Assembly: GCA_037893245.1 (NCBI GenBank)
Contig: JBAIAA010000743.1
Span: forward strand, 1-64,000
Direction of reading: 5' to 3'
DNA: 64,000 bases
DNA from: Crossaster papposus
Taxonomy: Eukaryota > Echinodermata > Asteroidea > Velatida > Solasteridae
Part shown: one piece after another, positions 1-64,000 of the stretch
How the letters are laid out: each line of letters starts with the position of its first letter
Position numbering within the stretch: the first letter of the stretch is position 1
Position numbers and translations under genes: made by a program
Notes under the pieces: generated by a model
What the model was told of the DNA's origin: nothing
What the model saw: the letters and a program-made list of their open reading frames with translations, nothing else
The model's database searches: none

Positions 1-1504
1 ATTCTGTGCAGTCTGCCTGTTGTGTGAAGTGTACACGATCCCATAAGGGCATTTGTTATAGTTTTTACTCCCCCCACAGGCCGAATGGAGGCGTGCCCAA
101 CCTTTGCCATGTAAATGTGCCTATTGAATGGGGGATTCAATAGCGCACTTGAAGGTGTAATCTGCTGCTACACTAGGCAGGCCGTGTGACATGAGCCGCA
201 TACAACAGTGTGTGGTGTCGGCCCCCAGTCAATCGAATACCCGCCGCACACATTACTACTACGATTGGAAGCACAGCAAACAAGCAGGCTTCACATTGGC
301 AACGGGGGCGAAAATCCCCGCATTAGCTAGTGAAGCCGACTCTCTGTGTATTATTGGACATATAAACATGGCCGTGAATAACGGAAGCATCTACCCATCA
401 ACGGACTGGAATTGCCGTTTCCATATTTCCCACCGCCCCTGCATTTCCCAGGTAAATCTTGTAACCATTTTGTTTGTTGTTATTGCACGAGAAATTTGTT
501 TTTATTTTTTTTATTTGGGCACTTACGTGCCCTGTTTGTACTTTCATTGTTTGTGGGGGAGAAAGGGGGTTAAGGGGGGAGGGGCCGAATACACAGTTGC
601 CTATGGGAAGCCTGAACCTGGTCGACCTTGTATGTGCTTTATTATATTAGGGACCTTGCATATAGTAGCTGTGTGAATGTAGACATCCTTAGTCCAACTC
701 TGTTGTAATGACTGTGCCATGCATGCTGGGTACATGTGTGCATATGGAGTCTGTGTTTATAGCAAAAGCTGCTTGTGTGGAGATATGCAAATCCGCTTTA
801 TTCATTGGGTTGTGTGGTTTTGTGGTTCAGGTATTAGTAGCATCACCCCATTAGCGTGTGTGTGTGCGTGTGTGCATACATCAACGGGGCTGTTTGGATG
901 ATAATGATGATGATGATGGTGATGACGACGATGTTGCCGGTTTGAGCTGATTCCGTTGGCACCGTTGCACTCAGGGAAAACGGTCGCTGTGAATTTATGA
1001 TGCGATCGTATCGGCTCAGTTACGTCGGTCGGGTCGGCGTCGGAAGAGAGAGAGAGAGAGATTAATATAAACATCTGCTGCCATTTCCCTGTCAATTAAC
1101 ATCCATTGCGTGAACAGCGTTCGGGCATGTTAGTAAATCCACAATTAGGTAATTTTAAAAGGGATGAATGATATCATATTTAGATATCCTGCGGTATTTT
1201 AAGATTAAAAACGGGGATATTAAATGTTCATTGTTACCGAGGTGCGGTTTCTTTGTCCTATGAGTTATTATTTATTAGTATTAATGAATAAGGGTCAATG
1301 CAGACTCGTACAAAAAGGTGACTGAATTTAGGTCAGCTGATTTTTTTTTCAAAGCTAATTTTTTATTTTCATAAATGCATTTGGAATCTGTTCTGTTCTG
1401 GATCCCTAAAACTGGTTGTCCTTTTTATGTTGCGTTATTATATTAGGTGTACATTGTACCACCAGAATCGGAGTCTAACAGTTTCAAGGTTGAGTTTACC
1501 ATAT

Positions 1505-1624
1505 GGTGTTGGAATTTGCAAGGATGGGTAGGGTTCCTGTAAATCACACAGGGGGTTAGGGTTAACCCTAACTCCTTTTGGTGATTTACTACAAACCTTC
1601 CTCATCCTTGCAAATCCCAACACC
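1505..1624. repeat. 120-nt foldback hairpin
   Basis: The arms GGTGTTGGAATTTGCAAGGA and TCCTTGCAAATCCCAACACC are near-perfect inverses, converging on the palindrome GGGTTAACCC at about 1558-1567. A related one-armed copy (TTGTTGGAATTTGCAAGGAT) is at about 27,018, so this is a repeat family and not a unique hairpin gene. Confidence 0.65.
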
Positions 1625-3898
1625 CTGTGCTATTAAACTGTGCACTAAAGATGCTGTGTTGGGGAATCGCTATAGTGTTAAGATATTGTCTGGAAACTAT
1701 TGCGTTATCTTCTTGTCAAAGATGAATGACGGTCTATAGTTGAAGTTTCAAAGAAGAAACAGATTAGGAAAGATTTTGGATCATGTGTATAGTTTTAAAA
1801 ACATAAATTATTTATTCAAAAACAACTGGTCTACTCTGTCGTATGTAGAACCTGCAGAACTACTGTACAGGATTGTATTGCGCATTACTGGTAGTTTTCT
1901 GGTGAAAGTTCGCATTCTATGCACACACGCGCAGGGGAAGTTGGTTTGCACGTTTCTTTTCCTCTAGCGGAAATAAAACAAACATGAAACAGCCATTAAA
2001 TTGGTAGTTATGATGCGTTTTCATAAGATGGTTTTAGTGAAATCAATACTAGGAGACACGTCTTGGCCAAGATCAATCTTTGAACGGGGATTCATCCTCC
2101 TTTTTTCATCTGGGTCTGCCACTGCCTGACATTTGAAATGTATAGAATATGTACATACGACAGGGATAAACTAAAATGTTTGCTTTTTTACCAAGAATTT
2201 TTTACAAATTCCTCTCGAGTTTGCTCAAGCTGTGTGAGGTTTTTTAATATTTTGTTTGTGTGTGGGTGTGTGAGAGAGAGATTGATTTGATGAAGCTTAT
2301 TGTTGAACTTCTAAAAGAGATTCTCGTCATAATTTATTTCAGTAAAACTAACCAAATGCCGTTCGAATGAAAGGAATCTAGTGTAAAGTGTGGTTGCAGG
2401 ACAACAGTGTGTTTGTGTTTGGTGGATGGCCTTCATTCCAAACTGTCAGTTATTGAATGGATTCTTGACCATCATTTCATTGTGTAAAACTTTTTTTTAA
2501 AAGCTGGACTCTCGAGGTGTATTTGGTAGCGGTGTTTCTTTTTTACGAGCAGGGCCAGATTATCTGATAGGCACAATAGGCACTGTCCTTAGGACCTGTG
2601 ATAAATTCAGATGGTATTTGAAAATCTGAAGTTCCACACCACCCCACGCAAGGTCCCTGAATTTTGATATTGGGGAAGCTCGAACTACCCGTAGGTATAT
2701 GTTGAGTAGTTAGTACAGCCACAGCTTAGCATCAACATGGCGCTTACCAGCACTTATGAAATTGGTGCCTCTGCCTTGGTTGTCGTGAGAGCCTACGGAA
2801 TACTGGTGCTTAGGATCTACGGAAAAACTTGATCGGCTCCGTTTACAAGGTTGGGGAATGTAAAGAGTCGAACTACAGAGGACGATGCGCAGGAAATGAA
2901 GATGTGGCTTCTGTGACTACTTTTGAAATTCCCAGTGGAATAAGACAGGTACATGTACCGTACTGGTTTGTGAGATCATTTAACACAAGGTACCCCGATT
3001 TCATTACGGGTAATCGCTTCTCTGATATATTGTAAGTAGTGTTATTAAGCATTTTGTTATCTGTTGATTTTTTGCCAGCTTCAATTTGGGGCATTTTGGC
3101 CCCGCCTAGTAGAACATTTTGGGGAAACTTCCGACTTTTTTGAAAACTGGAGAAACTCCTCCCAATTTTGTAAACGGAATCCCCACAGCTCATTAGGATT
3201 GTGCACAAAAAGTTGATTTTGGTGAATACTTAGTTTTTACAACGAAATTACACATCTAATTTTTTTCTTCTTAAATCATCTGGTTGAGTGCTCAAGACTT
3301 GTCTCAGTATATTTGAACCAGACTCAAAAAAGGTCTGATGCAGGGGTCATGTTTCATGTACTATTAGTACAAGTGGGTGTTCTTCAGTCCACTTCCTCTC
3401 TAATGTCTCTAGCACATGCACAGCCGCCCCCCCCCTCCCCCCCCCCCCCCCCTCCCCTCCCCCCTTTTCATCAATTTAATTGCAATCATCACCATGCCTA
3501 GAGGAAGAAACGGCAAAGTTATCACTGCCATTTCCACCGTGAGAGTTTGAATTAGCCACGTCCAAATTATTTGTTGGCTGTTGGTTGGCAGGCTACAACA
3601 TTGCGCACATCTATGGCTTACTTTCATCAGGGCATGTGTAACTGCGTTAGGCCGTGCTGTAGCTAGCCAAGTAAATCTGACTGCAACCTTTTTTTGAGCG
3701 AGTTAAACTCATGATTGTGTTTATTTTGAAATACTATTTTGTTTACTACTCTCTGAGAAGGCGACTCTGGCCAAGCATGTTATTTGTATTGTTCATTACA
3801 GTAAAATGTTCAAGAAACGTTTTTTGTTCATTACAGTAAAAATGTTCATAAACGTTTTTGTTTTGTCCAAAAAAATCAAGAGGGCATTGAAATTTTAA

Positions 3899-4102
3899 CT
3901 AACCATTTCGCGCCGGGATTATTTAACCAAGCCGAGGCGCGGGATTATTTTTTAACGAAACTCGATTCGAGGCGGGTCCAGGCCGATGGTGCCGGAAAGC
4001 ACACCCATGCATGTCCGCCCTTGCTAGCTACTGACAGACATTTCCAACCTTGCTCGTGACGCGTTTATGCGTTATCCGTTTTGAATCTGGGAAAAACTTG
4101 TT
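3899..4102. mobile_element. TTAA-family MITE copy, one end truncated
   Basis: It starts TAACCATTTCGCGCCGGGATTATTTAA and follows the family through the TTAACGAAACTCGATTCG and CATTTCC-AACCTTGCTCG segments, then loses similarity before the second inverted end. A further fragment (ACAGATGACAGATAAACATG) lies at about 4221-4275. Confidence 0.65.
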
Positions 4103-5463
4103 CACAGTGAGAACCAGCCTTGAAATAAAACTGATTCTAGGAATGACTTGTTCTTGATAGCCCTTAGAAACATATAATTCCCTTTACCACTTTACGTTGC
4201 GTTGCGTTGCGATATTCTGAACAGATGACAGATAAACATGCAACGAGCAAGGGCTGGAAATATCTGTCAGAAATAACATAAATATCAGATGACAGCCTAA
4301 ACCCGTCTGGGATTGAGGTTTCCTGAAAATAAAGAATATATCACGTTCCTGGGTCCGGTCAATGTCAAAATAATCCTGGCGGCGAACGGGTTCATAAGGA
4401 AGTACTCGTACATGTACATGTCGTCACTAATACGTAGACATGTATTCAAAAGGCCACTGGGATGGAACCCCCCTACCACCTTGCTTTCAATTCCTTCACA
4501 AAGATTGTTTGTGTATCAGTTTTTGTATTATTCGTTTTACAAAACTCGTTTGTTTTGCTGTGTAAATTTTAGTACACATGACCTCTTGTATATTTTGTTA
4601 GCAGGACCTGATTGTGTAGTCCATCCCTAAACACACTGCAACTTATTTCAATGACCCTCTTGTTCGTTTTTTCAACAAGGGCAAGGTTTTAGGTCACGGT
4701 TTACGGGAGTGATGACAATAGTCCAGCCTTGGGCTATGTTTTGGATCACAATTTTATTTTTCATGCAAGATGAGCATTCTCTATTTCTGAAAGCAAAGGT
4801 TGACACAACTTTGCCAACATGAATTTGTATAGCCACTCCCCTGCTGCCATTTATACAAAAGAAAGAGTCCTTTTGGGCTGGTTTCTGTAGCATTTCATCA
4901 AATTTGTCACCGGTGCGAAAATAATTTAATAGACGGTATCATGTAACATGTTTCATTGCCATCTTTTACAAAATAAAGAAACAACATATATAATTGCAGT
5001 TTAGAAAAACATATATAATTGCAGTTTAAGTAAGCATCAGTTACCACAGAGGCCACAAGCTGTTGGCGTGCGATCGATCCATTTATTTTTGGTGGTGTTT
5101 ACTGAATTTCATTTTTCTCCTTCGTATAACGACAGTCAAATTTAGTTCTATTTATTTTCTTGACGACTCCAGGTGTGCAAACGTGAACAAACGTTCCGAG
5201 CCTGGAATGGATGGTGATGTTTCACACTTGTACATGAATTATGAGGGGGGGGGGGGGGAGCTTTGGTTAGTGTTTTTTCACACTTGTGGAGAAGTATGTT
5301 GAAGGCTGTGCTTACAGTAAAGTCAGGGATCTATGCTTACATGTAGCATGGGTTAGCAAGTATTTTCAAGGGGCGTGTGTGCATGCCTTCATGGTTACAA
5401 ACAATGTTTTTGCTATAGATGAATCTAATCAAACATACCGTGGAGCGCACCCACGGGCATTGT

Positions 5464-5496
<33 letters not shown>
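5464..5496. repeat. Poly-G tract of about 33 bases
   Basis: The longest of many mononucleotide G/C runs in the window (others near 3440, 7460, 16265, 16435, 23176, 25236, 28390 and 40795). The exact length in the source genome may be uncertain because such runs are hard to sequence. Confidence 0.9.
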
Positions 5497-5498
<2 letters not shown>

Positions 5499-5915
5499 CA
5501 ACTATATCACTAAAAGGAATTGAGCGTCGCATAGCCTTCCTGAAAATGAAACAGCGCTGCCATGATAAATGGAAAAATGCCTTTGTTGGATTCGTCTATA
5601 GCTAAAATAGTTTTTGTTGTAGCTTCTGTGGTAAACGGAGGGTCATACAATACATGTGTACATGTACTACATAACAACATCCCCCCCCCCTTCCCCTCCT
5701 CAGGACAGCACGATACAATAGGTGAACAATAGATCCTTTTAGTCCTCAGGCATTCGTCTTTTGTTGAATTTTGTCCTCGGACGCTAAAGTGTGTGCTAAG
5801 TCTATGGGGTTAGGTTATAGTACAGGAACAAAGGGAAACACAATAAGGTTGTTGTGGGTAAAACACAACTTGTACATGTACGTACCCCAACATGTGTTTC
5901 AGTTTAAATACTGTT

Positions 5916-6157
5916 TTAACCAGTTCGCGCCGGATGACGTATATAAACGCAAAAATTTCCCCAAATTCAAAACGGATGACGCATAAACACGCCAAGTTCA
6001 AGTTCGGAAATGTATGTCAGCAGCGAGCAAGGCCGGAAATGCGTGGGTGTGCTTCCCGGCACTATCGGCCTGAACCCGCTTCGGATCGAGTTTCGTTAAA
6101 AATAATCCCGCCCGTGGGCTCAGCGATGTTAAAATAATCCCGGCGCGAACTGGTTAA
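5916..6157. mobile_element. TTAA-flanked 242-bp MITE, complete copy
   Basis: The ends are TTAACCAGTTCGCGCCGG and its exact inverse CCGGCGCGAACTGGTTAA. A TTAA boundary with CC immediately inside is the hallmark of piggyBac-type elements. The 242-bp length leaves no room for a transposase. A frame through it is shared with the copy at 55974-56215 only because the DNA is similar. Confidence 0.8.
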
Positions 6158-6509
6158 GAAATTGCTGTGGTGATGTCAACGAAAATTAACACGGATAAAA
6201 ACAAATTCCGCACTGTCAAGGTTTTTGGAGGAAATGACCTTTTAAAATAATACAAAATTACCCTCAAATATGTGAAAGGAAATGGGTGTTGACTGTTGTG
6301 TAAAAACAAGGAAATGTGGCATGAGAATGTTGTTTCCTGGAGGTTTTTCTCTATACCATGCATACAAATCAACATAATTAAAGTCAGTCACCTGACTTTG
6401 ACACATGTACATCGCACAGTGCAATAATGTTACATAGATCATCGCGGATTCTAAATATTGTAACGAATGAACATCACTGTATGTACATGTACATGTATGT
6501 AAGATGTAG

Positions 6510-6760
6510 TTTAAAGGTACATGTAGGATATTTGAACATTTGTACTACCGAATTATTTTACTTACGGTATTCAAAAGTAAATAATGTACCCTTGGCATCC
6601 AGCTAAATCGGTTTTTGTTTGCTTTTTTCTTGGCGTCCATGTTTGTTAAAATTCAGACAGGTCAGTCAAACGATATTTACATGTACTATAAAATACAACC
6701 CCCAAATCCACTAATTTCTGATAATTCAAGCACTTACCAATGGTGTATCCTACCTTTAAA
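6510..6760. mobile_element. MITE with TTTAAAGGTA ends (family B)
   Basis: The ends are TTTAAAGGTA(C)ATGTAGGATA and TATCCTACCTTTAAA. The interior phrases GTACTACCGAATTATT, CCAGCTAAAT and CCCCCAAATCCACTAAT recur in copies at about 15,617-15,932 (reverse) and 21,445-21,735. Confidence 0.6.
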
Positions 6761-6879
6761 TTCCTGAGGAAAATCTGTATCAATCTTCTTCATAAATTGG
6801 TATTTTACTAAACGAGTATTTAATTGCAAAATGGAATGCCACTCCCTGTGTACAGTGCTCATGGGGGATGGTATTATTT

Positions 6880-7420
6880 ATTTATTTTTAGGCCCGTAGC
6901 CGTTCAATCGTGGTGTAAAATTGTGCGGAATAAATTGAGCAGTCTTTGCCCGAGGCCTCTTGTACAGTTGTGACACAACGAGACCCACAGACGGTTCAGA
7001 CACCTCCGCCACGCTCCTTAAACACTCGGCCAGTGGTAAAACCCGGTGTGAGTCACATGACCATTTCCGGCCGATTGCACCGGTGGCGTCCATCTATTGA
7101 TAGCCGCAACTCGCCGGGCCATTGATGCGAGCTTCACTGCGATTGGTCAGCTGCAGTGCACGAGGATGTTTCCCAACCAATGGCGGGCCTCGTTACATAC
7201 ATATACACAGTGCGCTGTCGTCCTTCTTAACTTAATGCAATATTATGCGAAGTAGAGTTCTCCATATCGATGCCTGGAGGCATGCTTAGCGGCTAACGGA
7301 TCGGCTTGCCACTCAGCCTGCACCGGGAACATTGTTTAATATTATTTACACTGAAGGACCCGCTGGATAAGTTGAGCTGTAATCGTTCTCGTGTCAGCCC
7401 ACTGGCCGAACTCGCATGTC
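6880..7420. promoter_or_regulatory. GC-richer, promoter-like patch upstream of GSE1
   Basis: Within AT-rich DNA this 0.5-kb patch has GTCACATGAC (E-box palindrome, about 7052), CCATTTCCGG, inverted CCAAT boxes (GATTGGTCAG at about 7140; CCAACCAATGGCGGG at about 7174) and many CpGs. It could be a GSE1 promoter or enhancer. No exon or start site is proven. Confidence 0.3.
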
Positions 7421-9190
7421 GTCTTTAGGAATTAATTTTTTAATACTCAAACCCCCCCCCCCCCCCCCTAAAGAAAAAAAAATTGATGAGAGTACTGACG
7501 CATTTCGACACAAATACCAAGGATGCATAGACCGGTTTCGTCTTGTTTACAGGGCTGAGCATTTGAGGCTAAATCGTTATTTTATTGACTATGAAATTAT
7601 TTTGGCTGGCCCGAAAAAATAACACTACAGCTGTTCCTTTTCAATCATTATGCTCATACATGGATGTACATTATTTGGTTACATGTTTCGGGGAAAAAGT
7701 GTTTTTGAAGCAGTACTCTTGAAATTTGTAAAAACGATAAAACTTCAAATAACGATTATGGTTTTATCCTCCTCCCCCTTTACAGTTTGAGGACGATGCA
7801 ATGACGTGTCCAGAGCCTTCACTACATGATATGGGTCTTATGCAAATGTATTATTGCCAATCGGAATTGATTTTAAAAAGTTGTGACGTCATTTTGTGCA
7901 GAAAATTGAATTAAGTTGTCGACTGGTTAAGTTGGCCGCCACGTTGTGTAACAAAGTAATAGGTTTACACTGAAGACCCGAAAGAAAGCACTCGCTGTTT
8001 TTTGCATAATCGTCTGAGCTGTACGAGACCTTTTTTTTTTCGAGCAAACAAAGGATTAATTGTCCCGAACTCCCAATCGTCATGAAACTTGGTGGAATGG
8101 TACCGGTAAGGTGTAAAGGGAAGTAATTTCTCGTTATATTTACGTTGCATGTTGCTGCTAAAGGTAATTTTAGCCTAATTGTTTTTGTTGGCCAAAGGAT
8201 TGTTATTGTTGGTTTGTTGGGTTATAGAGTTTATTTAATGAATAGAATGCATTGCCTTTTTCAGAAGCACTGCCATCGCTCAGCACAGAAGATGTGCGCA
8301 CACAAATTATTTGCAACAAAATAAGAACCAGCATTGAGCATTTTAATAATGCAAGTCTTTTTTTTTTTTTCAGTAATTGTTGTTTTGACAGTCAGTGTTT
8401 GTGAATGGTGGCAAATTCAACTACACGAGTCCAAAGCAATTAATTGCGCCTTTTAATTTGTAGAGAGATGTGATTTTTTTTCTTTTTTTTCACCTTTTTT
8501 TCTAAATTATAATTTTGTACGTGTTCAAAATGTACGTGTTGGAATCCAAGGATCATGGAGGAATAAGGTTGGATGCACTGAATGTGTGTGCACCGGTGAT
8601 ACATTAATGGACCGACCCTATCCGAATCATATATTACATCATGTACCGGTACTTCGGTTTGCACAATTTACGAACAGGGGGGGAAAAGGCCATCAAAGGT
8701 GAAACGTGCTCACGCATTCCATGTCAATCCGGGAAATAACCGTACGAAATTGTTTTGCATGTGGATAATTTCTGCCACAACTCGTGCATTATCTAACTAT
8801 CCTTATTGCCTTGTGGCCCTCCCCCCCCCCTTCAGAATGGGCAAAGTTTGGAAATGTATGGAGGCCAACATGACATTAGACACTGGATTGATTATTGTTG
8901 GGGTATGCTCCAAGCCACGTTTTGTGCTTATGTACATGTGCATGCGTATACACGTATGTGTACCAAAATCTCAGTACCACAGTACATGTACCAGAACATG
9001 CTGTACAATGTACTTGAATGTACTGTATCATGTTTTATTGTACACACTATACAGATATCATATTTGGGTATTATGCGTGTATATGTACCGGTAAGTGTGT
9101 ACGGGTACTTTGGGTTTTAGGTTTCTGTGTGGTCATACACGTAAATAGGGACCATTAAAAATTGGTATGCATAAGGGATATGTATGTACT

Positions 9191-9611
9191 TGCCTTTTCG
9201 CACAACAGCTTCTCAACCCGAGTGGAACTCGACCCTGGGCAAACCCGCTGCCCAGTTGAGTTTGTTATTTTTAAACCCTGTGTTCAACCCTTTATCGTTT
9301 CATACTTGCTTCATGCAACTAATTAAGTCGAGCTTAATTTGATCAGTTACTATTACTACCGGTACATATACATGTATGGTACATGTACATGTATTTTGAA
9401 CCCAAGACAAGATTTTTCAACTGTCTGTGAGCAGCTAGTGGTTGAATTCAACCATGGAGGAATAAGGTCATTCTTATTCCTCCATGGTTGACCCAGATTG
9501 AAAATCAATATCAGGGTTGGCGTGGGGTTGAAAATGGTTAAGTGTGAAAAACCGCATGTTTTTTTTCAAACCCTATGTCAACCCCGAGATTTGTCTCGTG
9601 TGAAAAGGCCC
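9191..9611. mobile_element. 421-bp hAT-like MITE containing a perfect palindrome
   Basis: The ends are GCCTTTTCGCACAA and GTGTGAAAAGGCCC (inverted). Flanks TATGTACT (9183-9190) and TATGTGTT (9612-9619) suggest an 8-bp target duplication, as in hAT elements. A perfect 19-bp stem (TCAACCATGGAGGAATAAG, 9448-9466) pairs with 9473-9491 around a 6-nt loop. No coding capacity is seen. Confidence 0.6.
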
Positions 9612-12600
9612 TATGTGTTTCGGAAAGAGTTGCTGGTTGAAGGAACAGTTATTTGTGGGCATTGTGTACGTATTTCACATCAAAATGCCAATGTACCGGT
9701 ATATGTACATGTAGATGTAAGGAAGTCCACGTACATGTAACCACACAATGGTGATATAACCACCAATTGTTTGTTAGCCTATGTACAAATGTACACATGT
9801 ACAATGTACTTCCTCAACCCACACTATTTCTAATGCTCCCCTTTATTTTTCAGGGCCTCGTCATAACCATGTAAACAAAAACTCATGTACAGTATGCAAA
9901 TAATATTTGCAACTGTTTGTAATTATTATTTTTGTATCAAGAAAAATCAAGACAGGAGCTACAGGTACATGTTGTGTACAAAATTTGGGAAGCACAAACA
10001 AATTGCTAAGCAAAAATAAAAGTGTTACCAGCCAAAATATCATGTTTTGCACGATACCATTGACTGGTACTGGTACCTGATTAGTGCTAAGCAGTATTGT
10101 CCGCTAAGTAGCTCCCTGAAGTTGGGTGAAGATACTGTACTTGTTTAACCTCTGAGTCTAGCGGCAAACCGCATTGGCAGAGTTTTTTCATCAGAGTCAA
10201 TCCAGTCCAAGGCAAACAGTAACAGCAATGCCAACGACACTTCAAAACCTCGCGTCCACCTCTCCAAAATCTTGACATCAAACATGCCCAAATATCGGGT
10301 GTCCCTACGAAAATATATTTTCCGGGCAAGGGGTTGGTCAGTGCCAAATATCTTCTTTTTTTCCTTCTTTAATTGGTTTGGAAATAAATCTGCTATGGGA
10401 AATGTTGACTGTTGACAGTGCACTGCTCAAGATGTCGGCACTGACAATACAGAAACCAGCAAGAATATTTTCACAAGAATATTGTCAATACGGCCACTGT
10501 TCAGAACAGGAAAGGAAAAGGTTTGATTTGGGGAAATGGTTTGAGGATTGAGTGTACACGATTTTTAAGAAGGATTTCCTCATTTTGTGGTAATTTTTTT
10601 CCCTTTCGTTTGAAGACTGTTAGCATTGCACTTGATTCACTGCCAGAAGTGTTTGGAAAACCTGCGCATTATTATTATATATTTTTTAAATATTTTCCTG
10701 ATTTGGCATTTTTGTTCATTAGTGGACAATTTACCATGTACCGGTAGGCCTACACCAGGTACATGTACGATACCATAGGTTTGTGTCGCAGTATTGCGAT
10801 AACAATTTTATTTGCTGCTGTGTATATTTAACACCAAAATAAACCAGAATTTATTTAGCATAAATCTGTGGGTTTTTTTCTTGCAGTAAGAATTGGGGTC
10901 TCTCTCTCTTTTTATATTTAAAAAAAAAAATATGCCTCGTGATATTGCGCTCGGAGTATTTCTGATTTTCTGCGCTTAATTCTCGATAATGTGTTGGTGC
11001 CCGGTTGATAAATGGAGTGCAGTGTTGTTACCTAGGAACCTAAGGACATGTGGCCTTAAAGGGGCAGTTTGGGTTAGGAATGGTCAATAATTGTTTGTCA
11101 AATGAGAGTACAGTTATTACTTTCTTTGTTCACATTCATTTATTTTGGTGAGCACCCTTTTTGAATTGCAAATGTTCATATTTGATGTGCATGTACATGT
11201 ACACTGTCAGTTTAAATTGTTAAACAAAATTAGAAAAAAAAAAAAAAAAATAGATCGACCGTTAAGGACTGATTGTGAGACATTATTTACCCAAAGAAGA
11301 TATTTCAAGGTTGGTTGAGAAATTGTTCATGTACTGATACATTAGGATTAAAGCGAATGTATTTCCCAAAATAGACCTGCACCTTCATGCAGTTAATATT
11401 TTTCAAACATGCGGGTCTTTCAGTGTGTTGTTGATTTCCGTATTGTGCATGTATGGCAGTTGTGACATTGACGTTCTCGAGCTGGGATCATGGGTCACGC
11501 AAGCATGGCGATATTGCCCAGCGCATTGTCTGCGTGCCAATCAATGATCCAGATTGCCCACTAGATCATGCTGGTAGTGGGGGAAAGCGCTGAGCAATCG
11601 CCAAGCGGAAAGACGAAAGACGAACCAACTTGGAACGTTGCTCCTTTAATCTAACCCTCACTACTGGTTAATGAGTGTCTGGTTACAGGGGCTCCACTGC
11701 TTTTCTTGTGCGCGCTATCATGGGCGGCCGGGCGGCCAGGAGAGCTGGGGAGACCGGGTAAAAAAAAAATGGAACTTGCAATATGTTCTCCAGTCTTTAT
11801 CCGTGTCACTCAGCGTCTGCAGTGTCGCGTTACACGGCCGCTGATCAATGGGTGCTGACAATTTGCCAAGTAGGGATGCCGGCTGGCGTAGAATATTAAA
11901 AAAAAAAAAACACTCCATCTGTCTGCATGGACCAGCTTGCCTGCGATAGATCTCTGCTGGTTTGGGAAATAAAAAAGGAGTTAAGGTTCTGGGGAAATGT
12001 TCAATATTTTGGGAATGAAGGCAAACGGTGGAATCGAAATGATCTCCTATGTAGGCCTGTCACCGACATCGTGTGTGTGACACATGGTATTTTGGAAGTG
12101 TCAGACATTCGTGTACATTATACAATGTATACACATATTGCGAATTCCCCGGTATTTGCACTAAAATGTAAGATCATGTTATCTTTTACATTCAATTCAA
12201 TATTCACTTCTTTTTAAGACTTTTTTCTTGTGACTCTTGCGACAAACCTTATGTTTATCTTGGCTTGTTTTATTGATGCAAACACCATGATGATTCAACC
12301 GGATGATAGATGCACACGTTTTCAATGATTAAACTCGCCAGCAATTTTTTAGGCATACAAGACCGTATTATTAATTGTCGTGGCGTACCGCCTTGTCAAT
12401 ATTTAATGTCCCGGAACCTTACATTTTCATTTTCTGTTTTTTTTGTCGCTCTCTTTCGAAGAGCAAGCGCTTCTCTTTCCCACAACTCGCCACTTGAACA
12501 AATTGCCCTTATGTTATTTTTTTTTTAACCTTACAATTTTCAATAAACCTTTTTAACCTTTTTCGTTTAGCAAACAACAAAGCAACAGTGTTGAATTTAT

Positions 12601-12951
12601 TCAGTTTATCATTATCACTGCGCCAACAACTCTCATACATGCAACCAGGCTATGCCATATCTGCTTAAATAAACACTCGACGTGGGAGCCATCCCAGCCT
12701 AATGCCATACCATTATACTTCACCCTGCTGATAATATTTTAAGATATATCTGCACATAATGCGTGATATATGGACAAGATACACACACAAACACAGGGAA
12801 GGTGTATATAGACATAATTTTTATCAGCACTGGGAGGCGGAGATGAACAACATCTTGTTTGCTGTGCAAGTACTGCTCACCCAAAAAATTGAACTGATCC
12901 ATTTTAATTTTAATTTAATACACGTGTGATTATTTGTTCTAGCCTCCACCT

Positions 12952-13195
12952 AATTGTGGGGACAATTTCTTTTGGAAAAAACAGACCAAGTAGTGGGGAC
13001 ATTTTTGAGTCCCCAAAGCGCGTTGGATCTTCAGTAAAGTAGAACAAGGTAAAATTGGGTTAGGGTATAATGAAAGAAAATGTAGAAGAAGACAAATTAG
13101 GGTGATGTCGGAAATGTTAGAATTTTAGAGTGTTCTGAGTTTGAGATTAGAGAGATTTCTCTTAGCACACAAACCCTATGGATTGTCCCCACAAC
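12952..13195. mobile_element. MITE-like repeat with TTGTGGGGACAAT ends
   Basis: TTGTGGGGACAAT at about 12,953 is mirrored by ATTGTCCCCACAA at about 13,180. The interior repeats GTGGGGACATTTTTGAGTCC. Noncoding. Confidence 0.45.
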
Positions 13196-14562
13196 GCAAT
13201 GTACAAAAAGAATGGATGATCTCACTAAATCTCTTGTAATAAATTAACTGTTTGATAATACATGTTGCACAAAACAATTATCTCTTTTAAAATTTAGTTT
13301 GCACTTTGCAGAATGTAACCTTGATCAAATATAAAATGATAAAAAAGAAAAATATTAAACTAATTTGTGTGTACATGTACCTTGGAACAAAAGATGTCCA
13401 CACAAGACACAAACCGTAAACGATGTGTGAACTTCCACATGTCCACACAGCGTTTTGCCCTTTCAGGAAAAGACATTTAGAGGAAAAAATGGGTTTAGGG
13501 TTATCTGTAAAAAAATGAAGGGGAACACTTGAGGGCCCAGAATATTTTTTAAAAATCCGTTTCAAAATTGTTTTTGATAGTGAGAAAAGTTGTGTTTAGC
13601 CAACATTTTCTTAACTACACAAACTTATACAAAGGAATATCCACAGTACTTATGGAACGTAAAACTGTGTGGGTGTCTTGAGATGTAGAGGGCTGGTATA
13701 AGTTTACTCTCCATTGAATAAGAATAAGCATCAAGTTACAGCTGACAACGTACACCTGTTCAGCTTAGCCATTCAGTGATGGTTAATCAAATACGCAAAT
13801 CTTGTAAGAAAAGGATTCTACAAACATTTGTCCCCAATCTTTTTTGTTTTTAATAGATTCCGTGAGGAATTTATACATTAAATAATACAACGTACATGTA
13901 CATGTATCTCAGATCGGCGAATTTCCTTGAAATTTTTTTTATTTTAAAAATAATTCTCACAAACTCGCATTATATTTATTACATATAATATTCCAGTTTG
14001 TGGAAAACTATTTTCGCATGATTACTTGATTCTCTACAGGCATTAAAAAAGATCTTGCACTTTTTGAAATAAAATAAATATTATTTTTTGGTTTAAATCA
14101 CACAAGCATCATCTATCAAATTTTTTCAAAAGTCAAAACTGCTTGTTCAAAGCATCTGGCAAATTTTGTTTTTGCTATAAAGCGAGTGCATTTTCTGTTT
14201 TGTATTCTTGTAAATTCTTGTATGCAGTACACTTACATTGTAATACTAGTACTACATTGGCCCACGAGTAACTGTGTAGAATTTTGTAGAGTACCCAAAA
14301 TGTTGTTTGCTCAACACGTAACCTGTATTCATTGAAGGAACTTTCTTCTTTACAGCTGGTGTTAGCCTTTCTCTATGGTCTAAACATTCTCTATCTGTAC
14401 TCTGGAGATGGTCTAACAGCAACAACTCTCTCTTATTCTTCCTCTATAAGACTTCTTTATGGCAAGTCAGTGGTAAATGCGAAATCATTCAAGCTGGAGT
14501 GCCTTGAACGATTCTTTCCATGTCCAGTGAATTGCACTTCTGTAGTTGGTGAATGGACAAGT

Positions 14563-14682
14563 GGCTTTGCTTGTGGCTTTGCTTGTGGCTTTGCTTGTGG
14601 CTTTGCTTGTGGCTTTGCTTGTGGCTTTGCTTGTGGCTTTGCTTGTGGCTTTGCTTGTGGCTTTGCTTGTGGCTTTGCTTGT
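14563..14682. repeat. Minisatellite, 10 perfect copies of GGCTTTGCTTGT
   Basis: Ten identical 12-bp units occupy 120 bp exactly. The unit length keeps a frame open (GFAC repeats on plus, SKAT or HKQS on minus), but no splice or homology evidence supports coding. Confidence 0.95.
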
Positions 14683-15616
14683 GATACACAGTAGACTCAG
14701 CATGACCTAGTTGACCTGAGGTTTTGTATGGAATTCCTTGGAGTGATTTGTAGTGCTATGTAAAAAATATAGGTTTTTTAAGGCGACTTTTGAAGTGCAT
14801 TGGAGTGTAAACAAGAGGAAGGGCTAAATGAGCACCTTCAAGAAAATTCACCCCTTTCTGCTCGAAAAATACATTCCTCACAAAACGATAAACTAATCCA
14901 TTTGCATCCCTGGTTAGACATGGTTAGAAATAATACGTGGATTACCTGTGACCGAGACCTCTGAAAAAAAGAAATATAACAAATGTTGGCAAAAGTTTTG
15001 CTAAATGTATACCTTTTTAACGTAGTTCCATCCAAATGCAAATTTTGAATGTAAATTTAACAAACGTCTGTACTCTGTTGCTCTTGACTTTAGCCAGCAT
15101 ATTTTTTGTTCTTCTTTTAATTTAAACATTAGTTTATTAATGGCAATTGTAATATGCAGGCTGCCTTTGCTCGTAAAATCCGCTCATTTGTTATATGTAT
15201 ATACCGGTATTTATGTTTTACATTTGTTTTTCCTTTTTTTTGCTGGTATGAAAAACCTGCAGAGAGTGTGGTGTTTAAAAACACAGTGCCAATTTTGCCT
15301 AATTACTGTTCAACTCGGGCTATAAAGTGTACCGACTTGAATCATGTATTCCCATGCCCTTGTATAATGTAGCTGAACCATGCAAATTAGTGATCATGGT
15401 TTTGCAGAGAGAATTGGAGATCTTGTCTACGTGCTGATTGCACAAATTGTTGCGGGATATTGACCAAATCGGGGTTGGAAATTTACATGTACCGGTAAGT
15501 GCATTGGTTGTACACAATGTGTATGGTTTATACAGGAGCACGTACTAGGCTTGGATGATGTTTTGTAATGTTCTAAATAGTAGTAATATCTGTTTTATAC
15601 CAAACTGATTGATATT

Positions 15617-15932
15617 GCTTAAAGGTAGAATTGTGGATTTGGGGGTTCCATTTTATGGTAAATATCGTTTTAACTGACCTTGCAGAAGTTTTACAATCAT
15701 GGATGCCGAAAAAGAGAAGGAAGAAAAAAATGTTTGTTTCCAACCGGCGTCGGGCAGTTGTTCTTGTTGTTTTTTATTTTTTGATTGCCGTCTAGCATTT
15801 GAAATTTGATTTTAGAAAATTCAATTTTTCGGAACAATTACAGGATATCTAGCACAATCATTTTGCTGGATGCCTAGAATCATTATTTACTTTCAAATAA
15901 GCAAGATAATTCTTAATAATTTGGTAGTAAAA
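15617..15932. mobile_element. Family B element, reverse orientation
   Basis: It begins TTAAAGGTAGAATTGTGGAT, then GGTAAATATCGTTTTAACTG, and ends TTAATAATTTGGTAGTAAA, the inverse of the copy at 21,445-21,735. It contains GCCGGTTGG-type sequence shared with that copy. Noncoding. Confidence 0.55.
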
Positions 15933-17977
15933 TTTGTTGATATCTGCAAATGCTGTACCATACACTGAAAATTTGGTATGGAATTGCATTACTGGTGTAC
16001 TGGTATAATTTACTACAGTTTGTGGCCAGATGAATCCATTAAGATTGTTTTGGTTTGACTGTTTTAATAGCCCTCAAACATAATGATGTCATGCTTTGTT
16101 TATGTGTGCGGTTTCCTTAGAAGCTTTGTGGATCGCGTCTCCATCTACTTCCCATAGGAAAGTGCACATGTGAAACAAAACGTGACGTCATTATGTCTTC
16201 AGATATATTTTTTATTTCTTATTTAATACCAATTATTTGTATTCTTGTCGTGGGAAGGGGGGGGGGGGGGGGGGGTGCTGTGGGTTTTCTAGAAATGAAT
16301 GTTCTAAGAATATTACAAAGCTGTAGTGGTAAGGTGTATACACGCTTTGACTTTTTATGCTCTGCCATTTTTGCTGTACATGTACAGGCCAGTCTGGTGG
16401 TTTGTTTGTGTCTTATAGCTTAACCCCCCCCCCCCCCCCCCCCCTTGCTCATTCTCTTTGTCTGGGTGTAGGCATTTGATCCCAAACCACAACTGCTGTT
16501 GTTGTAATTTGGCCTGGTGCTTGGGAATCCATTAAAGGGGTATAAAGCAAGGCCATTTTCAAGATTTGTATACCCTCTATTTAAGGACTTGCTGTAATTT
16601 ACATACATGTACATATAAACGTTTTTGGAAATATATATTTCAGGTGCACATACCGGTAGTTAATATATTTTAGTGATGGCGGCCTCTATTTTTACCGTAT
16701 ATTTGATGCATGGCATACTTTTATAACATATTTTATTTAGGGAAAGAAGTAATTTATGTACATCCATGTTTACACCATCAGAAGAAAAAAAGTTCAAATA
16801 TAAGATTAGGAACATTCACATAAACATAAACATAGATAGAAAGAATTACCGGTACATACATCATTTCGTACAGATCAAAATATTTACGTGTACATGTACA
16901 TGTACTTTTCTAAAACTTGTCAAAAGAATTAGTCAAAACAATTTTATTCTTTGTGAACCACAAGACCTCTCACAAAAAAAATTGCCTTTGTTTTCAAGAT
17001 TTGTACAACTCTAGTTTTTCTAGTAAAAGCTGCCTTTGTCACATTTGCTCACTGTACCATAACTGCGGAGACCATGAAGTAATTTGTAATGAGTATCAAA
17101 CTGGTGCACATGATGTGCCCCTTTAAGGCCCTGATCTCTCCCCCTCCCCCTTTTTTTTTCTTCTTTTTCTTCTTGGCTGCATGGCACGTGCCAGCCAGGT
17201 GCTAGGAGTGTGCCTTGAGCAGTGGAGGTCTCCCAAGGTCGCCACGCTGTGCTATTCATCATCGGTGCACTGCTCACAAGCTGACTTGTAGGGGGTACCA
17301 GCTAATAACAGGGGCACATGGTCTAGCTCCCTGTGTTTATCAATACAGGGACAGTTATTTATGACACACTGGGTGTGTGGTTGACAAGAAAACTCTACTT
17401 TAAGAAGATGGCTGCAAGGTTCAAATAACCAGATGCCATAACTGATGCATAAGTGGTAGGGTGGATTGTGGAGGAGAGGGGTGGCACTGGTGGTTATCGA
17501 AGACTGAGGAAATCTTGAATCTTTGTCAAATCTTTGTCGGTTTTTTTTCCTGTTTATAGGCAATGCAGATTTTGTACTTATTTCCAATTTCATATAAATT
17601 TAATATTGTCTTTTTTTTCGACCAAATGTTTACTTCTAGTCTTCTCCAATAAACGTTGATAATCTGCAAAAATCTTCTTTAGGATATCATACCAAATTTC
17701 ATTTTTTCAAAATTGTTTGACAGCGCCTAATGTTCGTGTAAGACACACCACATGCTTGTGCAGACGCAAAATAAAATAAGTTGTGCTTACTTTGTGCCAA
17801 AGTGCAAAAACCCAAAATGCAAGTTTGTCTATACAAGGGCACTAGTCAGAATCTATTATCCTGATTTCTAATTTGAAAGCGATAAATAGTTTTTGTGATT
17901 GAGTTTACAACCAAATGGCTATCTGCAAATTTCAAAAATGTTCTCAATTTTTTCTTCTTTTCTCCGTATGTTTATAG

Positions 17978-18196
17978 GTGTTCCCTCCCACTGTGCCAAG
18001 CCGCCACCTCTCACTGTAGTCACCAGCAGCGGCAGTAAGGTCACGCGCACCACCGCCACAGTCAACCCACTCAACCAGTCGGCCAGCACGGTGACGGTTA
18101 CCAGCGCAAATAGTACCAACCATGCCATGGCGGCCACACGGACCTCCAGCTTCGCCGCTGCACTACGGAAGCTGGCCAAGCACGCCAACGACAACG
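17978..18196 (+). CDS. GSE1: GSE1 first visible exon, N-terminal conserved block
   Basis: The acceptor is TTTATAG at 17971-17977 and the donor is G|GTAGGA after 18196; the exon runs phase 1 to phase 1. It encodes TRTTATVNPL and, near its end, SSFAAALRKLAK, the two blocks that open vertebrate GSE1. Vertebrate GSE1 has only about 15-20 residues before TRTTATVNPL, so little coding sequence should be missing upstream. In-frame sequence 5' of the acceptor looks intronic (pyrimidine-rich), so the apparent upstream ATGs in the same frame are not favoured as starts. Confidence 0.9.
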
Positions 18197-21100
18197 GTAG
18201 GATGCCGAAAAAACACCAAATTGTACAGTGTGTTTTCGGGCAAGACACTTTACTACAATTGGGGGGATTACATGTAGAAATTGTGTGTTGTTTCACGCTA
18301 CTAAAACCAAAGATGAATGCGGACTTTACTTTATGAATGTACAGGTGTAGAAACCACATTGTGCTTATCTTGAGCTGTTGCCGTGGCCCGATGAAAGGGG
18401 GTGGGGGTGGAGGAATAAATACTTTTGTACCACTTGGGTGTAAAACGTTATTTACACACAATGTTATAATCAATTATCAATTACGGCTAAGGCGCGATGG
18501 CGACCTTCATAAATCCTGCAAATTATAAATGTCAGTTTTGCTTCTGATATTTTAGACTTTTGGGTATAATTAATGTTTGGACAACCTCAACTTGACAACG
18601 TACTGTTCATGGTAACACTTGACCAATTGACCTTTGTACCATTGACCATACACCCCTCAGGTCCAGAAGAGCACTCCCCGCGAGTGTCCCCTGTCGGCAT
18701 AAACCGCAGCACGGCCTCCACGCCATCGACCAAAAACTTTCACTTCGGGCCCTCCCCGCTTGTGGTGCCTACTAGCACCCCGCCTGTGGTCACCATAGCC
18801 CCCACCCACACCAACAACACCAGTATCATATCGGAGCAGAGAAGGGTAAGCAGGAAAGGAAGAGATTGGTATAGTGTCAATCTTTAAGGAGAGAGACTTG
18901 ACCCTGACCTTCCTAGATCCTCCAAAATTCTCTATGCTAAATGGAAGAAATTGAAGAATTGAGGCTGCATGGCAAAAATGTATCAGTTGATTTGGCAGGA
19001 TGGTGTCAAGGTCTAGCCTGAACCTAGTGTTGCTTAACCAGTTCGCGCTAGATGGCGTATTTAAAACGGATAACGCATAAAAACGCCACGAGCAAGGCCA
19101 GAAATGTATGTCAGCAGCGAGCTAGGCTGGGAATGCGTGGGTGTGCTTCCTGGTACTATCGGCCTGAACCTGCCTCAGATCGAGTTTCGTTAAAATAATT
19201 CCGGAATGCACAGATTCAGGCCTAGATAATACTTGAAATCATCAGATATGCACACTTTAGGAAAACCTGATACGTTGAACTAAAACCGGTGTTACACGTA
19301 CAAACTTTCTTTGATTTAAAAACTGGACTAGAAATCAGGAGGTCGTGGGTTCGAGTCCCGTCTGAGTGATTTTATTTATTTATTTCTTTTTCGGAACAAC
19401 ACTGAGTTATACAGTATTTATATAATATGTTGGTGTATGGCAAAACCCAATATTGAAATTTACATCGCCCAGATGCAAAACATTTTATCTTATGCAACAT
19501 GTGGTTGCGATACCTACTGCTATTCAGATTACAACCAGCCAGCTTACCCCAGCTAGGTCAGTGGTCGAGTGGTCAGACTACTGCTCTTAACAGAAGATCG
19601 AGGGTTCGAATCACACCTGAAAGATTTTTTTCTTTCGAATAGTCCCTCGGAACAACCGAGTATAGAGTGTTTATAAAATACGTCGGTGAAGGACAATTTA
19701 ACCCAATATTTAAGTTGACAAATATTGAAAGGAATTCTGAAAATGAGAGTTGGAGCACAGAAAGTCGGAATTTCCAACAATTTTGTATTTATTATTGTTA
19801 TTTTTTTGGAAAGGGGAGGACACCGTGCACGGTGTTACATACATTGTACGCATGGCAAGCCGGCTTCCATCAAGTTCAATTGATATTTTTCCCAAACCGA
19901 AATTGTAATGTAACTTTTAATTAGTTTGGGGCCTGCGTTTATCCAGAAATTGAATATGTCTGGTCACCAATGCTAATTACTGCTTAATAAGACTGGTATT
20001 GTTTTACATACTGACTGTGCACAATTGCGCATGCAGCTGTAATGTTGGCAAAGATTAGCATTTTGTTTTCAACGCTACAGATGCGTGATTGTTTTTATGA
20101 TCCCAGCCTAATTCTGTTTTTGGATTCCGCTCAGTTTTATGACCGTCTGTGCACTATAAAAGGAAAGTTTATGACATGCAAATGCATAGAGGTTATAATG
20201 TATGCATGTGGCTGTCGTGGTTGGTTGAACCGTCACGGCACCTGTATAATCCCATACCAGATTTGCATTGACGGGAGCTGCTAAGCATAAATGTATGCTT
20301 AGCCAAAATGAGGGTACCGGCCACAATATCACATGATGTGCATTGCTTAGCAATGTTGTTTTTTCCCCTCCTGATTCAAACAGATTAAGACATTTGCACG
20401 AGGGATTGATATGTTCGAAATTGGTGATGGGAAAAATTGAAGATTTCAAAAATCAGGTTATCCTCATTTCTTTTTAAACCGAATAACGATTACTTGATTT
20501 CACTAGAAGTTCTCATCCAGCTCACAATCGTGCAAACAAAAAGTGACTGCTGGGTCGTTACAATAACACTCCAGAGCAGTAGAATAATGTGGGGGAGGGG
20601 GGGGGGGTGTAAAATATATATGAATTCTCTGATAAGTCAAAATGGCACGCTGAAAAACAACTAGTATTTAATGCAGATTGTAACCAAAGACCATGGAGCA
20701 ATTTGGAGGATGATCCGGTTGGTTTCTTCAATTGTTTCGCAAACAAATTGAAGGCTTTTTTTTTGTTTGATTGATTTTTGAATATTCGGTTTCCAAAATC
20801 AAAACCAAATAAAGTGGCATTCAAACCAAATATTAAAAAATCTCACCACTAATAGAAATCATGAAAATACTTATAAGAATAAAAATACGTTAAAATACGT
20901 TAAAATCCGTATATAAATATAGACACATATAGACGCTGAGTTACGTTTTTGTTGATATAAATTTTAAAAAAATATTTTAAAAAACACACACACACCCACC
21001 CAGTGATGTATAGACCGGCAATTGTGGACGGGGCATTGTCCGACCATCTTCCCTCTTTTGTTTGTACTCAAACGTTTTCAGATGATCGCCATAGGATTTG

Positions 21101-24100
21101 TACACGAGAAAAGATCGTGGACGTTGTGTCAATCGTGGACCCATTGTTTGACTCCCAATTCTTTTGCCCGACGACCACGATTGCCGGTCAATACAAACGC
21201 ACACGCACAAAAAACAGTGGAACTACCGGTACAAGATCGGTATGTTCATGACTCATTCTTGTTCTTGTTTTCAATGATATCCTTAGTTATCTCAAGAGTT
21301 AGATCGGCACGGCCATCACAACTCATCGGACCAACACAACAGCAGCAGACACTCCTCGGAGCCGGGCAGCATATCAAACTCCATGTGGAGATCAAAGGGG
21401 AGTCCAGGTGCCGGACCAAGAAGGTATTTGCAGATAACATTTTTACTACCGAATTATTAATAAATAACTTACTTATTTGAAAGTAAATAAGGATTCCAGG
21501 CATCCAGCAAAATGATTGCGCTCGATATTCTGTAATTGTTATGAAAAATTGAATTTTATAAACAAAATTCAAGATTGCCGGTTGGCAATCACGGAAAAAA
21601 GCAAAAACAACAAGAAAAACTGCCCGACGCCGGTTGAAAACGAACCCCATAACGGACAGGTCAGTTTAACGATATTTACTATAAAATACAAGCCCCCAAA
21701 TCCACCCATTCCTGATAATTCAAGCAATTACCAAGAGCCAAAATATAAACCATGGCAACCAGACAGTTGACTTTGGTGTCGTGCGTCTGGTGATCGTTCC
21801 GCCCCGGAAGCCATGTTCAATCAAGACCTATTAGTTAACTAGCAGTCGATTCATGACAGACCCCAATGCTCGGGTACTTACAATATTAAAGCGGGATTGA
21901 TCACGAGTGAAACTACGGTTGAATATCATTATGAAACACTCTCTGTCCCGTGGTGTCTTTCATATCAGTGTGCACAAACGTAAAATTATACATTCGTGTA
22001 CGTCCTGCAAACGTACCACACCAAATGGAACAGTAATGTTCTTTAAAAAAACACCAATGTTACAAGTGTTACTGTTTGGATAACAGTTGGTGAAATCCTC
22101 AAAACAGTAGATGTGGCTGCGTTCGAATTACTTGGCTACGCCATGCAATTCCATGGGTACAGCTTGAAATTACACCCGAGTCTTTTGTAGTGACTGCAGC
22201 CATTTCACGTCTACCTACATGTACATCTACCCTGTAGCCAAGTAATTCGGATGCGAGATGTTGATAGTATTGCTATATGAACTTACTGCAGTTGTAGCAA
22301 AAGAGAGTAATTACGATTTGACAGGATCATTACGCTCATTGTCCGTGTCGGGCAGTTAATAGAGAACATAACAAGTGACATCTATCAACATTAGTGGGAA
22401 GCTATCGGTTCCACCTAACACAAACTTGTTTTCGTCTCCCGTCAGCAGGCCTGTACCCCAACACCTTAAGTCGGAAGAGAGCAATCCCGTCCGGGGGTTC
22501 CAGCCCTACCGCTCGGGGGAGACGGAGATGACGCCCCGCCCACCAGCGCCGGCCCCGCCCCCTCCCCCACCACCGCCTCCGCCGTCCCACTTGACCTACG
22601 ACCCAGCCATGATGGCCGCCGCTCTTTCACCGTATCCATTCCACCAGGCATTCATGGCTCCGCCGCATATGCCCTACCACGGCTTCAGGTAGGTGATAGC
22701 TGCAAATACTGCATGGGCCGATTTCAAGAAAACCTAAGATCAATCTTAGGAACACTAACTCATCCTAACTTGCATTGAATCTATTGCAAGTAAGGAGTTA
22801 CTCTTCCCAAGATTGATGTTAAGATTGGTGAAACGGGCCCCTTTTCATACACACTTTCCTTTATTTAAAGTGTACCTTTTGAAGCTAACCAACCAAAATA
22901 CTGTTAAAAAGCTTACTCGTTGTAAAGATATTAATGACTCTGAACTCCTCTGAATGTCCCCCCTAAAATAAGATAAGTTTGTAATTAAGAATATGACATT
23001 TATTCACCCACATGCAAAGATAATCACATGACTGAACGCCTCGCTCTCATTGGATTAATGCCCTGCCCGGTTCGCCCCCAAGACCCGCCGTGGCAGGTTG
23101 CGTAAAATTCTTCAGATTAGAGAATTGTTCTCCCTTGGAAATCCACTCAGAAGTCCATTGTGTGTCCCCCCCCCCCCCCCCCCCCCTTCCTGGTAATTTG
23201 ATTGTCTCAGTATTTCTCACTCTGATTCTAAGTGCATTCCCTTTAGTCGTATTACACTGCTCCTGCAGGTTTTTTGTCACTGATAAAGATTGTTTGATAC
23301 TATGAGGGGGGGGGGGGGGTTAGTTTTGTGTTAGTCTATGCAAATATGTGAAGTATATTTGTCCTTTTTTTTTTTTATGGGCAGTTTTTCTTCTACATGC
23401 AAATGCTTGGATCCTAGTGCCTAATGCCTTAATGGTGTGTTTTTTTTCAACAAATAAAAAATAAAATTATTTTGTAATTTATTTCCTTCCAGTGTTAAAT
23501 AAAATAAAATTGCTTCCTGTTTGAACCGCCATGCAGAAAACGACGGCTGTTTATACTACTGTGTGACGACTCACTACCCCCAAATTTGTAGAAAACTATT
23601 AGAAAGCTCTTGTTCTTCAGAAATTGAAATATCTCAATAAAAACAATTAAAAAACAAAAAAAATTGTCACCATTCAGACTAATACCAGTTTTGAAATAAA
23701 TTTACAAGGTTAAAAGTCAGTAGAATAGATCCACGCTTAATTATTTAGCAGTTGTAAACACATAAATTGAATAAGTGAACGGCTAGCGGAAGATGACAGC
23801 ACATATCCAGGAGCTCAACTCATAAAATCGCACCTTTGCTGCCTCGTAGCCAGCTCTTTAAACCCTCCGGGGCATCTGGCACATTATAGCGTGTTTCCTC
23901 GCGTCTTCGCAGCTGAAATTACAGCAAGAATAATAACGCAGAAATCAGACCACTTTTAATTTTTTTTTTCATCGTCTTCTTGTTTTTACTTTACCAGCAT
24001 GAAATAGTTCAGCCCAGATATACCGCGATGTGCTGGGGGCATGGTAGCGCCATGCTAGCCACGTGTAATGGAGTCCGTAATGGGATTATTCACATCATCT

Positions 24101-26322
24101 CGCCAAAATGATGCCCGAGGTTTTTTCTCTTTTACCGGGTGAAAACGAAATTGGTTAATACATGAAAAAGCTGTTACCCGAGTAGCAGATGAAAGTACGC
24201 GACAATGCGTGTGGGTTTTAAGCATTTTTGTTTTATTTCTTTTAATTCCTTTCTTTTTCATTTCCTAGGGGAATTACATGAACATGAATGACCAGTAATT
24301 AAAGCTGATAATGATTCGTTTGACTAAAAAAAAAAATTCTGAATCAACTTTTTTAATTTTTTTCTGACGAAGCAAACTTGAAATCTATTCCAGTTTATCC
24401 ACCAGTAATTATATAAATTGAAGGTCCAAAGTGTAACATTTTGTCTGTTTCTGTTACCTTGGTAATGGAGTTTTAACACTTGGGAATAGGAGGATTTTGC
24501 AGGATTCCGGTTATGTGCAAGAAAAGTGGGTTACAAATGACTTCAAGCTATTTTTCTTGTTGTTAGTAGAAAGTTTTCTATTCATAATCCCTCTTTTGAG
24601 GGCATCCAAACAATTCAAGGAAAAAGTGGAAACCAAATGTAAAGAAGGGCCCAGTTGTAATTTTTGAAAAAAAAGGTTTTTAATTTGTTCAGTTGTCAGT
24701 ATAGTGTAACACAAAATACAATTGTTATTCCCAATTTAAAACCATAATTCTATTTTGAAATGATTGGAGGATGGGAAAAGGCATAAGTGTTTTTTTCAAT
24801 CCCTTTTTTTGGGGGTTTAGATTTCACATAACATGAAAATATAATTATCTTGTGAAAAATGACAATGGTGACTACACTTTGGTTATATGCATCTGTAATA
24901 TGTGCGTATGTTAGTCAATGCTTTGGACTTTCCGGCGTTTTTTCCCCGTCTAAACGAAAATTGAATTATGACGATGTTGTCAGAGAGCATATGTAAATGT
25001 GACAACCCCAAACAAGATTTAAGTAATCCCCAGTGCGGGTATCTTCAGTGTTCCGTTGAAGAAACAGCACTTTCCATTTCCAATTGCGGCCACCTGCGCA
25101 ATCAATGGGATTCTATCGCCTAGTTCACGAGCCGAGGCCAGGCTGCACGGCGCAAGCAAAACAATTTGAGGCCCCTTAATAAACAGATCACTGCCTGCAT
25201 ATCTACATTAAGCCTTACATAAACCCTCCCCCCCCCCCCCCCCCTCCCACCACCACAAGCTGACAGTCTGACACACAAATATGCTGCTGTTAATTTGCGG
25301 ATGAATGAAACCGTTAATAAGCTTATGAAATGAGATGTGCACAGCACTGAGAAAGAATCGGAGAGTACAGCTAGTTTTCGACAAATAATTTATTGGCTCA
25401 TGATATCGCAGCATGGGCGTCTGTATTATGTTGTCTTGGCTGAATTACTGGTGCTGTTAATTACTTGAATGTTGCACATGAATTGTTTTATCGAGTACAA
25501 ATATCAATATATTAACTCTTTCCTTACCAATGTCTAGTTTACTCCATTTTGAGCATAGTGTTAAAAAACATGGTAAGGACAGGGTTAAATATTGAGTAGA
25601 CAATTTTTCTAGAGGAGAGGGGGGTGGGGGGGGGGGGTTAGGGGGCCGGAGTTTAAAGATAAAATTCTACCAATTTTGTTGGTAATTGGTTACAATTCAT
25701 GTACCGGTACATGAAACAATCAGAAATGTGTTTACAACACCGGACGATAATAAGGAAGCGAAACATTTTAAAGGATACAATGTTATTATTGTAACACTGA
25801 CGGGATGTACAAAGACAACTCCCTATTAAAATATTGATCTGGCGACGTTTGAGCCGTGTCGATTCCGGAGGGAAGAGAAATCCGGCTCCCTCCCGACGGG
25901 AGAAAAAAAAACCAACAACCCGCATTTCATCAGGAGATTATGAAGGGGTGAGGTTGCGCGTGTGTATAATTGATCTGCACGGCCGACGTTCGGTAAGAAG
26001 CCATCACGCATAAACACACCCGAGCCGCTCTCTGTAATAACTGCATCATGCTTGAGCACATCCAGTAGGCTTAAGGTGATGCATGGTGCCGTCGCTCGCA
26101 GGCAGATGTGCGGCAGACAGTTGGCTGTTCTGAATCCCGGGGGAAGGTGTGACATGTGTCGGCTTTTTTTTTTCGTTTTTTTTTTCGTTTTTTTTATCCG
26201 TTTTATTTCGCTCTCCTGATCGCGAGATACATTTACATTGCGATTTAGACAGCTGTCGCCCTCGTGTGACATGCGGCACAGTGGTTATTCAGGCGATGGG
26301 AAGTGAAAGCGCCCCGCTTTTA

Positions 26323-26358
<36 letters not shown>

Positions 26359-29300
26359 AGATCGGCATTAGCTTTCAGTAATAATACACAGCGTGCAAGT
26401 GGCGTAGTGTTATAATTGCATGTTGGTTAAATGTTTGTTTACCCGGCTATTTTTACGGCAAAATGTTGGGAAAGAGGTATCATAAAAAAATGATACCAGA
26501 TTCAAAATATAAAACAAATAGAAGGGAATAAACGAGGGTTGGAAGCTTTTTTTATATGGGATATTATTTGTCAAAGTGTCATGTTTTGCGATCAAAGGCT
26601 TTTCAATTAAACTATTTACCTACGCTCAATTTCCTTTCATAGTGCAGCAGATAGGTGATGGGATTGTGCATGTGATGTACGAGCATGGAATTTGGCAAAC
26701 AGTCCGAGTTTGTCATGAGAAAGATATTTGGATATTGGGCCATGACCGATTTGTCCTTTAAAGAAATATAGAATAACAACCATTGTTGTACCTTTGTCTT
26801 GGAGACTGTACTCATGTGCTTTTTAAACAAATTGTTTAATGTTTTTGTTTTTTGTTTCTAATGTTTTTAACATATGAAAGTTTTTTTGTACAACAAAATA
26901 AATGGTTGTATTAACTTGAACGATCCCCATCCAGTCAAACCTCAACACAGGGTTTTGTTGGAATCTGTTAGGATGGGTACTGGCCCCCCAAACTGATTGT
27001 CTTTTACACTTTTAACTTTGTTGGAATTTGCAAGGATGGGTATGGTTTACACTAGGGAGTTAGGATTACGGGGTGGTTTTTAACAATTAATTCATAGATC
27101 ATATATTGTACATTGCTCTGGTGACTCTTGAACCCGCTGCTTTTTTTATCTTGTACTTTTTCTTCCCCAACCCCCATAAATAAAAAACCACCAAAAAAAA
27201 CCACACACCTAATCGTGCCCTTGGCCTGACTGGACAGAAAGTTAATAATCAATTGTTAAATTTCTTATCCTTTTTTTTCTTTTTCGACAGACCGGAAGAT
27301 TCGTACGAGAGGTACACTAGCTACCCGGGCCTGCGGCCACCCCCTTTTATCCCTTTCTCCTCGCCCCCTAGCCACCTCTTTACCCACCCCGCCATGAACC
27401 CACTGGCGTTCACTGGTCTGCGCTACCCTAGTGACTTGGCGGCCATGCAGTTGTCCCATCTCTCTCCCGGGGTGTCTTTTGGAGGACTTGTGTCGCCGTC
27501 GGCGCAACACGAAAGGTAAGCTGCCGATTGACAGAAAATATTGTCAAGAAAATTTGTACCAAAAAAATTGCTTTTTATTTCGTAAATTCTCCAAAAACTT
27601 TTCAAATGGTTCTACCTTCTTCAATCCTGCAGTATCCTTCAAATCTGATGGATTTCGATAGATCTGGCATTGGAATAAACCAAAAATTAATTCGTCTTTA
27701 TACAGTACTTGCAGAGAAAAGTTGCTGTTGGACCAGCAGCGGGATCGTGAACGGCGGGCCGAGGAGGCCAAGCAGGAAGCAGCTCAGAAGGAGAAGCAGC
27801 AACAGCAGCATCAACATCAACAGCAGCAGCAGCAGCTTCGAGAGATGGAACGGGAAAATCACGACAGAACGGGGCTGTCCAGGACCCAAGAGGACAAACG
27901 CGGCTCACCCCGAGGTACTTGAGCCTTTTTATTTCCCTAGACCTGAAGTACCAAAATGACTGACTTGGGGACTAATAATATTAACAAATAATAATACAAG
28001 CATTTGTAAAGAGCACTTATTCACCAGTATTTGTGTTCAAGGCTCTACATCATTATTAATACCCCCTTCCCATTTGTCCAATGAAACATTTCAAAGACAA
28101 TCTCAGCTCCCTGGGAGTATACAGCTCAATGCAGCCATTTCGACACAAAGAAGCTAAAATCAACCACATTAACCCCATTCCTGCCTTTACAGATACTCAT
28201 TGACTCCTGAAGCAATGAGTGAAAACGTACCTTGGGCAACGGTACATGCACTGTAACCCCGGGCTGCACTCGGATCCACAACCTACAGAATTACTCGCAG
28301 ACTGCAAATTTCTCCGGGCCACAATGCCACAGCACTTTAAGCGACTGAAATATGTACAGAAATTATTAATTTACTTTTGACTCCCCCCCCCCCCCCCTCT
28401 TCTTTTGAATGCAGACGGCTCTCACCTGCGGCCCTCCAACGCTCACAACCACAATCACCACCATCACCATCATCACCTCCAGCAGCTAGCTCACTCGCAG
28501 CATCACCCGGGATCACCTCGCGTCCTTTCCTCCTCTTCCTCCTCCGTCTCGGGTCACCGCGGGGAGGAACAAGCTCCTCTACCACTACTAAAGAAGGCTG
28601 ATGGAGAAGACCGGTGGCATAGTAAGCATCTCAAGGAGGGCTCCAGCAACGATGTGCAATACCGCCACGCAAGGAATTCCCAGGTAAATGCCGTGATTTG
28701 TGTCTTTCCTCCTAAGAATCGGTTTTCCTTACCGCATTGTTTATTGACTTGGTTCTCCCCAGAACCACATTGTTTGCTCAGTCATGCGGAAGGCACTGGA
28801 GTGCGAAAAACGGACCACAAGTTGATTGCTCACTTTTATCCACCCAGATATCCACCCAAGGAGTGAAGACAATCAAATGTGTATAATGTGTATTCAAAGT
28901 TTGTTCCTTAAAATGTACTCTTTTATGTGGCATAAAAATCAAGACAAAATCAAAAAAATAAGGAGGTTATGCCAGTTTGTTGATCTGGTCCCATTTTATC
29001 AAACTGCAAGTGATTTTAACAAATCCCCAAATGGCACTCCATACCTTAAATTGTGCGTGGATACTTATGAAACAGTTTTTCTAAATTCTGTTAACACTAT
29101 GAATAAACTACATCATTAGAATGAAAAAAACAACCACTCTTTCAGCTGGCATTTGGTTGTATGTATGGGTGGCCAAACATGCCAACATACAACCTTTCTG
29201 AAAAGCAGTGAAATAAATGTGCTGAGCGTGTTTCGTGTTTGGTTTCCTGGCCGACTAAAGTCGCCTTTGGTAAGCAGCAGATATTAGATCCTTGTCGACA

Positions 29301-32300
29301 ATAGTCACCCATATGTAAGGAAATGGTTAAAAGGTAGTGGACACAATTTGCAAACATTCAAAAGAAAAAACTGCCAACATTTCACTTAATAGTAAGTAAA
29401 TAATAGTATCCAGCATCTTGTTGAATATTCGCATCATTTTAGAGCAAAGAGGAATTGCCACCATTTCTTTGTGGGGGTTAGGACCAAACCATCCATTCAC
29501 TTGTTCTTTGTTTGGGGGCAGGCAACATCACACGAAAATCACATCTCACACGCCTCGGAGAAGGAGAGGAAAGCATCGTTACACCACGAACGGGAGTTGC
29601 TGCTTCAACAGGACAGGCGTATTGCCGAGAGGTACCTTGACCTTTGAACTTTACAACTTGACCGTTAACCCCTGTCTCCAGTCCATGAGAAATGGTTTCT
29701 CCCAATTCTCATTTTGTAATCGTAGAGGAGGTGCTTGTAGAGTCTATACAGGATATAGTGTCCATATTATTAACTTAATCTTGAATGTCATTTTTCACTA
29801 CGAGCCCACTTTTCAGGCTCATTCCTCAGTTAAGAATAGCTGTGGGTTTGCGCGAGCGCATTAGCACCACCCACTATGGATATGCACGAGTAATGGTACA
29901 GACAGGGCAGGCACTTTTATTAGTGTACTTGGATATTTGTGTTGCCATTTTGAATGGTTTGATGTAATACTCTCTCACATCTCAATACCTGCAGACACGA
30001 GAAAGAGCGGAATTTATTGCGAGAGCATCGAAGAGGTGACCACCACCACGGCACTAGACCACCGCCTCTGGTGTCGCCGGTGCGTCCGTCTCGCGAGGAA
30101 ATATACCGCCATAAACTCTTCAACAACCACCGGCCCGTGAGCCAGGACAGTGTCGTTAACCACCGGCCAGTGAGCCAGGACAGTGTTGTTCCGCCCCAGT
30201 ACGACTACGAGAGGCTCAACAGTGTCGACCGGATTCTATTGAACGATAAGTCGTCAGTGACCACGTCGGCAACTACAGTAGCAACGACGGTGGCGGCTGA
30301 GAAAGCGTGGTATGAGCAGCAGCACGGCTTGATCGCCAACCGCGTGCAGAGTCCTCACGCCAGCGCGGTGAGGGAGTTGGACCACGAAGCTCGCGTTGTT
30401 GTCAACAGCCACGGCCCGCCACCACCACCACTGCCGGCCAGCGCGCACGCCAAGCCGTCACATCTCAGTCAATACGACTACGACCGACCGCACGCCGAGT
30501 TCAACTACCACCTGCAGGAGTTCTATCGGATCAACCAGCAGGTGCGGGAGCTGCAGAACAGTCACGGCGGTGGGGACCAGCTGCCACCACCGCCCACGGT
30601 GCAATTGAACGAAAACGGGGACCCCGTGGTGTCCAAGCTGGACTTGGAAGGTCGCCAGCGATTGGAGACACGGGCCAACGGCATCTACATCTCCAGCGAG
30701 AGTGATTCGGACAGTGCGGAGGAGACGGAAGTCAAGCGAGAGCGATACCGCAAGAGGATGCGGAGAATTGTCAGGAAGTCCTGCATGACTCTAGACGATT
30801 CGGAGAAGAAGACCAACTTCTTTCAAGTCATGGGCTTGGTCACACATGGAAAGAAAGAAGGTAATATCTCCCCTAGCAAAGTGTTTTACAAAGTTACTTC
30901 AGTATCGGTCCATATCAGTACATACATGTACTTCAGTATTTGCCAGATTGAATGCTGTTCCAATTGCAGGTTGTCCCATGCGCAAATTGCTTAGGTACAG
31001 ATGTCTGGCAACTTCTCTGACCTAAGTTGTTGGCTAGAGACAGTATGATTGTATATTTTTATTTATTTTAGTAATATTAATTTAATGCTTTCATACCTGG
31101 TAAAAGCCAATTTTGTAAGTTTCCTACTTTTCCAAATTACCTACAAGTGTACTTTCCAGTTTCTACGCTTATCAATTTGTAACTTTCCAAATTCTAACTT
31201 TTCATCGTTCTGAATTTTAAATGTCCACTGCCCAACTTTTGCAAGATTTCTTAGATTTTTATATTATCCCATCTTTCAAATAGTCCAACTTTCTGAATTT
31301 AACACTCTGTTCACTACTTCCAATAATCGACTTTCTGTGCTTCAAAAGTCACAAATGGAAACCTTTGTTGTTGTTATTTTCCAGAGATAAACCAGGAGAA
31401 ACGAAGGAAGCGGCGGATTTGGCTGAAGGAGGACCAACCCACGGCCAAAGTCAGTCGGCCGGCCTTAGAACCGGCCAGTCTGCTGCCCTTGCCGGCTAAG
31501 GTGAGCCAGGAGGACTTCCAACGAGAGCTGGACTACCCTCACAAGTGCCGGTTCTTGCGCGGCATGGGGCTGGACGTCGTGGGACGGGACAAAAGGAAAG
31601 GTGAGTCATCGGTGTTATTTAGCCAGGGCTAAATAAGTCGGTCTGTTTCTATGGAAACTCTAGGTGGCACTTTGTCAACGACTCATGAGTTGACTACTCA
31701 TTTTCTCGAACAAATGGTCATTTATTCAAGTATCGGATTCCAATATTTAAAAGTGTCTGGTTTTGTTGGGTTTATTGGGGGGCTCTCGTTCAGATATGGA
31801 AAAGGCACGAGCAGCTGTTGAGGCATACCGGATACGGCAAGCCAAGAAGAAAGAAGCAATGAGAAGAGAGGAGGCTAAGGAGGTATCAGAGTCTGCAGTG
31901 GGTGGCTCTGAAACAGCGCAGACGCCAGCCGGCCCCACCAACGCAGGTACGTAAAGGGATGTAAATAATTTAATGGGTCACAATTTGCGGTCTTGATGTT
32001 ACTTGGTTTGCAGTGTTCTCTACGGCCTGAAGTTTGAGCAGTGCAGGCAGATGGCGGACGTCACTGGCTGGGTTAATATACAGACTCTTTTTAGAAAGTT
32101 ATATTACCATGACGGAAATGAAATGAAATGGAAGATGCCGTTTTAACCAGTTAGCGCCGCAATGCGTAAACTCGTAACCATTTTGCGTATATACTGGAGG
32201 CGTGCAAACACAGAATGCATTGCTGGTTTCCACAAAAAAATGTTGAGAAATGCCCCCCAAAAAATTGACCGTATTTTTTTTGTCAATAAACCCAGGTACT

Positions 32301-34720
32301 GTTTGCAAAGCTGAAAACTTGGAAAATGTGAATTGCAAGACGGCTGTCGGCGAGACTTTCCCCAACCATTTGGTGTCGTCACCCGGGGCGCAAGCCCGCC
32401 TGCAAAATGAGAGGACATTGCCGAGCGGGGGTAGTAGCTGCACTCCCCAGACTCAAACCCCGGACAATATGCCGCCGCATGGACGGCAGTCCACGCTGCC
32501 CGATAAGAAAGACATAAAGAAAGAACCTTTGACAGGTGGCGAGCTAGCCGACGTGCCCAGCTGCGGCAGCAAGGGAAGCAGCGCCGCGGCGCTCGCTGAC
32601 CAGCAAGGGGCGTTGCCATTCTCAACGGCCGCAGGAACGGTGGCAGGGAAATCGTCGCAGTTTGAAGACTTTGCCCAGGAATTCCACCAATCTGTGCTAA
32701 GGACCACTCAAGAGGCCATGGCTCATCAGAGGGTGGGTGCCGCCGGCCCCAACCAACTCCAGGTTGACCCCCTGAGACGAGACAAGCATGTCTATCCCGG
32801 CCTGACGAACTCAAACCCTGAGGGCACTGGCCCTGCCCCGGCCTGGCCCAAGGGCCAACTCCAGTGGCCTGGTGTGGAGACTGTCATGGATTCATATCAG
32901 AGACATGCAAAAGGTAACAACTGATTTGCGGCATTTACTTTCTTCCTGTGAACGGTCTGAAATTTGATCAAGCGTCACCTCATGTATTGTTGGGTTTTCG
33001 GACTAAACACTGTAGCCCTAGATGATCTGTGCTTATGATCAATACTCTGCGCTTAGAGCACCCGCACAGGAGTTCTACATAAACCCTGTAAGCACAGAAT
33101 CCTTCATTTGACAAAAAAGTAGACATGGGAATCCACATTTCCGTTGAATTAATCTCAATGGAGCATTCTGTAAACCCTTTCCTTACCACATTGTTTATTG
33201 GCTCGGCTCTCCCCAGAACCACATTGTTTGAAGACCAGACCAGTCATGCAGAAGTTACTAGAGTGGAAAAGTTGAAAACTCACTTTTTTTCCCACCCAGA
33301 TTTTCACTGTCAAGGAGTGATTAAAATCAAATGTGGTGTGTAAAGATTGTTTTACAAACTTTACTCTTTCATGTGACGTAAGAATCGAGGACATATGTGC
33401 AACAGTAAGAAAGTGCACAAACAAAATTTCCTAGTTTATAGCAAAGTTTAGTTTTTTGGCTTGTTCATAAAATGCGAACGTGGAGTAAATTTGACATCAC
33501 CCCAAAAAAAAATGTTATGCACAATTTGCTAGAGTATTGTAGCTCAAACTTGCGAAGTCAAAGTACGAAAGTTTGCCGTGACGTAACAGATTTGCATTAG
33601 CCTCGACTTGTGCGAATTCATGAAGGAAATCCCGGGAGAAATCCCGGGAGAATTTTGTGACGTGAAGAGGGTCTTGTACCACAGGCGTTCAAAAGAAGAA
33701 ATTGTAGATTAGATGAGTTTCTCTTTGTGGGAATTCAAGGCCTTTACTGGTTTTTTTCTCTCCCGTTCTTGACAGAGCAAGAGCTGGAACGGAGTGTGTT
33801 GCTAGACCAGCAAAGCCGACTGAGGGTATGCAACGGTGAGCTAAACAATACAGCTGAACAGCTCCGACTTAAAATGGCTGTAAGTATGTCCCTCTCACTG
33901 CATCCAGAGTTTCCAGAGGCTCCAACCCAAGATGTCTTTAAAAACTGTTTGCAGTGCACTGAATGCCAATCCAACCATATCGCTGTTTAAACTGAAAGCC
34001 AAATGTTGGCAGTAATATAAAATGGATCATTCTGTTGTTTAACTTTGAAAGACTGTTTGCCATCATGTCCAATTAGAATAGCCCCTATTCATTGAAGACG
34101 CCACCCAATGTTTACCGCATGACATTGCAGTTTTCAGTGGGGGTCACCTCTCGACACTCACTATACTGTTACGTGCAAGATGCCAACGAACGATCGGTCT
34201 TCGACCAAAATACAGTGAAATGTACAGTTTCAGAACCATCAGTCGGGGGAGATATTAAACACGTCAGAAGACTGGAAAATATATGATTACAGTCAAACAC
34301 CTTTATAACACAGTCCTTTTGCAAATTGCCTTGTAATAAACAGTTACCTTGTAATATCAGTAATAGAAAACACAGAAAAAGACTGGGGGCCAAATTTGTC
34401 CTTGTTATAAGGACTGTTGTATTAACAGTGCTCTTATTATCAGGGTTCGACTGTACTGTGCAGGGTACTTTAATTAGGAGCTACATAGTTGACAAATGAG
34501 TGTGTAACGTCATGAATACATACGCTCCTAAGTCACACACACTAGCCACTGATTGTAAAACTGATTGGAGCTTGGCTTAATTATTCCACCCATTCCTCCC
34601 CCGTCCCCTTCCCCTATATAGGACCTGTTGGAGAAGAAACAGTTACTGCATCGAGAGCAAGAAGCCTACCTCAGGGATCTACACCATCTACAGAAATATG
34701 TGTATGACATGAGGAAGTAA
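17978..34720 (+). CDS. GSE1: GSE1 orthologue, 14 coding exons, N-terminus missing
   Basis: Coding exons: 17978-18196, 18661-18845, 21287-21423, 22446-22688, 27291-27515, 27715-27914, 28415-28683, 29522-29631, 29995-30860, 31385-31600, 31794-31946, 32296-32913, 33776-33879, 34622-34720. They encode 1213 residues plus TAA; all junction phases agree. The first exon enters in phase 1, so a short upstream exon with the start codon is missing. Vertebrate GSE1 (about 1217 aa) is a nuclear subunit of the HDAC1/2-CoREST-LSD1 (BHC) corepressor complex. Landmarks shared with it, in order: TRTTATVNPL and SSFAAALRKLAK; STPPVVTIAPT; proline/tyrosine-rich YP blocks; a charged EKLLLDQQRDRERRAEEAK-type helix; VSKLDLEGR before an SESDSDSAEE acidic patch; two related F-x(3)-GL modules; EDFAQEFHQSVLRTTQEA; WPGVETVMDSYQRH; and a C-terminal coiled coil. 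His and Gln runs and an 11-residue tandem duplication are local features. The family call is secure; the function is inferred from orthology. Confidence 0.95.
19034..19205. mobile_element. TTAA-family MITE copy, truncated, GSE1 intron
   Basis: It starts TTAACCAGTTCGCGCTAGAT at 19034, keeps the GCAGCGAGCTAGGC and CTATCGGCCTGAACC segments, and ends inside AATAATTCCGG without the terminal inverse. Confidence 0.65.
19320..19480 (+). repeat. tRNA-derived SINE, 5'-truncated
   Basis: GGTTCGAGTCCCGTCTGAG, then TTTTTCGGAACAACACTGAG and TATTTATATAATATGTTGGTG, match the neighbour at 19550-19740 in order. The A-box half is degraded. Confidence 0.6.
19550..19740 (+). repeat. tRNA-derived SINE
   Basis: A tRNA-like head has a pol III A-box match (TGGTCGAGTGGTC) and B-box (GGTTCGAATC) at about 19,560-19,615. 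The body continues TCGGAACAACCGAGTATAGAGTGTTTATA. The same body follows a B-box (GGTTCGAGTCC) at about 19,349 in a second copy 200 bp upstream, showing a mobile family and not a true tRNA gene. The acceptor stem does not fold. Confidence 0.7.
21287..21423 (+). CDS. GSE1: GSE1 exon 3 (short, Ser/His-rich)
   Basis: This exon is too short to stand out as an ORF. It is supported by a strong polypyrimidine tract and CCTTAG acceptor (exon from 21287), phase 0 entry that matches exon 2 (EQRR at 18845), and an AG|GTATTTG donor in phase 2 that matches exon 4. The peptide begins LSQELDRHGHHNSSDQHN and is polar and low in complexity, like the corresponding disordered Ser-rich stretch in vertebrate GSE1. 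No alternative frame through the segment joins both neighbours. Confidence 0.8.
21445..21735. mobile_element. Family B element immediately after GSE1 exon 3
   Basis: It starts TTTTTACTACCGAATTATT about 20 bp past the exon 3 donor and ends CTGATAATTCAAGCAATTACC. Its interior matches the reverse copy at 15.6-15.9 kb. Confidence 0.55.
22117..22255. mobile_element. 139-bp hAT-like MITE in GSE1 intron
   Basis: The inverted ends share CGAATTACTTGGCTAC (left, about 22123-22139) with GTAGCCAAGTAATTCG (right, about 22234-22249). Flanks AGATGTGG (22109-22116) and AGATGTTG (22256-22263) match at 7 of 8 bases. It lies 190 bp before GSE1 exon 4. Confidence 0.65.
22446..22688 (+). CDS. GSE1: GSE1 exon 4, proline-rich, NAGNAG acceptor
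   Basis: This exon encodes SRPVPQHLKSEESNPVRG, then a run of about a dozen prolines, then MMAAALSPYPFHQAFMAP. The acceptor reads GTCAGCAG, so AG at 22444-22445 or 22447-22448 could be used; both keep frame and differ by one residue (PRSRPV versus PRRPV). The donor is TTCAG|GTAGGT after 22688. The YPF/HP-rich segment corresponds to the tyrosine/proline-rich region of vertebrate GSE1. Confidence 0.88.
22689..27290. other. Largest visible GSE1 intron (4.6 kb)
   Basis: It separates exons 4 and 5 of GSE1. It is AT-rich with two GC-richer islands, about 25,030-25,160 and 25,830-26,300, which are candidates for intronic regulatory DNA. It also contains poly-C, poly-G and (CTGT)n tracts and a single-arm copy of the 1.5-kb hairpin family near 27,018. 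No coding exon is seen. Confidence 0.5.
26323..26359. repeat. (CTGT)n microsatellite in GSE1 intron
   Basis: About nine uninterrupted TGTC units lie within the GC-richer portion of the intron between exons 4 and 5. Confidence 0.95.
28723..28970. repeat. Dispersed repeat, first of two direct copies in GSE1 introns
   Basis: TTCCTTACCGCATTGTTTATTG, TCCCCAGAACCACATTGTTTG and CCACCCAGATATCCAC recur in order at about 33,172-33,400. The first copy starts just past the exon 7 donor. Confidence 0.65.
29995..30860 (+). CDS. GSE1: GSE1 large exon 9 with acidic patch and first F-x-GL module
   Basis: This is the longest coding exon (866 bp, phase 2 to phase 1). It starts RHEKERNLLREHRRGD, continuing the charged helix of the preceding exon. 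It then holds two perfect copies of NHRPVSQDSVV, a PPQYDYERLN segment, VSKLDLEGRQRLETRANGIY, the acidic SESDSDSAEETEVK patch and SEKKTNFFQVMGLVTHGKKE. The VSKLDLE block, acidic patch and FFQVMGL module occur in the same order in vertebrate GSE1. The next exon (31385-31600) continues with a basic EKRRKRR stretch and the second module, CRFLRGMGLDVVGRDKRK. Confidence 0.93.
33172..33400. repeat. Dispersed repeat, second copy
   Basis: The same phrases as 28723-28970 in the same orientation, in the intron before GSE1 exon 13. A conserved ATCAAATGTG...ACTCTTTCATGTG tail is shared. Confidence 0.65.
33776..34720 (+). CDS. GSE1: GSE1 C-terminal coiled-coil exons
   Basis: Two exons (33776-33879 and 34622-34720) encode EQELERSVLLDQQSRLRV..., ...EQLRLKMA and DLLEKKQLLHREQEAYLRDL..., ending VYDMRK-TAA. 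Heptad spacing of Leu through the segment predicts a parallel coiled coil, as at the C-terminus of vertebrate GSE1, where the matching helix follows the VFEAYQEH block. The stop is at 34718-34720. Confidence 0.9.
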
Positions 34721-37700
34721 CTCCATCATCCATAGTCAGGGGCCACACTATCCATTGTACAGGGCCACCACCATAGCAACCACTTTAAAAGAATAATGTA
34801 ATGCAAAACAAAATGTATTTAATTCACAGGGGCCATTTTTTTGGAAGGAAAAAAAATGAGTGTAAATATTCGGTATGTCTTTTAACAGTTATTGTCCATG
34901 ATGTCATTGTTTTGGTTTTTTTATAGTTTTTTTTTCTGATTTGAGGGAAGTAAATGTGGCTTTAATAATTTAAGAGATGATAGAGAAGGTTTTACTTCTT
35001 TTGTAGAGCACTTCCCGAGGAGTTTTTGTTTTGTTTGTGTCCATGCATCAATTGACTACCAGTACTTGTCTTGTACATGTTACAGGGCCACTTACTGGTT
35101 TTTAAACATATTTTAGACTTATCAAAAAAAAGGTGATGTACATTTTTTGTTTAAGCAGGAGACTTTGGTATATTATTCGGGGAAGAAGTGCAATTTGGGG
35201 AGATGTATAATGAAAACCGCCCCCTGTAATTTATTACGATGCAAATTGAATGCATTAACGGACGTCGCGTTTAAAGATATAACTCGGAAAAAAAATATGT
35301 GCAGTGTCTTAAATGCTTCACGGTCAAGACCGGTTGTTTGTTGTTGTGGTTTTAGTCATTTTTTAAGTTTAATTATGCCAAGGTCTTAGATTTGGAAACA
35401 GAAGTTAACAGAGTTTTTTTCTGGAAATGGAAGGAAATATGAAAAACAAACTGAGAAACAAACTGAGAAGTCATTCAAAGGTAGCATACACCATTTCTGT
35501 AATCTTCAAATATGTTTAACATTTTGTGTTCATAGATGCTGGAGAAAACAAGAACAAAATACTTGTAGTCTGGTTACTTTGCTTTCTTTATACGAAACAG
35601 CAATTTATAGACATCAGGGAATTATTAGGTTAGGACACCAGACTAGTTGGCTGGCACCCATTCATGGATGTGTAATCGTATTCCAAATAAAATGTGGACT
35701 TGCTTAATAACAATTAAATAAATGGGGGGCAGTGTTTTAAAAATAGTCAATTTGTTTTTTAAATGATTGCTGGCTGGCAATCGTTCCACAATTCCACAAT
35801 TCTTGAAAACTAAAGCACACCAGGTGCTGTGATTTCACAGGATGTTTGAGACTGATAGTCACTTGCAGTCGGGTAAGATATTTCACAATAATTCAGTACT
35901 GGAAGTTTTGTTTTTGGATGTTTGCAAATGATGTATACTACCTTTAAGGAACTGTTTTGAAATAATGCATCGGTGGTCTTGTTTTTTTTCAGTAGGACAT
36001 GGTCGTAATGACAACAGCCTTATGCAAATTTAAGAAGCTAACAAAACTGACCAATCACTGTCTCACCTGTGTCACATGACTTTATTATCTCTCACCAACT
36101 GAATTCTCGGAATGAAAAGCTCGGACTCCTTTTCCCCTTTTGGGAAAATGCAAGCACTTTTGGCGCTTAAAAACTCAAATAAAAGAGACAAAATTGCTGC
36201 TTAAAAATTTAACATTCTAAAGGGAAAACAAATTATAATTATCTGAAAGCCAAAACATTTTTATTTCACTTCAGCACCAGTATTGATTAAGTTTGTTTAC
36301 AAAAAAAGCGTGTGAATATTAACTTCTGTTTTCATTTTATCATTGAAATGCTGAGCACCTTTCACAGTCTTCTTGTCTTGTTTATTTATTGGTTATTCAC
36401 TTATGAAGTTGGACAATACAAATTATTTATTGCTCTGAAATATTAAACAACTTAAGAACAGGATTATTCCTTTTCTTTCTTTTGGAAAGAATTTTTTCTA
36501 ATTTATAAACCCCCTCTATATATGTTTGTGTAAAGTATAGATCGAAGAGAGTTTTACATAAAAACACACATTTTAAAGAATGTCAATAGCTCTTCTTTTT
36601 TTTTTATAACGGTCTGGTTATGATACAGTACTGAACCATTTGGATTGTTCATCCAACACCACAAAGATTTTTTTAATTTTTTGTTTGTTTACGTTGATTT
36701 TGTTCAGACCAATTGCATTCAGAAACCATTTTTATTTCCTGAACGATGAAGGTATAAAGGTCTGCTGACATTGTATGCACGTCCCTATTGGATAAAAGGA
36801 TGTACCTCCAAGATGGGGTCAGTGCAAACGGTCTATTGACTCGAGCCCCTTCATTTGTGTGAAACGATCTTTCAGCAGTAACTCGGACTACTATATTTCA
36901 GTAGTAATCAGAATGGTGCATCAAATAGGGCATTGAATTAAGGATTGAGAATTGAATTGAATTTGATGCCACTTTAGCATCTAAATAAAACCTAGACATG
37001 ACATTGGTCGTTTCAAAACTGTTCTGAATATCGATTCGTGTATAGAATACAGGCATGATGCGTGCACAAGAGGACGCACGCTTGCATTATTACGCGTAAA
37101 ATAGAATTCAAACTTTGTGTGTTCTGAGAACGATAGCTCGTCTGGTTTTATTAGATGTCTACGGTATCTGCGAGGTACAATGCAGTAGGCACACGCGCTT
37201 TCAAAGAACACATGACTGGAAATTCGATTAGTAAACACGGTCCGTTATTTTGTGGAGTTAAAATTTTGGTTCTACAAAATGACGGAGTTTTATTTGTTAG
37301 TAATTCAACAAAAACCACGCAATTTGAAGGAATAGTTGTGTGAATCTTTATATTCTACTTCCCAACTATATCCATTTCTTTTGTATACATGAAAACACTC
37401 GATCCAAAGCAATGTGCCCCTTTAATGTGCCTAACTGTTGGATCACACACTCTATAAAGCATCGCCATGTCCTGTGTACATCAACACTGCACTCTCTATG
37501 CTGCACTCATAGTATTAATACCACTAGTGGTTGAGAATTTCTGAGAAATTATATGAATGGCACTTTTTTTTTAAGAAACTGAACAAATAACCAGTGTCTG
37601 CACAATCGTTTGTGTATTTGTCTCCTCCATTCTCAAGATCAACAAAAACGTAGATTTTTCACGTCCCTTCCAAAAAAGTTAACATTCTATTTAAAAATGT

Positions 37701-37916
37701 TAGTTCAACTTTTGTTAAATTTCAATTTCCATGTTTATTGTGTTAACGGATTAAAGGGTTGTTTTCCCCCAAACAAACCTTGAAATAGTAATGATAAAGA
37801 CATCAAAAGATTCATCTTAACAAAAACCATGTCAGAATAAATGGAAAATTTTAAAATACAGATATGGCAAGGATATTTTACACGGACAAAATAACATGTT
37901 TGTACACGTTCTTTAC
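34721..37916 (+). other. Probable GSE1 3' UTR followed by intergenic DNA
   Basis: No coding exon is seen. AT-rich sequence directly follows the GSE1 stop. AATAAA signals occur, for example at 35686-35691, and AAATAAAAG near 36177; which one is used cannot be told from sequence. A repeat-like stretch at about 35,620-35,950 shares phrases such as GATTTCACAGGATG with intronic DNA at about 46,670-46,860, so part of this region is dispersed repeat. Confidence 0.45.
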
Positions 37917-37924
37917 TTTGTAAC

Positions 37925-38626
37925 CATAGAGTTTTATTATAGAAACTAGAGAGCGCACTTATCACGTGACCCCTGTCCTGACAATGATGCATGGATGCCA
38001 TTTTGTAAGTGGGCAAAATTTACATAGTTGATTTTAGCTTACGCATCTCTTTGCCACGCACGGCAAAGGGATGCCCGAGACTTGTGCGTGCTTTGGCTGC
38101 ACAAATCAGAGCTACGTCAACAAAACCAGAAACATCTTATTTCACAAGTAAATACTTTATGGGATAGCGGTGTCGGCAGTTTAAGTTGCCAACCACCAAG
38201 ATCAGCCCGACAATGTCACCTGTTTATATTTTTTGTTTAACCATGGTGGTTAAACCAAGCAACATGCAAGAATCGGCCTGTCGTATCAGCATGTAATACA
38301 ACTGCAATCTGCGCCTTTGCTCTCTGCGTCTACCACTTCATCACTTATGAGCAATCTCCTTGAAAATACTGGAACTGCCATTGATTTGAGGGAACATAGG
38401 GATACGATTTACCGATGAAACTGTCTGTCCAAGTACCACAAGCAATGTCACTTGAAATGGCCAATAAAGTTTACTGATGTATAGCTGTCGCGCCGTTGAA
38501 GAGCATACTACATCCGGGTATTTTACAATCGTGTTGCCCACTTACAAAATGGCGGACGGGTTACAGGGCGGCACGTCCGTGTATCGCTCACAGTATAGCG
38601 AGTGCGCTCTCTATAATACAACTCTG
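37925..38626. mobile_element. 702-bp TIR element carrying a THAP exon (P-element-like, non-autonomous)
   Basis: The left end begins CATAGAGTT at 37925 and the right end is its inverse, AACTCTG, at 38626. Further matches between inverted arms are TATTATAG, AGAGCGCACT and a perfect 19-base block GCCATTTTGTAAGTGGGCA (about 37998-38016 versus 38534-38553). Flanks TTTGTAAC (37917-37924) and TTTGTATT (38627-38634) could be an eroded 8-bp target duplication. The left half encodes the start of a THAP zinc finger. THAP-bearing transposases with 8-bp duplications belong to the P-element superfamily. There is no room for a transposase catalytic domain, so this is a deletion derivative or a promoter-plus-first-exon remnant. 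Confidence 0.7.
38071..38147 (+). pseudogene. Partial THAP-type zinc-finger first exon
   Basis: An ATG at 38071 opens MPETCACFGCTNQS and the frame ends ...NILFHK at a consensus-like donor AA|GTAAAT (phase 2 after 38147). This is the classic N-terminal pattern of a THAP domain: M-x-x-x-C-x4-C-x-N, then FHK, normally followed by F-P in the next exon. The second half of the domain (Cys-x2-His, AVPTIF box) was not found downstream inside the element, where stops are frequent. I read it as the first exon of a deleted P-like transposase. A host THAP gene with distant exons is possible but unlikely, since inverted repeats flank it. Confidence 0.6.
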
Positions 38627-39420
38627 TTTGTATTGCACTTTATTTCTACTATTTGAATCAATGGGAAAATGTTTGTATGTTCATTAAGTGTAGAAAAAAA
38701 AAAGCAGCTGACCATATACAGACAAGTTTATTTCTTTTGGTTATTCACGTAAGCTGTTATGTACATGATAATTAAAACAGTGTTGGTGAGAATTCCACTG
38801 CTTCTTACGAGAAAAAAACACTCCTTTTTTTTGTCATTAAAAAAAATGGCTAATATGCAGTGTGTGCAAGCAAAACATGGAGTTTTAGGTCAAACTCTAA
38901 ACGTGCTTTTTAAATACAACGTATGCTTGAAATTTATTTTCTAAAAAGAAAGGAAAACAATCCAGACGTGTTTTAAACTTGGTTTTTATTCTTGTACATT
39001 GTTACAATGGTGGAATTATAGTTGGGATTGCAAGGGGAACATTTGGGGTTTTATCAGCAGTGTACATTAATATACAAATACCGAGGTAGGCATTTTTGAC
39101 AAATTCTATCCTTATTATTATAAGGATCATTGTGGTGACCAAAAATGGGTTTTGATTGAGTTAATAGATTAAATAAAAAAAGTGTTGATAAATAGTTGTT
39201 CTAAAAGAAGAGACAGCCTAACAACTGTGAAAACTTTTAAGAGATTATGATCTATTTGTGAAGTAATTTAAAAACGAAATGAAAAGAGAATAAATATTGT
39301 GTTTTGTACAGTGGTCACTGGAAAGCGATTCTCACCTGAAGGTTTTTTGTGTCAATTTTGTTTTTGTTTAAGATAGATGAAAATATACCCTGATAAAATC
39401 TTCAGACACAACTTTAGTTT

Positions 39421-39684
39421 GACTAGGTTGCGCCGGGATTATTTATTGTGAACCTCGGCCGGTGTGATATGAATATCAGACTGCTGTGTAAATCAGACTT
39501 GTTACCATTCACTCTTCTCATTATCATGATCATCACCTAATTAAGCATGCGCAATACTACCACTGAGTCAATATTTCATAGATTCTCAAATTTATGCTAC
39601 ACCTGCATCTGTGGGTAGCACTGACAGATATTTCCAGCCTCGCTCGTGACTCGTTTATAAGTCATCCGACGCGAACTGGTTTAA
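39421..39684. mobile_element. Diverged TTAA-family MITE copy near GINS2
   Basis: The left end GGTTGCGCCGGGATTATTTA and right end GTCATCCGACGCGAACTGGTTTAA match the family. The interior carries unrelated sequence, so this is an old copy with an internal replacement. It lies about 300 bp beyond the GINS2 stop. Confidence 0.55.
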
Positions 39685-39981
39685 CCCTTTAGCCCATCGC
39701 ACACCTTTCTGATTGTACTGGTTGACCGGTGCGTTCTTTTTCTTCACTGGGGATACTGCAGCGTCCACACATGCCCGGTTCTGTTCTATAATTGGCAGCC
39801 GTCAATTTTTGAATTACGCGACTTGCTTCGTAACTCTGGTTGACATTCTAAAGTGTCACTCCCAGGCGTGGTTCTAGAGCCAATATTTTAGGTAGTATAC
39901 ACATTTTCCAGAATGTTTTTTTTGGGGGAGCTACCCAAAAGTTTGGGGGGCTACAAAGCCCCCCTGTAGAACAGCGCCTGG

Positions 39982-41864
39982 TCACTCCTGCGTATATTGC
40001 ACTCCACCGGTTAACGTGTTCAGCCTCAGTGTATGCATGTGATCTAAAGCCTGGGTCAGGAACGGACGAACAGAGTTGATCTCCATCAGGGACAGGTTGT
40101 CAAGCTGTATGTAACAGAAAACAAAAATATTAAAATTTAGTGAATCTGGAGATGGTCTAAATATAAAAATATATGAGTTTGGCTCTAAAGTTTGAGGATT
40201 TCAAGTTGGACTGCCTGGAGAAAAACCCTTGTGGCACAGAAGCATCAACGAACAACTCTACTTACATATGGTCCCAGCCAGGATTCGAACCCCGGTCACA
40301 CTGGCAAGAGGCGAGCGCTTTACGTACTAGCCACCTCGCATTCCCCCATGCTCGTTTGTGGAGAAATGAATGTCAGCATGAAACGAACTGAAAGCTTCAA
40401 AGCCCTTTGCTAAATAAACTTAGCCTAATGTTTCCTTTCTTACCCGGGCGTAGGTTTCTTGGTCTTTGACAAACTTGTCCACGCTCTGACGAAGTTTGGC
40501 CATTCTCAAATCCCAGATGTCTTTGATCAGTGTGTGCACTTCGTCAGCATGGGGGATGTCATCGGTTGCACTGTACAAAACACACATTCCCAAAACTGAA
40601 CTCTTAGGTTTGTCCATTCCTTTGATTGTTACACCCAAGCTATGGCATCTTCCCAACTATAGTTGTCTGTCCCAACCCAATTCAACAGAATCCACTATTG
40701 CAAGTTGTTGCAGGGTGCTCACAGAATGCCCTGTGTTGTGTGGTTAAGGGTTATGAAAGGCTCATGCACCAAAAGTTGGATTTTTGTTGGGGGGGGGGGG
40801 GGGGGGGGCAAGAAATGTTTCTTTGCAATTCTTTCAACACTCACAACAGAAACTTTAATGCAAGGAGGCAGAATATGTGTACGCTGATTTTTCCCACCAA
40901 ATTGGGAAGAGAAAAACAATTTTTAGTTTGAACAATAGCTGTAGACTTTGTACATAACCAGAAAGGCATCAGGATACTACATCATACATGCTTTCTGGCC
41001 TCTCTTCAGACTTACTGGCTTACTAAGAGTTTAGTCACTTCCATATAGTTCTCATTCAGCATTGGCTGAAAGATGGGCGAATCTTTCTCTTCTTGCTTTT
41101 TGGCCTGAAGTTTCTCTGGGTAAAAACAAAACATAAACACAATTTGGTAAAACATCAGAAAATATCAACAAGGTACAAGTGAAAATGAATGGAATAAAAA
41201 AAGGTGCTAAACAAATTAATTTGTGTAACTGTGTCCTCAATGACAATAGTCCTTATTGTAACGTGTACATATCATTTGCCTTAATGTCAGTGTGCCATAC
41301 CAAGTACAAATTGTTTCTGCTCAGTCATCATGACATGAGTGATTAACCCTTCTAGTTCTAAGTTCATCATGGTGTTATATGAAAGAGGAGAAAATTAGCT
41401 TTCCGATGATGCGTACATTTTTTAAGAAAAAAAATCATCTGAATTTTCGGATAATTTACCCGAAAACTTGGGTTTCCTTTTTTCAGGGACACCCTGTGTA
41501 GGGACTAGGGAGAGGTTTGTTGTTGTTTTTAATTTTCCCCGGGATTTAGACTCTTGGCTTTAGAAATATTAGGCTAATTAGTTAATTATTTGTAAAAGAT
41601 ATTCCGTCTAACATCCAACATCTAACATCCAAGTGTAAAAGGTGAGGTTTCATTATTACCAACGTCCATCCATTCGGGTGGCTGTATCCTACACTTCTGT
41701 CGCTGCTTCAAATTCACTGCCATCCACAGCGGAACCTCCACCGGAAGACCCGCGTTGAACGGCCCGATGTTGCCCCCGATCAGGAACACTTCGTCGTGCG
41801 AGAATTTCGGAACAACAGTCACCATTTGTTTTTCGGCTAGAAATTCCACATCCGACGGATCCAT
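39982..41864 (-). CDS. GINS2: GINS complex subunit 2 (PSF2), four exons, complete
   Basis: Exons in transcript order: 41660-41864, 41016-41115, 40444-40570, 39982-40104. They total 555 bp, 184 aa plus TGA; human PSF2 is 185 aa. PSF2 is one of four GINS subunits (Sld5, Psf1-3) of the CMG replicative helicase in the nucleus. The N-terminal beta (B) domain is clear: [58 protein letters not shown]. The helical A domain follows: [35 protein letters not shown] and [11 protein letters not shown]. The start at 41864 is the first ATG of the frame and matches the family's MD-x-x-(D/E)VEFLAEK start. For exon 2 the GTAAGT donor after 41016 was preferred to one eight bases earlier because it restores the conserved SH-ATDDIP join. 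It is divergent with anillin. Confidence 0.97.
40140..40345 (-). repeat. tRNA-derived SINE, minus strand, in GINS2 intron 3
   Basis: On the minus strand, GGTGGCTAGTACG (A-box region) and GGTTCGAATCC (B-box) form a tRNA-like head at 40273-40340. It is followed by a body with GCTTCTGTGCCACAAGGG and an AT-rich tail towards 40,140. It lies between GINS2 exons 3 and 4. Confidence 0.7.
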
Positions 41865-42366
41865 TGTGGATGGAGTTTTGCTCACAGACGGGCCTCAGAT
41901 AGGATAAAAACCGACTACATTCTTGATACTCAAATTCAAATAAAAAGAAACACGTTCCCGACGTGTATTTCTGGTTTGGCGCGCGGAATAACTGTTGACA
42001 TTTGTTTGTACACGTGACAATGATGAACTTTGACATTTCTTGAATTGCTTTTTATAAAAGTATAATATGACACAAAAAATGACAAAAATGTAACAAAAAA
42101 CTTTAAAATAGTTTAGTTTGCTGTTAAAGAATCTATATTTTAGTAAAAAAAAGTTCTTATAAATAAATTTGAAATAAAAAAATACCCACAGTTGAAAGTG
42201 ACGAGATATTTCCCATGATGCAATAGTCGAATGCCCATCAAATTCAAAAATCCGGTACTGCGGCGCAGACGTGACTGACACAGAAATATTTTTTTCGACG
42301 CCTGTTCGAAAGTAGTGGCTAATTTGTTAATTTTTTAGGCGGTTTTACCATTTTTGGGATCTATTT
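41865..42366. promoter_or_regulatory. Divergent promoter between GINS2 and anillin
   Basis: The two start codons are 502 bp apart in opposite orientation, so both 5' UTRs and promoters must lie here unless a noncoding exon intervenes. TTTGGCGCGC at 41975-41984 fits the E2F consensus TTTSGCGC and is close to GINS2. TTCGAA at 42305-42310 and TTCAAA at 42243-42248 (TTTGAA on the minus strand) fit the CHR element TTYGAA bound by DREAM/MuvB complexes at G2/M genes and lie near anillin. The motif assignments come from consensus only. Confidence 0.55.
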
Positions 42367-43942
42367 ATGGACGACTTCACGGAGGTAAGATAGCCAATTA
42401 AATTTACAATAGAACGTTTACGTTAGGCGCATGAATTGACGTCCAATTCGACGTTGGATAGACTCGTCTCGTGATCGTGGCGGTATACCGCCACGTTCAT
42501 TTACGTCACGGGTCTGACGTTGGACAACTCGACCGGTCATGCCGGTGGGACAACTCGACTTGGGTCAACTCGACCCGTTGTGAGTGGACAACTCGACTTG
42601 TTGTGTTTTCTAGATCACGGCTTTGCAACATAACAAGTAACTTAAAACTAACTAGTAAAAGAGGCCAACTACGACAGTCACTTTTCCTCAACAAAACTAA
42701 GTTTACAGTATATATTGTTGAATGTTGGCTCACGTCGCAATCCTACAATGACCAATGCCGATTCTCCCGATCGGCATGACCTCACGAAGGGGTAAAGCCG
42801 TATAGCTAGCAGTAGCAACATGCGTTAAACTTCAATTTTTCCCCTCGAGCTAGTGCTAAACTAAAGTCAAGAGAATTAACAAAGCAAAATTTCTTTATTT
42901 GCGACAAGCAGGGAATTCCAAAGCATGCAGTTTTGGCGTTTTTGGCATTTTCTGCCTAAATCTACGCAGTGGGGCACTTCATAGAAAATCTTCAGTTTCC
43001 GGGCCATGGCATGCAACTCAAGAACATTTTAAATTTTATGATCTAGTTAGACTTCTTGATTTTATAAATTTCTGATTTTAATTTTTTTGTTTATGATGTG
43101 TGATTGGGCACGGACCACGGTTAAATATAAAAAATAATTCCCACTTCCAAAAATGATTGAGCCTGCTGTAGTCATGGTTGTCTGTAGTCATAGTTGGTAC
43201 AAGTTTCAATTTCTTTCGCGATTAAAAGCGTAATGTATACGATGGAACACGTGCAAGCGGCACGCACAGCTCATCGCACCAAACAACAGAGAGTGCTCTG
43301 CTAGTAAAGTGCAACAGTTATACATGAAAAATATATGGCATGCACGACGGGCACCATGCATGGTGGATGCTGCACCGGAACACATCGCGATACGATGCAC
43401 AGTCGCGACAGCGACGCTGCATGCAGGGCCTGCTGGAAAATGCCAACAAATTACCAAATACTCTTTATTCTGGCTTACTACCTTCTCAAGGTGTCGAAGA
43501 CAAACTACCAGTACCATCTAATGCTGCAATGGGTACTCACGATTATTTTGATGAACTGCAAATCAATGGAATTTAACCAATCTGATACATGTATGTAAGC
43601 AGTAATACTGGGTGAAGTTGCTGAAGCCACTACCATAGTCGTGTGGGTATTTCAAGCAATAGCCAATTAATTTGGATACGACCTAAGATTGCATCATTGT
43701 GTAAGGACATGAAGCCACTTGTCTACTGTACTGCAAATTTGAAAAAAATTAAGAGGATTTTCATAAGTTGCTGACTTGTTCTTGATAATCTTATTTCCAG
43801 AAACTTTTGGAAAGAACGCGGGCAAGGAATGAGGCCATTGCCATGAAAATGAGCCAGTCTGAGGTATCACCCCGCAAGAGACGGACTCCGCTGACGGATG
43901 TAAACTCCTCTGACAGTGAGGAGAAGAAAGTCAGATTTGATG
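42367..43942 (+). CDS. ANLN: Anillin exons 1-2, N-terminal signature
   Basis: Exon 1 is only 18 bp (ATG GAC GAC TTC ACG GAG | GTAAGA). Exon 2 starts at 43801 after TTATTTCCAG and continues KLLERTRARNEAIAMKMSQS. The joined MDDFTEKLLERTRARNEA is close to the start of vertebrate anillins (MDPFTEKLLERTRARRE), which fixes both the tiny first exon and the start codon. The 1.4-kb intron between them contains an unexplained open frame at about 43,340-43,576 that has no anillin similarity. Confidence 0.93.
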
Positions 43943-46900
43943 GTCAGTACAGATAGCATTGCCTTGAATAGAGCGCACAGAAAATGTAGAAAAACAAAAA
44001 CAAATTTGGTTTTTATTTTTTTCTTGTTTTTTTAAACCTACAGCCTCCCCAGTGAAGTCGTCAGTGATGCGAGGTAGCGATTTGAAGCCAGACACGCCAG
44101 CTATACCTTCAGTCCGGTCACGCTTGACTAAGCTGACTGATATGAGAAAGGAATGGTCTGCTGCAGGTATGTCAAGCTCCAAAACCCTAAGATTTCCTCG
44201 TAACATTTGTTAAATTGTTTTTTGTCCTTTGCAGGAATGTCATAAAATCTCGGAGTCCGCTTGATAGTCTAAAGGTTCAATTGTCTGAAGATTTGAAAGT
44301 CTGAAGGTTCCATAGTCTGAAGGTTCCATAGTCCCAATGTTTGATAGTCCCAAAGTCCCAAGGTTTCGTAGTTCCAAGGTTTCGTAGTCTCAAGGTTCGA
44401 GAGTCTCAAGGTTCGATAGTCTCAAGGTTCGATAGTCTGAAAGCACTCACTCAAGGTTTAAAAGTCTTAAGACGTTGTGTAAATTTTTAGTATGTATCTT
44501 TATGTCCATTCATAAGCATGGCAATTTATAAGCATGCACACTTTGAGTTTGAATGTCATGTTTAAATACAGAAGGATCTGAGCTGGACTCTCCCCAGAAT
44601 GTCCCAGCCCCTCGGCCCCGTCAGCAGGAGGCTCCACCGAGCACCATCCCCTCTGCACCAAGCAGCAGGAAGAGCAGGTTTGCTGCCCTGGCAGCCAGCA
44701 TCGGTAGCTGGGAGGACGACCTGGACCATCCCAAGATTCACTTCCAACATGAGGTACAGGTCACTAATGTGTAGAGTATGTGCCGTGGCCTCGTGGTCTG
44801 AGCATTGAATTTGCTGTCTGTGGGTAAAGCTGCAGGTTGTGGGTTTGAGTCTGGCCTGGGACTGTGGTGCGTGAGCTCTTGGGCAGGGCACTTTGTCACT
44901 CGTTGCTTCTCCACCCAGGAGTAAAATGGGTGGGTACCTGTGAGGGCGGAGATGGTTTTTATTAGCTACATATCATCTTGGCTATTGTGCAAGCTGGGGC
45001 GTTGCTGAAATATGTAAATGAACCGTTGTGTAAATATTCATAACCTTCAAACAACATCGTGGCTTTATGCAGTCGGCGACCCACACAATAGTGTATAATT
45101 TGTGGAAAGGAACTAATAACTTGCTAAATGTATTTATTTATTTTTTCTCTTTCAAATAAACATAAAATTGCCAATTTTCTGAGGTATATTTTTGGTGATT
45201 ATACTGTAGCGTGAACTTATAGATGAGGAAACTAAGTGTTCCAAAACTTGTTGTGCACATCATTGTTTTGTTCTTTCTTCATCCAAAGGAGAAGCCACAA
45301 ACTAAAAAATGGGAGCGTCCTAATCCAGTTGAAGAAATTACCAACGACCCCCCGCCACCAAAGAAGGGCAACGGCATCCTGACTGGCAATCCCAAAAAGC
45401 CAGCCCGCAACGTGAGGTTTGAAGATGAAGTTGAAGAGAATAATGAGCCTCCCAAAACCCTTGGGAATGGGCAGGGTAAAGCCCAGATGAGATCACTCCC
45501 ATCTAGCAGTGGCAGCCCGGCGAGGGAAAGGAACCCCTCTGGGGATGTGAAGAATGGGAAGCCTAACGGAAGGGCTGAGCTGAGGTCCTTGCCAACTGGC
45601 GGCAGCCCGGTCAAGAGCAGTGCTTACATCAGGCTGGTGGAGCAGAAACAAGATGGGGCAAAGTCATCGTCCAAGTCCCCAGGGAGGAAACACATACAGG
45701 TGTCCCTGTCTCGGGAGAGAGAGCCTTCTAGAATGGAGCTGCAGCAGCTTTTTGCCCAAGAGCAGCAGGAGCAGCAGCCAACTCCCAAACCTAGAGCAGC
45801 ACCTGCAACCACCACAAGCAGCGCTGCCACCTCAACAACAACTCAGCAGCCGAAGCCTTCCATCAAACGGCCGGCACCGCAACCTGACCAAGCCGTTAAG
45901 AAGCAAGCTCTGGGTCCGGCCCTTGAAGCCGATGCAGACCCGACCCCCAAGGAGGGAGCCGCAAGTGTCAAGGCTTACTTCGGGAGAAACAAGATGGGCG
46001 CCGGTCCGACATCGCCGACCTCTGGCAAAGTGGAGCCACGGGTGGGCGCCATTGCCAAGTCCATTCAGAATAGGCTTCGCCAACATCAGGAGAACTGGCA
46101 ATGCAATGATATTAATAAACAGATTCAGGTAAATACTTTGTTTTCTCACACAAAAATAGTAATGGATATAAATATTAACCCTAGCCCTACTAGATCTTTC
46201 AAATCCACTAGGAAAGTTGAACAAGTTAGGAAAGTAAAGCTTTACATTGGTTTAATGCCGATTTAAATGCAGTGTAAAGTGAATGTTGGCCACTTCCAAT
46301 CAGATTTTAGAGGATTAATGACAGTTCCTTGCAAAAATGCCCTTGGATGAATGTGGGTTGCAAAGCTATAAACTACAGGATCGAAACATAGACTTCCAAA
46401 TACCCTCTATCTATTTCAGGAGCAAAGGAAGAAAGAGTTGGCTATCATCCGGCAGAGGTGGAACCACTCCACCAAGACTGAGCCTGCCAAGGATGAGACA
46501 GACAACAAACAGCCTACGGTAAGAATGAAACAAGTATTTTATAGCAAATAATGATAAACTCACCTGTTTAAAGTGTTGTGTTCAAAGAAGCATTAAAAAT
46601 GGAAAGAAAACAAAATTGTTCTTTTATTTTGGTGAAATAGAGTAATTAGATGTCTGGGATTTGTCCGGTCAGGGAACTAGAATCGCACCCGTTCATGGTT
46701 GTTTATAACCATTTTCAAACAAAATCTGAAATAACAAAATTTTTCAAATTGGTCGGCCAACCGTCGTGGAAAATTTATATACAAGTAGAACTTTTTATTT
46801 AAAATGACAGCACTAAAAGTGCCTTGATTTCACAGGATGCTTAAGAATATCATTTACTTGCGTTTATTAAAAATTGGTAGTTTTTTTTTTTTAATTTATA

Positions 46901-49900
46901 AATGTTGTATATATTGAAAAGTTGATACTAATTTGGTTGAATTCACAGCCCATGCCAAGGGTAACCATCGCTCGCTCCGCATCCCAGCCTGTCGTGAACC
47001 AAGATGAGCTGGAAGACCCGATGGAGGTCACAGAAGACACCATCAATATTGGGATGATGGAATCGCCGACTGCAGGCAAGTCATCATCAGAAGAAGATGA
47101 TGAAGAGGAGATGGCTGAGAAGGAATCCACAGTCTTCGTTCCTCAGCAAACGGCAGTTATACCTGGGGGCTCAGGTCAGGGGAATGGAGCGTTGACCCCT
47201 CTGCCACCTCCGAGAGAGAAGGCCATTGCCAAGACAGTCGCCCAACAGCCACAGGAGGCGGGACCAGCTACTCCCCTGGCTCCTTCCAGACCACGTCGCA
47301 CTAACAGCAAGCTCTTGGCCGAGGAGGAAGCCAGTGAGTTCCTTCACAGAGGGTCCCAAGTTATCAAATTGCTTCCCAAGTTATCAAATTGCTGTCCCTG
47401 TGCTCTTTTGGATCCACCTCTCCAACCAAAATTCACCATTTTCAGTTGCAGAATATTATCTTAACAGGATTTGAATTAGTTGAGTAAACAGCAATAAATA
47501 TCCGACAGCCAGTAATTCAAAATTGTAATGCATTAACACTTTGTTTTGTCATGCCTCATTCAAATGAGAATAACACCTGGTTCAGATAGACGTTCCAGAT
47601 TCGTGCCGAATGAAACTAGTAAATTATTAACGTCCATCAAAAGTTTGACTTCTGAAATGATTTGGAGGGACTAGGTGCACTTGATGCCAAAAGATCATTT
47701 GCTAGACTCTTGTTTCCTCTTGTTTCCGCGTGACTCAAGAACGCCTGCTGAACCTGATGCTAGAAAAATAACAATCTAGAATCTATTTTACGGGGAACAA
47801 AATTAAAACTAGCCCAGGGAACAAACATTTTTAGAAAGTCGTCCCTGTTTAATTTTTTTTAGAAGCACAACAGGAAGCCCTGTCCAAACATCTCCATCAG
47901 AAGGAAGAAGAAGATGATGTCGATGACGATGACGCAGATGATGAATATGATGAAGATGATGACGACGTTCAGGAGTTGGACATCACTGACGTGCTGGGTG
48001 ACATTGACGATTTATTGGATGAGGCCGAGCAGGCTATGGAGACAGAGAAAAAGACCGACATCCCTCCCCAGACTCGGACCCCTGCCCCTCCCCAGACTCG
48101 GGCCCCTGCCGCGCCACAGAGACAGAGACAGGAGCAGGTGAGAGCTTAGTCTTGGTCTAAGAGGGAATTTGGATTGTGTTGCCTTATTGCAGCCAGCCAG
48201 GTCACTGAAAAGCATATAGGGCTCTCTCAACGAGACGAATCATATTCAGTCTTTGACAGGAATGTAGTAGAGTCCATCACAAGTTCTTGCAAGTCCATCA
48301 CAAGTCTTCAGTCTCAATTCAATTCAAATCACAAGCTATTCAAATGAGCTTGGACAAATACATTTCTTGTTCATAGTTACTTGGCAGCACTTGTGACTGA
48401 ACTTTGTGAAAGGACTTTGTGAAAGGACTTGCAGGGACTTGACTACAACTCTGGTCCTTGGGAACAAATTCTGGGCATACCTTAAATGCACTATATTCAA
48501 GCTAACGCCCACACTTTTTGCTTTGAAATTTCTTGGGTCCAAGTGCTTAAAGACTGTGCAGTCTTAGAATAAGACTGCACGACACAATCTGTGCATGCAG
48601 ATTGGGCAGAATAATGCAACACCTGAAAAAATCCCTGTTATTGGATTCCTCAGTCGTTCATCCCAACCCACGACCCAGCCACGCTGTGAAAATAGTAGAT
48701 CCAATCCACAGTTTATAGAAGTTCCATTGCACGGTCATGCTCTTACCAAAGTTGTAACATGTGTGCCATTTGCCTGTTGCACGTAGTATTTTAGAAGATT
48801 GAGAAGATCATCATGTCAACTCTAGGTGATGGTTAATAATCTATTAGATTCGTTAATGTATCCCCTCTTCTCGTGCAGCCTGCCACACCACAAGCCGTAG
48901 TCAAGAAGCCGCCCTCCGGTCTCGAGGCCCTTCCGCAGCCCAGCACCTCCCAGTCCCCAAACCTGTACAGCATCGAGTCCTTCCGCAAGCAAGGCCCCAA
49001 GTCCCCGGCAGCTGCTGCCAGGACTATCATAAGGAGCGACAGTGGCACCGTGGAAGCCGGCCAGGGGGTCAAACCCTTGGTGCTGAAACCAATACCGATC
49101 AAGGAACAATTACAGGTCCGTATATTAGTGGTATTTAAATGGTCTCTGTGAGTTTTATTTTGTGTTTACTTAGAATAGTTATTGAAATTTACCCAAGATA
49201 AATTGTTTGTGGTAGCACCATGTGTGACCTGTTCCAACGAAACCCGGACAAAGTCGCACAATGTGTTTTGTCACAATGTACTCCTGAAGTCATTTCTGGA
49301 TGGATTTTACCATTTTGAGGTTTTAGGTTTTCCTAAGTCACTCACTATTAATCTACAATCTCCTCAAATTTGAACAAAATCCGTCTACCAGAAGTGGTTT
49401 TTTTGGTCAATTTTGTGAAACATTTGTGTATAATACGCTTTTCTGAACTTCAAAGCTGTTTATCTCATAATTAGGTTGTCAGTGTTTTATCACTAAATCC
49501 AGACCCCAGGGAAGATAGGGTGGGGGTACATATGTAAATGATACATCATTTTAAAGCTGAGAACCTAGAGAATTTGAAAAAAGCAAAATCTGAAAAACTA
49601 AAAAGTCAACTTTGTCCGGGTTTCGTGGGAACAGGTCACATGTGGTAAATCTCTTTTGCGATTTTGAGTGGTTCTGAAAAGAACACAAATTTGTGATGTC
49701 GGGGCAAGTTTTGGCGGTGCGAATTTGCAAAAGTTAAACACATTTCGCAGCGAAATTTTGGAAGGGGGTTGTTTCATGACTTAAGATTGGCTTTGCGAAC
49801 GCGTGAAGTATGGACCGGCTCGTAGTGAAGATAATTCAGAGAATGACTAAAAAAGGGTTTAACAAACAGGAAAAAGGAGTCGGATTTTCACAGGAGTCTG

Positions 49901-52900
49901 GGGTTCATATGACAACTATACACCGTTTCCCCTAAACAATTTAATAACACTCAAGGCCTACTTGGTGTATTTATCACAGACCCTGATTGAGGAAGTGTCC
50001 ACACAACAGAGTATCATCTATCAGACCAGTCAAGCCCTCAACCTGATAGCCTCTAATATCGAGTACAAGGGGACTAGGCAGGAGGTAGAGGCGGAGAGAT
50101 TGCTGCTTATTGCAGGTGGGTTATTAAGCCAACAACTGGCTGAGCACATTTGTACCGTATTAGCGAAAAATTTGCTGGGGACCATTCGCATGCAATATCA
50201 GTTGCACGACAATTTGGCTGGTAACCATTGTTTGCTATTAAGCGGACAAGTGAGAAATGTACACAAGCCAAATATGGGCAGGGCTTAAAGTTAAAATTTA
50301 GAACGGTCTGCAGTGATTCGCTCTACATACCTCATGGTTTTGGTTTTTTTTAAAGTTGTTTTTTTTTGAAAGAATGTTGCAATCTGGCACTGTTTTTTTC
50401 CTTTATATATGATCTCAATTAAGGTCAATCAGTGCAAAAATGTTGAAAAAAAGACATGAATCTGGGACCGAGATACATTTCCGATTGTGTTAGGAATTTT
50501 TTTCGGTACTCTCTATAGACTTTGTACACAACCGCTTAAGTAGCACCAGGATACTACATTCTTTCTTTCTTTTTTTTGTGAACCGCAGCTCAGAGGCGCC
50601 AAGCCTGCTTGGCAGAGATCCAACGTCTGAAGACCCCAGCCAGTGTTCGGGGGCTCAGCGCCATGATTCAGACCTCGGATGGTGAAGCTATCAGACCCTG
50701 CAAAGGATTTATCTCTATACAGGACATACGGCTACCACTCAAGACGGAATATATCTTGGCCTCTAAACAAGGTATATGCAGAGTACCTATCATACAGCTT
50801 TTTAAAAAAACGTTGAATTAAAATATTTATTCAAAGTTTAATCAGTGGGCATTATTTGAAAAAAACAAAACAATTCAATAGTCACATTTTTAGCATTTTT
50901 ACAAGGGGTCTTTCACTAATAAATTTAAATCTGTTTGCATGCCTGGCAGCAAGAAGCAAAATAAGTCTATTGGAAATGTACAAACAAACATTATCATTTT
51001 TCCAGTATTTGTCGACGAAAATAGGGACTGAAATTCACGCCGCGGAATCACATCGTTTGTGCCGGGACTCGGCCGCTGATTGCACGAAAGTGCGTAAGGC
51101 TTATGTAACAAAAGGTTGCGTAGCTGCCCTATTTCCTTACGGACCATTTTACAAAACTTGGAGTAGCCGGGCAACATTTTAAACAGTGTTTACAACGACT
51201 GTTTGTGTTATATTTGTGTTCTTTCACGAAATCGTTGTTGAATCAACTCTGCTTGCCATTTTGTTAAAAGTTTTGTCAGACTTTCCATGGAAAAATAGAT
51301 TTCAGTCGCTAAAGTACGCCATAATTTGTTATGTAAGCCGAGGACTGACGCACTGTTAAACCTTCGTGAAACTGTTGTTGCGCAGCCCGAACAAGTTACG
51401 CAACTTATGCGATAAACTGTGGCACAGGGGATTGCGCCATTGTATAATGTTTTTCGTGAAATCGGCTGCAGTTATCACGATTCAGCCTGCATTCATTTCT
51501 GTTTCTCTGTTAAATTGTCCACCCTGCAGATCGTATGTGTCACTCCTTCTTCCTTCTACTGCGCTGCAGAGAGCACGTCCTTGCCACTCGTATTCAGACT
51601 ACAGTGGATGGAGTCGCAGGTGATTGCTTGCCATTCACCAACGTTGCCAAATTGTAAGACCAAAGAAATGTCTTTCTTTTCCGTAATTTTCCTTTCTTAT
51701 TTACATTTTCTGAATTGCTTCTTTTCCATTATGTTCCCTGTAATCCAGGTTTTGAAAAGAATTCCCGATGACCCAGTATAATAGACCGATCCAGTATGCC
51801 ACACCCCTTTGAAGAATTAATAAATCACAATGCATAATTTTAAGGTCCGACAAATTGTCGCCATTTTTGTCCAACAAAAAATCTTCACTTCAGTTTTAGT
51901 TTACCACAAATGTTTTGTTGATTTAACTTTGGTTTAACTTGTACGCCCGGATTCCATTGACCAGCCTGATTTTAATCATGGCGTTATGTTGATTGTAAAT
52001 CCGACTCCCAGTGCCATTAATAAAGAAAAATGTAATTTTTGGCCATTTCCTATTAGCTATCCCTACTTGTATGTGATTACAGTAGATAACCTTGCCCTTT
52101 CTTTAAAACCCATATTTATTGCACAATTTCACATAAAGTTCGCCAAACTTTAACTTTTTTGTGTTTATCAGCAATAACCTGGACAGTGACTTTGTGATCG
52201 AGGCCTTCGTCTTTGAGATGCAGAACAAGAGGCCTAAGTCAGCTGATGACAAAGGCAAACAGACCTTCTTCTCAGGCCTGACTCCCAAGAAGATACTGGC
52301 CAATATGTCCAAGGATTCCAGGGTAGGTTTTCAAATAGAGCGATAATTCCTCATTCTCTCGTGCAATTTAATTTAAAGTATAGCTTTTGCAGCTATTCAA
52401 AAAGTAAATTGTTGTTGAAAAGCTTACTTGTTGTAAAGATGAGATTTGAAGGTTTGCAAGGCATTATTCATACTTGTTTGTATTGTTGTTGTTGTTGTTG
52501 TTGTAAAGATATTTATTTCATCAAACTCCCTTCTGGCATGTTGTCATTTTGAAGAAATAAATTTAAGAATGTCATTTCCGAAGACGCATCTTTGGAAATT
52601 TACATTACTACTTGGTTTGTATTCCGTGAACGATGCACGCAATCATTGGAACCATGCGCACGTTCGGTGTTAATGTTGGTCGATTCAGTGCATGACATGT
52701 GCGTAGCTGTAGGACTCGGGAGTGTTTTTTTTTTTTAAACATTCGTCAAGTTGTCCTCGTATATAAACAGACTAAGATTGCATCATGATTGCACGCATAC
52801 GAAGATAAACTGTTGAGGAGGATTCAATAATTTTGTCACTTGATTTCTGTGTCCAGCAAACGATGAAGACCCCCACTGCCCCCAGCCCCGGTGGGCCAGG

Positions 52901-55446
52901 CGCTGTCCGTGCCAGCAGCTTCACTTTGGTCGGTGCTACCAGACTGACCCTCCCAAGCTGTAGAGTCAACAGATTCACACTCAGCAAGGTATTACCTTGA
53001 TTTACGTCCCACGCTGTGTGAATATTGTGGCCCTGGAGACCGGATCGTACTCGGTGCGAAAGCAAATTTGTGACAGTCGGGGCACGTTTTTATGGTGCGG
53101 ATTGGCAAAATTAGAAACATTTTAACTCCAGTGAATTTCGTCCCGCAAATGTTTCGGAACATCAAATTCGTTTAGCGTGAAGTATAAACCGGCCTTTGTT
53201 CAGTAAAAATATGAAATCGTCAGTGTCCAGCAGGGCAGGAAAAACAAATCTGTATCAATTGAATTGAAATATTAATCAATATTGAATAAAATTGGTGTTT
53301 GTTTTTCTTTTGGGGAGGCCTATTTACTTGTGAAGTGTTTCAACTTTCAAAAGACATCACATAACCAAACTGTCGATCACAATTCACAAGTCAAGACATC
53401 CCCAAAGATTTATTTGTTACGCGACTTGTAACTTGTGCGTTTACTCCCGATTTTCTGGATAACAATTTTTTTAAATGCAAAAACATATACATCTTTCATG
53501 TATCTTCACCAGTGTGCCGTTTCTGCAATGGTAATAAACAAATTCAGTTGTAAATTGCTTTTTCACCGCTGTTCACTACATGTTTTTCCTTTAGTGCACA
53601 CAAAAAAATTGGTCAGAAAACTTTTTGATTAAAAAACAACCAGGCATAATCTGTTTACAAATGGTTCATAAAAACGAGTCAGATGAGTAATATCTAATAC
53701 AACCCTCTAATTATTGTTCCAACAATACTGAGATTTTAATTTGGTTTTGGGGTTGGCAGGTTCCATTCAATTCGCCCCTGGAAGGCACTCTCCACCTTAA
53801 GATGACCTGTCACACCAATGCTAACGTGACGATGAGCGGCTGGCTGACCATGTTTGATGATATCAGTGGCTTTGGTGCCTGGCATCGACGCTGGTGTGTC
53901 CTGAGTGGGGGCTACATCTCCTACTGGAAATACCCGGATGATGAGAATCGCAAAGTGAGTCCAGTCTTCATTGCATTGTTTGGCTGTCAAACTTATTATG
54001 TACATGTAATTGAGGGCACTGACTCGGCAAAGGGGTATCCCGTACCAGCAACAGCCGCGTTCGCAGGGACTTTATTTCATAACATTTTATCGTGAGTGAT
54101 TGTTGATAATATACTGTGGCTATTGGCCATCGCAAAAGTATTGCATAACAGTGACGTGGGTCAGCACAAATTGCCTAATGATGGATCAATTTAGTTAAAC
54201 ACAGTACTTGATACAGCTATTCGTTATGAATGGGTGCACAAAAATCTGATATTTTTGACGTTGGATATTTGTATTAATTTGTGCTCAAAAATGATGTTCT
54301 GCTTCTGACTGTAAACGTAAACATTTAAAATAGTGCTCATGAAATTCTACTCCTCAAGTTGTAATCTCTGCCTGTCGATTCACCCACCCAGGCTCCTAAC
54401 GGCACCATAGACCTGAGGCAGTGCATCACCATGGAGGTGGCTCCCATCTCTCGCATCCTGTGTGCCCGACCTAACACCTTTGAGCTGGTCACCAGTCAAC
54501 CGGCCTCTAAATCGGTCCAGCAAGGCAGGGATACACTGGTCACCAAGCACGAACACTCAGTTATCACCACAAAGTGAGTGTCAAAGACTACGTCCAAATT
54601 ACTTAGCCTGCAGCCCATTTAAAAATAAATGTGCCTAGCTTGCGTCGTGCCTAGCTTGCGACGTGCGTAGGACTTGTGCAACAAATTTGTTGCATAGCTG
54701 CGTAATAAACTGGCGATCGATGTTTTGCAACTTGGCGTAGCTGCGCACTGTTTTGAATAATATAAACATCCTGGACGAGAATAATTAGATTTGCGACAGC
54801 TGTTTGTGTATAATTGCGTTCTTACACAAAACGGTCGTTGAATCACCTCTGCCCGCCATTTAGAAAAATAGTTGTCTTTGATTTTTTGTAGAATTGTGCG
54901 GCAACTCTAAAAGTAATGTTCCGGGTAAAACAACAATTTGTTTACTTCAAGCACAAGGCTGCAAATGTCTTTTAACAAGCTTGATAAGTTGAGCAATGAC
55001 AGGCTTAATGGCAATCACGATTTGCTGGTATTTAAGAAGACATTTTCAGTTGCTACGCCACAAGTTACGCCATAATTTGTCGCTCAAGTCGCAGACTAAA
55101 CTATCAAAGCATTGGTTATCTTTGACTTGCCTTCACTGCACGTTTTCAACCATCCAACGTTGCCAAGGAACTCATGTTGGTCCAGTAGGCAGGTACTAAT
55201 ATCTTTTTTAACTCCCAAGTACTCTGTGTATAATCATCTGGGTACCAGACGATGTCTAAGGCTGTCTTACAAAATCATCTGATTGAATTCTAATCATGAT
55301 TTTGACAATCTTTGCTTCTTCCCCTAAGACATATGCTGTCTGCAGACATCAAAGAAGATCGCATCCCATGGATCAACGCTTTGAACAAGACCCTCCTGGA
55401 TCTGAGAACATGGAATCGAGATGCTGCCAGGTCCAGCGCGTACTGA
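42367..55446 (+). CDS. ANLN: Anillin, 17 coding exons, complete
   Basis: Exons: 42367-42384, 43801-43942, 44044-44166, 44572-44753, 45289-46128, 46420-46518, 46949-47333, 47863-48137, 48879-49115, 49980-50115, 50589-50771, 51530-51653, 52172-52322, 52857-52988, 53760-53954, 54392-54573, 55329-55446. They total 3522 bp, 1173 aa plus TGA (human 1124 aa), with all phases joining. Anillin is the scaffold of the cytokinetic ring and binds F-actin, myosin II, RhoA, septins and membrane. The N-terminus MDDFTEKLLERTRARNEA is the family signature. Residues about 155-690 are polar, Pro/Gln- and acid-rich, with KSRFAALAASIGSWEDDLDHP. The anillin homology (RhoA-binding plus cryptic C2) region is about 768-1030 and the PH domain about 1034-1160. 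Codon use and splice signals are normal. Confidence 0.97.
44265..44460. repeat. Short-period tandem repeat in anillin intron 3
   Basis: Imperfect 16-18 bp units of the form AAGGTTC(G/C)ATAGTCT recur about ten times between exons 3 and 4. Confidence 0.8.
44785..44960 (+). repeat. tRNA-derived SINE in anillin intron 4
   Basis: The head has TGGCCTCGTGGTC and GGGTTTGAGTC. The body GGGCAGGGCACTTTGTCACT and TCTCCACCCAGGAG with GGGTGGGTACCTG is typical of SINEs in invertebrate deuterostomes. Confidence 0.7.
49217..49645. mobile_element. 429-bp element with about 40-bp inverted ends, anillin intron
   Basis: The left arm has TGTGACCTGTTCC followed by ACGAAACCCGGACAAAGT; the right arm is its inverse (ACTTTGTCCGGGTTTCGT then GGGAACAGGTCACATG) with about two mismatches. 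The interior is AT-rich and noncoding. It sits between anillin exons 9 and 10. Confidence 0.7.
49980..52988 (+). CDS. ANLN: Anillin homology region (RhoA-binding and C2) exons
   Basis: The five exons 49980-50115, 50589-50771, 51530-51653, 52172-52322 and 52857-52988 encode: LIEEVSTQQSIIYQTSQALN and EAERLLLIA (start of the homology domain); DIRLPLKTEYILASKQ; CHSFFLLLRCREHVLATR with STVDG-like QTTVDGVAGD; NNLDSDFVIEAFVFEM; and TPTAPSPGGPGAVRASSF with LVGATRLTLPS. Each segment aligns in order with the human region between QQTVIYQASQALN and FALVGSYTLSL. Exon 51530-51653 uses the GTAAGA donor, not the in-frame GTGATT 34 bases earlier, because the longer form supplies GDCLPFTNVAKF, joining directly to NNLDSDF. 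Confidence 0.9.
51184..51500. repeat. Dispersed repeat shared with anillin intron 16
   Basis: CGACTGTTTGTGTTATATTTG, CGTTGTTGAATCAACTCTGC and ACGCCATAATTTGTTA are matched in order at about 54,790-55,090. Both copies lie in anillin introns. Superfamily not identified. Confidence 0.5.
53760..55446 (+). CDS. ANLN: Anillin PH-domain exons and C-terminus
   Basis: Exons 53760-53954, 54392-54573 and 55329-55446 encode the linker VPFNSPLEGTLHLKMTC and the PH domain. The latter contains MSGWLTMFDDISGFGAWHRR, the WCVLSGGYISYWKYPDDENR strands, GTIDLRQCITMEVAPISR, CARPNTFELVTSQP and a C-terminal helix with DIKEDRIPWINALNKTLLDL. The invariant late tryptophan of PH domains is the W of IPWINAL. The protein ends RSSAY-TGA at 55444-55446. 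In anillins this domain binds PI(4,5)P2 and septins at the equatorial membrane. Confidence 0.95.
54620..55170. repeat. Dispersed repeat, second copy, anillin intron 16
   Basis: It contains tandem TGCCTAGCTTGCG(T/A)CG at its left, then the phrases shared with 51.2-51.5 kb. Sequence just left of it (GTCCAAATTACTTAGCC) resembles the inverted end of the 22.1-kb MITE. Confidence 0.5.
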
Positions 55447-58400
55447 TAAACTAACACTGCAGCACTGCAGGAGCATGAACGACCTCAATCCAGGTATTGT
55501 GAACCTGTTTGGGGTTGTATTATAGAATCGCTCAAATCAATTGCTTGTTATAGACACTGAATTAGATCAAATATAATTCAACGGAATTTGTAATATTGAA
55601 GGCTGGTTCATACTCTGCGCGACCGCAAACCTGAAAATCTGACGTCATGTAAACATTTCGCAAAAGTTTGAACAAATTTTAACTCCGGCAAACTGACTCC
55701 TATAAGAAAGCGCATGTGTAAACAAAGTTTAGTCGGGCAGATTGGTGAACAAACATTTTCAATAAAATGTTAAAAGCAAAGAATTGTGCACACAATCATT
55801 TGTCCTTTGAAAAAATGGGTAGAATAACAAGCAATTTTAATTGCATGTTTTTAATTGCGATGGCCCTGTAGACAAATATTTTGTTCATGACATACTATGA
55901 CTCTCTGTCAAATTGCATGCTTTTATCATTTGATTCAACAATTTATTTTCACCAATCTGCTAGTGACTTGTACTTAACCAGTTCGCGCCGGGATTATTTT
56001 AACATCGCCGAGCCGACGGGCGGGATTATTTTTAACGAAACTCGATCCGAAGCGTGTTCAGGCCTATAGTGCTGGGTAGCACACCCACGCATTTCCGGCC
56101 TTGCGCGCTGCTGACATACATTTCCGAACTTGAACTTGGCGTATATATTCGTCATCCGTTTTGAATTTGGGGAAATTTTTGCGTTTATATTCGTCATCCG
56201 GCGCGAACTGGTTAAGAAACTTCAATGTTTAGTAACCAAATTTTGTCTTCTTTATTCACTGACAGTTCATTAAAACAAGTCTGCATTTTAAAACAAATTT
56301 CTAACTGGTTTTTGTTGGCAACAAATGTTTAGTAATATGAAAATGTATAACTTAATTGAATTGTTAAAAATTATTATTTAAGAATTTATATCCATTTAGC
56401 CATTGGAAATATTAGTATAAAAGCTTATATAGGTCGTGGTGATATGTTTAATAGTATTTAAAATCATATGCAAGTATCATTTACAGATTTTTTAAAACTT
56501 AGATGTGTGTAGTCTCATTCGTAAGTGCAGTATTGTTTGCATGTTAAGACTAATTGATACAGGTAATAGGTTTGTTGCTACAAAATCCCTTGCATAATCA
56601 AATTAGAAAATTGATGCATAACATGGGAAATATAAGCAGCTTTTAGACATTTAATGTTTGTAGCACAACTGGCTAAGGCCAAACAAACTAAATGGTGTGT
56701 TTTCGGTAACAACAAAATTCGGGTAGGTAGGGAAATAATTTTATTTTCTATTTTTGTTCTTCATTTCAGTTGAGTTTTAAGCGTGGCAAATGATTCTGTT
56801 GGTGGCAAATTATTGAAACTATGTTCATGCACAATCATCATCAACTAGCAAAATGGGGAAAAAGTTATGCAATTTGGCCACCAAAAATCCAGGTAGGCCG
56901 GGTTACCGAAATTCATATTAGCCAGTTGCATCCAAAGTTGTAATTTAACTATCAATTTGTTTTTACAACAGGTAAACTGTATATAGCATGTACAATAAGT
57001 AGACTGCATATTTAATCATTCACAATCAGTTACTGTACTCTTGTTATACTGGGGTTGTAAAGGTAAAATTACAGTATTTGTTTTTGTTGGATGAATAAAC
57101 AAATTTTGTTAGACTCAACTGTTCTTCAGAGGTAACCGTATGTACTAATGGTGTAAACAAAGTAGAACTACAAAAGCTTATTGATTACATTTGAAGAAAA
57201 GATTTCTCGATAGTTGGGTGTAACCATATTTGTTTTTTCTTCCAACAAAAACAATAACAACTTGATAACTAAAGTTGGTAAGGTATAGCCAGCATAATTT
57301 CACTAGTTTTGTATTTGCAAATATTGTATACAACAAAAAATTTGTAAGAGGGTAGGAGCTGCAATAAATAATTATTTTATACGTGTAACTGTTGTGTGTC
57401 TAATAGTCTAATTATAATTAGTGCTGGGATAAATCGGAGGTTTCCAAAACCGAAGAACCAAATTATAAAAACATTGAATAATCGATCTTCCCGGTTCCAA
57501 GATAAAAAAATCTTACCGTTCCAGTATACATGTTAACAATTACAATGAAACAGTTCGTTACCGACCTGCTGCGCTGTGCCTTCCCGGACAATCACAAGAA
57601 AATAATGTGTTGATTAATCCAGGTCTTAGAGAAATGTCCATGATGTCAGATACCAAGCATAAACTCATTCTATTTTTTGCACCCTTCGCTTTGGACCCGC
57701 TTCCCATTTTCTCCTTCATGTCCCACCCTTTCATTTTGTCTGCAGCTAGTAATTCCCTGCCCTCTCAGAATACATTCGCCAATCGGAGCACTTTGAAGGA
57801 AACATTGTCTTTATTGAACAACCAATAATAGCCCCCGATGTCTTGTTCTTGAATAAATCAAAGGTATCAAAGCTTTACAAAAGTGGTAAAATAATGAAGC
57901 CAGGCAAAAAATGAACTTCTTCTGGCCTATGAATATTTTTTACCAAGACTCGGCATATGACGTTTGTATTTTAATTCCCAGTAACCACAAACATTTTTTT
58001 TTTAGTTCAGTAGAAAGATGAGGTTGTTGCAACGGAAATAAATGCACTAACACTTGGGAATGATATAGGCTTACAAGATTCGTCTATGGCGAGCTGATAT
58101 AACATTTATTACTTATTCGACAATATTTTAGAGTTAGAGATGTTGTTACACTGGCCTGTGTTCATGAATGAAAAATGGGACGAAATGGTCCATATTGATT
58201 GAAGCACCCATATAATACTGGATGCTCCCATAAAAACCTCACCAAGAAATAACATTAGTTGTTTTCACACAAATTTCATGGGGGTAGAACTTGCAATTTT
58301 GAGGTTAGATGTTTTCCGATTCTGCAAACATAAATTTATAATACTCCATAAAGAGATGTGAGATTTTTGGGTCAATATAGCCAAAGAATGTACTAAAATC

Positions 58401-58638
58401 TACACAATACATTAAAAAATGGGTACTCTAATTGGGTCATTTGTTTTCTCCAGTGGTGGTATGTAGTGTTTTAATACATGTACATGTACCTATGACAACA
58501 TAATCATTTTAAAAATTTGAAAATGCCAAAATTTAAAAAATGAAATTGGTCGACCTTCACAACAACAGAGGTTTTAAAAGGAATCTCGGCATTGACTCGA
58601 AAAGAAAGAAAGAATCGCTTAAATGTATACACAAGCTG
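55447..58638. other. Anillin 3' UTR and AT-rich convergent intergenic region
   Basis: Anillin (plus) and the psq gene (minus) converge here. Candidate plus-strand AATAAA signals occur at about 55,760, 57,100 and 57,364. The region contains a complete 242-bp TTAA element (55974-56215) and a fragment of the dispersed repeat that begins GGCTGGTTCATACT near 55,600. A short frame at 57607-57828 shows no recognisable family. Nothing else is supported. Confidence 0.4.
55974..56215. mobile_element. TTAA-flanked 242-bp MITE, complete copy, opposite orientation
   Basis: The same family as 5916-6157, the same length and inverted ends, in reverse orientation and highly similar throughout. It lies 0.5 kb past the anillin stop, probably in the 3' UTR or just downstream. 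Confidence 0.8.
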
Positions 58639-60528
58639 TTACTCCGACGTTGAGATTGTCACTGTATTAGCAACAGATATATCTGGACTTGGTCTGTGGT
58701 TTGCTACATCGGCTTCCAACTCTTGAGGTTGTTCTAGTTTTACTTCTGGATCTAGCACAGGTTCTAGAACTAGTTCTGACTCGACAACAAGTTCTGACTC
58801 GACAACAACTTCAATCTTGAACTCACATAGATGTGGTTCCTCCTTCGGTTCCAGATCCTGAATCAGTTCTGGTTCTGACTCGATGACAACTTCTGTCTCG
58901 TTGTAATTTTGGACAGGGCTTTCTAGCTGCAATTCCTCTTTAACCTCCCCAGCCTCTTCCGCCTCCCCATCCTCCGAGCCAGACTCGGACTCGACCTCTG
59001 AGTCGCTCTCCGACTCCCCTTCACTCGTGGACTCCGACTCGTTGTACGCCGACAGAATGGTGTTAAACTTCTCGTAATCGCTGCTCAGCTGCTTGTTGGT
59101 CTTGTCAAATTGGACGGTGCCCTGCAGCTGCTGGTTGCTGGTGACAATCCTGACTCGAGGGTTCCGCTTGACAAACTGTCGGAACCACTTGTTGCCCGGC
59201 ATGTTCCTTTTGAGCATGGTGGTGCGTTTGTCCTTGTCCAGGATCTTCTTCACCGTCTTCAACAGCTTGGGTTTGTTGAAGCCGTAACCGCGCTGGGCCA
59301 TGTTAATGATCCAATCTGTCAGCATCTGCTCTTCTTCTCTGGTTAGGATGGACGGTGGGCCACTCCGACGTCCTAGGTCAACCCGGCCACTCACCCGATC
59401 GGCCAGTGTTGAACGCTTCACTCCCCACTTTTCTGCCGCCTTACGGATTGTCATCTTCTTTTCAATCACGTCTTCTACTGCTGCCTTCATGATTTTAAAT
59501 CTTTTATCCAAGTCTGCAGACCTACAAGAAGTATTCGAAACAATAATAATACAGTAAGAAAACTACGGCTTACGCTTCTCTGCTCAGGTGGATTTGCCAT
59601 AATTGTGAGTGTTGAAGTGTTTGCCTGGGCAAGTAAACTCACGCACAGATTTCCCAGCCAATCTTGTAAAAACGTGTTGGGCCGTGGATTAACCCTAACA
59701 CTGTACTGAATCCTCCCATTTTATTAATAATTTTATTTGCACACACGCTAGAAAGACAGGGGCTAGATTTTTCTCAAATTTCTTTAAGTTCAGACAAAAC
59801 AGTGCAATGATGATATGCACATAATGTTTAATATAAAACCAGTACTACTAGCGAGTAGCCCTAAGAAATGTGGCTCAAAAACTGACTTCCTCCGCAATAT
59901 GAGCCATACAGCGGCATATGTAAAAAGGGTAGTAGGTCCCGAAAACATTTTGTGGACATGGACGAAGCGCCACCAACTACCCAAAAAGATCTATGACATA
60001 TGCACGACCAAAGCTGTCGTTGGTGGCGCTATGTAATCCTGTGCATGACTCCATCTTGCTAACGTTAGTTATTTTCTAACATTTGTTTTTTGGGGGAAAG
60101 TACGAATATGTGTAGGGAAATTACAGGATAGCTAGACGGTTTGAAGATACATAATCCACAAGTTTTGCAACATTAACAAGTATTAACATTACTGCAAGGA
60201 ATGATTGTCGACTAAAACAACCCTTTCTTCAGATCCATGCCCATATTAACAACGGAAAGTTTTCGGGAACTTTTTACATCACGGTTGCTGTGTGGCTGTG
60301 GCTCAACACGGAGGAATTTCAGCACTCTCAGTAGTATTTGATTTTGAGCCACATAATATTTATGGGGTATTAATTTGAATCTCCATTAATTTTATCCCAA
60401 ACCATGTAACATTACCAGTTTTTCCTCTTCTTCTTTATCGTTATTTTGGTCTTGCTCCCTTTCGACCTTTTAGATGATGATGCTTCGAAGTCAGACCTAG
60501 ATTTTGTTCGACGTTTACGTTTCCCCAT
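58639..60528 (-). CDS. psq/CENP-B-type HTH protein with acidic tail, two exons
   Basis: Exon 1 is 60416-60528 (ATG at 60528) and exon 2 is 58639-59521; the sum is 996 bp, 331 aa plus TAA. The junction is AAACTG|GTAATG to TTGTAG|GTCTGC, phase 2, which creates Trp38 in KNWSADLDKRFKIM. That restores the usual W-(S/T) start of a pipsqueak-type helix-turn-helix. Residues 1-37 are a Lys/Arg-rich putative nuclear localisation signal. Residues about 38-85 (MTIRKAAEKWGVKRSTLADR) are the psq HTH. About 87-165, with EEEQMLTDWIINMAQRGYG and NKWFRQFVKRNP, resembles the CENP-B/Tigger second HTH. Residues about 195-320 are Glu/Asp/Ser-rich with ESEL-type repeats. No DDE endonuclease follows. It looks like a pogo/Tigger-derived DNA-binding protein retained as a host gene; targets are unknown. 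Confidence 0.8.
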
Positions 60529-60699
60529 CGTAAGCTTTTCACAAATATAGCTTGGCCCGAACAAAAAAATAGAACTCCGACTGTAACTCACTAGCTAGCG
60601 TACCACGCACCACACACAAGTACAAGCACATGCAGCTTTAGCGCCCTCCATTGACGAATTTCACGCGGAAATTGCAAACGTTCGCCAACGTCAACGCAC
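60529..60699. promoter_or_regulatory. Probable 5' region of the psq/CENP-B gene
   Basis: The 170 bp upstream of the exon-1 ATG lead into a strongly GC-rich patch (about 60,590-60,870) with runs of GCGCGG and many CpGs, unlike the surrounding AT-rich DNA. This is CpG-island-like promoter character. No TATA box stands out. Confidence 0.4.
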
Positions 60700-60891
60700 A
60701 TGTTATGCCCAGACGGTACGAGACGCCGTACGTACGAGGCTGGCGCGGCGCGGCGCGGCCCGGCCGGTAGGTCATCAGGAATGGACACGTCAGGGGGGCA
60801 GTTTCTAGAGGGACACGGCCGTTTAAAAAGTGAGACAGGAAGTAGGCCCAGCCTACGATGGGGATGGGCGCCTCGCATGCACGGTATGAAG
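60700..60891 (+). other. Possible first exon of an unseen plus-strand gene
   Basis: GC-rich sequence with several ATGs runs to a strong donor ATGAAG|GTAAGA at 60891/60892, divergent from the psq gene. The open frame from 60700 (LCPDGTRRRTYEAG...) has no recognisable domain. It could equally be a noncoding first exon or a chance donor in a CpG-rich promoter. No matching acceptor exon was identified downstream in the window. Confidence 0.25.
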
Positions 60892-60966
60892 GTAAGAAAC
60901 TGATTTGCTCCATGCCAGTGCCACTTTGTATGCCATAATTATTGTATTCTCAACAGGTTTTTGTTT

Positions 60967-61095
60967 AATCAGTTCGCGCCGGATGACGTGTATACACGCC
61001 ACATTTTTTTGAAATTCAAAAAGGATGACAGATAAACACGTTATTTACAAGCAAGGCTGGAAAAAAATGTTTACTATCCACAGATGACGCCGTGG
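60967..61095. mobile_element. TTAA-family MITE fragment downstream of the psq promoter
   Basis: It begins TTTAATCAGTTCGCGCCGGA and keeps GGATGACAGATAAACACG and GCAAGGCTGGAA. The other end is lost. Confidence 0.55.
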
Positions 61096-61468
61096 ACATG
61101 TACACACGCTATACAACTAACATTGCCAAGCATGCTTCGTTGACACGGTGGACGCGTGTACATACACGCTATATCGTGGTATTACGCTTTAGTGATTAGG
61201 CCTATCCAATACCCTAGTTTCATTTATTGTCTCCATTGAATTCCCCACTATTAACGTTTCTTAACCTTTGAAATTCTTGAAAGGGTAATTGCTTTTCAGC
61301 TGGGCTTACAAATATTTGTGTATAGATTTTACCGCATACAATTGTCCCCGGTCCTGTGTGTAGTTCAACGGCTGACGTCTACACACGCGTCAGATTTTAT
61401 GGCGGGTAGCGGATGACATATGATATTATGCCCTGACTGCAGAGAGACAAAAATGTCCATTAACCCCA

Positions 61469-61637
61469 ATAGATCGGGGCGGACATCCGGGAACTGTCAT
61501 AAAAACGCGTCATAATACGTACACCGCGCCGGTAAAAACATTGATCGTGCGCGTAGTCTTGTATACTACAGTGCGGTGTCAGCGCGTATTGTTTTCATCG
61601 GCGCGCTGACCTGTGACGTATGTCCGCCCCGATCTAT
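61469..61637. mobile_element. MITE-like element with 18-bp perfect inverted ends
   Basis: ATAGATCGGGGCGGACAT at 61469-61486 is the exact inverse of 61620-61637. The unique interior is CpG-rich (CGCGCC, TCAGCGCG). The left flank CCCCAAT and right flank AGGCTAG together reproduce the satellite unit phrase CCCCAATAAGCTAG, so the element appears inserted in the outermost satellite unit, with AT or ATA duplicated at the junction. The superfamily is undecided. Confidence 0.6.
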
Positions 61638-63030
61638 AGGCTAGTTGGCGGGTGCTGATACTAGTCTTCTTAGGTAGGTATCCTCACCCTTGACCTCACC
61701 CAACTCTTGTACCTGACCCCTACCCCCAATAAGCTAGTTAGCGGGTGCTGATACTAGTCTTCGTAGGTAGGTATCCTCACTCTTGACCTCACCCAACTCT
61801 TGTCCCTGACCCCTACCCCCAATAAGCTAGTTGGCGGGTGCTGATACTAGTCTTCGTAGGTAGGTATCCTCACCCTTGACCTCACCCCAACTCTTGTCCC
61901 TGACCCCTACCCCCAATAAGCTAGTTGGCGGGTGCTGATACTAGTCTTCTTAGGTAGGTATCCTCACTCTTGACCTCACCCAACTCTTGTACCTGACCCC
62001 TACCCCCAATAAGCTAGTTGACGGGTGCTGATACTACTAGTCTTCGTAGGTAGGTATCCTCACTCTTGACCTCACCCAACTCTTGTCCCTGACCCCTACC
62101 CCCAATAAGCTAGTTGACGGGTGCTGATACTAGTCTTTGTAGAGGTATCCTCACCCTTAACCTCATCACCCAACTCTTGTCCCTGACCCCTACCCCCAAT
62201 AAGCTAGTTGGCGGGTGTTGATACTAGTCTTCGTAGGTAGCTATCCTCACCTTTGACCTCACCCAACTCTTGTCCCTGACCCCTACCCCCAATAAGCTAG
62301 TTGGCGGGTGCTGATACTAGTCTTCGTAGGTAGCTATCCTCACCCTTGACCTCACCCAACTCTTGTCCCTGACCCCTACCCCCAATAAGCTAGTTGGCGG
62401 GTGCTGATACTAGTCTTTGTAGGTATAGGTATCCTCACCCTTAACCTCATCACCCAACTCTTGTCCCTGACCCCTTCCCCCAATAAGCTAGTTGACGGGT
62501 GCTGATACTACTAGTCTTCGTAGGTAGGTATCCTCACTCCTGACCTCACCCAACTCTTGTCCTTGACCCCTACCCCCAATAAGCTAGTTGATGGGTGCTG
62601 ATACTAGTCTTTGTAGGTAATAGGTATCCTCACCCTTGACCTCACCCAACTCTTGTCCTTGACCCCTACCCCCAATAAGCTAGTTGACTGGTGCTGATAC
62701 TAGTCTTTGTAGGTAATAGGTATCCTCACCCTTGACCTCACCCAACTCTTGTCCTTGACCCCTACCCCCAATAAGCTAGTTGATGGGTGCTGATACTAGT
62801 CTTTGTAGGTAATAGGTATCCTCACCCTTGACCTCACCCAACTCTTGTCCTTGACCCCTACCCCCAATAAGCTAGTTGACTGGTGCTGATACTAGTCTTT
62901 GTAGGTAATAGGTATCCTCACCCTTGACCTCACCCAACTATTGTCCTTGACCCCTACCCCCAATAAGCTAGTTGACGGGTGCTGATACTAGTCTTTGTAG
63001 GTAGGTATCCTCACCCTTGACCTCACGCAA
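61638..63030. repeat. Satellite array, about 15 units of 92-98 bp
   Basis: The phrase AATAAGCTAGTTG recurs at about 61729, 61821, 61915, 62008, 62104, 62198, 62291, 62384, 62482, 62578, 62674, 62770, 62866 and 62962. The spacing is 92-94 in the left third and settles to 96 on the right. Each unit contains GGGTGCTGATACTAGTCTT, a GTAGGTAGGTATCCTCAC block and a pyrimidine-rich CCCAACTCTTGTCCCTGACC stretch. Right-hand units share private changes (TGTCCTTGACC, GTAATAGG), indicating recent local expansion. Confidence 0.95.
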
Positions 63031-64000
63031 ACTCTTGAGGTATCTCCTCATAATTCAGTTTTTTTTTATGTTTGCATATAGTGTATACTTTCTTTAAGGT
63101 TGTCGAAGTATGCTGAAATATGTCAACTTTTCTTGACACCCAGATCATCAATCAAAAATTGTCATGTGTGTTCAATGTGTGTTCCAGTTTGCGCTGCGAT
63201 TATTGTAAGGGAGACCAAGCCCAGGCTCAGGCCAATGGCACAACCATGATATTTCCGGCCTTGCTCATGTCGTGTTTATCTGTAATCTATTTTGAATCTC
63301 GGAAAAACTTTGTGTATATATACGGCATCTTACGCGAACTGGTTAATAAATGACCTTCACTTGATGGACATGAAACCTGGACAAGACAACTTCTGGAGGA
63401 AAAATTTCCTGTCTATCCAAACTAGGTTTTCTAGTTGGATAGTACTGGAAATAGGCTTTTCCACCCTGTACCACAATGCACATTGTCCATACTTTTGTAA
63501 TATATGTTAAATAATATTGAAACTGTTCTTCATGAAGAAGAGTATAGCTGTGTACATTGTACTACTTGAATTAAATGATCAATTTGTATTTCTCTGCCCC
63601 TTTCTTTATATAGCCATGCAGTCCCACTGTATTTAGACCATAATTGAAGGCTCCAAATGAAACCAGATGCTTTGCAGCTACTGGAATCACCTACCACGGC
63701 ATCCTTAGGTCTGTTGGATGCCATTTTGTAGCTTCGAAGAACTCAATTTGTTTGTAGTCCATGGATGATCATTTGTTAGATGTAAAGGGACTTTCTTTCT
63801 TTTACTTCAAATTGTATGTTAAATGTAGCTTTTGTGAGTGTGTGGTGCGGGTATTTTTGTACAGGGAGGATAGACAATTGAGCCACTATGCCTAAATGGA
63901 TGCAACAGACATGTTGCTGTAGAGATGATAAACCAAGAACTTGTTAAAGTAAATAAATGGCTTTTATGCAATAAGCTTTCAGGCAACTTCAAAACAAAAC
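63031..64000. other. Right edge, no supported gene
   Basis: AT-rich sequence after the satellite, with a TTAA-family fragment. A pyrimidine tract and TATATAG at about 63,600-63,613 resemble an acceptor, and AATAAA occurs near 63,952. Together they could be a terminal exon of an unseen plus-strand gene, but no domain is present. Confidence 0.3.
63185..63346. mobile_element. TTAA-family MITE fragment right of the satellite
   Basis: The right end CTTACGCGAACTGGTTAA is intact, with GATATTTCCGGCCTTGCTC upstream; the left end is eroded (TGCGCTGCGATTATTG). Confidence 0.55.

Follow-up and report, generated by a model that had tools for sequence, protein, structure and literature searches.

P-type MITEs (P-MITEs) have been described in Anopheles gambiae, where the AgaP MITE families extend from 205 bp to 2,450 bp according to the excerpted text of PMC1562414. 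In zebrafish, the P-type transposon Pdre2 has ends starting with CATA (CATACCTGTCAAC) and generates 8-bp duplications (excerpts of PMC10983969). The portion of PMC3688188 dealing with Galileo places its THAP footprint at +63 to +80, and the sites of the P element at 53-63 and 41-51.

Here we analysed a 702-bp element located at 37925-38626 of the window, the whole 64,000-nt stretch of Crossaster papposus contig C743 under study. The element carries terminal inverted repeats, a 20/20 subterminal inverted repeat and a THAP-like first exon, and we consider it very probably a non-autonomous, MITE-sized member of the P superfamily that would have arisen as an internal-deletion derivative and spread in trans. 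A P-MITE with a retained THAP first exon was not found in the open-access literature searched. P-MITEs as such are already known, and the element looks like a further example of this kind rather than a working repressor.

Architecture and copies of the 702-bp element

The left terminal inverted repeat (CATAGAGTTTTATTATAGAAACTAGAGAGCGCACT, 37925-37959, plus strand) was delimited by arm comparison, sister-copy alignment and a genome pattern search, and its right counterpart (38601-38626, minus strand) comprises 26 nt in the window copy compared to 35 nt in the family form, which ends with CTCTAGTTTCTATAATATAACTCTATG. Further inside, the left subterminal inverted repeat (GCCATTTTGTAAGTGGGCAA, 37997-38016, plus strand) matched the right one (38534-38553, minus strand) at 20 of 20 positions, and the arms also included 13/13 and 15/16 inverted pairs. 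Alignment of the two arms gave a score of 74.5; random pairs of window segments (n = 3,878) reached at most 61.5, and 2,000 shuffles at most 41. The long inverted arms reported in the initial annotation were real. They matched in the tips (35 bp on the left, 26 bp on the right) and in the 20-bp subterminal block but had diverged in between, and hence did not constitute a single uninterrupted inverted repeat. The coordinates given there for the 702-bp unit, its target duplication, the ATG and the splice donor were correct when checked against the sequence. An AATAAA polyadenylation-type signal at 38463-38468 of the plus strand, which a manual count found in 8 of the 12 copies aligned end to end (see below), is a possible remnant of the 3′ end of a transposase gene, and the conserved stretch preceding it might represent a transposase C terminus.

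The element belongs to a repeat family of its host genome. A search of 1,023,315,904 bases in 1,841 contigs returned at least 59 match rows when 40 of 478 candidates were scored; these rows counted the window itself and multiple pieces of single copies, and such counts are lower bounds. Among the scored candidates, matches covering nearly the whole query were 71-79% identical. A 33-nt left-end pattern (window 37937-37969, up to 3 mismatches) occurred at 132 genomic places, compared to none for the reversed-pattern control, and 12 of 21 copies (20 fetched copies and the window copy) aligned end to end, including sister copies on other contigs. The initial annotation named the lack of other genomic copies with these ends as grounds for refutation, and the outcome was in its favour: the match rows, the left ends and the end-to-end alignments all revealed such copies. 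With its 702-bp length, terminal repeats and target duplication, many copies, and a reading frame intact in only 3 of 21 of them, the element has the features of a MITE.

Nine copies in the set were partial. The left terminal repeat was not found by blast within the fetched flank in eight of them, and the ninth, L142, had the left end together with an insertion. In L140, L141 and L144, the left part was replaced by one common unrelated sequence joining just before exon 1, a junction that may represent either a recombinant or a nested insertion. Four other copies (L133, L134, L135 and L137) had common flanks and, because of this, probably spread by segmental duplication rather than by separate transposition. 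At two places, C106:1064941 / 1072005 and C691:614946 / 622003, a left end and a 3′ part were separated by about 7.1 kb; these are candidate long elements, and they may also be duplicates of each other or have come together by chance. Outside the host genome, blastn found no match in the phage collection, and the 20-nt subterminal repeat was absent from the viral contigs searched; a 15-nt end pattern occurred there in at least 120 stretches, which we took for chance.

Comparison of nine copies revealed mean column agreements of 0.967 in the right subterminal repeat, 0.934 in the right terminal repeat and 0.917 in the left subterminal repeat, with an element mean of 0.892; exon 1 (0.876) and the left terminal repeat (0.863) lay below this mean, and the low value of the latter counts against our interpretation. 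The ends that define the family are CATAGAGTTATATTATAGAAAC and its complement. In the copy alignment they took the form CATAGAG...CTCTATG over about 35 bp, with the CA start and TG end of the P superfamily, and in the end-to-end copies the left end read CATAGAGTTATATTATAGAAACTAGAGAGCGCACT and the right end its complement. The left tip was altered in L133-L135 and L137. At the right tip, the window copy stopped 2 nt short of the family end CTCTATG, reading CTCTG, and about 7 nt were missing inside its right repeat.

The flanks of the window copy, TTTGTAAC at 37917-37924 and TTTGTATT at 38627-38634, matched at 6 of 8 positions, and only with the right end placed by hand at CTCTG; the automatic register had put this end 2 nt further out. 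The 8-bp duplication suggested earlier was consequently imperfect and hand-set in the window copy, but it was supported by the sister copies. Flanking 8-mers matched at 8/8 positions in L129, at 7/8 in L132, L133 and L139, and at 6/8 in L136 and L147 as in the window; agreement was poor in L130 (3/8) and in L131 (1/8 as octamers), and the flanks of the latter had the 9-mer GAATGCTGC in common. In total, 51 of 72 positions matched in these nine copies compared to a permuted mean of 25.2, and none of 100,000 permutations scored as high, with the register set by hand for two of the nine duplications (the window copy and L133). This scoring excluded the nine partial copies, as well as L134, L135 and L137 because their flanks were shared with L133. 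The target duplication of the family is supported as 8 bp long. Kolobok, a further THAP-bearing group, was tried as a candidate and rejected: its target duplication is TTAA, and the duplicated flanks here were 8 bp in length and differed from TTAA.

An 8-bp duplication fails to separate P from hAT elements, which also make duplications of this length, and some THAP proteins, for example THAP12/PRKRIR, are hAT-derived. The element could accordingly be read as a derivative of a hAT transposon whose transposase carried an N-terminal THAP domain, and the right end of the window copy, taken alone, reads CAGAG inward and resembles the hAT end motif Y-A-R-N-G. However, the family end CATAG departs from this motif at its third position, leaving the duplication length as the only fit, the CATA start is that of Pdre2 (excerpts of PMC10983969), and the subterminal blocks analysed below are common to a transposon with P-type domains. 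On balance, we favour the P superfamily over hAT and regard a hAT origin as unlikely. The CATA ends, the family-level 8-bp duplications and the shared subterminal blocks support the P-element-like assignment made in the initial annotation.

The THAP-like first exon and its surroundings

The exon that we assign to a THAP-domain transposase, on the basis of PDB matches and copy comparison, lies at 38071-38147 of the plus strand (MPETCACFGCTNQSYVNKTRNILFH plus 2 nt). It starts with the ATG at 38071, contains 26 codons and ends at its last base, 38147 (CACAA), immediately before a predicted splice donor GT at 38148-38149 (plus strand, GTAAAT) that was retained in 19 of 21 copies. The exon lacks two of the four THAP zinc ligands and represents half a THAP domain. 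Pfam recognised no family in the 26-residue peptide, leaving the THAP motif below its detection. A phmmer search of 177,635 PDB sequences at E values up to 10 returned a single match for the window peptide, THAP2 (E 0.42), and three matches for the better kept exon peptide of L145, all of them THAP1 or THAP2 (E 0.12, 0.22 and 0.88). E values of this weakness are expected since the peptides have only 26 residues, and the matches, solely to THAP proteins, agree with the proposed ATG-initiated half THAP motif ending at a donor. The THAP1 match stopped at residue K24, which we take to be the end of exon 1 in human THAP1 and the same place as the donor of the element.

The open frame, the consensus-like donor and this presumed THAP1-like intron position would also suit an authentic host THAP gene whose first exon is situated by chance between inverted repeats, with its remaining exons at a distance. 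In contrast, the exon region and the ends recurred in the same arrangement in sister copies on other contigs, and the frame was broken in 18 of 21 copies; the ATG and both cysteines remained in frame to the donor solely in the window copy, L130 and L145. Since repeat copies carry the same exon and ends, an ordinary unique THAP gene is contradicted, and we regard this explanation as extremely improbable compared to a transposon-derived exon.

A truncated protein encoded by the retained exon might in principle compete with the transposase for its sites, in the manner of KP, which keeps the whole THAP domain plus a dimerisation region. Such a decoy or repressor role was put forward in the initial annotation, and it has real precedents in KP and the 66-kDa protein (excerpts of PMC7776569). 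A slight third-position excess in the exon also speaks in its favour: codon positions 1, 2 and 3 differed from the majority at 9.1%, 6.5% and 14.1%, respectively, compared to 8.0% in the rest of the element, a count from which nothing firm follows because the copies are related and CpG sites were kept in. This excess fits a coding past or coding constraint without showing present selection. However, a decoy needs a DNA-binding product, and the exon holds half a THAP domain, with 26 residues and two of the four zinc ligands compared to the 207 aa of KP (excerpts of PMC7776569). The loss of the frame from most copies argues in the same direction, and a Pfam scan of the three plus-strand frames of 37601-46602 at E values up to 10 detected Anillin_N only, with no second THAP half and no pieces of a P transposase; this is weak evidence against a second half, as Pfam also misses exon 1 itself. 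The repressor idea is therefore unsupported, and we judge it hardly credible. We consider the window copy probably inactive and most likely devoid of a functional protein product; its exon 1 could yield no more than a peptide of 26 residues or an aberrantly spliced transcript.

An anillin gene at 44600-54000 of the plus strand was indicated by the Anillin_N match (E 1e-9) and, below the cut-offs, by a match to the PH domain and pieces of the anillin domain. The element lies on the same strand, about 6 kb upstream of the first match (which starts at about 44.6 kb), and a fusion of exon 1 with the neighbouring gene would be possible. Each insertion of the family brings half a THAP motif and a well-kept donor (GT in 19/21 copies, the ATG frame in 3/21), and the family might for this reason be seen as a disperser of 5′ exons, whose insertions upstream of genes such as anillin could serve as sources of alternative first exons and of N termini resembling THAP; we hold this to be very unlikely. 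Elsewhere in the window, a DUF3736 match (30626-30859, plus strand, E 1.9e-11) marked a gene that is perhaps of the AUTS2/fibrosin kind, and a 307-aa open frame (58639-59562, minus strand) resembled by eye a psq/CENP-B-type helix-turn-helix protein. Tandem arrays were present at 61636-63037 (96-bp unit, 14.8 copies, 93% matches) and at 14561-14683, the latter a perfect array of GTGGCTTTGCTT with 10.2 copies.

Subterminal blocks in a resident P-type transposon

The host genome was searched for THAP domains by scoring 150 of 1,710 candidates, and 30 THAP loci were examined with about 1.5 kb on each side. Four of these loci were scanned with Pfam. At L170, the scan identified THAP (1.3e-16), Tnp_P_element PF12017 (6.5e-16) and the TNP-like RNase H domain PF21787 (4e-8), consecutively and in three different frames; L149 yielded THAP only. 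The pattern GCCATTTT N{2,20} TGGGCA was confined in the window to the two arms of the element, and it occurred near one end in 4 of the 30 THAP loci, L169, L170, L171 and L176, which form one family. The same pattern, which was chosen after the likeness had been noticed, was found neither in 2,560 kb of first-order Markov sequence nor in 1,009,913 bases of viral loci. The blocks start at a similar distance from the end, at nt 64 from the left boundary of L170, defined as the place where its copies stop aligning, compared to nt 73 in the element. No match to the terminal inverted repeat longer than 12 nt was detected in the 30 loci within about 1.5 kb either side of the THAP match. L170 also differs from the element in its tips (CACAGACATAAATAACC) and in having its THAP domain in a single open frame; because the tip letters and the gene structure differ, L170 is a relative at best and probably not the master of the family.

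A 528-aa open frame with THAP, HTH_Tnp_4 and DDE_Tnp_4 at L165:1447-3030 resembled loci L162, L163, L166 and L177 (about 95-99% alike), and this group may represent a THAP-bearing transposon that is young and belongs to a different superfamily. By manual count, 24 THAP matches of equal score (E 7.5e-12) were located on C375, C183, C453, C733, C611 and C1278, and 13 of them lay on C375 at spacings of roughly 110-260 kb, as in a large segmental array.

That the element family has these blocks in common with a P-type transposon unlike it in other respects suggests a possible recognition site for a THAP domain. The 20-bp subterminal repeat lies at a distance that fits a binding site of the P superfamily, and we propose it, from its position and sequence, as a putative recognition site of the THAP domain or transposase. 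This reading is weakened by the finding that the SELEX motif of the zebrafish THAP9 THAP domain is absent from Pdre2, as stated in the excerpts of PMC10983969. A candidate core in the repeat, TAAGTGG, resembling a Drosophila THAP site, was considered as well, but the literature text searched did not show this site, and we do not rely on it.

Proposed origin and relation to described P-type elements

We infer an internal deletion as the origin of the element and mobilisation in trans as its mode of spread, with a THAP domain acting at the subterminal site. In an ancestral P-type transposon, an intron would have interrupted the THAP domain after the FHK residues. The middle of this transposon would have been lost, leaving the left end with exon 1 and the donor and the right end with the poly(A)-type signal. 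A transposase supplied from another source would then recognise both the terminal repeats and the 20-bp subterminal site, and the element would have been excised and reinserted at other positions, where 8 bp were duplicated; the family would have spread and subsequently decayed. We describe the element as a non-autonomous derivative and not as an autonomous P element because, of a P transposase with THAP, HTH and split RNase H / GTP-binding domains, THAP exon 1 was the only part seen. A P-superfamily MITE family in a genome rich in THAP-domain matches would thereby still display the transposase exon from which it came.

Among the described systems, Galileo differs from the element in its 1.2 kb terminal repeats and intronless transposase (excerpts of PMC3688188). 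The Drosophila P element resembles our element in having the THAP-coding part at the beginning of its gene, close to the left end, and in its internal-deletion derivatives, and the Drosophila transposase site, which lies inside the terminal repeat, may be listed as a likeness to the putative site of the element; in contrast, the 31-bp terminal repeats of P have another sequence, and KP is a 207-aa protein whereas the element keeps 26 codons (excerpts of PMC7776569). Pdre2 has CATA ends, subterminal inverted repeats, 8-bp duplications and internally deleted copies in common with the element, but combines a 13-bp terminal repeat with a distant 12-bp subterminal repeat of other sequence, compared to about 35 bp and 20 bp here (excerpts of PMC10983969 and PMC7776569). 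The Anopheles P-MITEs, as presented in the excerpted text of PMC1562414, are likewise MITE-sized and repeated genome-wide, with P-type ends and 8-bp duplications; the element differs from them in its host and its ends, and in keeping a recognisable first exon of the transposase.
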